DNA from: Megalonaias nervosa
Taxonomy: Eukaryota > Mollusca > Bivalvia > Unionida > Unionidae
DNA length: 64,000 nucleotides
Reading direction: 5' to 3'
NCBI GenBank assembly: GCA_016617855.1
Contig: JAECUM010006801.1
Span: 1 to 64,000, forward strand
Every line of letters begins with the position of its first letter. Position 1 is the first letter of the stretch. Below, piece after piece: positions 1 to 64,000 of this stretch. A program made the position numbers and the translations under genes. The notes beneath the pieces were generated by a model that had not been told where the DNA came from, did not search any database, and was given only the letters and a program-made list of their open reading frames with translations.

Positions 1-335
1 CACTCAATCCCCTTGTGTAATCCTAAAAAAAAACAATGACTCACTCAGTCCCCTTGTGTAACCCTGGAAAAATCTCCAATGACTCACTCAGTCCCCTTGT
101 GTAATCCTAAAAAAAAAACAATGACTCACTCAGTCCCCTTGTGTAACCCTGAAAAAACTCCAATGACTCATTCAGTCCCCTTGTGTAACCCTAAAAAAAA
201 CAATGGCTCACTCAGTCCCCTTGTGTAACCCTAAAAAAGCTCCAATCACTCATTCAGTCACCTTGTGTAAGCCTAACAAAAACTCCAATGACTCTCACTC
301 AGTCCCAGCTGCAACCTAAAAAAACCTCCAATGAC

Positions 336-336
<1 letters not shown>
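1..336. repeat. Minisatellite, ~40-bp unit
   Basis: About eight head-to-tail units built around CAGTCCCCTTGTGTAACCCT, followed by an A-run and then CAATGACTCACT. Units differ mainly in A-run length and in a few substitutions. The array is cut by the left window edge, so its full size is unknown. It passes directly into a TAA microsatellite. Confidence 0.9.

Positions 337-378
<42 letters not shown>
336..378. repeat. (TAA)n microsatellite, LINE 3' tail
   Basis: About 14 TAA units lie between the minisatellite and the start of minus-strand LINE sequence. In that orientation this is a (TTA)n tail at the LINE 3' end, a plausible origin of the repeat. Confidence 0.85.
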
Positions 379-381
<3 letters not shown>

Positions 382-772
382 TATTTAGGGAAGGTAACTC
401 GGTTAGTTACAGAACTAATCTACCTTGAGGCCTTCTATCTGTTATGTACAATATATACAGTATATACAACATGATGTGAAGAATCTGGCTTGAGACTAAA
501 TAATTAAGTGATTTTAAAAGCCTTGAACACATGCACAAGCATCTGTGAATACATAACATAAACATATATAAAATATAAAATATCATCCTGCATTGAAAGA
601 TTCAACTGTGAAAATGATGCAAAATTATAAAAAAGCAGGTGGTATTTACTGTACTAGAACTGTTAAATTTTCTAAAGATTTCATCCATTTGAGACATTGA
701 TTATGAAAAGAAGAAATGCTAGGAGCCTGCCTTATGTCACTGGGAATGTTGTTCCATACCAGTGGACCAGTA

Positions 773-2353
773 CACCTCTCCCTCAATAACTCGCGCACAT
801 CGGGGGTCCAAAAACACAGACTGCACTATAAGCGAGGGCGCAAGTTACCGAGGGACCTCCAAAAAACCTGCTAGACATCTAGAAAACCGTGTGGTTGGGG
901 TTGGGGGGAGGGGGAACTGGGCTGTTTAATGGCTGAATCTTCGTTTTATAATTGAGTCGAGAAAAATCGTCAATAAAGCGCTTTTTCTGATGAAGTTATT
1001 TGTTATTATCTGTATATCACATTTATTTTTCAAAATGTCCAACATCTGAAAGATCGATAACATGATTGCAACTGGTTTCAACAACCAAACATGGTATGCG
1101 AAAACATTTGTGTATTACGTCACGGCTTTTTGTTTTGTTGATTAGTCTGGTTTCCAGAGTGTTGTATAATAGTATTTCATGAAACTAGGAGTCTACGAAG
1201 CAGGGAACCAGACTAACTGTTGATACACTACCAAACAAGATTCCTTTTTATCAAAAGCATGTAACATTTATTTCGTCAGACAATCGTCTACGTCGAAACT
1301 CAATTTTTGTATTTTTCAATTAGTAAAATATTCATGCCATGATTTCATTGCAAAAATAATAGTGAAACTTCTTATCATGCTTGAGGATATCTCTACGTGT
1401 GAATTCAAAAATTCTCTGAAACTCCTTTTTCCCACAACAGTCCGTATCTGTGAAACAAAGCTCATTATTTTATGAAGTACTCATTTCGCTTGGCTTCATT
1501 GCTATCTTTATCACATTTATGATTGAGTAGGTAATTTTTAAGGTAGTTTAATTAGATATGTACACAATAAAATGTATCACAGTGTTCGATTGATCAACTG
1601 AAATGAGTTACCCGACATACGACCGGTGCCACTGGTTCTTAAGCATGTAGGATTTGTATGCCTTTTGACTTTTATTCAATTCCACCTGGTTTATTTGATT
1701 CAGAAGATGTAATTACCATGATAATAGAAAAGGAGGCCCTCTTTTCATTTAGTGCAACAATACAACAGATGCTTCCGCTAGTCCGTTATCAAAACACGGT
1801 GGGCACTTAATTAGGTTCTCAGCGAAACACTCGCGGACATAGCTGTTACAGTAGATTGACACATTTTACGTTTAATTACAAGAGGATACATTGCATTTAT
1901 GATGATTACACTTAAAAGGAACTAAAAGATAGACTAGAACACAAATTTCAATTGATAAAAAAATTTATTTAATTGGTATTTATTTATTAAAGTACTGCCT
2001 CCACTTGGCGTAAGTGACATTTTCATTGATCAAAATCTCCTTGAATATTATTAATTGCAGTTTACTAAGAATGTCGTTTGAAAAGAAAATGTAACAAATT
2101 ATATGACTTCTTATTAAAAGTCATTATTTCATAATGTTGACTAAATTTCCAGGTCCTATCTACTGTTTTCGATGATAAAACGAGCGGTATATCAAGTTTC
2201 CGTTACCAATTTCAATCGCGATTTTCTTTAAGTTCAACCAATAGGGATACATTTTTTTGGTATTTTCTGGTTTAAAAATTGGGATCCACACCTGACCCCG
2301 TGTTATAAGCGAGTTCGCAAGTTATCAGGGCGCGAGTTATCGAGGGAGTGGTG
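773..2353. mobile_element. pogo/Tc1-mariner-like DNA transposon, non-autonomous
   Basis: The ends are inverted repeats: CTCCCTCAATAACTCGCGC near the left end and CTCCCTCGATAACTCGCGC on the complement of the right end. Both ends begin CACC. A TA dinucleotide flanks each side (771-772 and 2354-2355). The uninterrupted LINE sequence is preserved nearby at about 2574-2590 and has a single TA, so the TA target duplication is confirmed by a paralogous empty site. No transposase reading frame is visible in the 1.58 kb, so this is a decayed or non-autonomous copy. Confidence 0.85.
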
Positions 2354-2710
2354 TATATTGAAAACTTATTTTTTTAAAACAATTCCTTCTTTGACCTTGG
2401 TATAATGTAATTTTTGCTTCTTATACACCTTAAATTTGGAGTACCGTCAGCATCTCTTTGGTGAAAGATATTACTTAGACAGGAACGGTTTTTCATTTAA
2501 GACATTGATTATGAAAAGAAGAAATGCTAGGAGCCTGCCTTATGTCACTGGGAATGTTGTTCCATGTCAGTGGACCAGTATATTGAAAACTTTTTTTTAA
2601 ACAATTCCTTCTTTGGCCTTCGTATAATGTAATTTTTGCTTCTTATAGACCTTAAATTTGGAGTACCATCAGCATCTCTTTGGTGAAAGATACTGCTTAG
2701 ATAGACAGGA
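2354..2710 (-). repeat. Tandem partial duplication of the LINE 3' region
   Basis: About 125 bp at 2354-2478 (starting TATTGAAAACTT) recurs at 2582-2706. The ~80 bp at 692-772 recurs at 2498-2581. The LINE segment around the pogo insertion site is therefore present twice, once filled and once empty. Confidence 0.8.
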
Positions 2711-2915
2711 ATGGCTTTTCTGGATACTTTATACATCAATTTGGCCTTTCAAAGAAATATTCTTTCATGTATTGTTAAAACCTTTATATTATTCATTGCA
2801 TCCTGGAAATTGTCTATACATTGATCTATAATTAAATGACAAGCCCTCTTTTGGAGTCTTAAAAGTGTTGTTGTGTTTGAATTAGAGGTATTACCTCAAA
2901 TTACATTATAGTCTA
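2482..2915 (-). pseudogene. LINE reverse transcriptase C-terminal region
   Basis: Read on the minus strand, this piece continues the RT reading frame after the interrupting TIR element. It contains RLQKRACHLII and, further on, the conserved LINE C-terminal blocks around residues RSKNYIIRRPKKELF. There are stop codons and no complete frame. It lines up with the RT half at 3895-4904 as one original protein. It is a dead fragment. Confidence 0.65.
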
Positions 2916-3894
2916 ACGCTGTATTATCGCGGGCTTCATATTATCGCAGCAAACGGGATTTTCCGAATAATTTAGGACACACGCCGTCTAGCGGTTGTTT
3001 ACAGATGTAAAGCTGTAGCAGTAAGGATTCAAATATCTTACAGCACAATTTCCTCTAAAATGTCAACATGTTTTATAACTTTATGATGAAAAAGAATGAA
3101 GATCACGTTTTTGTAAAGTTCATGCAATTACGTTGATCATCATATAAAAAAATCCAGTTGAACATGCTATACCTGCATTGGCTTTGGTTACAAATTATAT
3201 TCAGTGTATTGTCTGATGGTGACATACATGTTCTTACAAGGTCAAGGTTGCAATTTCATTTCATGGTAGCCAATATGGACCAACATTCACAAAATGTTGT
3301 TGCTGATCATATTTCATGTACGTACATAAGAATATAATAACAGTTAAACTTTCTTTAAATCAGTAATATTTTAATATTAATAATAATAATAATATTAATA
3401 ATAGTTGTTATATAGTTACATTTCTTTGCCCATTTAGCATTTAAAATTCATATAAAGTTAAATAATTGTTGCATTTAATCTGTAATGTTGTTATTCATGG
3501 ATTCCACATGGATTTACACTTGAATTACATTTGTGTGTTGGAATTTATCATTGGATCCTTTCCTTTATTGTGGAAATACTAAACCAGTACAAGTGTGGAC
3601 ATTTCTTCTCATAGGTAAGTCGTATTTTATTTTTATTATAATACTTGTGTGCTACCATACGTAAGTTGAGCAAATACCATGATAATATAGAGTTGTTCCC
3701 CCATTGTATGTTAATCTGGGTCAGCCATCGTATGCTGTTTTATTTACATTTGAGCGCTTCGTTTGACAAAGATTTGTTATAGGAACAGATAGAGGGAAAG
3801 TCATTGAAACTTGACAAATTAAAAGTAAGCATCATTATCAAAACAGTTTTAATATGTACCAGTAAGAACATTATGTACTGCGATAATACAGCGT
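2916..3894. mobile_element. ~980-bp TIR element inserted in the LINE
   Basis: The left end ACGCTGTATTATCGC is the reverse complement of the right end GCGATAATACAGCGT. The element splits the LINE RT between its LDYCS motif and the downstream C-terminal block, so its limits are confirmed by homology on both sides. TIR style (TATTATCGC) is pogo-like. The expected TA duplication is not clear on the right flank. No transposase frame seen. It includes a short (TAA/TTA)-rich tract near 3375-3405. Confidence 0.7.
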
Positions 3895-4904
3895 CCCAGG
3901 CTACAATAGTCCAGATATGGCTGAATATAACTTTTATAAAAGATGACCCTATACTGAAGAGGAATGTATGTTTTGATTTTCCTCAGTAGCCAAAGATAAG
4001 AATTAACCTTTTTCAAAACATGTTTAATGTGAATAGACCAAGTAAGATTGTTATCTATGAATACACCAAGAATTTTATCCTGAGAGGTCATATTAAGGCT
4101 CACATTGTCAAACAGAACCTGGAGTTTGTCGCTATCTAGCCTTGCTCGTTTTTGTGTTTTGTAACTAGTAGGGCTTTCGTTTTTTTCTGTATTTATGATC
4201 ATACTGTTTTCTTTGCACCATACTTGAAGTCTGTTGAGAGGCTTATTTTCAAGTACCATTTTGGTTTTACCCATCTCAGACAGTGTAGTATCATCTGCAT
4301 AGAGGTCAGTGGAAGAAACTGAAGTTCCAATCTTAAGAGGTAAATCATTGATAAAAAGAATGAATAACAGAGGTCCAAGGATAGAGCCCTGTGGTACTCC
4401 ACAATTAATATTTTTACTTTCAGAAAGTTGACCATCTAAAGATACTTTTTGCACTCTATTGGTTATGTAAGAAGTAAACCAGTTTAGGGAGTTTTCACTG
4501 CATTGATAGATTTTTAGTTTTTCAAGCAAAATTTTGTGGTCTACAAGAATAAAAGCTTTACGAAAATCAACCATAATAGTGCCTACCATTTCTCCTTGAT
4601 CTAATGCTTTCAGCCATTTATCAATCAACGATACAAGTGCAGCTTCACAGAAGTAATTCTGTCAAAAGCCAGACTAATTATCATGAATAAGATCATAAAT
4701 GCTCAAATAGTTGAGAAAAGAATCATGTACATGTTTTTCTAGTAATTTGGAGAGACAAGGAAGGATAGAGATGGGTCTGTAGTTATTTACATCATCTTTT
4801 GTTCCTGCTTTATGCAATGGTGTAACCTTGACAGTTTTCCATGTTTGTGGAAATTTATTAAACCTAATACTTTCATTGCAAATGAAAGCTATACTCTGAC
4901 TCAA
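3895..4904 (-). pseudogene. LINE reverse transcriptase, fingers-palm
   Basis: Two collinear minus-strand pieces (4904-4674 and 4628-3895) encode the RT core. Motifs in order: NYRPISILPCLSKLLE, DFRKAF, GVPQGSILGPLLF, the catalytic YADDTT and LGVFIDNNLTW. In-frame stops lie between the pieces near 4640-4675, and the frame is cut at 3895 by the inserted TIR element. It is inactive as it stands. Confidence 0.85.
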
Positions 4905-5080
4905 CTTCCTTCTGCAACCCTAAAAACATATCAAAATGAATAATAATTCAAGACAAAAAAGTGTTTACTTAGCTCCTTAAGTTTCAACAGCCTTGGCCTG
5001 GAAATCATACAGCTTTTGAGACTAAGTATGAGTCTGAGATTTTGTGTCAACCAATCATAAGGAACTTTACATCTATAATG

Positions 5081-5339
5081 CCCCAAGTGGCCATGTGGTC
5101 TAAAGCGCTCACCATTACAGATCACTGCCATCTCACCTCTGTCTGCGTGGGTTCGAGTCTCCGGCTTAGTCAATGTGGGTACATGAGAAAGCTTGCCAGT
5201 AGCTTCTTGTGGGTCGGTGGTTCTTTCCAGGGTTTTCCCAGGCTCTTCCTCCACCATTTATACTGGCCGCCATGTAAGGCCTATCTTGTGCTGAAAAATG
5301 GCCTTAAACCCTACAACAATGACAACAACAACAACAACA
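5081..5339 (+). mobile_element. SINE family B, full copy with target duplication
   Basis: The head resembles tRNA-Leu/Ser: box A-like GTGGCCATGTGGTCTAAAGC and box B-like GGTTCGAGTCT. A body motif GTGGGTCGGTGGTTCTTTCC resembles the conserved central domain of several invertebrate SINEs (my assignment to a named domain is uncertain). The 3' end is (AAC)n. A 12-bp target duplication ACATCTATAATG lies at 5069-5080 and 5340-5351. Confidence 0.9.
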
Positions 5340-5351
5340 ACATCTATAATG

Positions 5352-5786
5352 ACATGATTCATTGACTGAATATGAAAAATCAAGCTTAGAGTTTTATGAT
5401 CTCTATGCTTAGTTTCATTAAACTACTTCTTTATTTTGCTTAATATCAATACTTACCCAAAATCAATTTAAAAATCCTACACAAGCAGTAGAAAGGACCT
5501 TTTGCCTAATATTGCTGATATAGTTTGCTAAAATTAAGTTTAATAAACTAATTAGTGTAATTATAAAGACTACATGTTATCATATAAATATTTAAATAGT
5601 ACTGTACTTTAAAAACCAGTGCACCATGAATACAATAGAACCATAGATTACACAAAGTTGCACTATTCTGTATTTAGAGGATCCAAATTGTCTGGAATAT
5701 TTACAAAAATTTACTGCCGACTTGTGGGGCCTAAAAACTGACATAATAACTACACTACACATATATAGGGATAAAGAGGTTTGTAC
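5352..5786. other. AT-rich intron sequence, nothing recognised
   Basis: Follows the sphingomyelinase exon ending at 5787 in transcription direction (intron 9). No exon carrying the expected next block (GHTH-type metal site) was found here or to the left. Small open frames look random. Confidence 0.5.
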
Positions 5787-5869
5787 CTGTTCATAATTTT
5801 GTAGTAATTCCAACTATAAGCCTTTATACAGCTTCCAGAACCTGGGTAGATGTGTCCAATGACATGGAC
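5787..5869 (-). CDS. SMPD1: Sphingomyelinase exon 9 (IGHI metal site)
   Basis: Preceded by ATTTCAG and followed by GTACAA. Encodes the [10 protein letters not shown] block with a zinc-ligand His, then SWNYYKI. The family usually reads GHIPPG; here a Tyr replaces the first Pro and the following loop is two residues longer. Starts in phase 0 and ends in phase 2. Confidence 0.88.
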
Positions 5870-8800
5870 CTGAAATGTACATTTATATAAGCAATTTCTG
5901 CATTAAAAAAATTAAGAGGGTAATTCATAAAATGAGAAAAATAAGTTTCTAAATTGATGCAAATCTCTTACTGAAGTAAAAATCTTTCAATTTCTAGTGA
6001 ATTTACAAATATTTGAAATAAATTGTAGTTCCCTTAAGAAAAAATATACCTTTGTGCCCAACATAAAAACATGATTCAATTACATCTTGTCACCTTTTAC
6101 AGATTGTACAAAAGACTGAAGATATTACATTCTCCATACAAAGAGTTAATTTACACAATATAAAACTAGATGGAATGATGGACAGGTGGACCTGACTGGT
6201 GTGTGGACAGTTGTTGTTGCACTGTAATCCCAATAAATCAAATTCTAGCGTCATGCCAAGGAATTCGAACTAGATCAGCATATTTGCAGTATAGGTTATA
6301 ATTGAATGTCAAGTTCCAACAGCAAACAGTTCGTGAACCAAGAAGAGAACATAATACAAAACAAACTGTCCACTCTCAATGCTGATCACTTGTAAAGTGA
6401 ATGACCAGTGTCAGCTGCCTCAGCACAGCAGACCCTTGTCTCTGATTAGCTGATAGCCAATCCAACTAGTGCGCATGTCCACTGAACTGACTTTGAACTG
6501 ACCCACATAATAGGCCTTGACTGGAATCCATTCTTTGTGTAAACATCATTTAATTGCATTAAACACCTATTATCCTAAAATCTGTGCTTGCATTGCTCCC
6601 TTTTTATTTACAGTTTGTAGGAGCCATGAAATTGACTCGCATTATAGGTGATAATATCGAGGGGCTTGGTAGAGCACTGTACTCATAATCCAAGGGTCCT
6701 GGGTTCAATACTTATACATCCCAGACCAGGTCAGCTGCTTCAGTGTGTCAATGGAAAAGGAACATACCTCCCATTTCCTGATATAGTGTGTTAAAAGTGC
6801 CATTAAAACCAGCACCAAAAGGCAATCCACTTATACTGATAGAAGTTCTAACAAGAAGACTGTTATAAAAATACACAAACAAGTATTCAATGATGTGAAA
6901 CAATATTATATTTGGTTCTTAACAGCCAAGACTTAAAACCTGTGAAATAAATTAATAAAAAGAAACAATAAACATTATTCAATCTAATGAAATGTCTGAT
7001 CCCAGTGATATACTGAGAGATTTCTAAGATATATTTTAGACACTGATATATAGTTAAGGACCCATATATATTAGAACTACCTTTCAGCAGTGTTGACTAT
7101 GCAAAGGACCCATTTTTTACATAGTTATGCATAAAAAGATTTATAAATGAAAAAAGTCAGAAATTTTTCATCACCTAAGAAACATGTAATTAGAGTCTAC
7201 TCTTGTCAACATTGTTTTCCTTTCATTGTGTATTTGGTACAACTAAATTTGGTAATTTTCTTTATGGATTCTAAAGAAACCAAAGTTTAATTTTTTTAAA
7301 GAACTAACTCACATGTGCCTCCTTTTCATTTGGAAGAAGCAGCAAATACTCTTAAACAACTGTTTTTTATACACACTCATTCCTTCAGATTGGTTCCTTA
7401 CCTTTTCTCCAATATTTTCTGACTCCTGAAGCTCGTCTATAAACCATTCTAGTTGACCTGCTGGATCTGTTGTGTTTATTAACAGCCACCTAGAAAAAAA
7501 ATAGATTTTTTAAAAATTTGAACAAAATTAAAAAATGTTGCTTTCCCATTCTAAAGCATCTAAAGAGTCACTTTAACTTGTGGGATACACATTTTCATGG
7601 TTTTTCATGGTTGTTGCAAAATGCAAATTCAAAGACCTAACAAATAATCAACAGTATGCATACATACATATATACATATATACATACATACATACATACA
7701 TACATACATCTAATTGGGCATAATTTTAACCATCTAATGCTTAAAAAGTGAATCTAAAAGTTTCAGAAATTCACCTCATTTCCAAAAGTTCATGAAAGTA
7801 CTGGTATATCAGTAATGTCTTACAATTTGACTTATAATTAGAATCATGCAAAAGTAAAAGGACAGTCAAGCTATAGTTCAAATATTGTTTACTGAGTTAG
7901 CAATCAAACAAGTCAAATGGAAAAATACAGTGTACTACTGTTAAGAGAAGATGGCCTAACAAAAGGGGCAGGTTTCTCGTCAGGAGGACAAAATGGTTCC
8001 AGGCAAGAAACCGCTGATCAGGGAGTATTTGATGTTGGTGGTGGTTGGTAGGGTTCTTTTGAGAGGGGACCATTCAAGTGTGGTACCATTAGTAACATTA
8101 TATAGAAATAGAACATACAGTATCATGAGAATTGTACAAATCATTAACTTACCACCTCCAGGACATTATTATTAATCTACATATATAAAAATGAAGGATA
8201 ATAAACAAATGTTCAGCAACAAGTACCCACAGAATTTATTTTAATGAAAAATTCTGTAACCAAAATAGTTTCATTCTTGTTATATGCTACTTACCAGTTC
8301 CCATTATTACAGAAATTCATGTTCAGGGATATTATCTTTAGTCCTGGAAATGGTCTTACTGAATAGAAACCTCCCCTGAAAATGTAAGATAGAAGATCAG
8401 TAACTTGATACGATCATACATCTAGTAACTGTATATTGTGATACTTGATATCCTGTACCTTCCAATTTTTCAGTCACCATCAACCCATAAGAAACATAAC
8501 TGAGCACATTTTTGGCTATTTCAGGCTAAGGAAATGGGAGCTAAGCATGTTTCCCAAGGACACTGATACATGTGGGTCTTGGTGGGTATCAAACACGCAA
8601 CTCTCACATGATCCCTGGATAATGACTCCACCACTTTAACAACTGAGATACCATGGCTACCACTAATTTTGGTACAAAATACTATATTATTATTAAATTA
8701 GGCAAATTTTAGGTACATAAGAAAAATGATAACTGATATTTTATTTATAAATATTTATAAAAAAAAAACAGAAGGAAACTTTATAGAAGACATAAAAAAA

Positions 8801-9820
8801 TCATCAGTTAACAGAAGGATGTAACCAATTGAAATTTACTTCCAGGTTTTCGTGCTATCTCCTCATTCAGTACTACCTTATGCAGCTACTGAGTGCGAAG
8901 AGTACTATGTGTTACAAGTGCCATAATATTTTATACAATTTATTGGAAATGAAAAATATTCTGATAAACAGTGTTATATATAAGTACTGCTCCCCCTTTG
9001 CATTGCTGTTTATGGGAGTCAAAGAAGCGGCCTGTGTTATAAGTGAAAAACATTTTGATGTACTATATATATTCGCTTCTAAGTTGAGTCCAATTGCAAA
9101 CTGACCAGACCCATATCTGCTGTCAACTAATGCAGATCTAGGTCTATGCAGTATATTTAGGAGTAATCAGTGGAACAATCAACATACCTCGATGTGACCA
9201 TAACAGATCAGGATCTACATTATTTACCTTTGGACTTGACTTACTAGTGAGTATAGACATGTGACATAGCAAATTTGTGTCAGATTAGTGCCCAAACACA
9301 AAATATGATATTTAATGATTTGAAACTGCTATAACTGGTTATAACTGGTTTCTCAGCAGCCAAAAACTAAAATTGAAATAAATAGCAAAAAACAATAGTG
9401 AACCATTTTAATTAAATGGATCCATGACCAAATGACCGTTATATATGAAGGTCAGTGATATAATCAAGAAGGACCTTATAATGGGGACCTTATAGTGAAA
9501 TACTATTGTATTGATAACTGATGCAAAAGAACCATACGTACTTAAGAATGGTTGAAAATGTACTCTCAGGTAGCCAGTAGTCCCAAGTGACAGCCAAGGC
9601 AGAATACAACCATGTCTCTGACTGGTTCCCAGTTATAAATGGTGGTGGGAAACTGAAATGGAAGTCAACTCAATATGCAAAACTACAGTCATATCTGAAT
9701 CAAAATTACAGTAAATTATTAGTCATCAAAAAAATATGATACTGTCTACCTTGACCATTGTATACACATCTCTAATTTCCCAAAATGATATCTTTATAAC
9801 CATATATACCAGCATGTATC

Positions 9821-9880
<60 letters not shown>

Positions 9881-12800
9881 ATTGGTAGATGTCAGAGTGA
9901 CTTCACAGAATATCCATATATACCAGCATACATGTATATCTGAAAGACTTCAAAGATATTACCCCAAAAAAACCAAGCAACAAGGAAAGAGTCTCACTTT
10001 ATCCACAATTATGGATGACAATCTGCATTGCAAGGAAATAAAAAATTAAATTTAGAGACATTAAAATAAAACAAAATTAATTTTTCATTGTAAACTTGTT
10101 TGTCTGGCATTCATTTCTGTTCTTTAATATAAATGTCGAGAAAATAACTTCAGCAGTAGAAGTTTGTATTCAAAAGAAAATGTATGCATATCAGTCTTAA
10201 AATACAAATCTGCACATTTGAAGTATCTATATCAAGTAAATCTGCAATTACAAAAAAAAAAGGGGGAAATGAGAAACAAAAGTCTGTATATATAGTCAGC
10301 CTTCGATATATACTAACATATTTTGAGAAAGTCTTTAACAATATCACAAAGGTCTTAGTAAACTGTTTATTTAAAAATATTTTTTTTCTTCAAAAGTATG
10401 CATGAGAGTGTGTGTGTGATTTAGATTTTAAACATAGATTTAATGAATTTAGTCATATTGCTAAGATGTTTGTAGTGTGGCAGTTTATAGTGATGTTTAC
10501 CACTGGGGCATCATGCAGCAGACATGTAGCATCATGTGCCACTGAGTCACATTACCTTGACACTGGGCTGACCAGTCCTAACACTAACCTCTTAATGCAG
10601 AACGCTACGCGAGGCAGCTGCTAGTACTATTTTTATAAGTTATTGGTATGACTCAGCTGGGGTTCAAACCTGCAACCTAACACATCTGAGGCAGATGCTC
10701 TAACTACTTAGGCCAAAGGACTGGTTTCCAAAAGTGTGAAATGCCTTGCAAGAATCTTCTTTCCTCATTTTTGGAGTTGAACAAACTTCCAAGGAACAAC
10801 AATTTACTTTCCTGAGAAAGATTTTGGAGAAGGTCTCATTTAATTGCATAAATTTGCTTATGTAAAATGAGAAACAGGAAATACAAAACATTGGGGTTAT
10901 GCTAGGACATATCAGACTGTAGGGGATAGAGCCAGGGGCATGAGCACAAAACAACTAACACATTTCCTACACCAAGTTTTCTTCATACCTAGCTGGTACA
11001 AATTAGGCCCTGGAAATAGTTCCAATGCAGGAGCTTTATAGGGCACCTTTTGGAACTTCCATTTAACAGACCCATGCCTACACGTTTATGTTCTGCCCCT
11101 CCCAATATTCCCTTACCCCAATGCTGTATCTGGCTCTGCCACTATTATGTGGTCCTTGTTTGCAACTGTCCTGGAACTTTCGTAGTTTTATTTCCAAAAA
11201 TCTAACTGTTTATCAAAGACTTTATTCCAGATGATAAGAATAATATGAGAAAAGTCCTTACTTCTGATCTAAAAGCAGCAAAATTTATAAAAAGGAATAA
11301 ATATTTATTGAACTCAAGATAATACACAAAATTATAGAATACAAAATAAAGTAATTCAAAGCAGTTATGTACGGTAAGTTCAAAACTTACCCAGTATGTT
11401 ATATCTGCATCATGATTTGCTTCAGATTTATGCTACATTCATTACTGTATATACTCACTTATGAGACAAGTCCAATAGAAAACTGTACAGACCCAGATCT
11501 GCCACCACATAGTGCACCAGCAGATCTGAGTATGCAGTTTGTTAGGAGTAATCAGTAGAACAAAGAGCACAGATCCTGGTCTGCTGGTGCATTATGCTAT
11601 GGCAGATCAGGATCTTTGTTGTTTTTAGTTTGACTTGACTTGTAAGCAAGCATATATGGTAAATTACTGTAAAAATTACTTTTCATTAATTTAAATTTTT
11701 GAAGCTACATTTTAAAAAAATGTGATAATCACCAAAAAAAATTCAGATCAGTATTTTGCAGCAAGTTTGGTTGTCTAAGTTGTCATACCTATTGACTGGA
11801 GCACTCTCATGATTTCCTAATGCATGAAAGACCATTTTACCAGGAAGGTAGGTAAGGAACATCTCAGCTACAATATGAAGGACACCTAGCTGGTCTTCTC
11901 TCGATTGATTCCAGACATTGTGTGCTGGCAAATCACCCGTGAAGACTATATAGTCAAACTTAAAAGGAAACAGAAAATATTGTTTTCATTTTACATTTTA
12001 TTTCTTGTTTGTTTTAACTAAATTTAAAGCTGCAATGGTCAATCTTAATTTTGTCTTCAATTTTAAATTGCCAAGACAAGCTTAACAAAAGCAATGCATA
12101 CATACACAATGTATTCACCATTTGCATTGTTTTCTTGCGAAATGACCCTGACATTGACTTTGTTTTAATTATGGAATAATGGGGGCTTCTTTATCATCAT
12201 AAGCAACTCATGTGTGAATTTTCATGAATTTAACAAAGTTGAACTGGAGTAATTATCTAAAAATTAATTTCCTTTGTAATACTGCAGTGACCTTGATCTT
12301 TGTCAGCTACATTCCAGAATCAGTAGACTATGCTGTTTCACACATCTGTGAAGATATGGGAAGCATAAGCCAAGCTATTGTATGGAAATCACTGTGGTTA
12401 GCATGCCACACTCGAGACCAGAAGGATGCAAATTTTAATTCTACCATCATACTAACTAGGGTCAGCTACAGTGGTACTTGAATGCAATTATATATGCACT
12501 AAATAGTGTGTCACTATGCCTTAATATACCAACCAAAACATTAACACTCCAACCAACAGTGGGTATATAAAAAAAGTATTTTTAAAGTAACGGTGTATTT
12601 AGTAAGGGTGTATTTAGTAGAGGTCTGCCTTGAGAAAAGTTCCTCATTTAAGTTATATTGAAACATGCATGACTATACTGGCAGTTAACAGTTTCCCATG
12701 GAAACTGTTGACAATTTCAGGTGATGCCCACCACCAACAATATTCCTATATCCCAGCAGGCTAGTCCAAACCAGACTATTTTGATAGAAAAAGGCGTAGA

Positions 12801-13008
12801 CAAATTTGAATTATGAGGTTTTGTAAATCAAACATTAGCATTTTGACTGCATTAAGAAATAACTGAAATGTAACAATTGTCTCCCATGAGAAAGTGAGAA
12901 AGGTACAGTATGTAATAAACACTGGTACAAGAAATGCATTTACAATATAGTATTATAGCTTTCATTTAGATTTATTGGAGGAGGGTACAATACCCTCACA
13001 TTATAAAC

Positions 13009-13051
<43 letters not shown>

Positions 13052-13898
13052 CCTGGTCCTGAATAGACTTGAGGTGTGTGAACAAATTGCTAAGCAGGAT
13101 GTAGGGTGTATCACACCCTCTGTAGTCTCCCCACTTCCCGGCACCATCCTGGTCTGGAGCTGCATACCAAATTTGAGTTTAATTAAAATAAAATTTTCAA
13201 TCAAATATTTTATAAAGAAAAATTTAGGATCAATGCTTATGGCAGATGACAAACATTTTTTGTGAGTCAAATATTTGCACAAAGGCAGATGTATAAGGAA
13301 TATAATCCAGTCACTTTTGTCTGACACAAACCCTTGCCATTAAGGATGCTGCATAAAATTAATGTAAAAAAATTCAGCTCTCTTCATCTGTCAGTCAAGA
13401 ACTCCTTATTGGTGACCCAAATAAACTTCAACAGTATTTATTATATAATACATATTAAAAATCATTAATTTAAATTGACCATTTCTTGAAAATTTAACCA
13501 GATATTTTAATACGTACTAAAGTATAATAGTTGAATGAAGCAAACTATAAAAAAAATATTCAACAACCCCTCCCCCAAAACAAAACTGATATGCTAATGG
13601 GTTGAAAAGCATATTCAATATCAATTGCATTTAATTCTGAATGACTTCAAAAAATGATTCCCATTGGAGGTGATTTATTGAAGTAATAGTCAAACAAAGC
13701 GCAAGTTAATGATAACTACAAGCAACACCTTACCTGGTGGCCCATCATCAATCCGACAGCAGAGTGGCTCCCCACAGACAGCATTTGATCCCTGGATATA
13801 CATTTGGTCCAGGTGGATGTCTGTTAAGTGAAGCACACGTAACCTGGGGGAGCTTTCCTGTATTTAAAGAAGAATTAATTAAAAACATTGTGTACTGA

Positions 13899-13969
<71 letters not shown>

Positions 13970-15018
13970 GTATATTTAATTCAGTGATTAACTTTTGTCC
14001 ATGATTGTAAGATATTAATAGAATTTTTATATAGCATTTGAGTTCAGAACATTCTAGGCCCAGTCTTGTTTACAATTAGACTGAATTTTCTGTTGAAATG
14101 ATTTGTATCTAGGTTAAGTGAAAATGAGTAAAAATAGGGATTTGATAAACAAATAAGTAATTCCTCATTTAGTTCAGTCTGTCAGATTTAATTTGAGACA
14201 AATTATTTACTTAAAATATTAATTGGAATTACTTAAGTGCTCATTCACTTTTTGGGCTACCACAATTTTTTTGATTATTGTGAACTCATTAAAAGACAGT
14301 CTGGATTGTATCACTGTGGTACTGTACATCTGAACATTAAAGACTATGAAATTCATTTGGAACATTCTATAATTTTGGAATTGTGATAGGACATTTGAGA
14401 TTATTTGGGAGTTACTTCACAATATTGTAAAGTGTCTACTGAATTTTCACTTTGTATTGAAGAGAAATAAATAATTTTGAGACCATTGTTTGTTTCATTT
14501 CTTTCTGTTATATAATTTAAGACCAAGTTGTAAGAAAAATTCAGGATTTGTACAGGATCTGAATTTCTTTAAAACATTTCAGATATTCAAAATTGCCTTT
14601 AAAATTTCAGTTGACATTGTTTCAGAATTTTCACTCTCTCTGATAATGATTTTCATTTCACATACTGGATAAATCTTTAGTAAAACCAGCAAACATTCAC
14701 AATATCATATAATGTTGATAACTTTGTTTCAAATCCTACTTAGAATGGGTTAGAGTGTATGAAAAAGGATTGGTTGCTTGAGCTTGCCAGACATTATGAT
14801 CTTTCTGAAGCAAAAGCATCTTTAAAAAAGCAAGTGACAGAATATTTTGATTCAGTATTTGGTGGGAAAGAAAATATTGGATGATAGTGCTTTGGGTTGA
14901 CTGGTAAGTCTATATTTGGTTTTGATAGGAAATTAAAGGAATTACAGCTAAAAACCCCAAGATGGAATTGGAATGCAGATGGCTTCAAGTTCAAAAGGAA
15001 TAATTTAAATACAAATGC

Positions 15019-15055
<37 letters not shown>

Positions 15056-18000
15056 GATTCAAATTCAGAGATACGAGAAGGAGAGACAAATGCACTGAGA
15101 GATACATAAAAAGAAGAGGAGGATATGCAGATGCACAGAGAAAAAAGGGATGTGCAATATATATTAAAAGAATTAGAACTGGCAGAAAGAGCACTCTCAC
15201 CTACCCTTTACACACAAATTCAGGTTTGGTGCTACATGAAATATTAGGTAAGTACTCCATTTTCAGCAAAAAGAAGTAAATAATTTCTTTGCTTTGAAAA
15301 AATCACTGTAAACTTGAAATGGTCAAGTAAGCATTGGACTTTGTTATTACAAACTATATTTATTGTCAGAACTCAGGATATTTACATTTCACTGTCAGTA
15401 CAACAGAATGCTAATTATGATGCAGTTAAGTGTATCTTCAAGGTTATGAGTTGGTACCTGAGGCATATCATCAAAGTTTTAGGAATTTTAGTAAAAGAAA
15501 CTAGATGTACCCACATCAAATTTGCAAGGAAAAAAACCCACAAATATTTAATAGGTGGTGCTCAGCTGAGAAGGTTAATAAAGATTATGATAACCTTAGA
15601 CAGCTCATATTAATTAAGAGTTTAAGAGTTACATCCATAAAGGTATCAAGACCTATCTTGATGAGCAAAAGGTAGAAATTTTGTGGAAAAGGTACATCCA
15701 CAGCTGATGATTATAGTCTAACTCTTAGCATTTTTATGGTAAAACATTCATCTTAGTCTCATGTGAGTATATCCAAATCTCAATCCAGCACAACATTTAG
15801 AAATCAAATATCTGAAAAGACTAATCAGTTATCGTTATCCCTTCCAACATGTACTTATTGTAAATGGAAAGGGTATGTCATTTCTGATTGCTACAGGTTG
15901 AGAAATAAGCATCAGAATAATAAAGACAGCTATTCCAAGAGCTCTTATTTCAAAAGAGGTCAGTTACATTTGTAATGGTCAACAAAGCCCAGTCTGATTT
16001 TATTTTGAAGACATATGAACCATCTATATCAAAAGGTTCTATATCAATTATTGGTTATCCTGCTAAGCCAATCCCTATTAAAAAGGGACCCAGTTGGTAC
16101 TCTGAGTCTTTTGTTATCAGGTACTTCGCCTTTGTCTGAGAAGTCTTCCAGTGAAAGTGTCCTTATTCAAGGAGAAGAGCATGGCTTTGTAAATGTTCCT
16201 CTTCACTGTGTCATTTCACCATCAGATTTAGTTTCCAGACATGTGACTGTTGGGACAGTGTATACTTTACCTTAAGAAGGTATTTATTTATTATTCATTG
16301 CCTATGACCTAGCATGAGTTAAGGTCATGGATAATCAACTAGTAAACTGACAAGCCTTGTTTGGATAAAAAATTCTTCCTATTGAGAGTGAAATTCCTGA
16401 TTTATATCTGCTTGTGCAGTTACCTATAGCTAAATAACAAAATAACTATTGAGAATGATGTCGATCAGGAAATAATTCTTTTGACTCATACATTTATTGG
16501 TCAGCTATTTGATGAGATTAACTTTGCTCCTTGTATTGATCAATCAAGAGGTATTGATCAGTGATCCTCATTTTACTACTCATTCTCTTCATTTTAATCA
16601 TTCATGGTGACAAAAGGCAATAACTATTTGTTCTACAGGAACAAGATCCTGAGATCTCCTGTTTGTTTCAGAGGGCTATTAGTGAAACTGAAGACACAAA
16701 GGTTCCAGTTTGCTACTTTGCTAACAATGGGTTCATTATGAGAAAATGGAAACCCCCTGAGGTACCTTGTGATGAGGGTCGCGGTCAGTGAACTTTATAG
16801 TTGTTGTTCCGAGGTCATATAAAAAGGAAATTCTTAGTCAAGCCCATAAAACTCCCTTGGCTGGTCATTTAGGAATCAGTAAGACTTATCACAATATCTT
16901 GAATCATTTTTATTGGCTGAAACTTAAAAGTGATGTTTCTAAACACTGTCAGTATTGTTACACTTGTCAAATAGTAGGTAAACAAAATCAGAAGATACCT
17001 AAGGCTCATCTGCAACCTATTCCTGTATTTGACAAACCATTTAGCACAATAATGGAAGACTGTATCAGTCTCTTAACTAAGACAAAGTCAGGCAACCAAT
17101 ACTTGTTGACCATAATATGTGCAGCCACAAGATTTCCAAACGCAATTTCTTTGAGAACTTTTAAAACTAAAACCATTGCAAAAGCTCTGATAATTTTTTT
17201 TTACACTTGTTTTCCTTAAAAAATCTGTCCTGTCTGATCATGAGTCAAAGTTTAGGTCTGGAGTTGTCCAACAAGTTATGCATGAATTAGGCATCTAACA
17301 ACTTAAATCTATTCCACATATCATGCTGAAAGTCAAGGGCTTTGGAAAGATTCATCAAACGTTGAAGAACATGATTCTGTTGTTGTTGTTGTTGTTGTTG
17401 TAGGATTTAACGCCATTTTTTGAGCACAAGATAGGCTATACATGGCGGCCAGTGTTAATGGTGGAGGAAGAACCCGGGAAAACCCTGGAAAGAACCACCG
17501 ACCCATGAGAAGCTACTGGCAAGCTTTCTCACATACCTACATTGGCCGAATCTGAGACTCGAACCCACACAGACAGAGGTGAGGTGGCAATGATCCATAA
17601 CGGTGAGCGCTTTAGACCACTTGGCCACTCAGGGCCCCAACATGATTCTGTAATATGGCTTTGATACAGGAAAAGTTTGCAATAAGGGTATTCATTTGCT
17701 GCTTTTTGCTGTTATGGAATCGGTTCAAGAATCATCAGTTTTAGTCCTTTTGAACTGGTTTTTGGACATACTGTCTGTGGACCAATGAAGCTATTAATAG
17801 AGAAACTTCTTTAATATTAAGATATAAAAATTGATCTTCTTGACTATGTCTTTGATTTCGAATAAAACTTGTCAAATGCTTGTGAAGTAGTAGGAACTAA
17901 TCTTCTCTATTCATTCAAAAATGAAATTAAAGTATAACAGAAATAAACAGGAAATGAGTTTTCAGCCAGGTGATAGAGTTCTTGTTCTCTAGCCATACAT

Positions 18001-21000
18001 CACATTGTATGGTCCTTATACAATTTAAAAGAAAGTAAATGGCTTAAATTACATCATTAATACTTCTGGGAGGAGGAAACAGAAACAACTTTTGTCATAT
18101 AAATATGTTAAAGAAGTATGTTCATAGAGATAGCACAGTTAATGATTGAATCAATTTAATTGTACCTGTCCCACTTAGCCAGGATTTAAATGATGGAATG
18201 CAATCTGACTAGAAATATTTAATCAGTCTGGACCAGAAAGTTTCACATTTACAACAACAGGAAAGGAGTGAACTAAAACAGCTATTATATGAATACGAGC
18301 AATTGTTTCCTGATGTTCTAATATGAACAAATAAAATCTGTCTTGATGCTGATATTGTAGATTCTGCATCTGACCAGTATGGTATATCCGCTCAAGCACG
18401 AATATTTGAAGAAAAAAAATACATTCAATATTTAATAGAGAATGATTTTATACAAGCAAGTAAACGTAACTGGAGATCATTATATATTCTTGTGCTTAAA
18501 CCAGTTAATACATTCCACATGTGTACTGACTTTAGAGTGTCACCAAAATGGGTTAATTTCCAATGCTAGGAATAGATGATTGCATTGACAAATTTAGAAA
18601 TAGGAAATATGTTACCAAGTTTGATCTTTTAAATGGATTCTTGTATCTTCCACTATCGAGAAAAGCAAAAGAAATTTTGGCATTTGTAATTCCAGATGAG
18701 CATTATTAGTATATAGTGATGCTATCAGGAATGAAAACTTCTTTGGCAACATTCCAGCATCTGATGAACCTATTAACATCTGTTCTTTATAATTGTGACG
18801 CATACATCGATGATATCTACAGTGATATCCAGAAAGATCATTTGGAAATTCTTTCACTGACTCAGTGATACGGATCTGACTGTCAAATTAGGTGAGAGTC
18901 TATTAGTAAAAAGCAACTGATGCAATTATTGGGTAAGGCTGGATATTATCGGAAATGTTGTTAGAATTTCTCCATATCTGCCGTACCTCTGGCAAAATCT
19001 GTTGAACAAGAAATCCAAGTTTCATTGGTCTGACAAATGCCACAAATCTTTTGAAAAATTAAAGGCCGTATTAAAAGTGCATCAGTTTTGTCAGCACCAA
19101 ATTTCAGCCAATTATTTTAAATATCTGCTGATGCAAGTGATTTAGAGGTTGGTGGAGTATTGAATGAAAAATACAACAATGGTGTCGATCGTCCAGTGAG
19201 TTATTTTTTTTTCTAAAGAAATAAACACCAGAAAACTTATTCCACAGTTGAGAAGGAATGTTTGGCTTTGCTGATGGCTGCAACATTCTGAAGTGTATAT
19301 TAGTTAAGCTCTTTTCCGGTTATTGCATTCAGTGACCACACCACTCCCCGTACTTCCATTATCAAAATGACAAATAAGAATCATTGTTTAGGTGGACTTT
19401 AATGCTGCACGAATACATAATGACATTAGCCACATCAAAGGAAAAGATTATGTGACTGTAGATACACTCTCATTTGTATAGAAATACTATGTTGTTTTAT
19501 TGTGTTTATATTTAGTGTAATTAAGATGACTCATTCACATTACATCTTGCTTTGTCAAATTTCAATTTCTATAGTATCATATGCTTGTTTGGCAACTATG
19601 TAAAAGAAAGCTTTATGTATCAATCTTTCTTTTCTTTATGACGGAAGGTATTATGTACATTTAATTGAGTGCTTAACTTTTGTCCATGAATAAAAGTTGT
19701 ATTTTAGATAATGTAAACATAATATTCATGTAGCTAACATTTGCCCATTATTGTAAGTTATAAATAGAATGTTAACATGGCATTTGAGTTTTGGAATTTT
19801 CCAGGCCCAGGCTTGTTTACAATTTGAAAGGAAATTTCCTTTGGAATGATTCACATCTAGGTCAAATAATAAATGTGTATAAATATGGATCTGATAAACA
19901 AATAATTAATTAATGTTTTAGTTCTGTCTGTCAGATATATAATTCGAAAGGAATTATTTAAAATACTCATTGGAATTAATAAAGTGCTCATTCACTTTTT
20001 AGACTAGCACACTATTTTGGATTATTGTGAACTCGTTAAAAAACTAGATTGCATCATTGTGGTACATCAGATCATTTCAGACCATTGGAATTCTACATTC
20101 CATAAACTTGTTATAGGACATTTTTATGAATATTTGGGATTAAATTCTCAATACTGTAAGTGTCCCTTGAATTGTCACTTTGTTTTGTAGAGAAATGAAT
20201 AACTTGATTTTACCTACATTCTGGTGTGTGTGTGTGTGTGTGTGTGTGAGTTTATAAACTTCTTAGAAACAAGCATTTCCTTTGTAGTTAGTACACAATA
20301 GAATGTAAGCGACTAAATTCTAAATATGTGCATAGCTAATCAATTTAAAATACAAACTTCCATGTCTGTACCAATTAAATTCATCCGAAAAAATCCCTTC
20401 AAATGGTTTATACAAATCAAACCTTTAATGAAATAATTTGTTAATTTTTAAGTCAAGCGTCATAACAAAATATTACATTACCTTTGGCGGGATAGGTGGT
20501 TTTATTGGTGGTTTCGGCACATCAGGAAGTGTGACGTTCCACATGGTAGCCGGGTCATATGGTGTACCACATGTGTCGCCTAAAATGATCCCACATACTT
20601 CGTTTGGTGTTAGAACCAGGCGCTCCGCCACACCAAACAGTTCATCCTGAAATTATTAAACATTAACAGATGTAAATCTCTGCTGAACTGTGTATCAGCG
20701 GAAAATACACATCAGCTAATATTCCTTATTATCAACATATCGTTGTAAGTACAGCAGTTGTTATAAACGGATATTCTTAATTCGTCCATCAATTGCATTT
20801 TGTTTTCGTCGTATTTAAAGCACTTTTAAGACGTCACTGGCTAAATCATAAAGAGGAAATGGGAGCTAAGAGCCTTTCCAAATGATGCTGAGACAGAGAA
20901 CATAGGCTGGCATGGGCGGCTATTGAATCCGCGACCTTTGGATTATGAGTCTAGAGCTCTACCACTTGAGCTGTGGCGGCTTTCGGTCCATCGAACGGAG

Positions 21001-21161
21001 GTTAAAACTTGGTCTTAATTCTTGTAGAGACCATGAGATTTGGACCTAAATGTGCAGTAAACGTTTTCAAACAATTCAGCATAAATGTACAGATTTAAGA
21101 ATGTGGTTAGCGTGAGGGAAAAGGCTGTCTTGAATCGCATCGGCTAAAGTGGTCATCTATG

Positions 21162-21201
<40 letters not shown>

Positions 21202-24200
21202 TCACGAAAACAAATTACATATACTTGAGAAAGACTCGCAGAAAACAACCAGAATCTTAAGCTTCTGGTTGATCGCTGTAGCAGCAGAGGAGGTGAACAG
21301 ACCAAAGTTAAGAAGGGTTTATTTTTGAAAATAAAGCTTCCTACGAAAATGAAAATACAAGAGTCAATAACGCTAAAGTAGGGAGGGTGAACAGACAAAA
21401 TTTTAGGAGGGTTTATTTGTGAAAATAAAACTTCCTACGAAATTGAACAGACAAGCGTCATTAGCGTTAAACCGAGGCTTCTAACAGGGTTAGCGCATTT
21501 TTGTCTTGACGCTTGTATTTTCAAATTTATTTACCGACCCCTGGTGTAAAACACCCATTGGTCATCACCCTCTCTGCTGCTGTGTGACTTGACAGAGTCA
21601 TGGGCGTAAAAAAGTAATCGGTCTTTCAACCAAAAATTTTATCGAGACCTATGCGATATCGCGATCGAGGATCGTGTAAATTTATCGTGATAAATCCACG
21701 AGGAATCGCTTGCGCTTTTGAGAAGAAGCTTTTAAACTGAATCATATCCATGTCCCCTGAACACCAAGTCTGGTGGATGTTTCTTAGTATGTGGGTATCA
21801 ACACCATTAAAGACAACCAGAAGATTGCAGTTATCTCTGATCAATTTAGGTATTTGCGCATATCGCCGAGTAACATATATATCAGTGTTTTTGTGTCTAC
21901 CTCGGGGGAAATATCCGAGTTGAATTTGATTGTTTGTCTAGCATCACATCATCGTATACTACGAGATTATTAATACATCCATCGAGATCATCCACAGATG
22001 TAGCATCGTTGATATCGGTCGTAAAATCAATAATATCATTGCCGTCCTCGTTCAACAACTTTGCATTTTCATTAAAATCTTTAAGCACGTCGTACCATTG
22101 CTGATCATCTACAGATGGTGCCACTAAATACAACTTATCCCACTTGAGCCATCTCATTATCAGATAAAGCAACAATTGCGTCTTCAAGCATGATTCAATG
22201 TTTCTTACGTCGATGCTATACGTGGCACTGTTGAACAACGCCATGATTCCATTATTAACAAAACTAAATTTAACATCAGCTCCATATTCAGTATCATCTG
22301 TTTTTAGAATTTCACCTTCAACTTCAATAAATGCTTCAGCGGGTAAGAATTATCTGCTTGTATTCTGAACTTGCAGCTCAATTCGCCCACGCTGATTTGG
22401 CTCTCGTGCATCATACGAATAATATCGATAATCACGTACCGATTCATCTTTGAGGACTGGCACATCCATGTCAAATGCGCGATCAGATACACGCTTGAAC
22501 ATTATTGTAACGATGTTCCCTCTACGCAAAAGAGGGGTGGTTAATTAGATTTGGCTATCGTTATCTAGAAGATGACCTCCCTCGATTTTATTGCCCGATG
22601 TGAGTGGATAGATAGAACGGCAACAGAGAACTGATAATAACTATTGAGAAGAAACAATACAATACGAGCCCCCTTTAGACAAGAGAATAACAATTTAATC
22701 AATAACATACACTAATTGTGTCAGCTTCAATTCAAGCAAATTTACGCTTACAGAATTTCAGTAGCAGTGTTCTATTATTGATTCATTTCAGCATGATAAC
22801 GAGAATGGTGAAACGAGCACAATGTCCACACCTGATTTGCATCACCTAACGTCGCTTCCTGTCTTTGTCTCCGTGTATCCCACGTCTTCTCACCTTCATG
22901 TGTATACGTTTGATCTTTCTTGATCCTTCTATCCTAACCGCTTGATCTCTTATCCGGACTTCCGTCTTTCGGACTGTCCCAGAGAGCTGTTTCCCTGAAT
23001 GACAAGATTACCACTCAGTCTCTATTTGTATCACATTCTATATGTATATAAAATTCTCTCACTTTCGTTACTCAGAAAGCATAAACTAGCTATCCAAACA
23101 CTGCATAAATTCTGACAAAAGGTGACCTTAACGGTTAATGGTCCTTATAAATTTAGACTGTATTTTTAGTAAGGTACAATCGTTATCTCTAGTTTCAAAC
23201 TACCCCTGTAATGTACATCTAAGTCTGACCTAATTCGATATGTCATCACCCTCGCTTCACAGCAGTTAACATGTGAGCGGTGTATATAAACAAACATTCC
23301 CGTATCTCTTTGCATACGCTACCACATGACTCCTTAGACATCCAACCTAGTCAGTTCCAAACTATTGCATAAAATTCACTAACTTCAAGCTCACGGCAAT
23401 CCTTAACCTACAAGATTCTGTAAGCATAAAAAAATCAGATATAAATATGCAATTATCGTTAACTCACGATAATCGGTTTCGTCCTAACAGACAAAGGAAA
23501 TTAATTCATATAACCCTATGAAATCCTACACATCAGTCAATTCTATCAATGAACTAGTAACTAAAAAATTAAAGAAATACATTGCATAAACAACTCTAGC
23601 ATATCAACAGATTTCCATGACATCGAATAAACGATGCATATTAGGGATCCTAGGCATATCAAACACATTTGCATAAAACAAAACAACAAAATAGAAAATT
23701 GCATGAAAAATTAAAACTGCGTACCTTAATGCTGTTCTTTCCAAGAAAATGTGTGTCCTAGCACTAAAGGCCTGTCTTTGTCTACAAGACAGCCACCTGG
23801 TCCCCTTACTTGTCTTAACGAGGAAAGAACTACTCTTCAGTTTTTCCCCGGAATCAGACGAGTCTTGCTCCTCTTGCAGGAAAATCTCGGACTAAGGAAA
23901 TTCGCCCAAAGCCGTTACTTTAAATTCAACATCACTACCAAGGTGTACGCCTTAAGTTAAACTGACCAATCGTAATCAGCCGTTCCTACTTTTTTCCCCA
24001 AGATAATTATTTCTTCCGTCGGAATTTGACAGCCTAGAATCGGAGAAATACGACACATACCTACTTCCTTTTGTTAAATGACTATTCGACATGGCGTTCC
24101 CATTAAGCGGTATGGTCGACAACTTAATGATTACTTTCCCAGGAAAGCTTTGCGATGCCCGGGTCAATTCTAAATTAGCCGTAGATGCTGGCCTCTCCCT

Positions 24201-27200
24201 TTCCCACGAATTGTAACAGCTGACATGGGAAAAGGTCGAAGTGACCCTTCACAAAAAACCTTGCTGGCTTGACTGTAATAAAATTTTAATGTACAATGTA
24301 TTCAATTTTAATGTTCAATACTTACTCAAAATTCAACACATTACAATTATTATACTTTATTATCGTCTAACATGAAGACCACTTCCTGCTATTAGACTAG
24401 CAGTTATATTGTTTTTCTTTTTCTGATTCTACCAGTGACAGGGGTACACCAGCCAACTCTGCTAGTTTTGATTTCAGTTTGATTTATTATTTTACTAACA
24501 TTTGCAGGGATAACTTCGGTGCTGGGTAATTTTACTGGCTTAGGTCGGACCGCCGGCGGTCTGCGTATTAATCGTACTGGTCTATCTTTGATTGCTGAGA
24601 ATGCTTTACTAGCAACATCACCAACAGCACCAATACTTTTATCACGAACAACGTCAATAGCTTTCATTCCCAGTTGCTTTGCAATCGGTATTGCTTTTGG
24701 GGCTATCCTTCTGAATAGACCCTAAACAACATCACCGAGCCCATCTCCGTAGATCGCTTTATATTTTGGTAATCGTGAATTTATCACCCTGACCATTACA
24801 GGTCTACGCGGAGAATTATATATGATCATATTATTTTCTTGTCATTGATCTAATGGCATCAATCACTGCGGTAATTATCAACGATTTCGTCAATGAGGGA
24901 CCGATAACTATTAATGTCCATGATACCGCCTGTAAATAATCTCTGACAAATAGCAGTTGCTTGATTAATGATTTCTGGGGAATTATTACCGGCTCGTCTT
25001 CCGCCAATAAGAATTTCTATTCTATCAATATCGGCAAGGACGTTATTGGGACAAAGTTTATCGGGCAATAGAAGGGTTTGTTTTTTATGACCAGGATGTG
25101 TTTTTACACTGTCAGTGGCAAGACCTTGTCCGGAAATTTTGTCTTGTTGTTGTAATTGTCGTTTTTGTAACAGTGCAAAATATTCATCTATTCCATTGAT
25201 AAATGCAATACATCTTGTATCACTATTTTGGGCCTAATCAGCTTCTTAGTGTATGCGAAATATCCGTTTATACCAGGTATCACGACCTACAGCATAATCA
25301 GCGTACTCGGATTTCAAAACTATGCGCGGCAAACATAATTTTTCCACGCTGTCAATTTTTTTTTTATGACGGCAATACTCTTTTCGGTAAATTTATCATT
25401 CACTTCAGTTTTGACTTTGACTGTTCTGATTCTGGTTCTGGTTCCGGTATAAGATCCTTTATATCGCTTTTTTCAGCACGAGCTTGGTCAATACCTTCAA
25501 GTATTTCTTGCATTGGTTTGAGCAGCAGCTATTTCACCTGGAAGTTCTCTTAGAATCTTTTTTGTTTGTTTAGTTCTTTCTGCTATTTTTCCAGTTGCTT
25601 TAGCGGTTTGCTCCAACGCGGGAAGAAGACCTTCGGTAGCCTTTGTAACTGGTTTAAATAACTGTTCTGCACCATCTGTAAATTCCACCTGAGACTCCTG
25701 GCGCTCTTGTAATTTTTGCTTGACAGAATCACAAACTGGAAGATATTTTTTAATTGCCTTTAGTCGATGTCAAGCTAGTTTAGTTGTGCGAGATTCCATG
25801 GTTAGCGTAAGATAGTTCATTATTATTTGATATTATTAATGATTTAATTACTGACCGCGTCGCTACAAAGGACGCCCAACAGGTGTTTTACACCAGGGTC
25901 GGTAAATAAATTTGAAAATACAAGCGTCAAGACAAAATTACACTAACCTTGTAGAAGCCTCGGTTTAACGTTATTGACGCTTGTCTGTTTATTTTCGTAG
26001 GAAGTTTTATTTTCACAAATAAACCCTCCTAAAATCTTGTCTGTTCACCCACCCTGTTTTAGCGTTATTGACTCTTGTATTTTCATTTTCGTAGGAAGCT
26101 TTATTTTCAAAAATAAACCCTTCTAAAATTTGGTATGTTCACCTCCTCTGCTGCTGCTGTCCACGAAAAAGGAAATCGCACTGACTCGAGATATCTGTTA
26201 TTTTTACTTAATTTCGAAGTTTCTCGTGCAGTAAATCCTAAAGTCAGTTTGCTGGTATTTTAGAGACATTCTAACGCCTGTAAAAAATGTACAGTAACAA
26301 AGCGGAGAACAATAAGAAATGGAAGCATTCAGAAATGAAAGAAAACTAACCCTCCCCGACTTTGATTAAAGAGACAGTTTTCGCATTGTTGTAACACACA
26401 ACGGACAAACAGGATTTTCTACGCCTCTCCTCCCATTTTGTTTTCTGGAAAAGCGGTAAACCAAAGTTTTCATGTGGTGCTTTAGAGCACGGCAACACAA
26501 GTAGGTTATTCAGTGCCGAGGCCATTGGAGTAAGGTGTCTTGCCCAAGGACACACCACGGTAGGTGACCCAGGCTTGTCAGATGGTAGGATTCAAACTCG
26601 CACCTTTTCGGTTGTGAGTCGGGCGCGCTAACCATTGAGCCACCGCGGCTCCGCAAAGGAAGTTACCTCACAGTATTCTCAGCACTGACTGGTTCCCGGA
26701 CTGTGGAGCCAATGTTTGCGTCATTTAGCGCATGTAGAATTGTTGAAAATCATATTTCGTTGCTTGATGACTATTTCTTAATCCGCGTGGCTGGTCGGAG
26801 CCAAGGAGATATTATACACATACACAACCTAAAACACAGAAGAAAACCCCAAACCTAGTACAGAATAGCAGAACTTCGTAATCTTTTTGTTCTACAAGGA
26901 GACAAATCTGTTTGGTTTGTTCAATACTTAAACTCCCCAGCTAAATCTTTTCTTTTTTTAATTTTTTAAAAAGTTTTTGAAATTTAAAACGGTGTGAGAT
27001 AAAATAAGTCGAACCTATTTTCATTTTATCTGAAAAAATCTGACCCATCCAATTCCCCCATGTAAGGAAACTTTATCACTCCATATCAGTATCATATAAT
27101 TTACATACTGTTCATCTAAGGTGACCAGTATGAGTGAATGATAAGATAACCTAGTAATTAGGTATGAAACGAAGGGACCGTTTAATATTCTGGAGGCGAA

Positions 27201-28651
27201 GACCAGGTATTTTTTAAAACTAGATATTTGTTTTTTTTCTGTTACTCCAAGATATATTTTTTCCAAGCAATATATAGATATATTTAGTTCTTTGTTGCCC
27301 AGACGAGAGCATGAATATTATTGTTCAAGCTATTTTGGGGCCGCATTTTTTTAAATTTTACCTCAAAAGAAACCCAGACGCCACAATCTATCCCCTTCTT
27401 CCTTACTATAAAAATGAAATAGTCAGTCCCTTATGAGAGAAAAATGAATCAGCCTCAGTAACTTGCCATTGCATATCCTTTTGCTTGCTGCTGCATATTT
27501 CACCCCACACCCACCCACCAAACTGAACTAATGGGTCATAATTTAAAATAAGCAAACTAGATGACGCATCTTTCAGATACGACTGTACACATGAAGTTCG
27601 GTAAGAAAAACAGTAAGTAATTGTAATTCGAGCATTTACATCGCTAAGGGTACGCTTGGACGGACACAGAAGGAGTACAACCGTCTCACAGATGGTTACC
27701 ACCAGCGAACATATATATACATCGTATAACGAATTTCCTCGCATGTGTTCAGGAAAAAACGAGGTAACTGACATACGAAGAATACCACAATATCCCCGAT
27801 GCTATTTTTATTTTCAGTTTCGGAATAACAACCTGGTTATTAGTGATAATATGTAAAAGTCGTGAGATACATATATGCGTGTGTTTGAACTACTTATGAG
27901 TAAACAATTAGATCATCGTTAATATCCGTTTGTGAAGTAGCAATCCCGACCTCGTTGTTGCCATCTCTGTTTTACTGGTTGATCGGGCGAGAGATAATCG
28001 ATATAAAACGTTTGTGTGGCAGAGTTACTTTCCTCTTTATGTTACTCCGAGACTGTCGTAGATCGCACTGTTTCTTATATTATATATTATACGCCCAATT
28101 GTATATGCATATTCAACGATATCAGATACAGGATTAAGCTCGGAAACACGATATAACGTTTTTATCTGTCATGTGTTGGGTAGGAACAAATTAAGGAGTT
28201 ATAAATGTAATGGAGTTTAGAATTGTCGAAAAGAGTCGCATGAATAAAGAATAAGTTTAGTTCCATCATAAACCGCTCCGGTGGCCTAGTAGTTAGAGCG
28301 TCTGCCTCGGATGCGGGAGGTCGCGGGTTTGATCCCCGGTCGAGTCATACCAAAGACTTACAAAAATGGTACTAAAAGCTGCCTCGCTTGGCGCTCAGCA
28401 TTAAGAGGTTAGTGTTAGGACTGGTCGGCCTGGTGTCAGGATAATGTGACTGGGTGGGACATCATGCTACATGTTTGCGGCATGATGCCCCAGTGCTAGA
28501 CATCACTATAAACTGCCACACTGCAGACATCGTAGCGATATGACTGAAAATTGTTAAAGCTACGTTAAAAATCATAATCACATCACATCACATCACATAG
28601 TTCCATCATGAAAACATATTGTGTGTTAATCTTTGCCTACGACGCGCTTGC

Positions 28652-28701
<50 letters not shown>

Positions 28702-29053
28702 TAACCTTGAACTCTATTGTTATGCTTTCACAAACTCTCTTATCTTCAATTTTGAAGTTTTTGCAAATTGCAGTGGAGACTTTTACTACTTCTTCTTGAG
28801 TACTTCCTTGTTTAACTAAGAGCTGAAGAATATTTACAAACAACCTGCAAATGTCACAGTCTATAGCGCTGAACTTTGTTATCGCTCCACACTCGTACTC
28901 CCTTTCTTCAGCAGCTTTTTTAAAATCCAGTCCCTCAAGGTTATAGATCAAGGATCCAGGATGTTGCTTGAAAAACAAAGGTGCGGAGGACACCATCAGT
29001 AAAAGCAGGGAAACTGACAGTGAAATCCCGAGGTGTAGTAAAACCAACGCCAT
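5787..29053 (-). CDS. SMPD1: Acid sphingomyelinase (sphingomyelin phosphodiesterase), nine exons, 3' end missing
   Basis: Hydrolyses sphingomyelin to ceramide and phosphocholine in lysosomes or after secretion; zinc-dependent metallophosphoesterase. Exons on the minus strand: 29053-28706, 20646-20482, 13857-13734, 13159-13053, 11958-11789, 9652-9542, 8375-8295, 7489-7402, 5869-5787. Every junction has AG/GT borders and phases match. Domains in order: signal peptide (about residues 1-26), saposin-B domain with six Cys, proline-rich linker ([12 protein letters not shown]), then metal-binding blocks [19 protein letters not shown] and IGHIYPG. The C-terminal GHTH block and C-terminal domain lie beyond the left edge. 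Introns hold nearly all of the transposons from 5.8 to 28.7 kb. The reading frame is intact over all nine exons, so the gene is probably functional. It could be an SMPD1 paralogue; the saposin domain plus linker rules out the SMPDL3 type. Confidence 0.92.
5870..7401. other. SMPD1: Intron 8 of the sphingomyelinase gene
   Basis: 1.5-kb intron, AT-rich. It holds one SINE-like copy (6655-6850). Nothing else is recognisable. Confidence 0.6.
6655..6850 (+). mobile_element. SINE family D, degraded copy
   Basis: tRNA-like head: GGCTTGGTAGAGCACTG (box A region) and CCTGGGTTCAAT (box B region). It shares CTCATAATCCAA and CTCCCATTTCCT with the copies at 8430-8662 and 20838-20992. No target duplication identified. 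Confidence 0.65.
7402..7489 (-). CDS. SMPD1: Sphingomyelinase exon 8
   Basis: Acceptor TTTCTAG, donor GTAAGG. Encodes the [20 protein letters not shown] block, very typical of acid sphingomyelinases. Enters in phase 2, leaves in phase 0. Confidence 0.92.
7656..7709. repeat. (ACAT)n microsatellite
   Basis: Imperfect CATA/TACA tetranucleotide tract in intron 7. Confidence 0.9.
8295..8375 (-). CDS. SMPD1: Sphingomyelinase exon 7
   Basis: Acceptor ATTTTCAG, donor GTAAGT. Encodes GGFYSV...[13 protein letters not shown], the strand-loop typical of the family. Enters and leaves in phase 2. Confidence 0.92.
8430..8662 (-). mobile_element. SINE family D, degraded copy
   Basis: Minus strand: head with GTTAAAGTGGTGGAGTCAT and box B-like GTGTTTGATACCC, then the shared body CTTAGCTCCCATTTCCTTAG. 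Same family as 6655-6850 and 20838-20992. Confidence 0.65.
8663..9541. other. SMPD1: Intron 6, AT-rich, nothing recognised
   Basis: No further exon, repeat family or RNA gene was identified in this stretch of intron 6. Confidence 0.5.
9542..9652 (-). CDS. SMPD1: Sphingomyelinase exon 6
   Basis: Acceptor CATTTCAG, donor GTACGT. Encodes [17 protein letters not shown]...WLPES, directly following the GNHE block as in known family members. Enters and leaves in phase 2. Confidence 0.92.
9653..10410. other. SMPD1: Intron 5, left part, AT-rich
   Basis: Contains a (TA)n tract (9832-9879). Nothing else recognised. Confidence 0.5.
9832..9879. repeat. (TA)n microsatellite
   Basis: Uninterrupted AT dinucleotide run in intron 5. 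Confidence 0.95.
10411..10717 (-). mobile_element. SINE family A copy
   Basis: Minus strand: tRNA-like head (box A TGGCCTAAGTAGTTAGAGC, box B GGTTTGAACCCC), then the family body with TTAAGAGGTTAGTGTTAGGA and a GT-rich tail. Diverged from the full copy at 28270-28597. Confidence 0.85.
10718..11788. other. SMPD1: Intron 5, right part
   Basis: AT-rich. A short imperfect inverted similarity around ACAGATCCTGGTCTGC near 11490-11620 is visible. Otherwise nothing recognised. Confidence 0.45.
11789..11958 (-). CDS. SMPD1: Sphingomyelinase exon 5 (GD and GNHE metal sites)
   Basis: Acceptor CCTTTTAAG, donor GTATGA. Encodes [16 protein letters not shown] and [12 protein letters not shown]: the bridging Asp and the Asn-His of the metallophosphoesterase core. 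Enters in phase 0, leaves in phase 2. Confidence 0.95.
11959..13052. other. SMPD1: Intron 4
   Basis: 1.1 kb. The donor is GTATAA and runs straight into an (ATT/TAA)n microsatellite. The rest shows nothing recognisable. Confidence 0.6.
13009..13051. repeat. (ATT)n microsatellite abutting a splice donor
   Basis: About 13 ATT units. On the minus strand the donor of intron 4 reads GTATAATAATAA, so the repeat begins within the first bases of the intron. Confidence 0.92.
13053..13159 (-). CDS. SMPD1: Sphingomyelinase exon 4
   Basis: Acceptor TATGCAG, donor GTATAA. Encodes [21 protein letters not shown], matching the family's WG-Y-CD-P block. Enters in phase 1, leaves in phase 0. Confidence 0.93.
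13734..13857 (-). CDS. SMPD1: Sphingomyelinase exon 3 (TDIH metal site)
   Basis: Acceptor AATACAG, donor GTAAGG. Encodes [15 protein letters not shown] and CGEPLCC; D and H of TDIH are zinc ligands in the family. Enters in phase 0, leaves in phase 1. Confidence 0.95.
13903..13968. repeat. (TA)n microsatellite
   Basis: About 33 TA units between exon 3 and the 5' LTR of the intron-2 retrotransposon. It obscures any target duplication on that side. Confidence 0.95.
13969..14485 (+). repeat. 5' LTR of the Gmr1-like element
   Basis: Aligns over its length with 19654-20218, sharing for example AACTTTTGTCCATGA near the start and TAAAGTGTC/GTAAGTGTC with GAATTTTCACTTTG near the end. Starts TGTA. 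The two LTRs differ by many substitutions and indels, so the insertion is old. Confidence 0.85.
14759..15975 (+). pseudogene. gag of the Gmr1-like element
   Basis: Starts at an ATG giving [20 protein letters not shown], a small helix-extended-helix like that at the start of many such gags. A (GA)n-encoded RERERERE charged stretch follows, then a degraded middle. At about 15840-15900 there is a zinc knuckle [14 protein letters not shown] whose His is replaced by Tyr. Multiple frame breaks. Confidence 0.65.
15020..15058. repeat. (AG)n microsatellite inside gag
   Basis: GA run within the Arg-Glu coding stretch; probably expanded from the RE-coding repeat. Confidence 0.85.
15976..16275 (+). pseudogene. 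Aspartic protease region of the Gmr1-like element
   Basis: The frame 16015-16275 keeps LPL-like [13 protein letters not shown] and [13 protein letters not shown] blocks, which follow the DTG site in this family. The catalytic triplet itself is damaged (RDPVGT). Confidence 0.6.
16788..18130 (+). pseudogene. Integrase of the Gmr1-like element, split by a SINE
   Basis: The N-terminal zinc-binding part is intact at 16788-17100: [29 protein letters not shown] (HHCC). The core follows with SDHESKFRS near 17230, and the Glu-region is interrupted by the SINE at 17380-17638. The core continues after the SINE, and a C-terminal GPY-like stretch lies near 18010. It sits upstream of RT, which is unusual for Ty3/gypsy. 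Confidence 0.8.
17380..17638 (-). mobile_element. SINE family B, full copy with target duplication
   Basis: Minus strand, (AAC)n tail at its left end and tRNA-like head at its right end (GTGGTCTAAAGCGCTCACCG). 12-bp target duplication AACATGATTCTG at 17368-17379 and 17639-17650. It interrupts the integrase pseudogene, so it is younger than the retrotransposon. Confidence 0.92.
18180..19480 (+). pseudogene. Reverse transcriptase and RNase H of the Gmr1-like element
   Basis: RT motifs over 18240-18830: [26 protein letters not shown] and the catalytic AYIDDIYSD. RNase H follows ([13 protein letters not shown] near 19125, [13 protein letters not shown] near 19245). Several stops and frameshifts. 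The strand and order place it after the integrase. Confidence 0.85.
19654..20218 (+). repeat. 3' LTR of the Gmr1-like element
   Basis: Preceded by a short purine tract (GACGGAAGG). Longer than the 5' LTR because of an internal partial repeat in its first 100 bp. Ends near CCTACA, followed by a (TG)n run. Confidence 0.8.
20225..20250. repeat. (TG)n microsatellite
   Basis: TG run just after the 3' LTR. Confidence 0.9.
20482..20646 (-). CDS. SMPD1: Sphingomyelinase exon 2 (end of saposin domain, Pro linker)
   Basis: Acceptor AATTTCAG, donor GTAATG. Encodes [16 protein letters not shown] (last saposin Cys and the following conserved Cys) and [16 protein letters not shown], the linker diagnostic for acid sphingomyelinase. 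Phase 0 at both ends. Confidence 0.96.
20838..20992 (-). mobile_element. SINE family D copy
   Basis: Minus strand: head GCTCAAGTGGTAGAGCTC with box B-like CGCGGATTCAAT, body ending CTTAGCTCCCATTTCCTC. The best-preserved of the three D copies. Confidence 0.75.
21163..21199. repeat. (AC)n microsatellite
   Basis: AC run in intron 1, 80 bp left of the EVE-1 boundary. Confidence 0.92.
21280..21556 (+). repeat. EVE-1 left terminal inverted repeat
   Basis: Inverted partner of 25881-26155 at roughly 90% identity by eye. Contains two ~85-bp direct subrepeats (around GGGTTTATTTTTGAAAATAA and GGGTTTATTTGTGAAAATAA). At its inner edge the outward-transcribed strand reads GGTGTTTTACACC, a small hairpin. 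Confidence 0.92.
21626..22195 (-). pseudogene. FtsK/HerA (A32-type) genome-packaging ATPase, N-terminus lost
   Basis: In Polintons and related viruses this ATPase packages DNA into capsids. Seen: [12 protein letters not shown] after the P-loop region, Walker [11 protein letters not shown], and [10 protein letters not shown] with [16 protein letters not shown], the order typical of the family. The P-loop has no GxxGxGKT; the region is cut by a deletion that joins it to capsid-protein sequence. One frameshift near 21850-21900. Ends 70 bp before the TIR. Confidence 0.75.
22196..22502 (-). pseudogene. Polinton-type major capsid protein, N-terminal fragment
   Basis: Starts at the ATG 22502-22500. 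It shows an acidic/aromatic N-terminus followed by [12 protein letters not shown] and [12 protein letters not shown], which resemble the first jelly-roll strands of the double-jelly-roll capsid proteins of Polintons; this is family knowledge, not a search result. One in-frame stop. After about 100 codons it is joined, in frame, to the ATPase remnant, so nearly the whole capsid gene is missing. A solo LTR is inserted at its start codon. Confidence 0.6.
22506..24345 (-). mobile_element. Solo LTR (1840 bp) of the 42-kb gypsy family
   Basis: Reverse complement of the LTR at 42237-44126: begins TGTAATGTGTTGAATTTTGA and ends GAACATCGTTACA on the minus strand. Perfect 5-bp target duplication ATTAT at 22501-22505 and 24346-24350. 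No internal region remains, as expected after LTR-LTR recombination. It interrupts EVE-1 exactly at the capsid start codon. Confidence 0.95.
24404..24829 (-). pseudogene. EVE-1 small basic/amphipathic protein (adenovirus pVI/pX-like?)
   Basis: 142 codons from ATG 24829 with one in-frame TAG. Before the stop it is basic (PRRPVMVRV); after it comes a run starting [18 protein letters not shown], which would form an amphipathic helix, and it ends in a basic tail [10 protein letters not shown]. Such Gly-Leu-Phe-starting amphipathic helices and basic tails occur in adenovirus pVI/pX and their Polinton counterparts; the assignment is inference. It lies 30 bp after the upstream gene and about 58 bp before the capsid start (LTR removed), a compact viral spacing. 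Confidence 0.45.
24859..25799 (-). pseudogene. EVE-1 unknown gene, first in the leftward gene series
   Basis: Begins at ATG 25799, 80 bp inside the right TIR. It can be followed in pieces for about 310 codons: a helical Lys/Glu-rich part ([14 protein letters not shown]), a Pro-Glu repeat (PEPEPESE) and a C-terminal part including [13 protein letters not shown] and [14 protein letters not shown]. At least two frameshifts and several stops. The product is not recognised; a structural or scaffold-type virion protein is possible from position only. Confidence 0.5.
25881..26155 (-). repeat. EVE-1 right terminal inverted repeat
   Basis: Inverted partner of 21280-21556 with the same two subrepeats and the same inner hairpin. 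The right flank GCTGT matches the left flank. Confidence 0.92.
26156..26465. other. SMPD1: Intron 1, nothing recognised
   Basis: Short unique-looking stretch between EVE-1 and a SINE. Confidence 0.4.
26467..26656 (-). mobile_element. SINE family C
   Basis: Minus strand: tRNA-like head (GGTGGCTCAATGGTTAGCGC, box B GCGAGTTTGAATCC), then GTGTCCTTGGGCAAGACACC, a motif I know from many marine-invertebrate SINEs. Single copy in the window. Confidence 0.8.
26657..28257. other. SMPD1: Intron 1, right part, nothing recognised
   Basis: AT-rich, 1.6 kb. Open frames up to 122 codons (27406-27774) show no family features and are probably chance. Confidence 0.45.
28270..28597 (+). mobile_element. SINE family A, full-length copy with target duplication
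   Basis: 328 bp. The head has box A TGGCCTAGTAGTTAGAGCG and box B GGGTTTGATCCCC; the body includes GCCTCGCTTGGCGCTCAGCA, and the tail is (ATCAC)n. 12-bp target duplication TAGTTCCATCAT at 28258-28269 and 28598-28609. It is the reference copy for A-family fragments at 10411, 51797, 62826 and 63385. Confidence 0.93.
28655..28699. repeat. (GT)n(GA)n compound microsatellite abutting a splice donor
   Basis: Seven bases from the intron-1 donor: on the minus strand intron 1 starts GTTACATCTCTCTCTC. Confidence 0.92.
28706..29053 (-). CDS. SMPD1: Sphingomyelinase exon 1 (signal peptide and saposin-B domain)
   Basis: 116 codons from ATG 29053. A hydrophobic signal peptide [12 protein letters not shown]...SSAP is followed by an acidic spacer and the saposin domain: [31 protein letters not shown]. 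The ATG chosen is the one directly ahead of the hydrophobic run; an upstream TTG is not a start. The donor AAG|GTTACA is in phase 0. Confidence 0.93.
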
Positions 29054-29140
29054 CTTCAACAGCGAGTCGAAACGTGAGCAGTCGCATGTATGTAGTCACA
29101 TGATAGAGCATATGACATATTATAAATAGATTACCACTCA
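29054..29140 (-). promoter_or_regulatory. Presumed 5' UTR/core promoter of the sphingomyelinase gene
   Basis: 87 bp between the start codon and a MITE. On the minus strand it holds TCTATTTATA (weak TATA-like, 29121-29130) and TCATGTGA (29096-29103), an M-box of the type bound by MITF/TFE factors that control lysosomal genes. Function is inferred from the motif only. Confidence 0.35.
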
Positions 29141-29603
29141 GGACACACGGTACTAATTTTATGGAAAAATCGGAACCTGTCTGGAAATGTGTGAACATAA
29201 AATAGAGTTTATATGGGTTTTGCTGGTCAGGATTAGTTGATAATGGAAGTTATGTTTTAGGAAAAAGAATCTTTGAGAGCGTATCCTAGTTGTAACTGAA
29301 AAAAAATTAGAGACATTGTTTTATTGATGTAATTTCAGTCCTTTAACAGTCTTGACTTTGGAACACTCATTTAGCACCTGACTCTTTGGTGCGGATCTGA
29401 AAGCACACATTGCCAACACATGTAGGTTCGGAAAATGACGCGGCTCATATCCTTTTCTCTACACAGAAGCTGTCGTCAAAGTTTCATATATACTGATAAA
29501 TATAGATCTGATCATGAACACTTAGAAATTGAAAGTTATTGAATTTTAAATATCATGGTGTTGCATAGGTTTGCTATGGGAACTGAATTAGTACCGTGAG
29601 TCC
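29141..29603 (+). mobile_element. 463-bp MITE with 18-bp TIRs
   Basis: Ends GGACACACGGTACTAATT and AATTAGTACCGTGAGTCC, near-perfect inverted repeats. A second copy in opposite orientation lies at 52994-53465. No coding capacity. It begins 87 bp upstream of the sphingomyelinase start codon. Superfamily unclear. Confidence 0.85.
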
Positions 29604-29634
29604 TCCAGGTTGGCCATCTAACGGGATGAAACCA

Positions 29635-29735
29635 AAATGAACCGGAACGAAGCCGATGGATCGGAGCGAACCTATTAGAACCGGAAGAAGCCGATTGACC
29701 GAATCGAACATGTTAGAAACCAGAAAGAAGCAAAG
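29635..29735. repeat. Short minisatellite, ~40-bp unit
   Basis: Two to three imperfect units around GAACCGGAACGAAGCCGATG and GAACCGGAAGAAGCCGATTG. Confidence 0.65.
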
Positions 29736-29739
29736 TTTA

Positions 29740-30392
29740 ATGTTCTGACATATTCTGGGTGCATTTTAAGAGCAAAACGTGCTGATATATGAGGAGAGAA
29801 TACTACTTTAATGTATATTTTCTGTGTAATTATGATAATCTATTCCTTTTTCTGACATTAACTTTGTAACTTTTAATATAAATAATAATGGGGTAAATGA
29901 TTATAAAAGAAGATAACAAACATTAATAATAAATATAAATTCTATAAGGAAAGAAGGCAGAACCCATGTGACCGCTTCAGCTACTACATTATGGACAAAA
30001 CCATCCTATGCTGTTGTATTATTACCGTAAAATAAATATCATGATGCATACCACAGAATGATCAATTTGTTAAGTTTGATGCCCTCTTTCGCTTTCCTTT
30101 ACGTCATCTCTATCACGGAAGTGTATTATTAATGTCAGTGTATTGTATATGAACGATGATGTACTCGGTTTTGTTACTTCGTGCAGGGTGGTGTATTTTC
30201 GTCTTTAACTATATAAAAAATACTGAGCTCGGGTCACTCAGTGCTGCACGAGCAAGGTACATGCAGTGAGAAACCCGATTTCCACAAGTTTTCTAGCTCT
30301 GGATTTTCAAACACACATAGGGTACTTAAGGGCAGACTGGTGCTGTTTTATAACAACACAACGAGATGTGTCAAGAAGCTATTCACTTTTGG
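29740..30392. other. Intergenic, nothing recognised
   Basis: AT-rich stretch left of the EVE-2 insertion site; no gene or repeat family identified. Confidence 0.4.
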
Positions 30393-30445
30393 GATGGCCC
30401 CCTGATCAACAAAAACCTGTAAAGTAAACCTTTCAGTGGGTTCTG
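30393..30445 (+). repeat. Tandem-repeat unit fragment left of EVE-2, with target duplication
   Basis: Matches the end of the ~118-bp unit found right of EVE-2 (ATCAACAAAAACCTGTAAA, CAGTGGGTTCTG). Its last six bases GTTCTG (30440-30445) are the target duplication of EVE-2. Confidence 0.8.
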
Positions 30446-30826
30446 AATAGTTAATGGGGGCGATATACTGACAGTGGAACTTACCATTAAAAACATGGTC
30501 CCGGCACTATACGGACAAGGGAAAATTTAACATGGTGGACCACTATACGGACAAGGCAAAATTGAACATGGGAATTGAACAGGGTGGGCCACTATACGGA
30601 CAAGGGGAAATTTAACATTATGGGTTTGTCTAGGGCCAAGAGGAATGGAACATTGGGTCTGTCTGGGGACAAGAGTTTTTAATAGGGACAAACACAACAG
30701 AGACATAGACAGACATACATATACAAACAAATAACTATACAATACAAAGACAAAAATATTGTTGGGGCAAAGATAGTTGAAATCTTTTCTAGACATATGA
30801 GTGGCCCTGAAAAGGGTCTTTGTTTT
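30446..30826 (+). repeat. EVE-2 left terminal inverted repeat
   Basis: Inverted partner of 40326-40710, about 85% identical by eye. Contains direct subrepeats of CACTATACGGACAAGG (four times) and, at the inner edge, a histone-type stem-loop on the minus strand. Confidence 0.93.
30781..30818 (-). promoter_or_regulatory. Histone-mRNA-type 3' stem-loop plus downstream purine element (left TIR)
   Basis: Minus strand 30818-30803 reads GACCCTTTTCAGGGCC: a 6-bp stem (one mismatch) with loop TTTC, the histone 3' stem-loop layout. It is followed by ACTCA and, at 30790-30781, AGAAAAGATT, at the position of the histone downstream element. Lies 61-114 bp after the leftward gene, depending on which stop is used. 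Confidence 0.75.
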
Positions 30827-30878
30827 ATTGTTTTTTGTTAACGTCATTGCGTTAACACACAAAACATCGCACAGGTCT

Positions 30879-31084
30879 TCATCTCTTCCTCAAACGTCTT
30901 CTAACATCCGGGCCGTAGATAAAGACTCGCTTCAGACAACCTTGCTCTCCTCATAGATCCTTCGTTTCCAAATGACCGTATCTGTGATCTTCGTGATAGC
31001 CCATGATGATCTGACATACATGAGATAGTCCGGATTGAACAGCATCGACGATATGAGGGTAGACGACTCTACGTTAGTCCACAT
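30879..31084 (-). pseudogene. EVE-2 leftward small gene
   Basis: ATG at 31084 opens 50 codons (MWTNVESSTLISSMLFNPDY...) to a TGA at 30932. In the next frame the coding-like sequence continues (YGPDVRRRLRKR) to a stop near 30879, so a frameshift is likely. Product unknown. It has its own TATA box 42-51 bp upstream and a histone-type stem-loop downstream. The mate of the rightward gene at 31294. Confidence 0.5.
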
Positions 31085-31293
31085 CTTGTCGTGAGAACAG
31101 GTGAATGGAATGAAGCCAGTGACGGGTATTTATAGTGGAAGAGTGGATCGAAACGGATTGACCTCTTTTACCAATCCAAACACGCGTTATAAAATTCAGT
31201 CACAGTGGGGAGTCTGTCTTCCAATCAGAAGAGAGCTGCAAGTGACGTCACATTCCCTATATAGGTGCGCTAGTGTCTGTGCGCAGTGAATCA
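31085..31293. promoter_or_regulatory. Compact bidirectional promoter of EVE-2
   Basis: 209 bp between two divergent start codons. Leftward: CTATAAATAC (31135-31126). Rightward: CTATATAGG (31257-31265), ending 28 bp before the ATG. Between them: a perfect CRE TGACGTCA (31243-31250) and CCAAT at 31221-31225 with further CCAAT-like sequence near 31170. The layout is what one expects of a viral divergent promoter. Confidence 0.7.
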
Positions 31294-31912
31294 ATGCGAC
31301 AGAGTTGGAACATGACGAAAATTAAGAAGACAATGCTTTGGGGTGCACCGGTCGTGGAGACGAGGAGTGATGGCATAGCAGTGGCTACCAAAGCAACCAC
31401 AGTAATACTTCCAGAAGAGAATGATTTTAATTGGGATTTAGTGGATTTTCTCTCTTCACAAGAATTTGTATCGGTACCAGCACCTTCGCCGCCTTTTCCT
31501 TTCTTACATCAAGCCGAGGATTTTAGACTGAGGCAGAAAGAAGAATTGGAGAAATTTTTCCAACAACAGAAGGAAGCAGAACAAGCCTTTCTCTTTCAAC
31601 AGCAACAGCGAGAAGAAGAGGCAAGAAGAAAATGAGAGGAAGAAGAAGAAGAGCAGAGAAGAAACAAGATCTAGGAGTGAAGGAGGACAGTGAAAGTCAA
31701 ACGGTTACGGTACTCTTAGACATTTTGGCAGAGTTAAGGAGTCTGAAACAAATGTATCAGATTTCTTTAACTCGACCGAAGTGAAAAAGACCTTCCCGAG
31801 TCAAACAGTCCAACCCCATCAACACGCCCACTACTCCTGAGATACCAACACTAGTGATCTCGATAACATCATCGACGGAAGCTCATTGCCTCCCGTTCCT
31901 GAGTTTGTTAAA
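31294..31912 (+). pseudogene. EVE-2 rightward Gln/Glu-rich coiled-coil protein
   Basis: Open from ATG 31294 for 114 codons. The N-terminus has WDLVDFLSS; from codon ~75 there is a long charged helix (RLRQKEELEKFF, QQQQREEEARRK). A TGA follows, then EEEEEEQRRN in frame. In another frame VLLDILAELRSLKQMY gives a second helix and a Thr/Pro-rich tail, so about 205 codons originally, with two or three breaks. Function not recognised. Ends just ahead of a histone-type stem-loop. Confidence 0.6.
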
Positions 31913-31939
31913 AACAAAAACAAAACAAAAACATTCAAC

Positions 31940-31955
31940 GGTCCTTTTCAGGACC
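31940..31955 (+). promoter_or_regulatory. Histone-mRNA-type 3' stem-loop
   Basis: GGTCCTTTTCAGGACC: a perfect 6-bp stem with loop TTTC, identical to a canonical replication-dependent histone stem-loop, preceded by TTCAAC and followed by ACCCA. A purine-rich GATAAGAG lies 15 bases downstream. It sits about 30 bp after the end of the rightward coiled-coil gene, on the same strand. Confidence 0.85.
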
Positions 31956-31960
31956 ACCCA

Positions 31961-32160
31961 CCTCTCTCGATAAGAGTGACTACTCAAATTTCACCAAAAT
32001 CAAGTAAAACTTAAATCCCTTTTTCTCCATCATGTACTTGTGTGAGTGCGTGAGTGTAGGTCCTTGTTATTATTATTATTATTATTATAAAAATCAAAGC
32101 CAACAGACACTTACGTTTTTCATTCTGGTCTATTCTTGTAGAAGTTACAATCAAATTTCA
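31961..32160. other. EVE-2 spacer with short (ATT)n
   Basis: Contains seven TTA units near 32068-32089. No gene seen between the convergent 3' ends. Confidence 0.5.
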
Positions 32161-32169
32161 CAACACATC

Positions 32170-32651
32170 ACTTAAAAAGTTCATTGGCTTCTTCTTTTCT
32201 TTTCAATCTCTACATTTGAATTTCTATTTCTTCACTGTCACAGGTTTTTTCTGTTCTTCACTTTCTTCTCGTCTTCTTTTCTTTTCTTTCTGGACAGGTA
32301 TGGGTTCTTCTTCCTTTTCGGAGGTTGCCTCTTCTTCGTATTCGGAACCATTCTCCTTCTGCTCCTCTTGTTTCTTGGATCGGTTCTCCTTTTTCTTAGG
32401 ACAGTCTGAAGACCAATGTCCTTTCTCCTAACAACGATAAGTTCTTGAACTTTGTCTCTTTTGACGCCTGTCTTACTTTGACGTTGTGTACATTCTGAAT
32501 ACCAATGTCCCTTCTTCTGATAGATATAGTAAGTGTCTCTACTTTTATCTCGAAAGAAGGGGGGGTAATCCGTCGGCTTCTCTGAAGAAAACCTTCGTAC
32601 GACACCTCACAAAGCTTTGATCAGAAGTTCGATCTGTGTTGGTTCTTCCAT
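32170..32651 (-). pseudogene. EVE-2 CCHC zinc-knuckle, Lys/Glu-rich protein
   Basis: Leftward from ATG 32651. Two decayed CCHC knuckles are visible in the same frame: one near 32500 (QKKGHWYSECTQ) with both leading Cys changed to Tyr, one near 32415 (EKGHWSSDCPKK) with its first Cys missing and a stop after the second. The C-terminal part is strongly charged (KKENRSKKQEEQKEN, YEEEATSEKEEEPIP). Early TGA after codon 14. A TATA-like CTATATATAT lies upstream near 32710. Single-stranded nucleic-acid binding is the likely role. Confidence 0.6.
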
Positions 32652-32766
32652 CTTCTTGAAGGATTGAGAGTGAAATGAATACTCTGAGGGAAGACACTTA
32701 CCCTACATATATATAGGGGACCATGACGTTCAAAATTTAGTAATTTGATATTCTGCAATCAAGATG

Positions 32767-33018
32767 TTGTTGTTGTTGTTGTAGGGCTTAACGCCATTTT
32801 TCAGCACACGATAGGCTATACATGGCGGCCAGTATTAATGGTGGAGGAAGAAACCGGGAAATACCCGGATAGAACCACCGACCCACGAGAAGCTACTGGC
32901 AAGCTTTCTCACATATCCACATTCGCCGAATCCGAGACTCGAACCCACGCAGACAGAGGTGAGATGGCAGTGATCCGTAACGGAGAGCGCTTTAGACCAC
33001 TCGACCACTCGGGGCCCC
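32767..33018 (-). mobile_element. SINE family B copy with target duplication
   Basis: Minus strand, (AAC)n tail at left. 12-bp target duplication GCAATCAAGATG at 32755-32766 and 33019-33030. It sits immediately ahead of the polymerase pseudogene; the duplication's last three bases are that gene's ATG. Confidence 0.93.
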
Positions 33019-33027
33019 GCAATCAAG

Positions 33028-34358
33028 ATGAAACGATCGCACAATTACATTGAGAAAGGAGAAGAAAGTGAGAGGCAGAAATGTGACCTATCGCCTCGCA
33101 CACGAGCTGAAGTCTTGGCTCAGATTCATGCCTTCTACGTCCGTATCCAGACCAAGAGAGTCTACCCCAAACCAAAGTCCACCACCACCACTATCACCTG
33201 AAAAGTATTACCACATTCGAGAGACTGATAAAAGCTCCTCCAGAAAACTACGGCCTACATTTACACAGTGAAGTTTAAAGATTTCAAGTCAGACGTACCG
33301 CTGGAGAAAACAGAAGGGTTTATCACCGATTTGTGGGATTCTTTGTTAACCACACTGAAACGACAGTGTGAATCCAAAGAAGACGATCGCTTGAGACTCT
33401 CTATTTATTACGACAGTTTGAAGTCGCCCGTTTGGATCGAGTTTAGTAGTCCAACAGAATTGACACCTTCCACAGTCATCGAGAAGATTCAACACGTGCA
33501 GCAATCCAACGACAAGTTTCACATCACCGATGGAAAAGCTACACTGTACATGACCCACGTTTCTCTTCCCAAAGGGACCGGTCGCAGAAAGGTGTTATTG
33601 GTGGACAAACTTCGCATCATCAAGCGTAGCATCGTCCAAATTTACAACACTCAAGACAAGATGTGTTTAGCTTGTGCCATCATCGTGGGACGAATTTATG
33701 CTGACAAGAACAACACGGCAGAATAGAAATGAGCCTGGCAAACTATTCAAAGATTGAACCGAGCCAAACAACACAGAGAAGCAGAACTCCTGTTACAACA
33801 AGCCGGCCAGTCCAAAGACACACCCAGTGGCAACATTGAAATGCAAAAATTCCAAGACGTCTTGACTCCACGCTACACATTGAAAGTACACCCTCAAGAA
33901 GTGCATGGAAAACTGCTGTTTCGGGGTGACAATTTCAAAGACGGAAGATACATTCAAGTCTATCACCACGACGAACATTTCGATGCCATCACCAATATCA
34001 CCGTATTTCTCGGATACAGTTATTATTGTGAGAAATGTGACTCTGGGTATAACAATCGACAGCAACACAAGCATTGCGGATCGAAATGCCAGGGACGTTT
34101 GGTCTCTAAACCCGGTCTTGATGAAGAATAAAAAAGAGTGCATTGCCCTGCTTGTCAGCAAACTTTTGTCAGCCCTACGTGTTACCAACAACATCTGAAT
34201 ACACACGGTTCACATGGGAAAAGTGCTTGCCAACTGCTGAAATGGTGTTCTACTTGTGGACAAGTCATAGGTACCATAGTGCCAAGGCGCGCGTTTGTTC
34301 TGGGAAAAAACGGTGTCCTATTTGTCGCCAAATCGTGGACTCGGAACACGAACGCTAC
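33028..34358 (+). pseudogene. Polinton/adintovirus protein-primed DNA polymerase B, N-terminal region
   Basis: Replicative polymerase of Polintons; only the part before the exonuclease domain remains. Seen in one frame (33028-34290): SKEDDRLRLSIYYDSL, SPVWIEFSS, VSLPKGTGRRK and KMCLACAIIVGRIYADKN. Then YIQVYHHDEHFDAITNI leads into a zinc-binding stretch YYCEKCDSGYN, HCPACQQTF and (frame +2) CPICRQIVDSEHE. In-frame stops at 33199, about 33226-33231, 33724, 33730 and 34129; one frameshift near 34290. Cut at 34358 by a LINE. The motif order matches the family closely. Confidence 0.87.
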
Positions 34359-35260
34359 ATTCAAAATTCCCCAAAAAGGCAAAGACCCAACAGAAATAGC
34401 ATCATATAGGCCAATATTCCTCATAGACAACATATGCAAAGTGATGGAAACTATGATTAATAATAGGTTCAGACATCATCTAGAGAGCAATAACCTGATC
34501 TTCAAAAATCAAAGCGGCTTTCGCAATAAAAGATCCACCCTAGATCAACTATTTAGGTTAGATTCATGCATTAAATTAGCATTTAAAGCTAAGAGAAAAT
34601 GTGATCCTAACCTTATAACCTTTCTTGACCTGGAAAAAGCCTTTGGTATAGTGTGGACCAACAGCCTAATTTCGAAATTGAACCATTACGGTATCAATGG
34701 CCTCATGCATCAGTGGATATCCAGTTTCCTAAATGGACGCCAAATCAGGACAAGAATAGCGAACCAATACTCGGACACTCATGTTTTGAGAACGGCACTC
34801 CGCAGGGAAGTGTCTTAAGTCCCACCCTATTTAACATCATGATCAATGATCTAGAGCGCTCTGTCGACCTAACCAAACTAGATCTGTCTCAGTTTGCAGT
34901 TGACAGCGGCATCTGGAAGGCGGGAAACCGATCCAGTAACAAAATGATCACAGAAATCTAAACAAGCCTAAATCAAATCGTCCGCTGGGCCGACAAATGG
35001 AATTCAAAATTTCAAAAGGAAAGACAGTAGAAGTAATATTTTCACCCAAATCAAATACCACTAGAGAATACCCGACCCTGTACATTCAAGGCGAACAAAT
35101 AAAATTTGTAAAAATAGCGAAATTCTTTGGTATGTATTTCGATGAACATCTCACTTGGAACTACCACATCACGGAACTTGTTCAAGCATTCAACCAAGAT
35201 TTAAACCTTCTCCAAAATAATAAAAATTTATCTGGGGAGCCGACCAAGATACGCTCTTGA
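34359..35260 (+). pseudogene. LINE reverse transcriptase
   Basis: Motifs in order: EIASYRPIFLIDNICK, NQSGFRNKRSTLDQL, LDLEKAFGIVW, NGTPQGSVLSPTLFN, then QFAVDS where the catalytic F/YADD should be, and FFGMYFDEHLTWNYH. Frames change near 34800 and 34960. The catalytic motif is mutated. Confidence 0.85.
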
Positions 35261-35519
35261 CACTACACAGATCACTAATACATAAAGATTCACATCCGAC
35301 AAAAACCATTATCAGAAGATGCAACACCCCATTCAGCCGCAGGTTAGTACGAAATCCACCAGTAGGAAAGAAGATTCACGAATTAAGGAAAGCTCTAGAC
35401 ATACAAAACCTGCAAGCGGATGAAATTAAATTTCCTGATCCCATGCCATGGACATTCAAACCCCCCTCCCCAAATCAACCAACTAGCGATAAGATTCGGA
35501 TCCAAACACGACCATCCGC

Positions 35520-35967
35520 TAGAAATAAGACCAAGAATACTAATCTTTATTGATGTGTCCTACAAAGACTACACCAAAATCTATAGCGACAGATCTAAAA
35601 CCAATAATCCTGGCAGAAGAGGAGCCGCTGTAGTTATACCAAAAAAGAACACAGAACTGGGAGCCAGACTCCCAGACAACTGCTCCATATATAAAGCAGA
35701 ATTTTGGGCAATAATGGAAGCATTCAAATGGGTTCAATCCAACAATATACGCAAACCTATAATTATTAGTGATTCACTCAGCTTTTAAGATCACTAGAAT
35801 CCGGACACTCTGTCAGCCGAGACAGTTTCATGAAAGAGACTGATCTCCTTTTAAAGAATATGGAAAACAATAACCAAATAATAGAATTTATGTGGGTACC
35901 ATCTCACATCGAAATCCCTGGAAATGACAAAGCGGATTTTAGCAGCAAAGCTCAATCTCAAAGATAC
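35520..35967 (+). pseudogene. LINE RNase H domain
   Basis: IYSDRSKTNNPGRRGAAVVI (first Asp), YKAEFWAIMEAF (Glu), IIISDSLS (Asp) and, after a frameshift at about 35785, FMWVPSHIEIPGNDKAD (His/Asp). The full catalytic set can be traced. Confidence 0.85.
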
Positions 35968-36129
35968 TGAACATACCAAGTTAAACTACAGCACCAAGGA
36001 AATATACAGTATCATAAGCAGAAAGATTATAGGAAAATGGCAACATGAATGGGATAACAGCCAAAAGGACGCACACTGCACTCTATAAAAAAATAGTGTG
36101 CAGGACCGTACAAATGCCCAAGATGGATA

Positions 36130-36259
36130 ACAAACACATTCAAAAAACCATCAATTGAATCAGGACTGGAAGAACCCTATTAGCCAGCAGTTTCGGAAAA
36201 TACCTACCGACAACATGGATTGAGGCCCCAAGTGCCCTTACTGCACAAACCCTGAGAAT

Positions 36260-36290
<31 letters not shown>

Positions 36291-36724
36291 AGGGTTTAAC
36301 GCCATTTTTCAGCACAAGATAGGCTATACATGGCGGCCAGTATTAATGGTGGAGGAAGAACCCTGGAAAACCCCGGGAAGAACCACCGACCCACGAGAAG
36401 CTACTGGCAGGCTTTCTCACATACCCACGTTAGCCGAGCCTGGACTCGAACTCGCGCAGACAGAGGTGAGATGGCAGTGATCCGTAACGATCAGCGCTTT
36501 AGACCACTCGGCCACTCGGGGCCCCCCCTGAGAATTTACAGCATATCTTTAATGTGTGTCATAAATACCAGACACAGTGGGAAATATTTACGACCCTACA
36601 AAAATCTATAGGCTCTCCCTTGACCTATCTGGACTTTTTGGAGCACACTAATCCCAACCTTAACTTGACATACAATAACATACTGTATTTCCTTAAAGCC
36701 ATAGGTAAACAAGGAAAAATTTAA
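36130..36724 (+). pseudogene. LINE C-terminal CCHC finger region, split by a SINE
   Basis: CPYCTNPEN before the SINE and HIFNVCHKYQ after it form a Cys-Cys-His-Cys finger. The frame then ends LKAIGKQGKI-stop at 36724. Confidence 0.75.
36262..36525 (-). mobile_element. SINE family B copy with target duplication
   Basis: Minus strand, eight (AAC) units at its left end. 12-bp target duplication CCCTGAGAATTT at 36250-36261 and 36526-36537. It interrupts the LINE finger, making it the youngest insertion in the stack. Confidence 0.93.
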
Positions 36725-37846
36725 TCATAACCTTTTCGCTCTCTTTTTACCAACAGCTTTCCTTGTTTTAGAAAGACCCCCTTAATCCTACCAATACCCA
36801 TTACAACCCTATACCGCCCTTGACAGGCGTTGCAGAAATCGCATGAGGAAACAAACTGACCTGGAAAGTTGCGAGAATTCAGGCCGCATAGGGCCTGGTT
36901 TCGCCGGTACGCGTTCTCAGACCTAGCACTCGTGCAATTTTCACGTCAGTCACATCAAAACCCCAACCATCCCATGTACAAACCTTAACGTAGGTTAACA
37001 CACGCAATGCAACAAGTAATGACTTCAACAACTCCCATGCAATGTGATTAAGTATCAGGAAGTAAACGTCATGATGACCAGGCCTTGCAAAAATACAGAT
37101 AGAACACTTCGACTTGTGAAGGGCGCGAGAATTCAGGTCCCATAGGGCTTGGTTAGGCCGGTGCGCGTACTCAGACCTAACGCTCGCTGGACTGGTTCTT
37201 CCTGTCTTTAGATGTCTGGCTCATGACACCACTGGAAACCTGAAACATACAGAATCCCAGATCAAATATTCAGGCAATGCAATTAAAATCCACCCCAAAC
37301 ATAGGCAATCCATTCCAAAACCACCATTTTCTGAAAATAGCAATGACAATAAAACAGGCCACCTCGATACATAGATAACACCTATTTAGGAGTACTAACA
37401 ACTTCTACAATCCTTCTACTCTCTAGCACTAGGATGAAGTGGGAAAGAACTATAAAAACTATTATAACACTCTAACTGTCCATCCAAATGTGGAATAAAA
37501 ACGTGGCTTAAATCCGAGCCATCAGGCCCAGCTGCACAATGTGGCAACGATTGAAGAAAATATAAACTAGCCATTTATTGAGGACCCCAAATTAGAACTA
37601 TAAGGTGGTCAATAAGCCAAGACCATCAGGCCCCGGTGCACAATGCGGCACACTAACTACATATAGGTCTTTAAGGCCCCAACTAGATCTATAAGGTGAC
37701 CAAAACACCAGTCATCAAGACCACCGCACAAGGCGGAACCATTGTAACCTTAGTTTAATTGAAACCCAAATTTTTACGTTCTAAATAAATGATCCCAAAG
37801 TCAGATAAGCTCTCCTACTTCATCCAAACTCAAACTCAAACTCAAA
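36725..37846. other. LINE 3' region with internal repeats
   Basis: Two related blocks near 36865-36930 and 37120-37190 (CAGGCCGCATAGGGCCTGGTT / CAGGTCCCATAGGGCTTGGTT region) and further similar blocks at 37510-37740 (CAGGCCC, GCACAATG). Probably LINE 3' UTR repeats. Confidence 0.5.
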
Positions 37847-38619
37847 CAGCACAGAGTATTATTATTCGAAATTGCGACAAGACAACATCTTTAAATTTCG
37901 GAAACGTGGGAACCAAATCGAACCAGGATGTCAGTAGGCGAATCCCTTGCCGTCACCATCCCTTCTGCCTTGTCTCGTCCTGACATTCGAATCAATCAGT
38001 GTGCCATGCATACTATAAAGCTTGAGGGGGTGAGGCACCATACCGCCTCCACGAATAATTAATAAACCCTCGTATGAGGGTACTAAATAGTCGTACATGC
38101 CCGATGGGCGATAACGACTCAAATCCAATAGTTAGTCAGTCAGTCATTCTGGCTACTCATTGTTGCCTGGAGAAGAAATGAACTCATCAAGGTCCACAGC
38201 CTGGAAGTAACATCCATACAGCTGTTGACAGTATGTGAATAACTAGTCATAGTAGGTATCATTTGTCCAAAACTGATGGAAGGAGGTACCAGAAGGCAGT
38301 TTCTACAATCTGACCACCTGAAAAAGCTCCTTTTTCCGGACGAGGATTAACCTCAGTCCTTTTAAGGGTTCAACTAAATTGCCTCTTATTAAGGGATTTT
38401 AATGTGGCATGAAATCCCCACTCGATAATACTCTATTATTTTGATATGATTTGTTCCTTTATTACCACCGTCAAAATTTAGTTACCATTGATTATCTTCG
38501 GCGTGATATCAAAGTTACAAAAGTCACTTAGACTTTTCAGATTGGGTTAATTTTGAAAATTGAAAGTACACTTTGTACACTAAATTCAACCTAATATTAG
38601 TATAGGAAAATTTATATAA
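37847..38619. other. EVE-2 interior, unassigned
   Basis: A minus-strand open frame (37931-38128; LSRYRPSGMYDYLVPSYEGLL) looks coding in composition and could be a remnant of an EVE-2 gene, but I do not recognise it. No polymerase continuation was identified. Confidence 0.4.
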
Positions 38620-39375
38620 TACACAAAAATCAGTATGCATGGTCTTTCAGCCAACTTCTTTTAAATTACCATCACCTCCCCCTGTACATCTTAACGGCAA
38701 TGCTCTTACGTATGTCGACAGTTATATATATTTGGGTCATATTTTGAAATCCAATCAGTCAGATAATGAAGATATGATGAGACATTATCGATATTTGTGT
38801 ACTAGAACAAACATGCTTCTACGCAAATTTAAGAATTGTTCATTGAGTATCAAAATTAGATTATTCAAATCTTATTGCTGCACTATGTATTGTGCTCCAC
38901 TGTGGACAAACTTTAGTGAATGTATGAAAAGAAAACTAGTAATTGGTTATAATAATAGTCTTCGTTTTCTATTAGGTCTTCCTAGATGGAACAGTGCCTC
39001 CAACATGTTTGTAAATTATAATGTATTCAGTTTTGAGGAAGCAATGAGAAAGTATGTATTCTCAATGATAACAAGACTATCTAATAGTGAGAACTGTATA
39101 TTGAAATCACTTTGGAACTATGACATTCATTTAAATTCTCATATTATTAGTAGATGGAACAAATTACTCTTTAAATGTGCCACTTAATTTCATTCTTAAC
39201 AATGCAGGGCACAGTCCATTGTTGTAGATGTGTCTGTATACTTGTAAATATGATATATATGTTCTTTTATGTTTACAATGTTTTACTTTATACCCGTATT
39301 TTAATTTAGATGTATGGACTATGTAGTCTGAAATAAAGAATTCTTATCTTATTCTGATCTTATCTTATCTTAAAA
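38620..39375 (+). mobile_element. 5'-truncated LINE, C-terminal RT fragment
   Basis: The frame 38639-39187 keeps YIYLGHILKSN, FKSYCCTMYCAPLW, NNSLRFLLGLPRWNSASNMF and FSFEEAMRKYVFS, the well-known post-RT region of one LINE group. It ends in a stop, then AATAAAGAATTC and a TTATC-repeat tail. The frame is intact, so it is a fairly recent, heavily truncated copy. Confidence 0.85.
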
Positions 39376-39946
39376 CTACATGAATGAGGTTAATTACACA
39401 GGTGGCTTACACATTATTGGCAGTTAGGGCCGCCCAATAGTATAACTGGGCTTGATTGACAATAAGTAAGCCCGGCGTTTCATTCTGGATTCTGGTGAGT
39501 ACCTTTCCTCCCTTCCATTGCCAGGACCATCTAAGACGAGTGTGTGAGCCGATTCCCACTCGTCCTAATTTCAGGTGCCCCAATGAGCGTGTACGCACGA
39601 AACCGGGGTGACGTCATAAGAGCTGTGTTCAATCACGCCCGACGTCTCACACTGCTGCAGTAAGCACATTATCCAAATGAGTGTGTGCTGGGTCCATTCT
39701 CACTCATTATAGCCATTAAGCAGGTCGAGTGGAACTTTACTGAACCACGACCTGGCTTAATTAAAGAGCAGTCTCTATCTGCATAAACGCGTGGGTGATG
39801 AGGCTCTTTTTCTTCACCCGCGATAAATTAAGAATTCCGTTAATACGGAAATAAACCAGTCGCACATATCCTATGGACGAAAGCGACTTTAATATAACAC
39901 CATAACCGTAACCGCAATCGTGCCATTCAAGACTGATTAGTCAAAG
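39376..39946. other. EVE-2 interior, unassigned
   Basis: Holds a perfect CRE (TGACGTCA near 39609) 340 bp upstream of the coiled-coil gene. No coding frame recognised. Confidence 0.4.
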
Positions 39947-40290
39947 ATGGTTACAAACCACGTAGACAAAATGGAAAAGTTGCAAGAGGTTATAAATAAC
40001 CTGAACATCATTGAAGATCTGCTACATAAGATGGAGACAGGCTTCTAAGGACCCAGAGGAGTCAAAATGGAAATAAATAACTTAAGGAAAGCCAAATTAA
40101 TGTTGAAAGATGTATTGAAGTAGGAAAAAGAGGAAACGGAGGACAAGAAGGAAAAGGAGAAGATGAAAGCATATATGGATAAGGTTAGGAAGGAAGATGA
40201 AACTGAAAAGAAGAAAAAAGAGGAGGAGGAGAAGCAAGAAGAGAATGGGAAAAAGAAGAAGAAAAATGTATTGGGAAAGATGAGGAGCTG
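39947..40290 (+). pseudogene. EVE-2 small charged coiled-coil protein
   Basis: One continuous frame from ATG 39947 to TGA at about 40288, about 114 codons, with in-frame TAA at 40046 and TAG at 40121. The first part is helical (MEKLQEVINNLNIIEDLLHK), the second very Lys/Glu-rich (KKKKEEEEKQEENGKKKKK). It is followed 43 bp later by a histone-type stem-loop on the same strand. Function unknown. Confidence 0.6.
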
Positions 40291-40325
40291 ATGGAGAAGA
40301 AGAAGGAATGACAGAAATTAGAAGA

Positions 40326-40710
40326 AACGAAAGGCCCTTTTGAGGGCCACTCATATGTCTAGAAAGATTTCTACTCTCTTTGCCACCCCCACCCCATTTT
40401 TTGTCTTTCTAATGTATAGTTGTTTGTTTGTATATGTATGTCTGTCTATGTCTCTGTTGTTTTGTCCCTATTAAAAAAAAACTTTGTCCCTAGACAGACC
40501 CTATTTTCCATTCCTCTTGGCCCGAGATTAACCTATCATGTTAAATTCCCCCTTGCCCGTACAGTGACACACCCTGTTCAATTCCCATGTTCAATTTTCC
40601 CTTGTCTGTATAGTGGCCCACCATGTTAAATTCTCCCTTATCTGTATTGTGCCGGGACCACGTTTTAAATGGTAAGTCCCCTTGTCCGTATATCGCCCCC
40701 ATTAACTACT
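40326..40710 (-). repeat. EVE-2 right terminal inverted repeat
   Basis: Inverted partner of 30446-30826, with the same stem-loop at the inner edge and the same ACGGACAAGG-type subrepeats. Outer end AGTAGTTAATGGGGGCG on the complement. Confidence 0.93.
40333..40367 (+). promoter_or_regulatory. Histone-mRNA-type 3' stem-loop plus downstream element (right TIR)
   Basis: 40333-40348 reads GGCCCTTTTGAGGGCC (perfect 6-bp stem, loop TTTG), preceded by CGAAA and followed by ACTCA. After 12 bases comes AGAAAGA (40361-40367), matching the purine core of the histone downstream element. It lies 43 bp after the coiled-coil gene stop. Confidence 0.82.
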
Positions 40711-41115
40711 GTTCTGCCCAACCAAACCAGGCATTGATTCCATGTTCAGGAATACATACACCAAAAACCGTTACGGACGGCTTCATGACCAACAAAAATC
40801 CTGTAAGGCAAAAATACCTTACACTGGGCTCTGTCCAACTAAACCAGTATTGACTATGTTTGAGAAATACATACACCAATAACCCTTACGGACAGCTGCC
40901 TGAACAAACAAAAAGCCTGTAAGGCAAAATTTGTAACAGCGGAGCGGTCTCTGTCCAACCAGATCAGGTATTGATGGTATGTTGCGGACGGCTTCGTGAA
41001 CAACAAAAAGCCAGTTAGGCAAAATATGTTTTTATAGCAGTCTCTGCCGAATCAAACTAAGTACTGATTGTATGTTGAAAAAAGCCATACACTAACAACT
41101 TGTACAGGAGACATC
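40711..41115 (+). repeat. ~118-bp tandem repeat, right flank of EVE-2
   Basis: Units start at 40711, 40828, 40947 and 41040 (117, 119, 93 and a partial), each opening with a variant of CTCTGTCCAACCAAACCAG and containing CATACACC, TTACGGACGGCT and AACAAAAAGCCTGTAAGGCA. The first six bases GTTCTG are the EVE-2 target duplication. A fragment of the unit is left of EVE-2, so the element landed within the array. Confidence 0.85.
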
Positions 41116-41145
41116 TTCACTTGTAGCGCTATGTGAAATATAAGA

Positions 41146-41238
41146 TTGCATTATTTTTCGATATCCGTATTATGTGATATGAGTTGTTTAAATATTTAAT
41201 ATTTTAGAATTTGTTCTAAATTTTAGATAGTTATGTTA

Positions 41239-41284
<46 letters not shown>

Positions 41285-41397
41285 GCTATTTTTCGATATC
41301 CGTATTATGTGATATGAGTTGTTTTATATGTTTGACGTTTTAGAATTTGTTCTAAATTTAAGATAGTTATGTTATCACACACACACACACACACACA

Positions 41398-41400
<3 letters not shown>
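41146..41400. repeat. 137-bp direct duplication with (AC)n tails
   Basis: The block ATTTTTCGATATCCGTATTA...TATGTTATCACACACAC occurs at about 41152-41282 and again at 41287-41400, nearly identical; both end in AC runs. Confidence 0.9.

Positions 41401-41456
<56 letters not shown>
41400..41456. repeat. (TA)n microsatellite
   Basis: About 28 TA units directly after the second AC run. Confidence 0.95.
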
Positions 41457-41460
<4 letters not shown>

Positions 41461-41620
41461 ATATGTATATAGAATGTACGCTGTATCAATGATATACCAC
41501 GAGATATATAAATTTTTCATTAAAAGGAACCGAGGCTTGCTGAGTTTCCTTGTAATGAAAAATTTATACAGCGAGTGGTATATCATTGATACAGCGTACA
41601 TGCTATACATATATTTTATT
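41456..41620. repeat. Long hairpin-forming inverted repeat
   Basis: Arms 41476-41500 and 41575-41599 are perfect 25-bp complements. Pairing extends inward (TAAATTTTTCATT / AATGAAAAATTTA) and outward into the AT-rich flanks. The unpaired loop is about 13 bases (CGAGGCTTGCTGA). Could be a short fold-back element or a hairpin-RNA precursor; nothing shows transcription. Confidence 0.85.
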
Positions 41621-42236
41621 TATATTACATACAAATACATATATTTGCCATTTGAAATGAGTTAGATTGACGAGAGGCAACTGTGAATTGACTGGGTGAA
41701 TGAACTCAGATCCCTGCCGAGTGTGTCCGTCACAAAATGTAGTTCTGTTTTTTTGTGCCTATTCACAATCACCTTTTCAGATTGATAAGTTGATCGTTTT
41801 CACTTTTGAGTTTCTAATTTTATTCGCATTGATTAAATCAATATAAGTTACACTTCTGATATACACATGAAAGATGGTTTTAAACAAGAAAGTAGAGCAC
41901 TAGGTTTACAGACACACAGATTCTTGAATACTGAACGCTCATCAATGCATTGACGTACAGGCGCAAGGAAATTAGCGTGGAATAGAATCTAAGCGAAACG
42001 ACGAACCAACAAGAGGTACTTAAAATATTTTAATATATTTAAAGTTGATCAGAGTCATTAATTTGCTTTGATTAACATTACTACCGACCATAAATCTCTC
42101 TCTCTCTCTCTCTCTTGCTTTGGTCGGTTTGACTTAACATTTATCATCATTCTTTATAGGTCCAGAGACGTTGTGGTATTACAGAAGCGAAAATCCGCTA
42201 TTCTCGTCTTTTCATGGATTTTCGCCCTAATTTCGA
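41621..42236. other. Intergenic, nothing recognised
   Basis: Contains a short (CT)n run (42097-42114). No gene seen. Confidence 0.4.
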
Positions 42237-44126
42237 TGTAATGTGTCGAATTTTGAGCAAGTATTGAACCTTAAAATTGAATACATTGTGCATTAAAATT
42301 TTAGTACTGTCAGGCCAGCAAGGTTGTATGTGAAGGGTCATTTCGACCTTTTCTCCATGTCAGTTGTTAAATTTGAGAGGCCAGCATCTACGGCTAATTT
42401 AGAATTGACCCGGGCATCGCAACGCTGTCCTGGGAAAATAAATATTAAAATTGCCGACCATAACCGCCTAATGGGAACGCCATGTCGAATAGTCATTTAA
42501 CAAAGGGAACTTGGTATGCGTCGTATTTCCCAGATTCTAGACTGTCAAAATCTGACGAAAGAAATAATTATCTTGGGGAAATATTAGGAACCGCTGATTA
42601 CGATTGGTCAGTTTAACTTAAAGCGTACACCTTGGAAGTAATGTTGAATTTAAATTAACGACTTTGGGCGAATTTCCTCAGTCCGAGATTTTCCTGCAAG
42701 AGGACAAGACTCGTCTGACTCCGATGGAAAACTGAAGAGTAATTTTTTCCTCGTTAGGACAAGTAAGGGGACCAGGTGGCTGTCTTGATGGCAAAGGCAG
42801 GCCTTTAGTGCGGACGCACATTTTCTTGAAAAGAACAGTATTAAGGTACGCAATTTTAATTTTTCTTTCAACTTTCTATTTTGTTTGTCTTGTTTTATAC
42901 AAATGTGTTTGATATGACTAGGATCCATAATATGCATCGTTTATTCGATTTCATGGAAATCTGTTGTTATGCTAGAGTTGTTTTGCAATTTATTTCTTTA
43001 TTTTATAGTTACTAGTTCATTGATAGAATTGACTGATTGCATGCGATCCAAATTTTCAGATGTGTAGGATTTCTTATGGTTATATGAATTAATTTCCTTT
43101 GTCTGTTAGGACGAAACTGATTATCGTGAGTTAACGATAATTGCATCTTTATATCTGATTTTGCAATGCTTAAAGAATCTTGTAGGCTAGGGATTGATGT
43201 GAGCTAGAAAGTTAGTGAATCTTATGCAATAGTAATCGAGCATGTATCTTATTGAGTGGAACTGACTAGGTTGGATGTCTAAGGAGTTATGTGGTAGCGT
43301 ATGCAGAGAGATACGGGAATGTTTATATGCACCGCTCATATGTTAATTTGTGGTCAGTCGCTGTGAAGCGAGGGTGATGATCTATCGAATTAGGTCAGAC
43401 TTAGATGTATCTTACAGAGGTCGTTTGTAACTAGAGAAAACGATTGTACCTTACTCAAAAGACAGTCTAAATCTGTAAGGACCATTAATCGTTAAGGTCA
43501 CCTTATGTCAGAATTTATGCAGTGTTTCAATAGCTAGTTTATGCTTTCTGAGCAACGAGTGAGAGAATTTTATATACGTATAGAAGGTGATACACATAGA
43601 GACTTAGTGGTAATCTTGTCATTCAGGGAAACAGCTCTCTGGGACAGTCTGGGACAGTCCGAAAGACGGAAGTCCGGATAAGAGATGAAGCGGTTAGGAT
43701 AGAAGGATCAAGGAAGAAAGATCAAACGTATACACGTGAAGGTGGGAAGACGTGTGATACACGGAGACAAAGACAGGAAGCGACGCTAGGTGATGCAAAT
43801 CAGGCGTGGACATTGTGCTCGTTTCACCACTCGTTAGCATTATGAAATGAATCCATAATAGAATACTGCCATTGAAATTCTGTAAACGTAAATTTGCTTG
43901 AATTGAAGCTGACAGTATTAGTTTATGTTATTGATTAAATTGTTATTCTCTTGTCTAAAGGGGGCTCGTATTGTATTATTTCTTCTCAATAGTTTTGCTC
44001 AGTTCTCTGTTGACGTTCTATCTATCCACTCACACCTGGCAATAAAATCGAGGAAGGTCATCCTCTAGATAACGACAGCCAAATCTAATTAACCACCCCT
44101 CTTTACCAAGAGGGAACATCGTTACA
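42237..44126 (+). repeat. 5' LTR (1890 bp)
   Basis: Begins TGTAATGTGTCGAATTTTGA, ends GGGAACATCGTTACA (TG...CA). Same family as the solo LTR in EVE-1, nearly collinear throughout. Followed by GTGTGGGCTATCGTCCGGG. No gene inside. Confidence 0.93.
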
Positions 44127-44698
44127 AAGTGTGGGCTATCGTCCGGGATATTTTGAGCAGTTCGAGTGACAGAGGCTGAGTAGATATTGAATAGAATGTA
44201 GAGTACCATAGCAGTGATAAATTTGTTTATTATTCAAGCAAGTAATTACGAGAGTGAATCGAGTCAATATCTATGCACTCTTTAGTTAGTGTATGCCATT
44301 GTTTGATATTTTCTTAATGTATGTTATGACAATGTAAGAAATTAAGATTCCGCACCTGAACTGCTTTAATAGTGTGGTCGTTGTTTGAATTCAGGTAATT
44401 CAGACAGAAATATTGCCTTTAGTTACTCTTGCGAGAAGAGATAATGAAGGAAGTCCCGATGGAGTAATTGCACATTGTTGGTGCGAGCAAGCTGAATTTG
44501 GAGAGAAATTCAGAATTTTCTACTGCCAAACGCTGTTAGGTTGCTTTAGAGTGACTTAAGTAAGTCTGTAGGTTAAGACTTTACTAGAATAGAATACGGG
44601 TAAGTATTCTTAAGGAAGCTGTTTCCTGTAAGGCAGTAAGAAGTTAGTGAATACTTGAGCTAAGTAAATTGGTTGGTGATACCGTCGAGTAGACTAGG

Positions 44699-45395
44699 AT
44701 GGCAACTGATAGGCAGTTAGTTAGTCAGAGAGTTTAAGTCTATTTGTAAAGACGAATTAGGTTATGAAGGGACCCAATTAGCGGAATTTGCAGAGCGTAG
44801 TCTCAGGGAATACAGAGAACAGCAGGAGGCAGAGAAAGAAAGATAAAGAATCAGACAATCCGAAGAAAGGGAAAAAGAACGGGAAACAGAGAGAGAAACT
44901 GAGTTAGCTAGATTGCAAGCCGAAGAAAGAGCCAGGGAGAGAGAACATGCGTTAGCCTTGGAGAGACTAAGGATCGAAGCGGAATCTAGGAGGGGCGGAG
45001 AACTGAATGAACATTCAGGACCCGCAAGTAAAAGATCATAGGATAGACGTATCGTCCAGATAACAATGCCGACGTTTAACGACAAGGACGAAATCATCGA
45101 TAACTTTTTAACGCAGTTTGAAAAGTTAGCTTTAATCCATCATATACCCAAAGACCAGTGGGCCATTAACATCACTGCATTTGTGCAAGGAGCTGCCAAG
45201 GATGTCTACCATAATATGGCACCCACTGAAGTAGATGACTACGACGCTCTCAAGAAAAAGCGCTGTTACGGCATTACAAGTTGTCGGCTGAAAGTTTTCG
45301 CAAACTTTTCAGAGAGTCGTCTAAGCGAACAACGGAGACACACGCACAATTTCATACTCGTGTGCGCGTGCTTTTCAATAAATGGATTAAAATGA
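44699..45395 (+). pseudogene. gag with SCAN-like capsid domain
   Basis: From ATG 44699: a Lys/Arg/Glu coiled coil (ETELARLQAEERARERE), then MPTFNDKDEIIDNFLTQFEK and KDQWAINITAFVQGAAKDVY, typical of the SCAN-like capsid region of this gypsy group. Frameshifts near 44735 and 45265, stops near 44848 and 45036. Confidence 0.78.
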
Positions 45396-45432
45396 CAGGT
45401 GATATCATGAAAGGGAGACATCCACTGAGTTT

Positions 45433-46960
45433 GTGGTTGCTACAGTTGTGACTGAAGAACCCGACGACAACGGAGGAGTGGCGGAAGTACTTCCTAGTTG
45501 TCCTTTGACGAGGAATGAAACCTACGTCGACGTCGTCCTTGACGTAACGTTAACGTCAGAAAAACGTGAAGAGGTGGAGGAGATACTCCACGACTACGCA
45601 AGTGTTTTGGCCGAAAGACCAGGCATGACGGACTTAGAGGAGTTCAGTTTGAAGTTACTGGATGAAACGCCTGTGAAACTGAAACCTTATCCACTGCCTC
45701 ATGCGAAGTTAGAAACTGTACGGAACGAAATTCGAGCTATGCTTGACTTAGGGGTCATTGAACCAGCCGAATCTGCATATAGTTCACCGGTTGTTTTGGT
45801 ACAGAAGAAGGATGGGGATCACCGCTTTTGTGTTGACTATCAAAAATTAAACAGGATCACAGAATTTCAGGTGGAAATATTACCAGATCCTGAGTCCATA
45901 TTCGCCGGAGTAACCCACGCCAAATATTTTTCGAACATAGACTTGTGAAAGGGATATTGACAAATTCCAGTTCGTAAGGAAGACCGTCCAAAACTTGCCT
46001 TTGCAACACCAGATGGGACATACCAATGGGTAGTCATGCCGTTCGGGTCCAGAACGCACCCAGCATCTTCACCCGAATGATGAGGAAACTGCTAGAACCT
46101 TTAAGAGGGACTGGAGTTTCAAATTTCATGGACGATTTGTTATTGGCGACACTACTTGGGAAGAACACGTGGTCTTACTGAGAAGAGTTCTGGAACGACT
46201 TAAGCAGACAGGGCTCACCGCCTGACCATCTAAATGTCACATAGGATTTCGGAGACTGACTTATACAGGACACACACTCAATGAAGATACATTAACTCCA
46301 GACAATGCTAAAGTCGACCAGCTTCGGAACGCCGCACGTCCAACTACAAAGACAGAAGTGCAATCTTTTTTAGGACTTGCAGGTTATTATCGTAAGTATG
46401 TTGCAGATTTCAGCGTTATTGCTAGTCCGTTGACTGACTTGACAAGAAAGAAGGCTCCGACGAAAGTTATTTGGACAGACGCTTGTGAGAGGGCATATCA
46501 GACATTGAAGGATAGGTTGACTTCAGACGCCGTATTGAGACTACCGGACGTAATAAAGGACTTTGTCTTACGTATTGACGCTTCTGACAGTGGTCTTGGT
46601 GCAGTTTTACAAGAGGAACATGATAGGAACTTATTCCCGGTTGCATATGGTAGTAGAAAGTTATCTCCTGCTGAGCGTAATTATTCAGTTACCGAAAGGG
46701 AATGCCTAGCGATTATCTTTGGAATCTCCAAATTCCAGCGCTATCTGCATGGGCGAAAGTTTATTCTGGAAACTGACCACCAACCACTTGCTTATTTGGC
46801 CCAAGCTAAATAGACGAATGGACATTTAATGAGATGGTCATTATTTCTTCAACAATATCAAATTCAGTTGCGTTACATTAAAGGAAGTGCCAATGTAGGT
46901 GTAGATTGTCTGAGTAGATTAGTTGATTCTGAGGTGAAGAGGTCACTTCAGGACATGTAA
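45433..46960 (+). pseudogene. Reverse transcriptase and RNase H
   Basis: RT: LGVIEPAESAYSSPVVLVQK, KDGDHRFCVDYQKLN and YFSNIDL, then two TGA stops (45946, 45955), FATPDGTYQWVVMPFG, a frameshift, and NFMDDLLLAT as the catalytic box (FMDD rather than YxDD). The connection follows with VQSFLGLAGYYRKYV. RNase H: LRIDASDSGLGAVL, YSVTERECLAIIF, LETDHQPLAYL and IKGSANVGVDCLSR. No integrase follows. Confidence 0.92.
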
Positions 46961-47031
46961 ACAATGACTTGAAATACAACTTCAAAATTCGGAGAGCAAA
47001 ATCCCAGATTTTACTCTTAAAGAGAGGCCTA

Positions 47032-47885
47032 TGTAATGTGTCGAATTTTGAAGAAGTACTGAATCTTCAAGTTGAATAAATTGTGCAATACAGTTTTATC
47101 ATAGTCAAGCCAGAAAAGTCTTTGAGAAAAGTAACGTTGATATTCCCTTTTTTCATCTCTGAAACATAAAAGGACCTGCGTTAAGGTTCAGTAGAATTGA
47201 CCGTAACGCTATCATGGGAAGTTACAGTAGGGTTACCAGACATAACCGCGGTAGAGGACCTCATGTCAAATAATTGATCTTCAAAGGAAAGTTGACTGCA
47301 TCATATTCTAGGCTGTCAAAATCTGATGAAAGACATGATTATTTTGGGAAAAAGTTAGGAACAGTTGCTTTCGGTTGGTCAGTTAAAATTAGGGCGTACA
47401 CTTTGGAAGTTATGGGAGTTTAAATTTACCGACCTTAATCAAAATTATTTAGTCAGAAATTTTCCTGAGAGAGGCGAGTTCGACTCCAGTGGAAAACCTA
47501 AGTATAGAGTCTTCCCTCGTTAACAAGTAAAGAGGCCAGATAGCTGTCTTGAAAGAAAATGACAGGCTATAGTGCTAGGACGCACGATTGTGTGGAAAAG
47601 AAAACAGCATTAAGGGAACAGCTTTCTATATCCCTCCCCGAGAAAACCCGATGAGGACAGTCCAAGAGAGAAGTCCGCAAATAGAGAGTTCGGAATAGAA
47701 GGGTCAGAGGAAGAACCAAGCATACACGCTAGACGTGGAATACACAAAGTCAATAGAGGAACGACGCTAGGTGATGCAAATCGGGCGTGGACATTGTACT
47801 CTTTTCACCACTCGTTACTATGATGAACGAATCCGTAAATTGAACACTGCTATTAAATTCCATTATTAAATTTCTGGCAGTGATC
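47032..47885 (+). repeat. 3' LTR remnant
   Basis: Opens TGTAATGTGTCGAATTTTGA after a purine stretch (AAAGAGAGG) and follows the 5' LTR at about 80% identity. It lacks ~780 bp matching 42845-43625 and ends about 240 bp early. Confidence 0.8.
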
Positions 47886-48534
47886 AGAAATCATACTGAA
47901 TTTCAAAACGGACTAATATCAAACTCACCTTATACTTAGGACGGAACAAGTGAACATTTGAATAAAATGAATACTTTGAAAACATTGACTGTGATATTAA
48001 TAATTTCTCTATACTGAATGATAGAAGATCCTGAAGAAAAAAACAACACAAAAAAACAAGCGAAAAATACCGGTTTTAAAACAATGTTTCAAAACATCTG
48101 TCACAGAAACCGAGAACGACAAGATTCTCGCGGCCGGCCTGCGCGCGGGAACACAGGCGATCGACCTCTTCATCGTGGAGGCGGAACACAGACCATCCTG
48201 CTTTGAAGTACCGTCATCCTTACACATAAGAAGGATTGATAGGGACAACAAGATCCAAGCGATAAGCTACGCAGGAAAGGGCGTATATATGCACAAAAAA
48301 GGGAGAAGAAACAATCTAGGAAATATGCATCTTAGAAATAAAAGTGAAAACCTCTCACGTTACAGTCACCATCAATGCAAAGAGAAATTGTAATTAAATA
48401 CGCAGAAGTTCACATCAAGGGAATCTCTATGGAAATATAACTAGAATGTTCAGTGGAGAGATTGGAACAAATATTTAACCTTAAAGATAATATTGGGTAT
48501 GGTAAAAATTAAAGAATTAAATGTTAGAGAAAAC
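47886..48534. other. Nothing recognised
   Basis: Mixed-composition stretch. The small open frames on both strands near 48009-48393 overlap each other and show no family features. Confidence 0.4.
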
Positions 48535-49330
48535 AAAAAAAGGAAGAGAAATCCAAGGCAGCCAAGCAAACAATGATGTTACCAAACTTCGAAAGGAATA
48601 GCATATAGCATGTAATACAGTATGTAATGCACCTATATGACTATCAACTGGTCATTATGCAGTCGGACAAGGAGCGATATTAACAATAACAAGATTCCCT
48701 TTATATTTAGAATTTAAGGAAAAAACGTAAATTGAAACGCCTTGAACCTTAATGTACTTCTGAAAGAATTTCAAGATTGCTTAGCTGCAAGTTCAGGTGT
48801 GTCAAACAGAAGAGTGTTTGTAGAGATTTTAACGAGCATTTCATAAGACTAAGTATTAAATTTTGCCTTTGAACTGTGTATTGTGGAAATAAAAATATGA
48901 TGACGTGCACTTTCTACTTTTAGCACACAGTTGCATAGGGGATTAGCTATCAAGTGATTGTCATACTGATCTTTTTTTTTTTTTAGGTTGCTGTATTGAT
49001 TTCTGATCCTAGAATAAATATCAGTCTTTGTTATCACCAGAAAGATAATACGAAGGAAGGTTATTGTTTAGCGGGATAATATACTTTTGAAATTTTAAGA
49101 AATCGCTTTCGGATTTGACATTTTCAGATAGGGTATTCCATATGAGAATAGAAGAGTTAAGGAAAGTGGATTTTGTTTCAGACCTGAAACAACATCGCTA
49201 ACTATACGACTGAATGCTTCACAAATTCGGCGAGATATCTATTAGTAGGTACAGGGCTGAGTGATTTGGAATAAAGCCCGATATTCATAAATAAGGTTAA
49301 TTTGATACAAGTAATTGGATACATATAAAA
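48535..49330 (-). mobile_element. LINE 3'-end fragment
   Basis: Closely related, same orientation, to 60352-61140. On the minus strand it encodes the LINE C-terminal finger remnant (NPLCNCVLKVESARHHIF) and upstream SSILIWN-type sequence. Frameshifted and 5'-truncated. Confidence 0.7.
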
Positions 49331-49519
49331 AAATTACCATTTCCATGACTTTGCCTACAGAGTTATGTAAAGATATGGGTCTGTAGTTTGTGGGATCATT
49401 TTTGATTTTAATTTTGTATTTTTGATACTACCGCTTTTTTTCCCAATGAACGTGGAACATGCTATCATTAATAGTTATATCGCTACCTTTAAGAGTTTTT
49501 GAAAATATAAGGTTGCCTT

Positions 49520-50270
49520 CGTATTATAACAATCAAAGGGGTTTCTTAACCGAGCAATGTCAAACCCAGGCACGAGTCCCGCTAGGAGTTTCCTCTGATT
49601 CCAAAGACTCCCATACAACTACTGTTGTGAACTGGAAAGTCCAACGTGTCCCTTCAATAAATAATTTTACTCTAATTAATTCAATACCACAAATCTTACA
49701 ACTTCCCAATTGTCTGTCAACCGCACAACTGCATGGTTTCTCTTCACTAACTTTCCGTAACGTACCGACAGCATTTCACGCCGTGAAACTATACAAATCA
49801 ACCACCTAATACATGGAACTGTTTTAACTACATCACCTTAGGCCAGTCAAATCATGATTTTAAACCATATTTCGCCTGTAACTTTACACCATATTTACCA
49901 CAATAGCAACAAATAAACAGCGCCTGCCGACTGCGGAACAGTCCATTCTCGTTTATTCCATTGTATAATTTGCCAGTCTCCAGTCATAAATACTGCACCT
50001 GGAGTCACGCAATCACTTTTCAAACTAGATTTTAATAGGTACTACTGAGCAACAAGGACACTCATGCGGCTCTGACCTGGATTCACCAAAAGTAAACCAT
50101 GGCATCATGGTAACTCACTAACACTTCACTCCGTGACGTTGGCTCCTAGTAATTTGCTAATTATTTCGGTCTGAGGACTATATTCCCAGCACCGACTTCT
50201 TATAATCAAACAAGTAATCACAAAAATCTAAGAAATCCTTAAGAAGGAGAGCTAATAACAAATGCGCATA
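49520..50270 (+). repeat. Interspersed repeat R, copy 1
   Basis: Matches the reverse complement of 55545-56262 over its whole length (roughly 75-80%), for example ACCGAGC, GTCAAACCC, TTTCACGCCGTG and TAATCAAACAAG. Could be a solo LTR or a DNA element; ends are not sharp enough to say. Confidence 0.75.
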
Positions 50271-51790
50271 CTCCGAATTTATTACAATATATATTCAATA
50301 TTACAAATTCAAATTTTAAAGTCTACACATCTGCCCACATATCTATCTATTGAACTGTCTTTATGTGTCGCTCTGTTTCACTCCATCTCATTTACTAGTA
50401 ACCTGTGTTTTATGTTAAATATGTATAGGTTTATTTTTTATCGAGTGGTATTGGCTTATGATTCGTGCACGAATCCAAATGCAACAATTGACAAACGAAA
50501 AGATACTTACATTTTCAAACAGCCTTCATTAAAACAACCAATATTCATGAAAGTAAAATATTTTTCAATTTTGTGCATTTTCGATATTTTAGACTTAAAT
50601 GAAACAATAACTTCAATATGGACCCAGTTGTGGAACGTATACGTGTGATAAAAACTATAGCTGTTGTAGCATGGAAGAACATCTATATTTCTTGTTTATA
50701 AAACTACATGACCAGTTTTGGACCACTGGTGTTTGTGTGTACTTAGTGTAAATCGAGGACGTTCATGAGATTACACACTAATGTATTGAGGAGACACCTC
50801 CAACGGAGGACGTCCTCGGTTGGGCAAAGAGTTCATTGTTACTTCTACAAACAAATTTAGCCTAGAACAATGGAAAACATGATTTTAAGAAGGTCCCATT
50901 TACACGAATGGTGCGTATTTGCTGTTTTTGAAATGTAACTTTCCTCAGAAGCTGGTGGTACACAGGCCCGAAACGAAATCATCGATTTCCTGGTGAAAAA
51001 AGGAGCGATATCTTCCCTATCAAAATACAGGGTTCCAAAAATATTACCTCCTTTTAGATCCAAACACAGAATAATATAAAGTAGAAGATGCAAAGCTAGT
51101 GCATATTGATACAACTCTAGGTCTTAAAATATGTAACGGAAAGACGTGAAACCAACAATTTAATTAAAATTCAACAAACAATTTAGTTCCATAAAATACA
51201 AACTGAAAATTCTAAAGACATTTACAGTATTGTGAATACAACTCCAAAAAAATCCTAAAACATCCTGTCACAATGTCCAAGCATATAAAATATTCCGAAT
51301 GAATTCCAATAGACATGAATGTCCTGATGTGTAATCTAGAATGTCTTTGAATGAGTTCGCAATATTCTCAATGTAGTGTATTTGTCCAAAAGGTTAATGA
51401 GCACTTTGTAATTCAAATGAATAATTTAAAATAATTACTCTCAAGTTATGTCTGAACACAGCTATAAATGTTTAAAAAATTTGATCTTAGAACAGGAATG
51501 AATAACGTTTTACCAAACCTCTTTATATACAAATACCCACTTGACCTACGACGCAATATTTTGCTCTGGAAAACCCGAATTTTCCTATGGAGAATTCACC
51601 AAATGGTAGACAACTTCGTTTCCAGAACCTTCCACGCTCATAAGCAAGTTTAGGCCTTGAACTCAAACTGGGCAAAGTTACGTAGGTAAAAACGTTACTA
51701 TTAATCATGGAGAAAAGTGAAGTGAACAATATAAATTAAATATACGTAGCAATGTAACGGTCCCTGTAATTTTTCATTATTATTACATAT
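50271..51790. other. AT-rich, nothing recognised
   Basis: A 128-codon open frame (50262-50648) is hydrophobic and AT-driven, without family features. No other structure noticed. Confidence 0.4.
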
Positions 51791-51796
51791 GTGTGA

Positions 51797-51886
51797 CTTA
51801 TAAGTCTTTGGTATGACTCGGCCGGGGTTCAAACCAGCGACCTCCTGCATCAAAGGCGGACGCTCTAACCACTTCGGCCAATGTAG
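51797..51886 (-). mobile_element. SINE family A, head fragment
   Basis: Only the tRNA-like head and the first body bases remain: minus strand TGGCCGAAGTGGTTAGAGCG and box B GGTTTGAACCCC. Confidence 0.8.
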
Positions 51887-52114
51887 CGTCGACTCCAAAG
51901 TTATGCTTTCAATATCTGATTCATAGCATTCGTCGAAGAATGGCGCTTACTAAGCGATTATTTCAACAAAGGTATATAACCTGATTTTTGTCGAACGCTT
52001 GCGACCCTTGAAACAAAAATGGCCGACATTATTGAATATTAATCTTAGAATGAATAGAAGATATGAACCACAAAAACAATCAGTTTGTAGGATATGTTTT
52101 AGTTTAGTTGTATT
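51887..52114. other. Nothing recognised
   Basis: Short unassigned stretch. Confidence 0.4.
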
Positions 52115-52310
52115 GCTCCCAATTACGTGATTTTCGCATCCATAGAATGATCAAATTGCAACGTGTACGAACCAACTTGGCATTATATCTAGAGGAACTC
52201 CTCAGTTTCAGTCTCAAAATGTGACCCAACGCAAATGAAATATATCCGTTGATATTTTCATGAACGCTTCTTGCAATCACGAATCTTCAATCAAAAGCGG
52301 CATAATTAAT
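52115..52310 (+). repeat. Duplicated block (partner 54432-54622)
   Basis: Both contain GTGATTTTCGCATCCATAGA, GTACGAACCAAC and the tail ATCTTCA(A/G)TCA. Part of the large mosaic repeat of this region. Confidence 0.8.
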
Positions 52311-52351
52311 GTGTTTGTAAAGTGCGTCCTCCAATATTACCATGCAGGTGG

Positions 52352-52352
<1 letters not shown>

Positions 52353-52386
<34 letters not shown>
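52353..52386. repeat. (CA)n microsatellite
   Basis: CA run. Confidence 0.93.
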
Positions 52387-52387
<1 letters not shown>

Positions 52388-52589
52388 GCTACCACTGGTC
52401 GAAAATGAAGCGTTGCCCAGAGGATATAGTAAGTATCACCCAAAAGACAACAATATTCCCAATAATTCCTTTTAGTAGCTAACCGTCTTAACTATTTCAT
52501 AAGCATGAATGCTATGGTAAGAAGGTTGAAAGCTAGAACCAGGTTTCTTATACAGGATGTACAGTTTGCTTTTTCAATTATATATATAT

Positions 52590-52990
52590 ATATATATATG
52601 AAATTTGAGACAAAAAAACTTCTTAAAATATTGCCTATTTGGTCTGTGCCCATACTTTGAAATACATTAATCTTATAATAATAAGATATTTCTTTAAACC
52701 ACACGAATTGTCATTCGTAGACACAAATATTTATATCTAATCTGTATGTGCTTGCGTGTGTATTCGCGTGTGTATGTGTGTGCGAAAAGAGAGATGTGGA
52801 CATAAATTAAAAAAAAAATGAGAGAGGAATTTAAATAAGTTGGTGAAGAAAGAGAGTTCGTCACATTCAAGTCAGATAAAAAGTCTCGCTCATGCACAAA
52901 ATCAGCGAGACATTATTATCAAATGTAATGCTTTTGATATTGTATGTTGGGGGACTCAGTGGGCGAGCTGGTTGAGAAAACTCCAGTGCT
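52590..52990 (+). repeat. Mosaic repeat segment (partner 58726-59092)
   Basis: Shares TTTGAGACAAAA, ATATTGCCTATTTGGTCTG, GAATTGTCATTCGTAGAC and the run to GTGCTAAA. The partner continues uninterrupted, where here the MITE begins. Confidence 0.85.
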
Positions 52991-52993
52991 AAA

Positions 52994-53465
52994 GGAGTCA
53001 CGGTACTAATTCAGTTCCCATAGTAAACCTATGCAAACACCATGATATTAAAAATTCAATAACATAAAATTTCTGAGTGCACATGATCAAACCTATATTT
53101 ATCAGTATAGATGAAACCTGGATGTCAGCTTCTGTGTAGAGGAAAGGATATGAGCCGCGGCAATTTCTGGACCTGCATGTGTTTGAAACATGTGCTTTCA
53201 ATTCCGCACCAAAGAGTCAGGTGCTAATTTTAGTAATGAGTGTTCCAAACTCAAGACTGTTAAAGGACTGGAATTCCATAAATAAAACAATGTCTCTATT
53301 TTTTTTCACTTACAACTAGGATAAGCTCTCAAAAGATTCTTTTTCCTAAAACATAACTTACATTATTAACCAATCCTGGCCACCCAAACCCATATATACT
53401 CTATTAAATGTTCACCCATTTCCAGGCTGGTTCCCATTTTTCCATACCATTAGTACCGTGTGTCC
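52994..53465 (-). mobile_element. 472-bp MITE, second copy
   Basis: Inverted copy of 29141-29603; ends GGAGTCACGGTACTAATT and the complement-type TTAGTACCGTGTGTCC. The paralogous block at 59085-59110 reads straight through (GAGTGCTAAAAGAGCCC), giving an empty site. Flanking AAA suggests a ~3-bp target duplication. Confidence 0.88.
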
Positions 53466-54431
53466 CAAAGAGCCCATAATTTGTGTGTTATACCCATTTA
53501 GACGCCCCGCTGTATAATATCCTGTGGCTAATCCTTATACCCCCCTCTTCAATCGACATTCACACGTCTGAGGGCGAAATGCATGTTGCTGTTGAAGTGG
53601 CCGCTGTTGCCGTCGTCTGTGCATTTACTACCCATTCTGTATCATAAGGACGAATATCATGGAAATGCAGATCCCTTTTCACAATCACAATTACATAAAT
53701 AAACTTATCATTCAATTCGATTTCTTCATTAAATGCTCATTTTTCATGAAAGATTTTTCCTATAATTGAAAATATTGCAAGCTGAAGAATTTCTTTTTTA
53801 TTATTTCTACTGATTATTTATTGATTGCATCCTAAGTTTAACCCACATGAGTTATATACTGTCTCTGATTCTATTCGAATGCGGGCTTTCTTTTTGTAAC
53901 TGCGGACTGAAAATGGTTGCCAGGAGTCTGTTGCGTCAACCTGTATGGTTCTGAATTTCACCATATTAGATCAATCGATCGATCGAGAGACTTAGTTAAG
54001 GACAGATATTTGTGCATCAGTTTAATATGAGCATTAATAGAGACTAACCTCTGATGAATTACTAAAAGCAATACCCATATCACGCCAGAATCCTGAATAT
54101 AAAAGTACACATTAGGCTGAGTTTTTTTGTAAAGAAAGACAGAAAAGGTTTCAGTTAGTAAAAGTTATTAAATTAAATATACACTACTTAAATGACTGGT
54201 TAATGTTTATTTATGAGTTCATTTTCAAAGACAGCGATTCTCGTTAATGCATGTTCTTCTTTGATTCTATCCGGGTTGAAAGATGTTATCTAACAGTATT
54301 GGAATATCTTTCCACCCTTGGACATTTTTTCATTTCAGAAGCTATTTTGTCGAAAGTGTTTCCTCAGGGCAAACACTGTCCTGGAATTAAAGGACAATTA
54401 GCATTTAGGAGATGTTGTAGCGTTGTCACAT
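53466..54431 (+). repeat. Mosaic repeat module, copy 1
   Basis: Parallel to 59097-59830 and 61240-61860: GTATAATATCCTGTGGCTA, TTTTTGTAACTGCGGACTG, AGTACACATTAGGCTGAGT and TCTTTCCACCC occur in the same order. No gene. Confidence 0.75.
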
Positions 54432-54622
54432 TACTCCCAGCAAAGTGATTTTCGCATCCATAGAATCAGGGAATTGCTAACAGTACGAACCAACCTGGCA
54501 TAGTACCTCGAGGAACGCCTCATCTGAGCCTCATAATGTGAAACGATTCAAATAAAATGTATCCCATGATACTTTCATCAACGCTAAATTGCAACAACAA
54601 ATCTTCAGTCATATGAGCCGGA
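54432..54622 (+). repeat. Duplicated block (partner 52115-52310)
   Basis: See partner; same orientation. Confidence 0.8.
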
Positions 54623-54623
54623 A

Positions 54624-54630
<7 letters not shown>

Positions 54631-54662
<32 letters not shown>
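54631..54662. repeat. (AG)n microsatellite
   Basis: AG run at the same relative place as those at 59621 and 61453 in the other module copies. Confidence 0.92.
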
Positions 54663-54666
<4 letters not shown>

Positions 54667-55520
54667 TTTCGCGAATTAGTTTAATAAAAGCGCTTTTAAA
54701 GAGACTAAATTTTGATGAACTACCTCAAAAATATTCACATTATGCCAGAATCCTGGATATAAAAGTAGACATTAGGCTGAGTATTGTTCATAACAAAGAA
54801 GAAAAAGATTTCAGATTGTAAAAGTTATTAAATGAAATATACAGTATTTAAATAATCAACTACTGATTATTTATGAGTTCAATTTCAATTTTTTTTTTGA
54901 TGCATTTTCTTATTTGATTCAATCCGGTTGAAAAAATTGTCTAACAGTTATTATAATATCTTTCCACCCGAGGACATATTTTCATTTCACAAGCCTTTAA
55001 CATCGAGTAGCATGATCATACGCCTTTCCTTAAAGGAAACGCTGTCCTGGAATTTAGTTTCCCCTCAGAACACTCGCATATAGTGTAAATTTGTCGAAAT
55101 ATCTGTGAAATACGTAAACAATATCTTTCAATAACACACCTCTCATGTATTCATGGTTGTTTTTAGGACGAGCACAATAATTCGGAGTCGTAAATCCTGA
55201 CACTGTATCTAACAGTTATCAAGTAATTTGAGATAAAGCCCGATATTCGTAAATAAGATCATTTTGATGCAAGTACTTGTATATTTAAAAAAAAATAATT
55301 TAAAAATGCTTCTGATGATCATCGTTATTACATATTTAATCATTCTTAAAAATAATGTGAAAAACCTAGACACACGGACTGAAGTTAGTGAGCTTTGGTT
55401 GGGGCAACTTGGAGGTTTAACTTCATTATGAACGCAAGTGCGACGCATGTCTCCTTTCCGCTTCCAGACAAGCAGACGACATGTTTTAAAAATATTGTAA
55501 TAAATTTTGGAGATGAGCAT
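54663..55520 (+). repeat. Mosaic repeat module, copy 2
   Basis: Begins at the AG run and repeats GCCAGAATCCTGGATATAAA, CCACCCGAGGACATATTTTC and GACGAGCACAATAATTCGGA. Continues to a short piece shared with 61060-61220 (LINE 3'-end related). Confidence 0.75.
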
Positions 55521-55544
55521 TTGGTTATAGCGCCCCGTTTAAGG

Positions 55545-56262
55545 AATTCTTAGATTTGTGTGATTTTGCTTGTTTGATTATTGGAATTCGGTGCAATGGA
55601 AATATTCCTTAGCACGAAATAATTAGCCAATTATTAGGAGCAAACGTCACGGAGAGAAAGTGTTAGTGGATTTCCATGATGCCATGGTCAATTAGTAATG
55701 AATTCAGACCCAAACCGCATGACTGTCCCTGTCATAATGTAGTCCCTAATAAAATCAAATAGTGTACCTTGGTGTTGTGACTGCAGTGGCAGTATTTACG
55801 GTAGGAAACCGGTAAATTATACAATGGGATAAACAAGAAGGGACTCTGCAGATACCGTTTATGTCGCCATGGTGGCAAATGTGATGTAGTTGTATTGGCG
55901 TAATGTGCCTTGGAACCATGGATTGACTGGCCTAAGGTGGCCTAGTTAAAACAGTTCCCTGTGTTAGGGGATAGTTGTAGAGTTTCTACGGCGTGAACTG
56001 CTGACGGTACGGAAAGTTGATGAAGGGAAACTATGCAAACGTGCGGTTGATAGATATTGGACAAGTTGGGAAATCTGTGGTTTTACATTGATTAGAGTAA
56101 AATTTATGTATAGAATGGACACGTCTGGCTGTCTAACTTACAACTGAAGTTGTATAGAAGTCTTTGGAAATTTGGGGTAAACATATGACTTCTAGCGGGA
56201 ATCGCGCCAGGGTTTGACACCGCTCGGTCAAGCAAAGACCCCTGGCTTGTAACAATATGACG
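55545..56262 (-). repeat. Interspersed repeat R, copy 2
   Basis: Inverted partner of 49520-50270. On the minus strand it starts near TGTTACAAGCCAGGGGTCTT. Confidence 0.75.
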
Positions 56263-56278
56263 GAAGTCTTGCAATTAC

Positions 56279-57456
56279 TATGAGGGGCCGTAGCAGACAA
56301 TAGCTGGTCCAATCAGAACGTTGCCGTTGAAATTTTGATGTCATATGTCCAGAATTCCAATTTCACGTGTTGTATCAAAAATACTTTTCCTTAAAGTTCC
56401 ATTTTCTAGGTCGAGATTTTAAATTATATCTGTTGAATTAAACAGTAGTGGTTGAAAGTTACATTTTCTAGGTCGAGGTTTAGATTGTGTCGTTTGAATT
56501 ACACAGCGGTGGTTGAAATTTCAATGTCATACGTCGAGAATTCCTAGTTTACGTATTGGTTCAAAGAGTTTACGTTGAAAGTTCCATTTCATATGTTGAG
56601 TATTTAGATTTCATCTGTTGAATTACACAGCGCTGGTTGAAAATTCGATGTCCAATGTCAATTTTTAGATTGTATCTTCTGAATTGCATGGCGGTTGTTG
56701 AAATTTTAATGTCATATGTCGTGAGTTTCAATTTAACACGTTGAATCACATTGATTGTGCTGAAAATTCCATTTCGAATTGTTGAGTTTTTAGATTGTAT
56801 CTGTTGAATTACACGGCGGTGGTTGGACATTTTATTGTGCTTGTCAGAATTGCTATTTTTATATGGTGAAATGATGTGTTGGTGTTAAAAGTAACATTAC
56901 GCAATGTCCACTTTAACAATTCAAAATAATATCGAGTATTAAGATATATCATTCGTGTATTCAATTATGAGGCGCCATTACATTTCATGCATTTACAGTT
57001 TGAAAGTTACCATTCACACGTCGCGAATTACTATGAATTTCTTCGCTAGAGGTCGCTCTCGTGAACCGACCGCGTTATTTTTAAACAAGGAGGCCGCTTC
57101 TCGTTGCTGTAAAGTTCAACAGATGAAATCTAAATACTCGCCATATGAAATGGAACCTTCATGACAAACATTTACATTCAACGTGTCAATTAGTGATTCT
57201 CGACATATGATATTGAAATTTCAACCACCGCTGTGTAGTTCAAAATATACGCTGTGAAACGTCGACATAGGAATATAACTTTAAACCACCACTGTACAAT
57301 TTAACATATAAAATCTAAAATCTCGATATAGCGAATGGAACTTTAAGGGAAAGCAATTTGATCAAACACGTGATATTGGATTTCTCCACATACTACATCG
57401 AAATTTCAACCGCAACTTTCTCATTAGACCAGCTTTTGTCCGCTACGGCGCCTCAT
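56279..57456. mobile_element. Fold-back type TIR element, 1178 bp
   Basis: Long terminal inverted repeats start TATGAGG(G/C)GCCGTAGC. Each arm consists of several imperfect ~60-110-bp subrepeats around GTTGAAATTT...TGTCATATGTCGAGAAT. A perfect 6-bp target duplication AATTAC lies at 56273-56278 and 57457-57462. No transposase. Superfamily unresolved. Confidence 0.88.
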
Positions 57457-57495
57457 AAATTACATCGACTTCCACAGCAGCTGGACTGATTTAGA

Positions 57496-57537
57496 ACCAG
57501 GACTTGCGAGAATCTGTCATCTCCCAGAACCAATCTG
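57496..57537 (+). repeat. Mosaic repeat segment left of an inserted MITE (partner 62242-62283)
   Basis: GAACCAGGACTTGCGAGAAT up to CCCAGAACCAATCT; continues after the MITE at 58188. Confidence 0.85.
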
Positions 57538-58187
57538 AGGTCTCACTGGACAGTTTATCTGGCGAAATTTCATCCGACAATGACCTACTGGAGAAAAATG
57601 AGAATAATTTTACACTGAAGATACAAATAAAAACAAACTAATGATTTTTGTAGAAAGCATGCATGTGAGATTTTGAATGTGGTAATCAGGTTAATTCCTT
57701 ATACAACTGGTGGCTTTTATACTGAACCAACAGTGCCACCAACCCCTCTTTTTTACATTCATTTTTGACAGCAAAGAGCTATTTGAATATTTTCCTGTGA
57801 CAAGGCAGCTAAAGGAATCAGTATGTGCCTTATGCACAAATAAAGTTCACTAGTACTATAACAAATTAGCATACTTTTCATCACTCCTCAACCATCTCGA
57901 TTTTTAGATATTTACCTCTGCAGCAGACATACGTTAATACGTAAATCAAGTAGGCTGTTCATTTGCAGCCCAAGTTACGCATTTGATCTCCAATGCTAGT
58001 CTAACTGTGACAGGCAGTCAAAAACAAGCCAATCCATTTTCAAGCCTAACTCAAATTAAATCTAAACCACATTACAGATTTAGCTTCTGTGTGAATTTAT
58101 AAATGTTAGGCTTATGATAATTAGGTTCATGCCTTCTACCTTAAAAATTAGGGAGGTGTCAAAATACGAAACTATCCAGTGAGACCT
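57538..58187. mobile_element. 650-bp MITE
   Basis: Ends are inverted repeats: AGGTCTCACTGGACAGTTT at left and AGGTCTCACTGGATAGTTT on the complement of the right end. The paralogue at 62242-62480 lacks it (empty site near 62284), which fixes its limits. No coding capacity. Confidence 0.88.
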
Positions 58188-58725
58188 GAACTCTGGGAAT
58201 GTTACGAAGAGTTCCGATTACCAGAACCAAATGATTAATGAGTGGAACGCAGCGATGCAGCTCCGATTTCACTAGATGATGATACACGCCAGGTCCATAA
58301 GTAACTCAAACATTGTTAATGTCTGTTGTCAGCTTTTCACCAGTTTGATCCGTGGAAGTAACCAACGAGTAGACAATATCTAAATCAAGGATTGTAGCTT
58401 TTCAGTACTCATACCCAACTTGTAAGCCATATATTAGAGTAAACCAGTGGATGTAATCGTTCTCCATCCTTCATTAGAAAGGTTAAAATATATTTAATAA
58501 TGCATAAATGGGATATTTTTGTGTCATTTCCTCTAGGTAATAGGATTACAAAATGATTGTAATCAATACTTATTTTGTTTGTCACGGCATGCCCCTTACA
58601 GCATTTTGAAATTATGTATAAATTTGTTTATATGCTCATTTGAGTCATAGAAAAAGACATTAGAAAATGAATACATATTACTATGTGATTAATCTGTATT
58701 CTCATTTATCAGATATACTCACCTC
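58188..58725 (+). repeat. Mosaic repeat segment (partner 62288-62790)
   Basis: Shares GCAGCGATGCAGCTCCGATT, GATGATACACGCCAGGTCC, AGTTTGATCCGTGGAA and TGCCCCTTACAGCATTTTGA in order. No gene. Confidence 0.85.
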
Positions 58726-59450
58726 TTATTTGAGACAAAAGAATTTCTTACAATATTGCCTATTTGGTCTGCTCCCATACGGTCAAAATATATTAATCCT
58801 ATAATAATCTCATATTTATTTAAAACACGTGAATTGTCATTCGTAGACTTAAATATTCATATGTAATCTGAATGCATATTTGTGTATGTGTCTGTGTGAA
58901 GAATGAGGTAGGTAGAAATGATGATTTTGAGAGAGGAATATAAATAAGTGGTTAAAAGAGAGTTCATCACATTGTAGTCAGATAGAAGGCCACGGTCATG
59001 CAATAAGTCAGTTAGACAATATTCTTTAATGTAATACCTTTGATATTGTATGGTGGGGGACTCAAAGGGCGAAATGGCAGAGAAAACCCGAGTGCTAAAA
59101 GAGCCCTCAATTTATGAGATACACCCTTTTAGAGTTCCCGGTGTATGATATCCTGTGGCTATCCACTTTTCACATCTCTGAGCATGTGAGGGCGAAATAC
59201 ATGTTACTGTTAAAGTGTCCGCTGATGCTGCGGTCTGTGCATTTACTACCCATTCCGTATTATAGGGGTCTTCCGTCATATTGGCTGATGCAAGGACGGA
59301 TATCATGAAAGTGTAGACTCCTTTTTATAATCAAAATTACGTTGCTGAACTTGCCATTTATTTCGATTTCTTCATTAAGTGCTCATTTTTCATTGAGCAT
59401 TTCTCTTATAATTAGAAATGTTTTTTTTTTAACAGAATGATATCTACTTT
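58726..59450 (+). repeat. Mosaic repeat segment with the MITE empty site
   Basis: Partner of 52590-52990 and 53466-53800. Empty site for the 463/472-bp MITE at about 59090. Confidence 0.8.
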
Positions 59451-59617
59451 TGTTATTTCTACTGATTATTTATTGATTGCATCCGAGTTTAACCTACATG
59501 TGTTATAAACTGTTCCTGACTTTTATAAATGCAGATTTTCTTTTTGTAACAGTGGACTGGAAAAAATGTTTGCTATCAAGTCTGTTGTGTCAAACGATTT
59601 TAACTTTAACAATGTTC

Positions 59618-59659
<42 letters not shown>

Positions 59660-60215
59660 ATATGTTCGTGCATCAGTTTAATACAAATCATCGAATGATT
59701 ATTTATGAGTTCAGTTTCAGTCTGCTTATTTTCTTTAACGCATTTGCTTCTTTGATTCAATCTGGTTGAACAAATTGTCTATCAGTTATTACAATATCTT
59801 TCCACCCTAGGATACATTTTCATTTCATAAGGTATTTACATTAAATAGCACTTTTATCATACGCCTTTCCTTTAGGCAAATGCAGCCCTGGAATTTATTT
59901 TCCTCTTAGAACACCCGCAGAAAGTGTAAATGTGTCTAAATGTCCGTAACAGATATAAACAAGATCTTTCAATACAATATCTCTCGTGTATATTCATGGC
60001 TGTTTTTTTTTATGACGAGCACAATAATTCGGAGTCGTAAATTTGTACATCTCATTTACTCAGTTTTTAATATTCAGTTTTTCTAAATTTTATAAAAATA
60101 TTTTCTTTTAAAAAGAGATGACTTTCGCTGGCTTAAGCATATTTTAATTGCTACGTTCTGCAAGAGTAGCAGGGTAACAAGTTCTCACAACATTAGATAA
60201 GCCCTTGCCCATCTC
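59451..60215 (+). repeat. Mosaic repeat module, copy 3
   Basis: Runs from CTGATTATTTATTGATTGC through an (AG)n run (59621-59650) and a G9 run to the stretch AACAAGTTCTCACAACATTA shared with 62190. No gene. Confidence 0.8.
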
Positions 60216-60351
60216 AAAACTGGTACAACCTAATCAAACATAACTTGTAGCAGGCGATAAAAGAACACTGGAGAAGTAAAAAGAAATTACATAAACAGCA
60301 GCAAATTTGATAAAAGTCATGATAATAATTAAGGGACATAGGTTCGAGAGA

Positions 60352-61140
60352 AGGTAAAAAGGAAGAGATAAATCCAAGGCAAGTAAACAATGATGTTACC
60401 AAACTTCGGAAGGAATTGCATTTAGTATGTAATCCACCTAAATTACTATTAATTGGTCATTATACAGTCTGAGAAGAAGCAATATTAACAATAACAAAAA
60501 TCTCTTTATATTTAGAATCTAAAGAAGAAACGATAGTTGCAACGCCTCTTGTCTTTAATGTAATTGTGAAAGAATTTCGAGATTGCTTTGTTGCTAGTTC
60601 GGGTGTGTCAAAGAGAAGAGTGCTTGTAGGGATTTTAGCCAGCAGTTCGTTAAGACTAAATATCAAATGTTGCCCTTGAAATGAGTATTGTGGAAATATA
60701 TAATGATGTGCTCTTTCTACTTCTACCAAACAGCTGCATAGTGGATTATCCATCAAGTGACTGTGATTCTGATCTTTTTATATGGCCGATGAATTGATTT
60801 CGGATCCTAGAATGAATAATACAGCCTTTGTGATCACCTAAAAAATAGTACGAAGGAAGGCTAATGTTTTGCGGGATAACATACTTTTGAAATTTTTCAG
60901 AAATCGCTTTCCGATTTGTCATTTTCAGATAGGATATTCCATATGAGAATAGAAGAGTTAAAAAAAAGTTTTTTTAATTCAGGTCTGAAACATCGCAAAG
61001 TGTACGATTAAGTGCTTCACAAATACGAGACCTCTCTATCAGTTGGTACACCGTCGAGTAATTTGGAATAATGCATGATATTCGTAAGTAAGATCAATTT
61101 GATGCAAGTACCGGTATGTTTCAGAAACAATTTTAAAGTG
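60352..61140 (-). mobile_element. LINE 3'-end fragment, better-preserved copy
   Basis: Minus strand: SSILIWNILSENDKSESDF upstream, then in the frame 60756-60460 NPLCSCLVEVERAHHYIFPQ (Cys/His finger remnant) and PTSTLLFDTPELATKQSRNSF, the closing block of many LINE polyproteins. Partner of 48535-49330. Confidence 0.8.
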
Positions 61141-61239
61141 CTTCTGATCATCATCGTAATAACACATTTAATCGTTCTTAGATGCAAAGTGAACTATCAT
61201 AAACCACGGGTTGAAGTTAGTAAGTTTCTCTTATAATTG

Positions 61240-61430
61240 GAAATGTTTTAAACAGAATTATGTCTACTTTTGTTATTTCTGCGTCCTAGTTTTACCTACA
61301 TGTGTTATATACTGTCCATGATTTTATATAAATGCCGACTTTCTTTTCGTAACTGCGGACTGGATAAAAAAATGTTTGTGGTCAGGTCTCTTTGTGTCAA
61401 CCTGTGTGATTCTAACTTTAACAACATTCA

Positions 61431-61499
<69 letters not shown>

Positions 61500-62215
61500 T
61501 TCGTGAATCAGGCTGATAAGAGCATTTTTTAAAAAGACTAACTATTGATGAATTACGGCAAGAAAAGTCCACATCAGGACATACTCCTGAATATAACAGT
61601 ACATATTAGGCTGAGTTTTCTTCTATAGAAGGATTAAAAAGATTTCAGATTATAAAAGTTATTAAATTAAATATACTGTATTTAAATAACCATCCAGTGA
61701 TTATTTATGAGTTCAATTTCAAAGTTTGCAAGTTTCTTTAATGCATTTTCTTCTTTGTTTCAATCTGATTGAAAAATATCATCTGACAGTTATTATAATA
61801 TCTTTCCACCCGAGGACATATTTTCATTTCACAAGCTATTTACGTCGAGTAGAAGTTTTGATATGCATCTTTCCTTAAGGCAAACGCTGTCCTGGAATTT
61901 GTCCCCCCCCCCCCCAGAGCAGCCGCAGAATTTGTCAATTTGTCTAAATGTCTGTGACATACGTTAAAAATATATTTCAATACAACTCCTCTCATATATT
62001 CATGGTTGTTTTTCTTTGCGATGAGAACAATAATTCGAATCGTAAATTCGGACATCTCTTGTACTCAGTTTTTAATATTCAGTGTTCCTCCAATGTATTT
62101 TTTCTCTTTTGTTTTAAAAAGAGATGACTATCTCTGGCTTAAACATATTCTAATTGATACGTTCTGCAAGAGGGGTAGGATAACAAGTTCTCACATCATT
62201 AGATAAGCACTTGCC
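61240..62215 (+). repeat. Mosaic repeat module, copy 4
   Basis: Same module order as copies 1-3, with a (GT)n(GA)n run (61433-61497) and a C13 run (61902-61914). Confidence 0.8.
61433..61497. repeat. (GT)n(GA)n compound microsatellite
   Basis: TG run passing into an AG run. Confidence 0.93.
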
Positions 62216-62241
62216 GATCCAAAAGAAAAAGAAATGAATTG

Positions 62242-62825
62242 AGAACCAGGACTTGCGAGAATCTGTCATCTCCCAGAACCAATCTAAACGTGGGGAATGT
62301 TACGAGGTGTTCCTATCACCATAACCTTATGATTAATGAGCGGAAACGCAGCGATGCAGCTCCGATTTCACTAGATGATGATACACGCCAGGTCCGTAAG
62401 TAACTCAAACATTGTGTCCTTTGTCAGCCGTATCACCAGTTTGATCCGTGGAAATAACTGGCGCGTAGACAATATTTAAATCAAGGAGTGTAGTTTTTTA
62501 GTACACATAATCAACTGGTAAACCAAATATTAGAGTGAGCCAGTGGAGGTAATCTTTCTCCTTCCTTTATTAGAAATCTTAATGTGCTTTATAATGGGAT
62601 GGCTTTGTTTCATTTCCTCTCAATAATGGGGTTACAAAATGACTGTAATCAACACTTATTTTGTTCGTCACGGCGTGCCCCTTACAGCATTTTGAAAGTA
62701 TATACTGTACAAATTTGTTTATACGCTCATTTGAGTCATAGAAAAAAAATTAGAAAATGAATACATATTACTAGATATACTCACCTCTTAATTGAGACTA
62801 AAGAATTTCTTAAAATATTGCCTAT
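62242..62825 (+). repeat. Mosaic repeat segment (partner 57496-58770)
   Basis: Carries the empty site of the 650-bp MITE. Ends at ATATTGCCTATTTG, where a SINE A fragment follows. Confidence 0.85.
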
Positions 62826-62974
62826 TTGTAATCAGGATAATGTTACTGTTTGTGACATGATGCTACATGCTTGCGGCATGATGCCCCAGTGCTAGACATA
62901 ACTATAAACTGCCACACTGCAGACATCGTAGCGATATGACTGAAATTGTTTTCAATGCTTCGTTAAAAATCCAA
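62826..62974 (+). mobile_element. SINE family A, 5'-truncated tail fragment
   Basis: Matches the last half of the 28270-28597 copy (GCGGCATGATGCCCCAGTGC, CGTAGCGATATGACTGAAA) and ends in CAACACAACAG. Confidence 0.85.
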
Positions 62975-63383
62975 CACAACAGCACCACCCACACAAACAA
63001 TCTTTTCGGTACTAACACACACTTCAAGACCATGACCCATTGTATATATTATGTGTCCTCCTGCTGTAGCTGAATACATAGCGTGCTTATAAAAAATGTT
63101 GTACAAACTACATTTATTTTTGATGTACTCAATACAATCTGGATTGTATGTCGGGGTATAAGGAGAGGTTAGCCAGGGAATACTCATAATACAAGGATCT
63201 GAATTTAGCACATGGTGTTTCTAGTTTCAATATGAATAATATCCCATAATTTGGACCTGCTATAGCAGTACATACAATCATGGAGGGTTCTCCAGCTGAA
63301 TAGATCCTAATGATCCTATATGCTATTGACCGGTCAAACTAACAGGGGAATGGTTTGCGCTATGACGAGAATATTGTTCTATT
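62975..63383. other. Nothing recognised
   Basis: Unassigned AT-rich stretch. Confidence 0.4.
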
Positions 63384-63384
63384 G

Positions 63385-63722
63385 TGTGTGTGTGTGTGTG
63401 TGTGTGAGTGTGTGTGATTTGGATTTTTAACGTAACTTTAACAGTTTTTCAGTCATATCGCTACGATGTCTGCAGTGTGGCAGTTATAGTGATGTCTAGC
63501 ATTGGGGCATCATGCCACAGACATGAAGCATCATGTCCCGCCCAGTAAAATTATCCTGACACCCGGCCGACCAGTCCTAACACTAACCTTTTAATACCGA
63601 GCGCCAAGCGAGGTAGCTGATGGTACCATTTTTATAAGCCTTTGGTATGACTCCGCCTGGGTACGAACCCGCGACCTCCATCATCTGAGGTGGACGCTCT
63701 AACCACTTAGGCCACCTGAGCG
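63385..63722 (-). mobile_element. SINE family A, near-full copy
   Basis: Minus strand: head TGGCCTAAGTGGTTAGAGCG with box B GGGTTCGTACCC, then body and a GT/CA-rich tail (63385-63418). Same family as 28270-28597. Confidence 0.9.
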
Positions 63723-64000
63723 GTGGTGTGTACGTAATCTGCTCTATTATGGGAAGAAACTACATCAATGTCATTATTCTAAATATTAGCCAAATGTGTC
63801 CCAAGTCTATGCTGTATCATTTGTCACTTAATTAGCCTCTTCTAGATAGAAGAACTCAAATGTTGAAATGTAAGAATGGCTGTCAAAGGTTGAATTTATA
63901 CGTATTAATATACGCAATATAAGCTATAGCGTTGTCACAGTATCAAGGTACTTTGGTTATTTTTGATTATGGTTTTTGGTGAAGTCCATTGCATTCTATA
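63723..64000. other. Nothing recognised
   Basis: Right window edge, no feature seen. Confidence 0.4.

Follow-up and report, generated by a model that had tools for sequence, protein, structure and literature searches.

Why should short genes of a virus-like mobile element end in what appear to be histone mRNA 3′ ends? To our knowledge, such ends are almost private to replication-dependent histone genes. Three 16-nt stem-loops are nevertheless present, as originally predicted, at 30803-30818 (minus strand), 31940-31955 (plus strand) and 40333-40348 (plus strand) of the window, the whole 64-kb stretch of DNA analyzed here. The first, at the end of gene A (GACCCTTTTCAGGGCC), has one broken pair and is flanked by ACAAA on its 5′ side and ACT on its 3′ side; it matches the Rfam histone 3′ stem-loop model RF00032 at 30779-30823 on the minus strand with 28.7 bits (E 4.5e-4). 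The second, at the end of gene B (GGTCCTTTTCAGGACC), has six pairs, is followed by ACCCA, and matches at 31935-31981 with 32.6 bits (E 1.6e-5). The third, at the end of gene C (GGCCCTTTTGAGGGCC), also has six pairs, lies between CGAAA and ACT, and matches at 40328-40372 with 33.3 bits (E 9.1e-6). These E values were computed for 64 kb against 4227 families, and, with E values allowed up to 0.1, RF00032 matches nothing in the window beyond the three stem-loops. Other Rfam families give four matches in the window, weak or within simple repeats. Because the gathering score of RF00032 is 34 bits, the lack of hits above threshold, named in the original prediction as a result that would count against it, is literally what the window copy gives, whereas fuller copies of the same element contain 18 hairpins at or above the cut-off. 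Loose motif counting in the window yields about what chance would give (6 matches when as many as 2 mismatches are allowed, against 4.88 in shuffled sequence); the significance of the window stem-loops comes from the joint scoring of stem, loop and flanks.

The element that carries these hairpins is of the Polinton/Maverick type, as had been proposed, on polymerase, integrase, terminal inverted repeat (TIR) and target-duplication evidence. The window copy is a decayed and shortened Polinton, with a left TIR at 30448..30836, blocks of which are 83-88% complementary to the right TIR at 40315..40708. TIRs are found in this copy and in all six fuller copies compared, which are about 21 kb long; a 6-bp target duplication, TTCATT, flanks one copy (C176), and a second (C181) agrees at 5 of 6 positions. 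In copy L009, one ORF piece matches PF03175, the protein-primed type B DNA polymerase, with 56.3 bits (E 3.4e-15; cut-off 25.8) and a second falls just below that cut-off (25.1 bits, E 9.8e-6), while the two ORFs adjoining these pieces have no match. In the window, a remnant at 33301..34179 on the plus strand matches (tblastn, 72% over 294 aa) the L009 ORF situated before those for DNA polymerase and is probably the N-terminal part of the polymerase gene; the L009 ORF itself has no Pfam match, and those after it match DNA_pol_B_2. The integrase core (rve) match is below the Pfam cut-off of 32.6 (21.9 bits, E 2.1e-4), and the adjoining ORF contains a chromodomain (E 8.5e-8). An adenain-like protease is weakly matched, below cut-off (Peptidase_C5, E 0.024). 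The capsid-type protein has 1480 relatives at E <= 0.001; among the best 120 of these, some bivalve proteins are named "uncharacterized protein F54H12.2-like", a family that we take to be the Polinton capsid protein. DNA polymerase B, the integrase-core match and chromodomain, TIRs, the 6-bp duplication in one copy and the size of about 21 kb are shared with known Polintons/Mavericks and adintoviruses; the weak protease match and the capsid-type protein, a putative double jelly-roll major capsid protein also represented in bivalve sequences, may be further points of likeness. What differs is the presence of histone-type 3′ ends on three genes, of which no description for Polintons was found in the literature searched.

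Relatives were not found in IMG/VR by alignment of the capsid, gene B or gene C, or with one gene C protein. A hairpin pattern scan of the same collection gave four contigs; the listed ORFs of three of these (L042, L044 and L045) are presumably those of leviviruses, and the L044 match is antisense inside a 617-aa ORF, so the pattern matches were taken as chance and the contigs were rejected as relatives.

In the fuller copies, the histone-type signal occurs in sense at three fixed places. Genes A, encoding a basic protein of 77 aa, and B, of about 209 aa, are divergent and lie inside the left end; hairpin C is where the right TIR borders the interior of the element, and hairpin B, about 1.17 kb inward, is not in the TIR. 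From stop codon to hairpin, the distance is 27 nt in seven intact copies of gene A (one of them 76 aa), 29-33 nt in three intact copies of gene B (40 nt in a broken one) and 11-17 nt in three intact copies of gene C, with 78 and 81 nt in two copies that have early stops. The proteins of all three genes are under constraint, with mean dN/dS values of 0.39 for A (seven copies), 0.49 for B (four copies) and 0.24 for C (four copies). No histone-type hairpin follows any of nine other element ORFs checked, including the polymerase, capsid-type and protease ORFs. The gene C protein is modeled as helical (pLDDT 79); a ferritin/Dps identity was considered and rejected, as the best PDB matches (E 0.064 and worse) were taken to be non-specific helix bundles. 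The gene A protein model has a pLDDT of 50 and was not used.

The claim that each stem-loop lies on the sense strand of a gene ending just upstream is borne out by the genes of the fuller copies; in the window copy the genes are broken. Gene A survives there as a remnant at 30903..31084 on the minus strand (tblastn 81% over 48 aa and 86% over 14 aa), its ORF cut to 50 aa (30932-31084) with a stop 113 nt before the stem-loop. The gene B remnant, 31312..31883 on the plus strand, is in two pieces (31312-31608 and 31656-31883, with 75% and 74% tblastn identity). Gene C, at 40064..40266 on the plus strand before the third stem-loop, has no protein-level match at 1e-2 and is recognizable as DNA only (74% in a 206-column blastn alignment with gene C of copy L025). 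Between the divergent genes are motifs also found in copy L009, which we would label TATA-like (TATAAATA, 31127..31134, minus strand) upstream of gene A, and CRE-like (TGACGTCA) with a TATA-like TATATA (31243..31263, plus strand) upstream of gene B.

A histone-type end consists of more than a hairpin; as described in PMC9756948, processing requires the stem-loop plus a downstream element. In the window this element is clear, as claimed, after both TIR stem-loops: AGAAAAGA at 30783..30790 on the minus strand, with 14 nt from the stem-loop to AAAAGA, and AGAAAGA at 40361..40367 on the plus strand. At the middle stem-loop it is degenerate (GATAAGAG, 31969..31976, plus strand), where many fuller copies have CGAAAAGAG. 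AAAAGA lies 14 or 15 nt past the stem-loop in 31 of 37 contexts, and at exactly 14 nt in 26, against a background of 1.2% of 9-position windows. The corresponding spacing in the host is 13 nt for H2A and 14 nt for an H2B-like sequence. Across the family, the signal comprises a CCAAA- or CCAAC-like flank, a six-pair stem, a mostly UUUC loop and then mostly ACT or ACC. The host H2A gene has the same hairpin 41 nt past its stop (37.8 bits with RF00032), as does the H2B-like sequence (30.7 bits), for which no ATG-started ORF ends within 150 nt before the hairpin. The exact motif is found at only 2 of 11 host PF00125 loci, and the sole good host H4 match has no RF00032 match. The original identification of the stem-loops as histone-type, in sense at gene ends and with a purine element near the host-histone spacing, is thus borne out. 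The resemblance to replication-dependent histone mRNA 3′ ends extends to hairpin, loop, flanks, position soon past the stop and, for genes A and C, the lack of a poly(A) signal within 300 nt. The system differs in that the genes are three non-histone element genes with no informative name or convincing Pfam match, that gene B is, in addition, followed at short distance by ATTAAA, and that processing is here predicted from sequence.

On this sequence evidence, a Polinton family of about 21 kb bears three short genes with a complete histone 3′ signal, from which host SLBP and U7 snRNP probably produce poly(A)-free ends. Host SLBP would bind the element hairpin, U7 snRNP would pair with the purine element, and the pre-mRNA would be cut between the two, leaving mRNAs of A, B and C that carry the hairpin and no poly(A). 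The SLBP RNA-binding domain is represented in the host genome by two exon-like matches on one contig. For U7, RF00066 has no match among the 65 of 657,865 candidates scored. A U7-like pattern occurs at 43+40 places, mostly one repeated sequence, against 7+6 for the reversed pattern; the candidates from the nine places fetched were rejected (best U7 score 18.9 bits, E 0.56), among them L130, which reads as integrase coding sequence. One step further, expression would be favored in DNA-replicating or SLBP-rich cells, whether dividing or germ-line, a timing that would suit a self-copying DNA element's need for early or regulatory proteins. S-phase coupling and the late or replicative expression originally suggested are likewise conjectural. 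As to origin, the A and B downstream cassettes are similar and bear a weaker likeness to host histone downstream sequence, so that the signal was likely captured from a host histone 3′ end and then duplicated.

That last step has a serious, if not favored, competitor. Histone-type ends may serve to keep mRNAs stable or translated without poly(A), for instance in oocytes, where histone mRNA is stored, rather than to time expression to S phase. This possibility includes the first part of the preferred explanation and differs in purpose; the sequence evidence for both is the same and is silent on timing, and germ-line expression would be what benefits a mobile element most.

It is rather unlikely that the hairpins are passengers, namely a host histone 3′ fragment that by chance came to lie near the element ends and was amplified with it while the genes are polyadenylated at conventional sites. 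The likeness of the A and B cassettes makes duplication by copying likely. An ATTAAA lies 90-101 nt past the gene B stop in 4 of 4 copies, so gene B could also be polyadenylated. Nor is there a sign of selection on the hairpin within the family, either in a tally of pair types or in column conservation. Among 100 listed motifs, pair-breaking C-A and pair-keeping U-G changes number 7 and 7 at two positions where U-G is not ancestral, and a third position adds 4 more C-A. In copies picked by promoter sequence rather than by hairpin, hairpin A is present within 2 mismatches in 19 of 20 and hairpin B in 18 of 20, but hairpin columns are not clearly better conserved than their neighbors (A, 0.935 against 0.86-0.95 in neighboring blocks; B, 0.925 against 0.88-1.00; 0.77 and 0.85, respectively, for the 5 nt preceding the hairpin). 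High conservation in hairpin-chosen copies is biased by that choice and was given no weight. Neutral decay is probable for most copies. Against a passenger, however, stand the three sense-strand places, which in intact copies lie 11-33 nt past the stops of genes under constraint, and the absence of AATAAA or ATTAAA within 300 nt after gene A (5 of 5 copies checked) and gene C (3 of 3). In addition, a divergent, decayed B relative (L065; 30% aa identity over 108 aa) retains both hairpin and purine element, although its hairpin has one mispair and gives no RF00032 match at E <= 0.01.

A DNA-level role, in which the palindromes act in replication, resolution or packaging at the element ends, is less probable still. 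Two of the three hairpins do lie in TIRs, and at one of 20 further places (L071) the hairpin is inverted with respect to gene C, a result that strand exchange at a palindrome might give. Hairpin B, however, is outside the TIR, and hairpin orientation follows gene orientation in 15 of the 17 further places that allowed both to be scored; at L061 and L071, two of 20 further listed places, hairpin and local element gene lie on opposite strands. The asymmetric loop, CCAA flank and spaced purine element are those of histone mRNA, and it is not evident what they would do in a DNA palindrome.

The original expectation that the stem-loops would recur at conserved positions is borne out within this one genome by their three fixed places in many copies of the element. 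Of 20 pieces fetched, 17 contain hairpins that reach or exceed the RF00032 gathering score, 18 hairpins in all: 10 of the 12 at gene A, 1 of the 11 at gene B and all 7 at gene C. Nineteen of these pieces had been picked from hairpin-pattern places, and the other (L010) is a middle piece with no hairpin. Among the first 100 listed places, the A-B hairpin spacing is 1165-1276 nt in 12 pairs. Genome-wide, the stem-loop pattern occurs 5067+5213 times, against 122+101 for its reverse. Despite the near-chance motif count in the window and a chance-like appearance at 3 of the 20 further listed places, chance hairpins or an assembly artifact are scarcely credible, and for the family as a whole already refuted, given that the same geometry is repeated on many contigs and that a loop, inner stem and 3′ arm with the purine element at its fixed distance occur together 3602+3748 times (7,350 patterns over the whole genome, not a count of element copies) against 0+0 for the reversed pattern.

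It may be, although this broader reading is held tentatively at somewhat under even chances, that a virus-like transposon has taken over the host histone 3′ end pathway, tying its expression to replication or to SLBP-rich germ cells, and that its roughly 7,000 cassettes also compete for SLBP and U7 snRNP. If the processing model is true, transcripts of A, B and C would escape poly(A)-selected RNA-seq. A search for the hairpin and purine element behind ORFs close to the element ends would provide a simple sequence test for Polintons and adintoviruses of other animals. A full histone-type signal on the genes of a virus-like element offers a direct hypothesis for how Polintons may time or place their expression.

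The element in the window is a shortened, decayed Polinton copy, bounded by terminal inverted repeat (TIR) blocks within 30448-30836 and 40315-40708. Of its three short genes, A is retained at a reduced length of 50 aa, B is retained and matches as two pieces, and C is recognisable as DNA only (74% over 206 columns). The stretch at 33301-34179 matches the ORF that precedes the DNA polymerase ORFs in L009, a fuller copy of the element. ORFs resembling non-LTR reverse transcriptase, as we read them, lie within the remnant at 34132-39187 (+), and are perhaps nested insertions. Also inside the element are two copies of a ~250-nt repeat, 93% identical and 3.5 kb apart (32765-33018 and 36273-36525). 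An ORF at 28637-29059 (-), which ends in simple repeats, resembles by our reading an exon of saposin type that includes a signal sequence.

The three histone-type stem-loops of the original prediction, one for each gene, lie exactly at the positions claimed. The Rfam histone 3' stem-loop model (RF00032) matched all three, at 33.3, 32.6 and 28.7 bits; these scores fall under the gathering cut-off of 34, which no hairpin in the window copy attains. There was no further match in the 64-kb window at E up to 0.1. A simple loose motif count in the window was not above chance, whereas the model picks out the three because it weighs stem, loop and flanks together.

In less decayed copies, the expected placement of the stem-loops, in sense at gene ends, is borne out, and the three genes directly upstream are constrained. 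The product of gene A is basic and 77 aa long (76 aa in one of seven copies), that of gene B has 209 aa and a basic stretch towards its C-terminus, and that of gene C, as listed ORFs, has 188-220 aa and is helical by prediction. Mean pairwise dN/dS is 0.39 for A (seven copies), 0.49 for B (four) and 0.24 for C (four), in sets that take in two early-ending copies, in which the stop precedes the hairpin by 81 nt (C in L008, 169 aa) and 78 nt (B in L017, 200 aa). Otherwise the distance from stop to hairpin is 27 nt for A (seven copies), 29-33 nt for B (three copies; 30-40 nt in broken copies) and 11-17 nt for C (three copies; 15 nt in fragments). At least one of the genes is broken in several copies, including L012, L014, L016, L017, L019, L020 and L024-L026. 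Database protein relatives number 19 for B and seven for C, none informatively named. No hairpin was found within 300 nt (98 nt for one ORF) after any of nine other element ORFs, among them those for the capsid-type protein, protease and polymerase, and AATAAA follows two of the nine. The closest named relatives of the capsid-type protein are bivalve (45-54% identity). In L009, an ORF with a BIR domain of the inhibitor-of-apoptosis type adjoins the polymerase ORFs (6924-7403 (+); PF00653, E 1e-12).

The signal is directional across the 2.19-Gb genome. The hairpin motif occurs 5067+5213 times, versus 122+101 for the reversed motif, and a combined pattern, in which the loop, the inner stem and the 3' arm are joined by the purine element at a set distance, gives 3602+3748 matches versus 0+0 reversed. 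Geometry was read from the first 100 motif places listed. Among these, hairpin A (outward) and hairpin B (inward) lie 1165-1276 nt apart in 12 pairs, hairpin C points outward 19-21 kb from A with all three present at seven places, and two more close pairs (C67 and C71, ~1.33 kb) are oriented differently. TIR termini begin with AGTAG in two copies. TTCATT flanks the C176 copy (237222-258265, 21.0 kb) on either side, and the flanks of C181 (52144-73145, 21.0 kb) agree at five of six positions. Twenty further listed places were fetched, roughly by list order, leaving out those fetched earlier and some neighbours; 14 matched A, B or C on the gene side of the hairpin, in sense. At L061 the cassette and the gene B sequence are on opposite strands, and at L071 (around 1001, G000:C99:3881) the hairpin points the other way from gene C, as though an inversion of the palindrome had taken place. 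Three places (L058, L070 and L073) look like chance matches.

Another of the twenty, L065 (G000:C83:223974), carries a divergent, decayed gene B relative (30% amino acid identity) with the hairpin in sense; hairpin and purine element are retained by eye, with one mispair, and RF00032 gave no match there at E <= 0.01. About 1.1 kb away is a gene A relative with no recognisable hairpin (L116). Sub-threshold RF00032 matches (25.1-27.7 bits) were obtained at L014, L020 and L117. A perfect histone-type hairpin with an ACCA flank and AGAAAAGA (38.8 bits) is found at L120 782-797 (-) (G000:C202:45081), and the end of a gene C copy lies ~8 kb away (L122); tblastn with A, B, C, H2A, H3 and H4 gave no match at L120.

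Since 19 of the 20 pieces in the RF00032 scoring set had been selected by the hairpin itself, copies were sought instead with the promoter stretch between A and B (L009:1128-1359), for which 40 of 669 candidates were scored. Every second row of the 39 other matches was taken, giving 20 copies, and only the two expected hairpin places were read. Allowing two mismatches, 19 of the 20 have hairpin A, 12 of these without any mismatch, and 18 have hairpin B, 10 of them exactly. Because these copies are the nearest to the query (96-97%), they show the hairpins to be a property of the family and do not show that selection maintains them in each copy; neither the pair-type tally nor column conservation gave any sign of selection on the hairpins within the family.

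The host signal is similar. A host H2A gene (L034) has CCAAC-GGCCCTTTTCAGGGCC-ACC 41 nt after its stop, with AAAAGA, the core of the putative U7-pairing purine element, 13 nt on (37.8 bits). An H2B-like sequence (L031) has the identical hairpin with 14 nt to AAAAGA (30.7 bits), and no ATG-started ORF ends less than 150 nt before it. In the element, by comparison, 31 of 37 contexts have a spacing of 14 or 15 nt, versus a background of 1.2%. The downstream stretches of A and B are more alike than in all 1000 mononucleotide shuffles, the scores of four element-host pairs were reached by 1 to 15 of 1000 shuffles and that of the H2A-H2B pair by 26; these are uncorrected counts from six comparisons of one copy each. 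The exact hairpin motif occurs at only two of 11 host histone (PF00125) loci, and a good host H4 match gave no RF00032 match; further histone genes of the host may be missing from the assembly or be variants. The SLBP RNA-binding domain is present in the host genome. A genome search for U7, with the Rfam model (65 of 657,865 candidates scored) and a U7-like pattern, gave no accepted U7.

The original prediction knew of no precedent in Polintons. Searches that paired histone stem-loops with Polintons or adintoviruses, with transposable elements or viruses, or with mollusc hosts gave no such paper among the matches listed. Since subscription literature is thinly covered, this argues only weakly for novelty. 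Passages of PMC11071296 deal with histone-like proteins in other viruses and mention no stem-loop, and in PMC11071308 and PMC8097293 the terms "histone" and "stem-loop" have counts of zero.

Three constrained genes of this family are thus directly followed, in sense, by a complete histone-type 3' signal resembling that of the host. According to PMC9756948, histone-type processing requires both stem-loop and downstream element, and for a human H2A message both the histone-type and the poly(A) route are open. Given this precedent and an ATTAAA ~45 nt past the end of its hairpin, gene B could be of the same dual kind. The element transcripts are probably processed by SLBP and the U7 snRNP. The resulting mRNAs would be poly(A)-free, and, by a further step, expression of these genes might be linked to replication or to the germ line.
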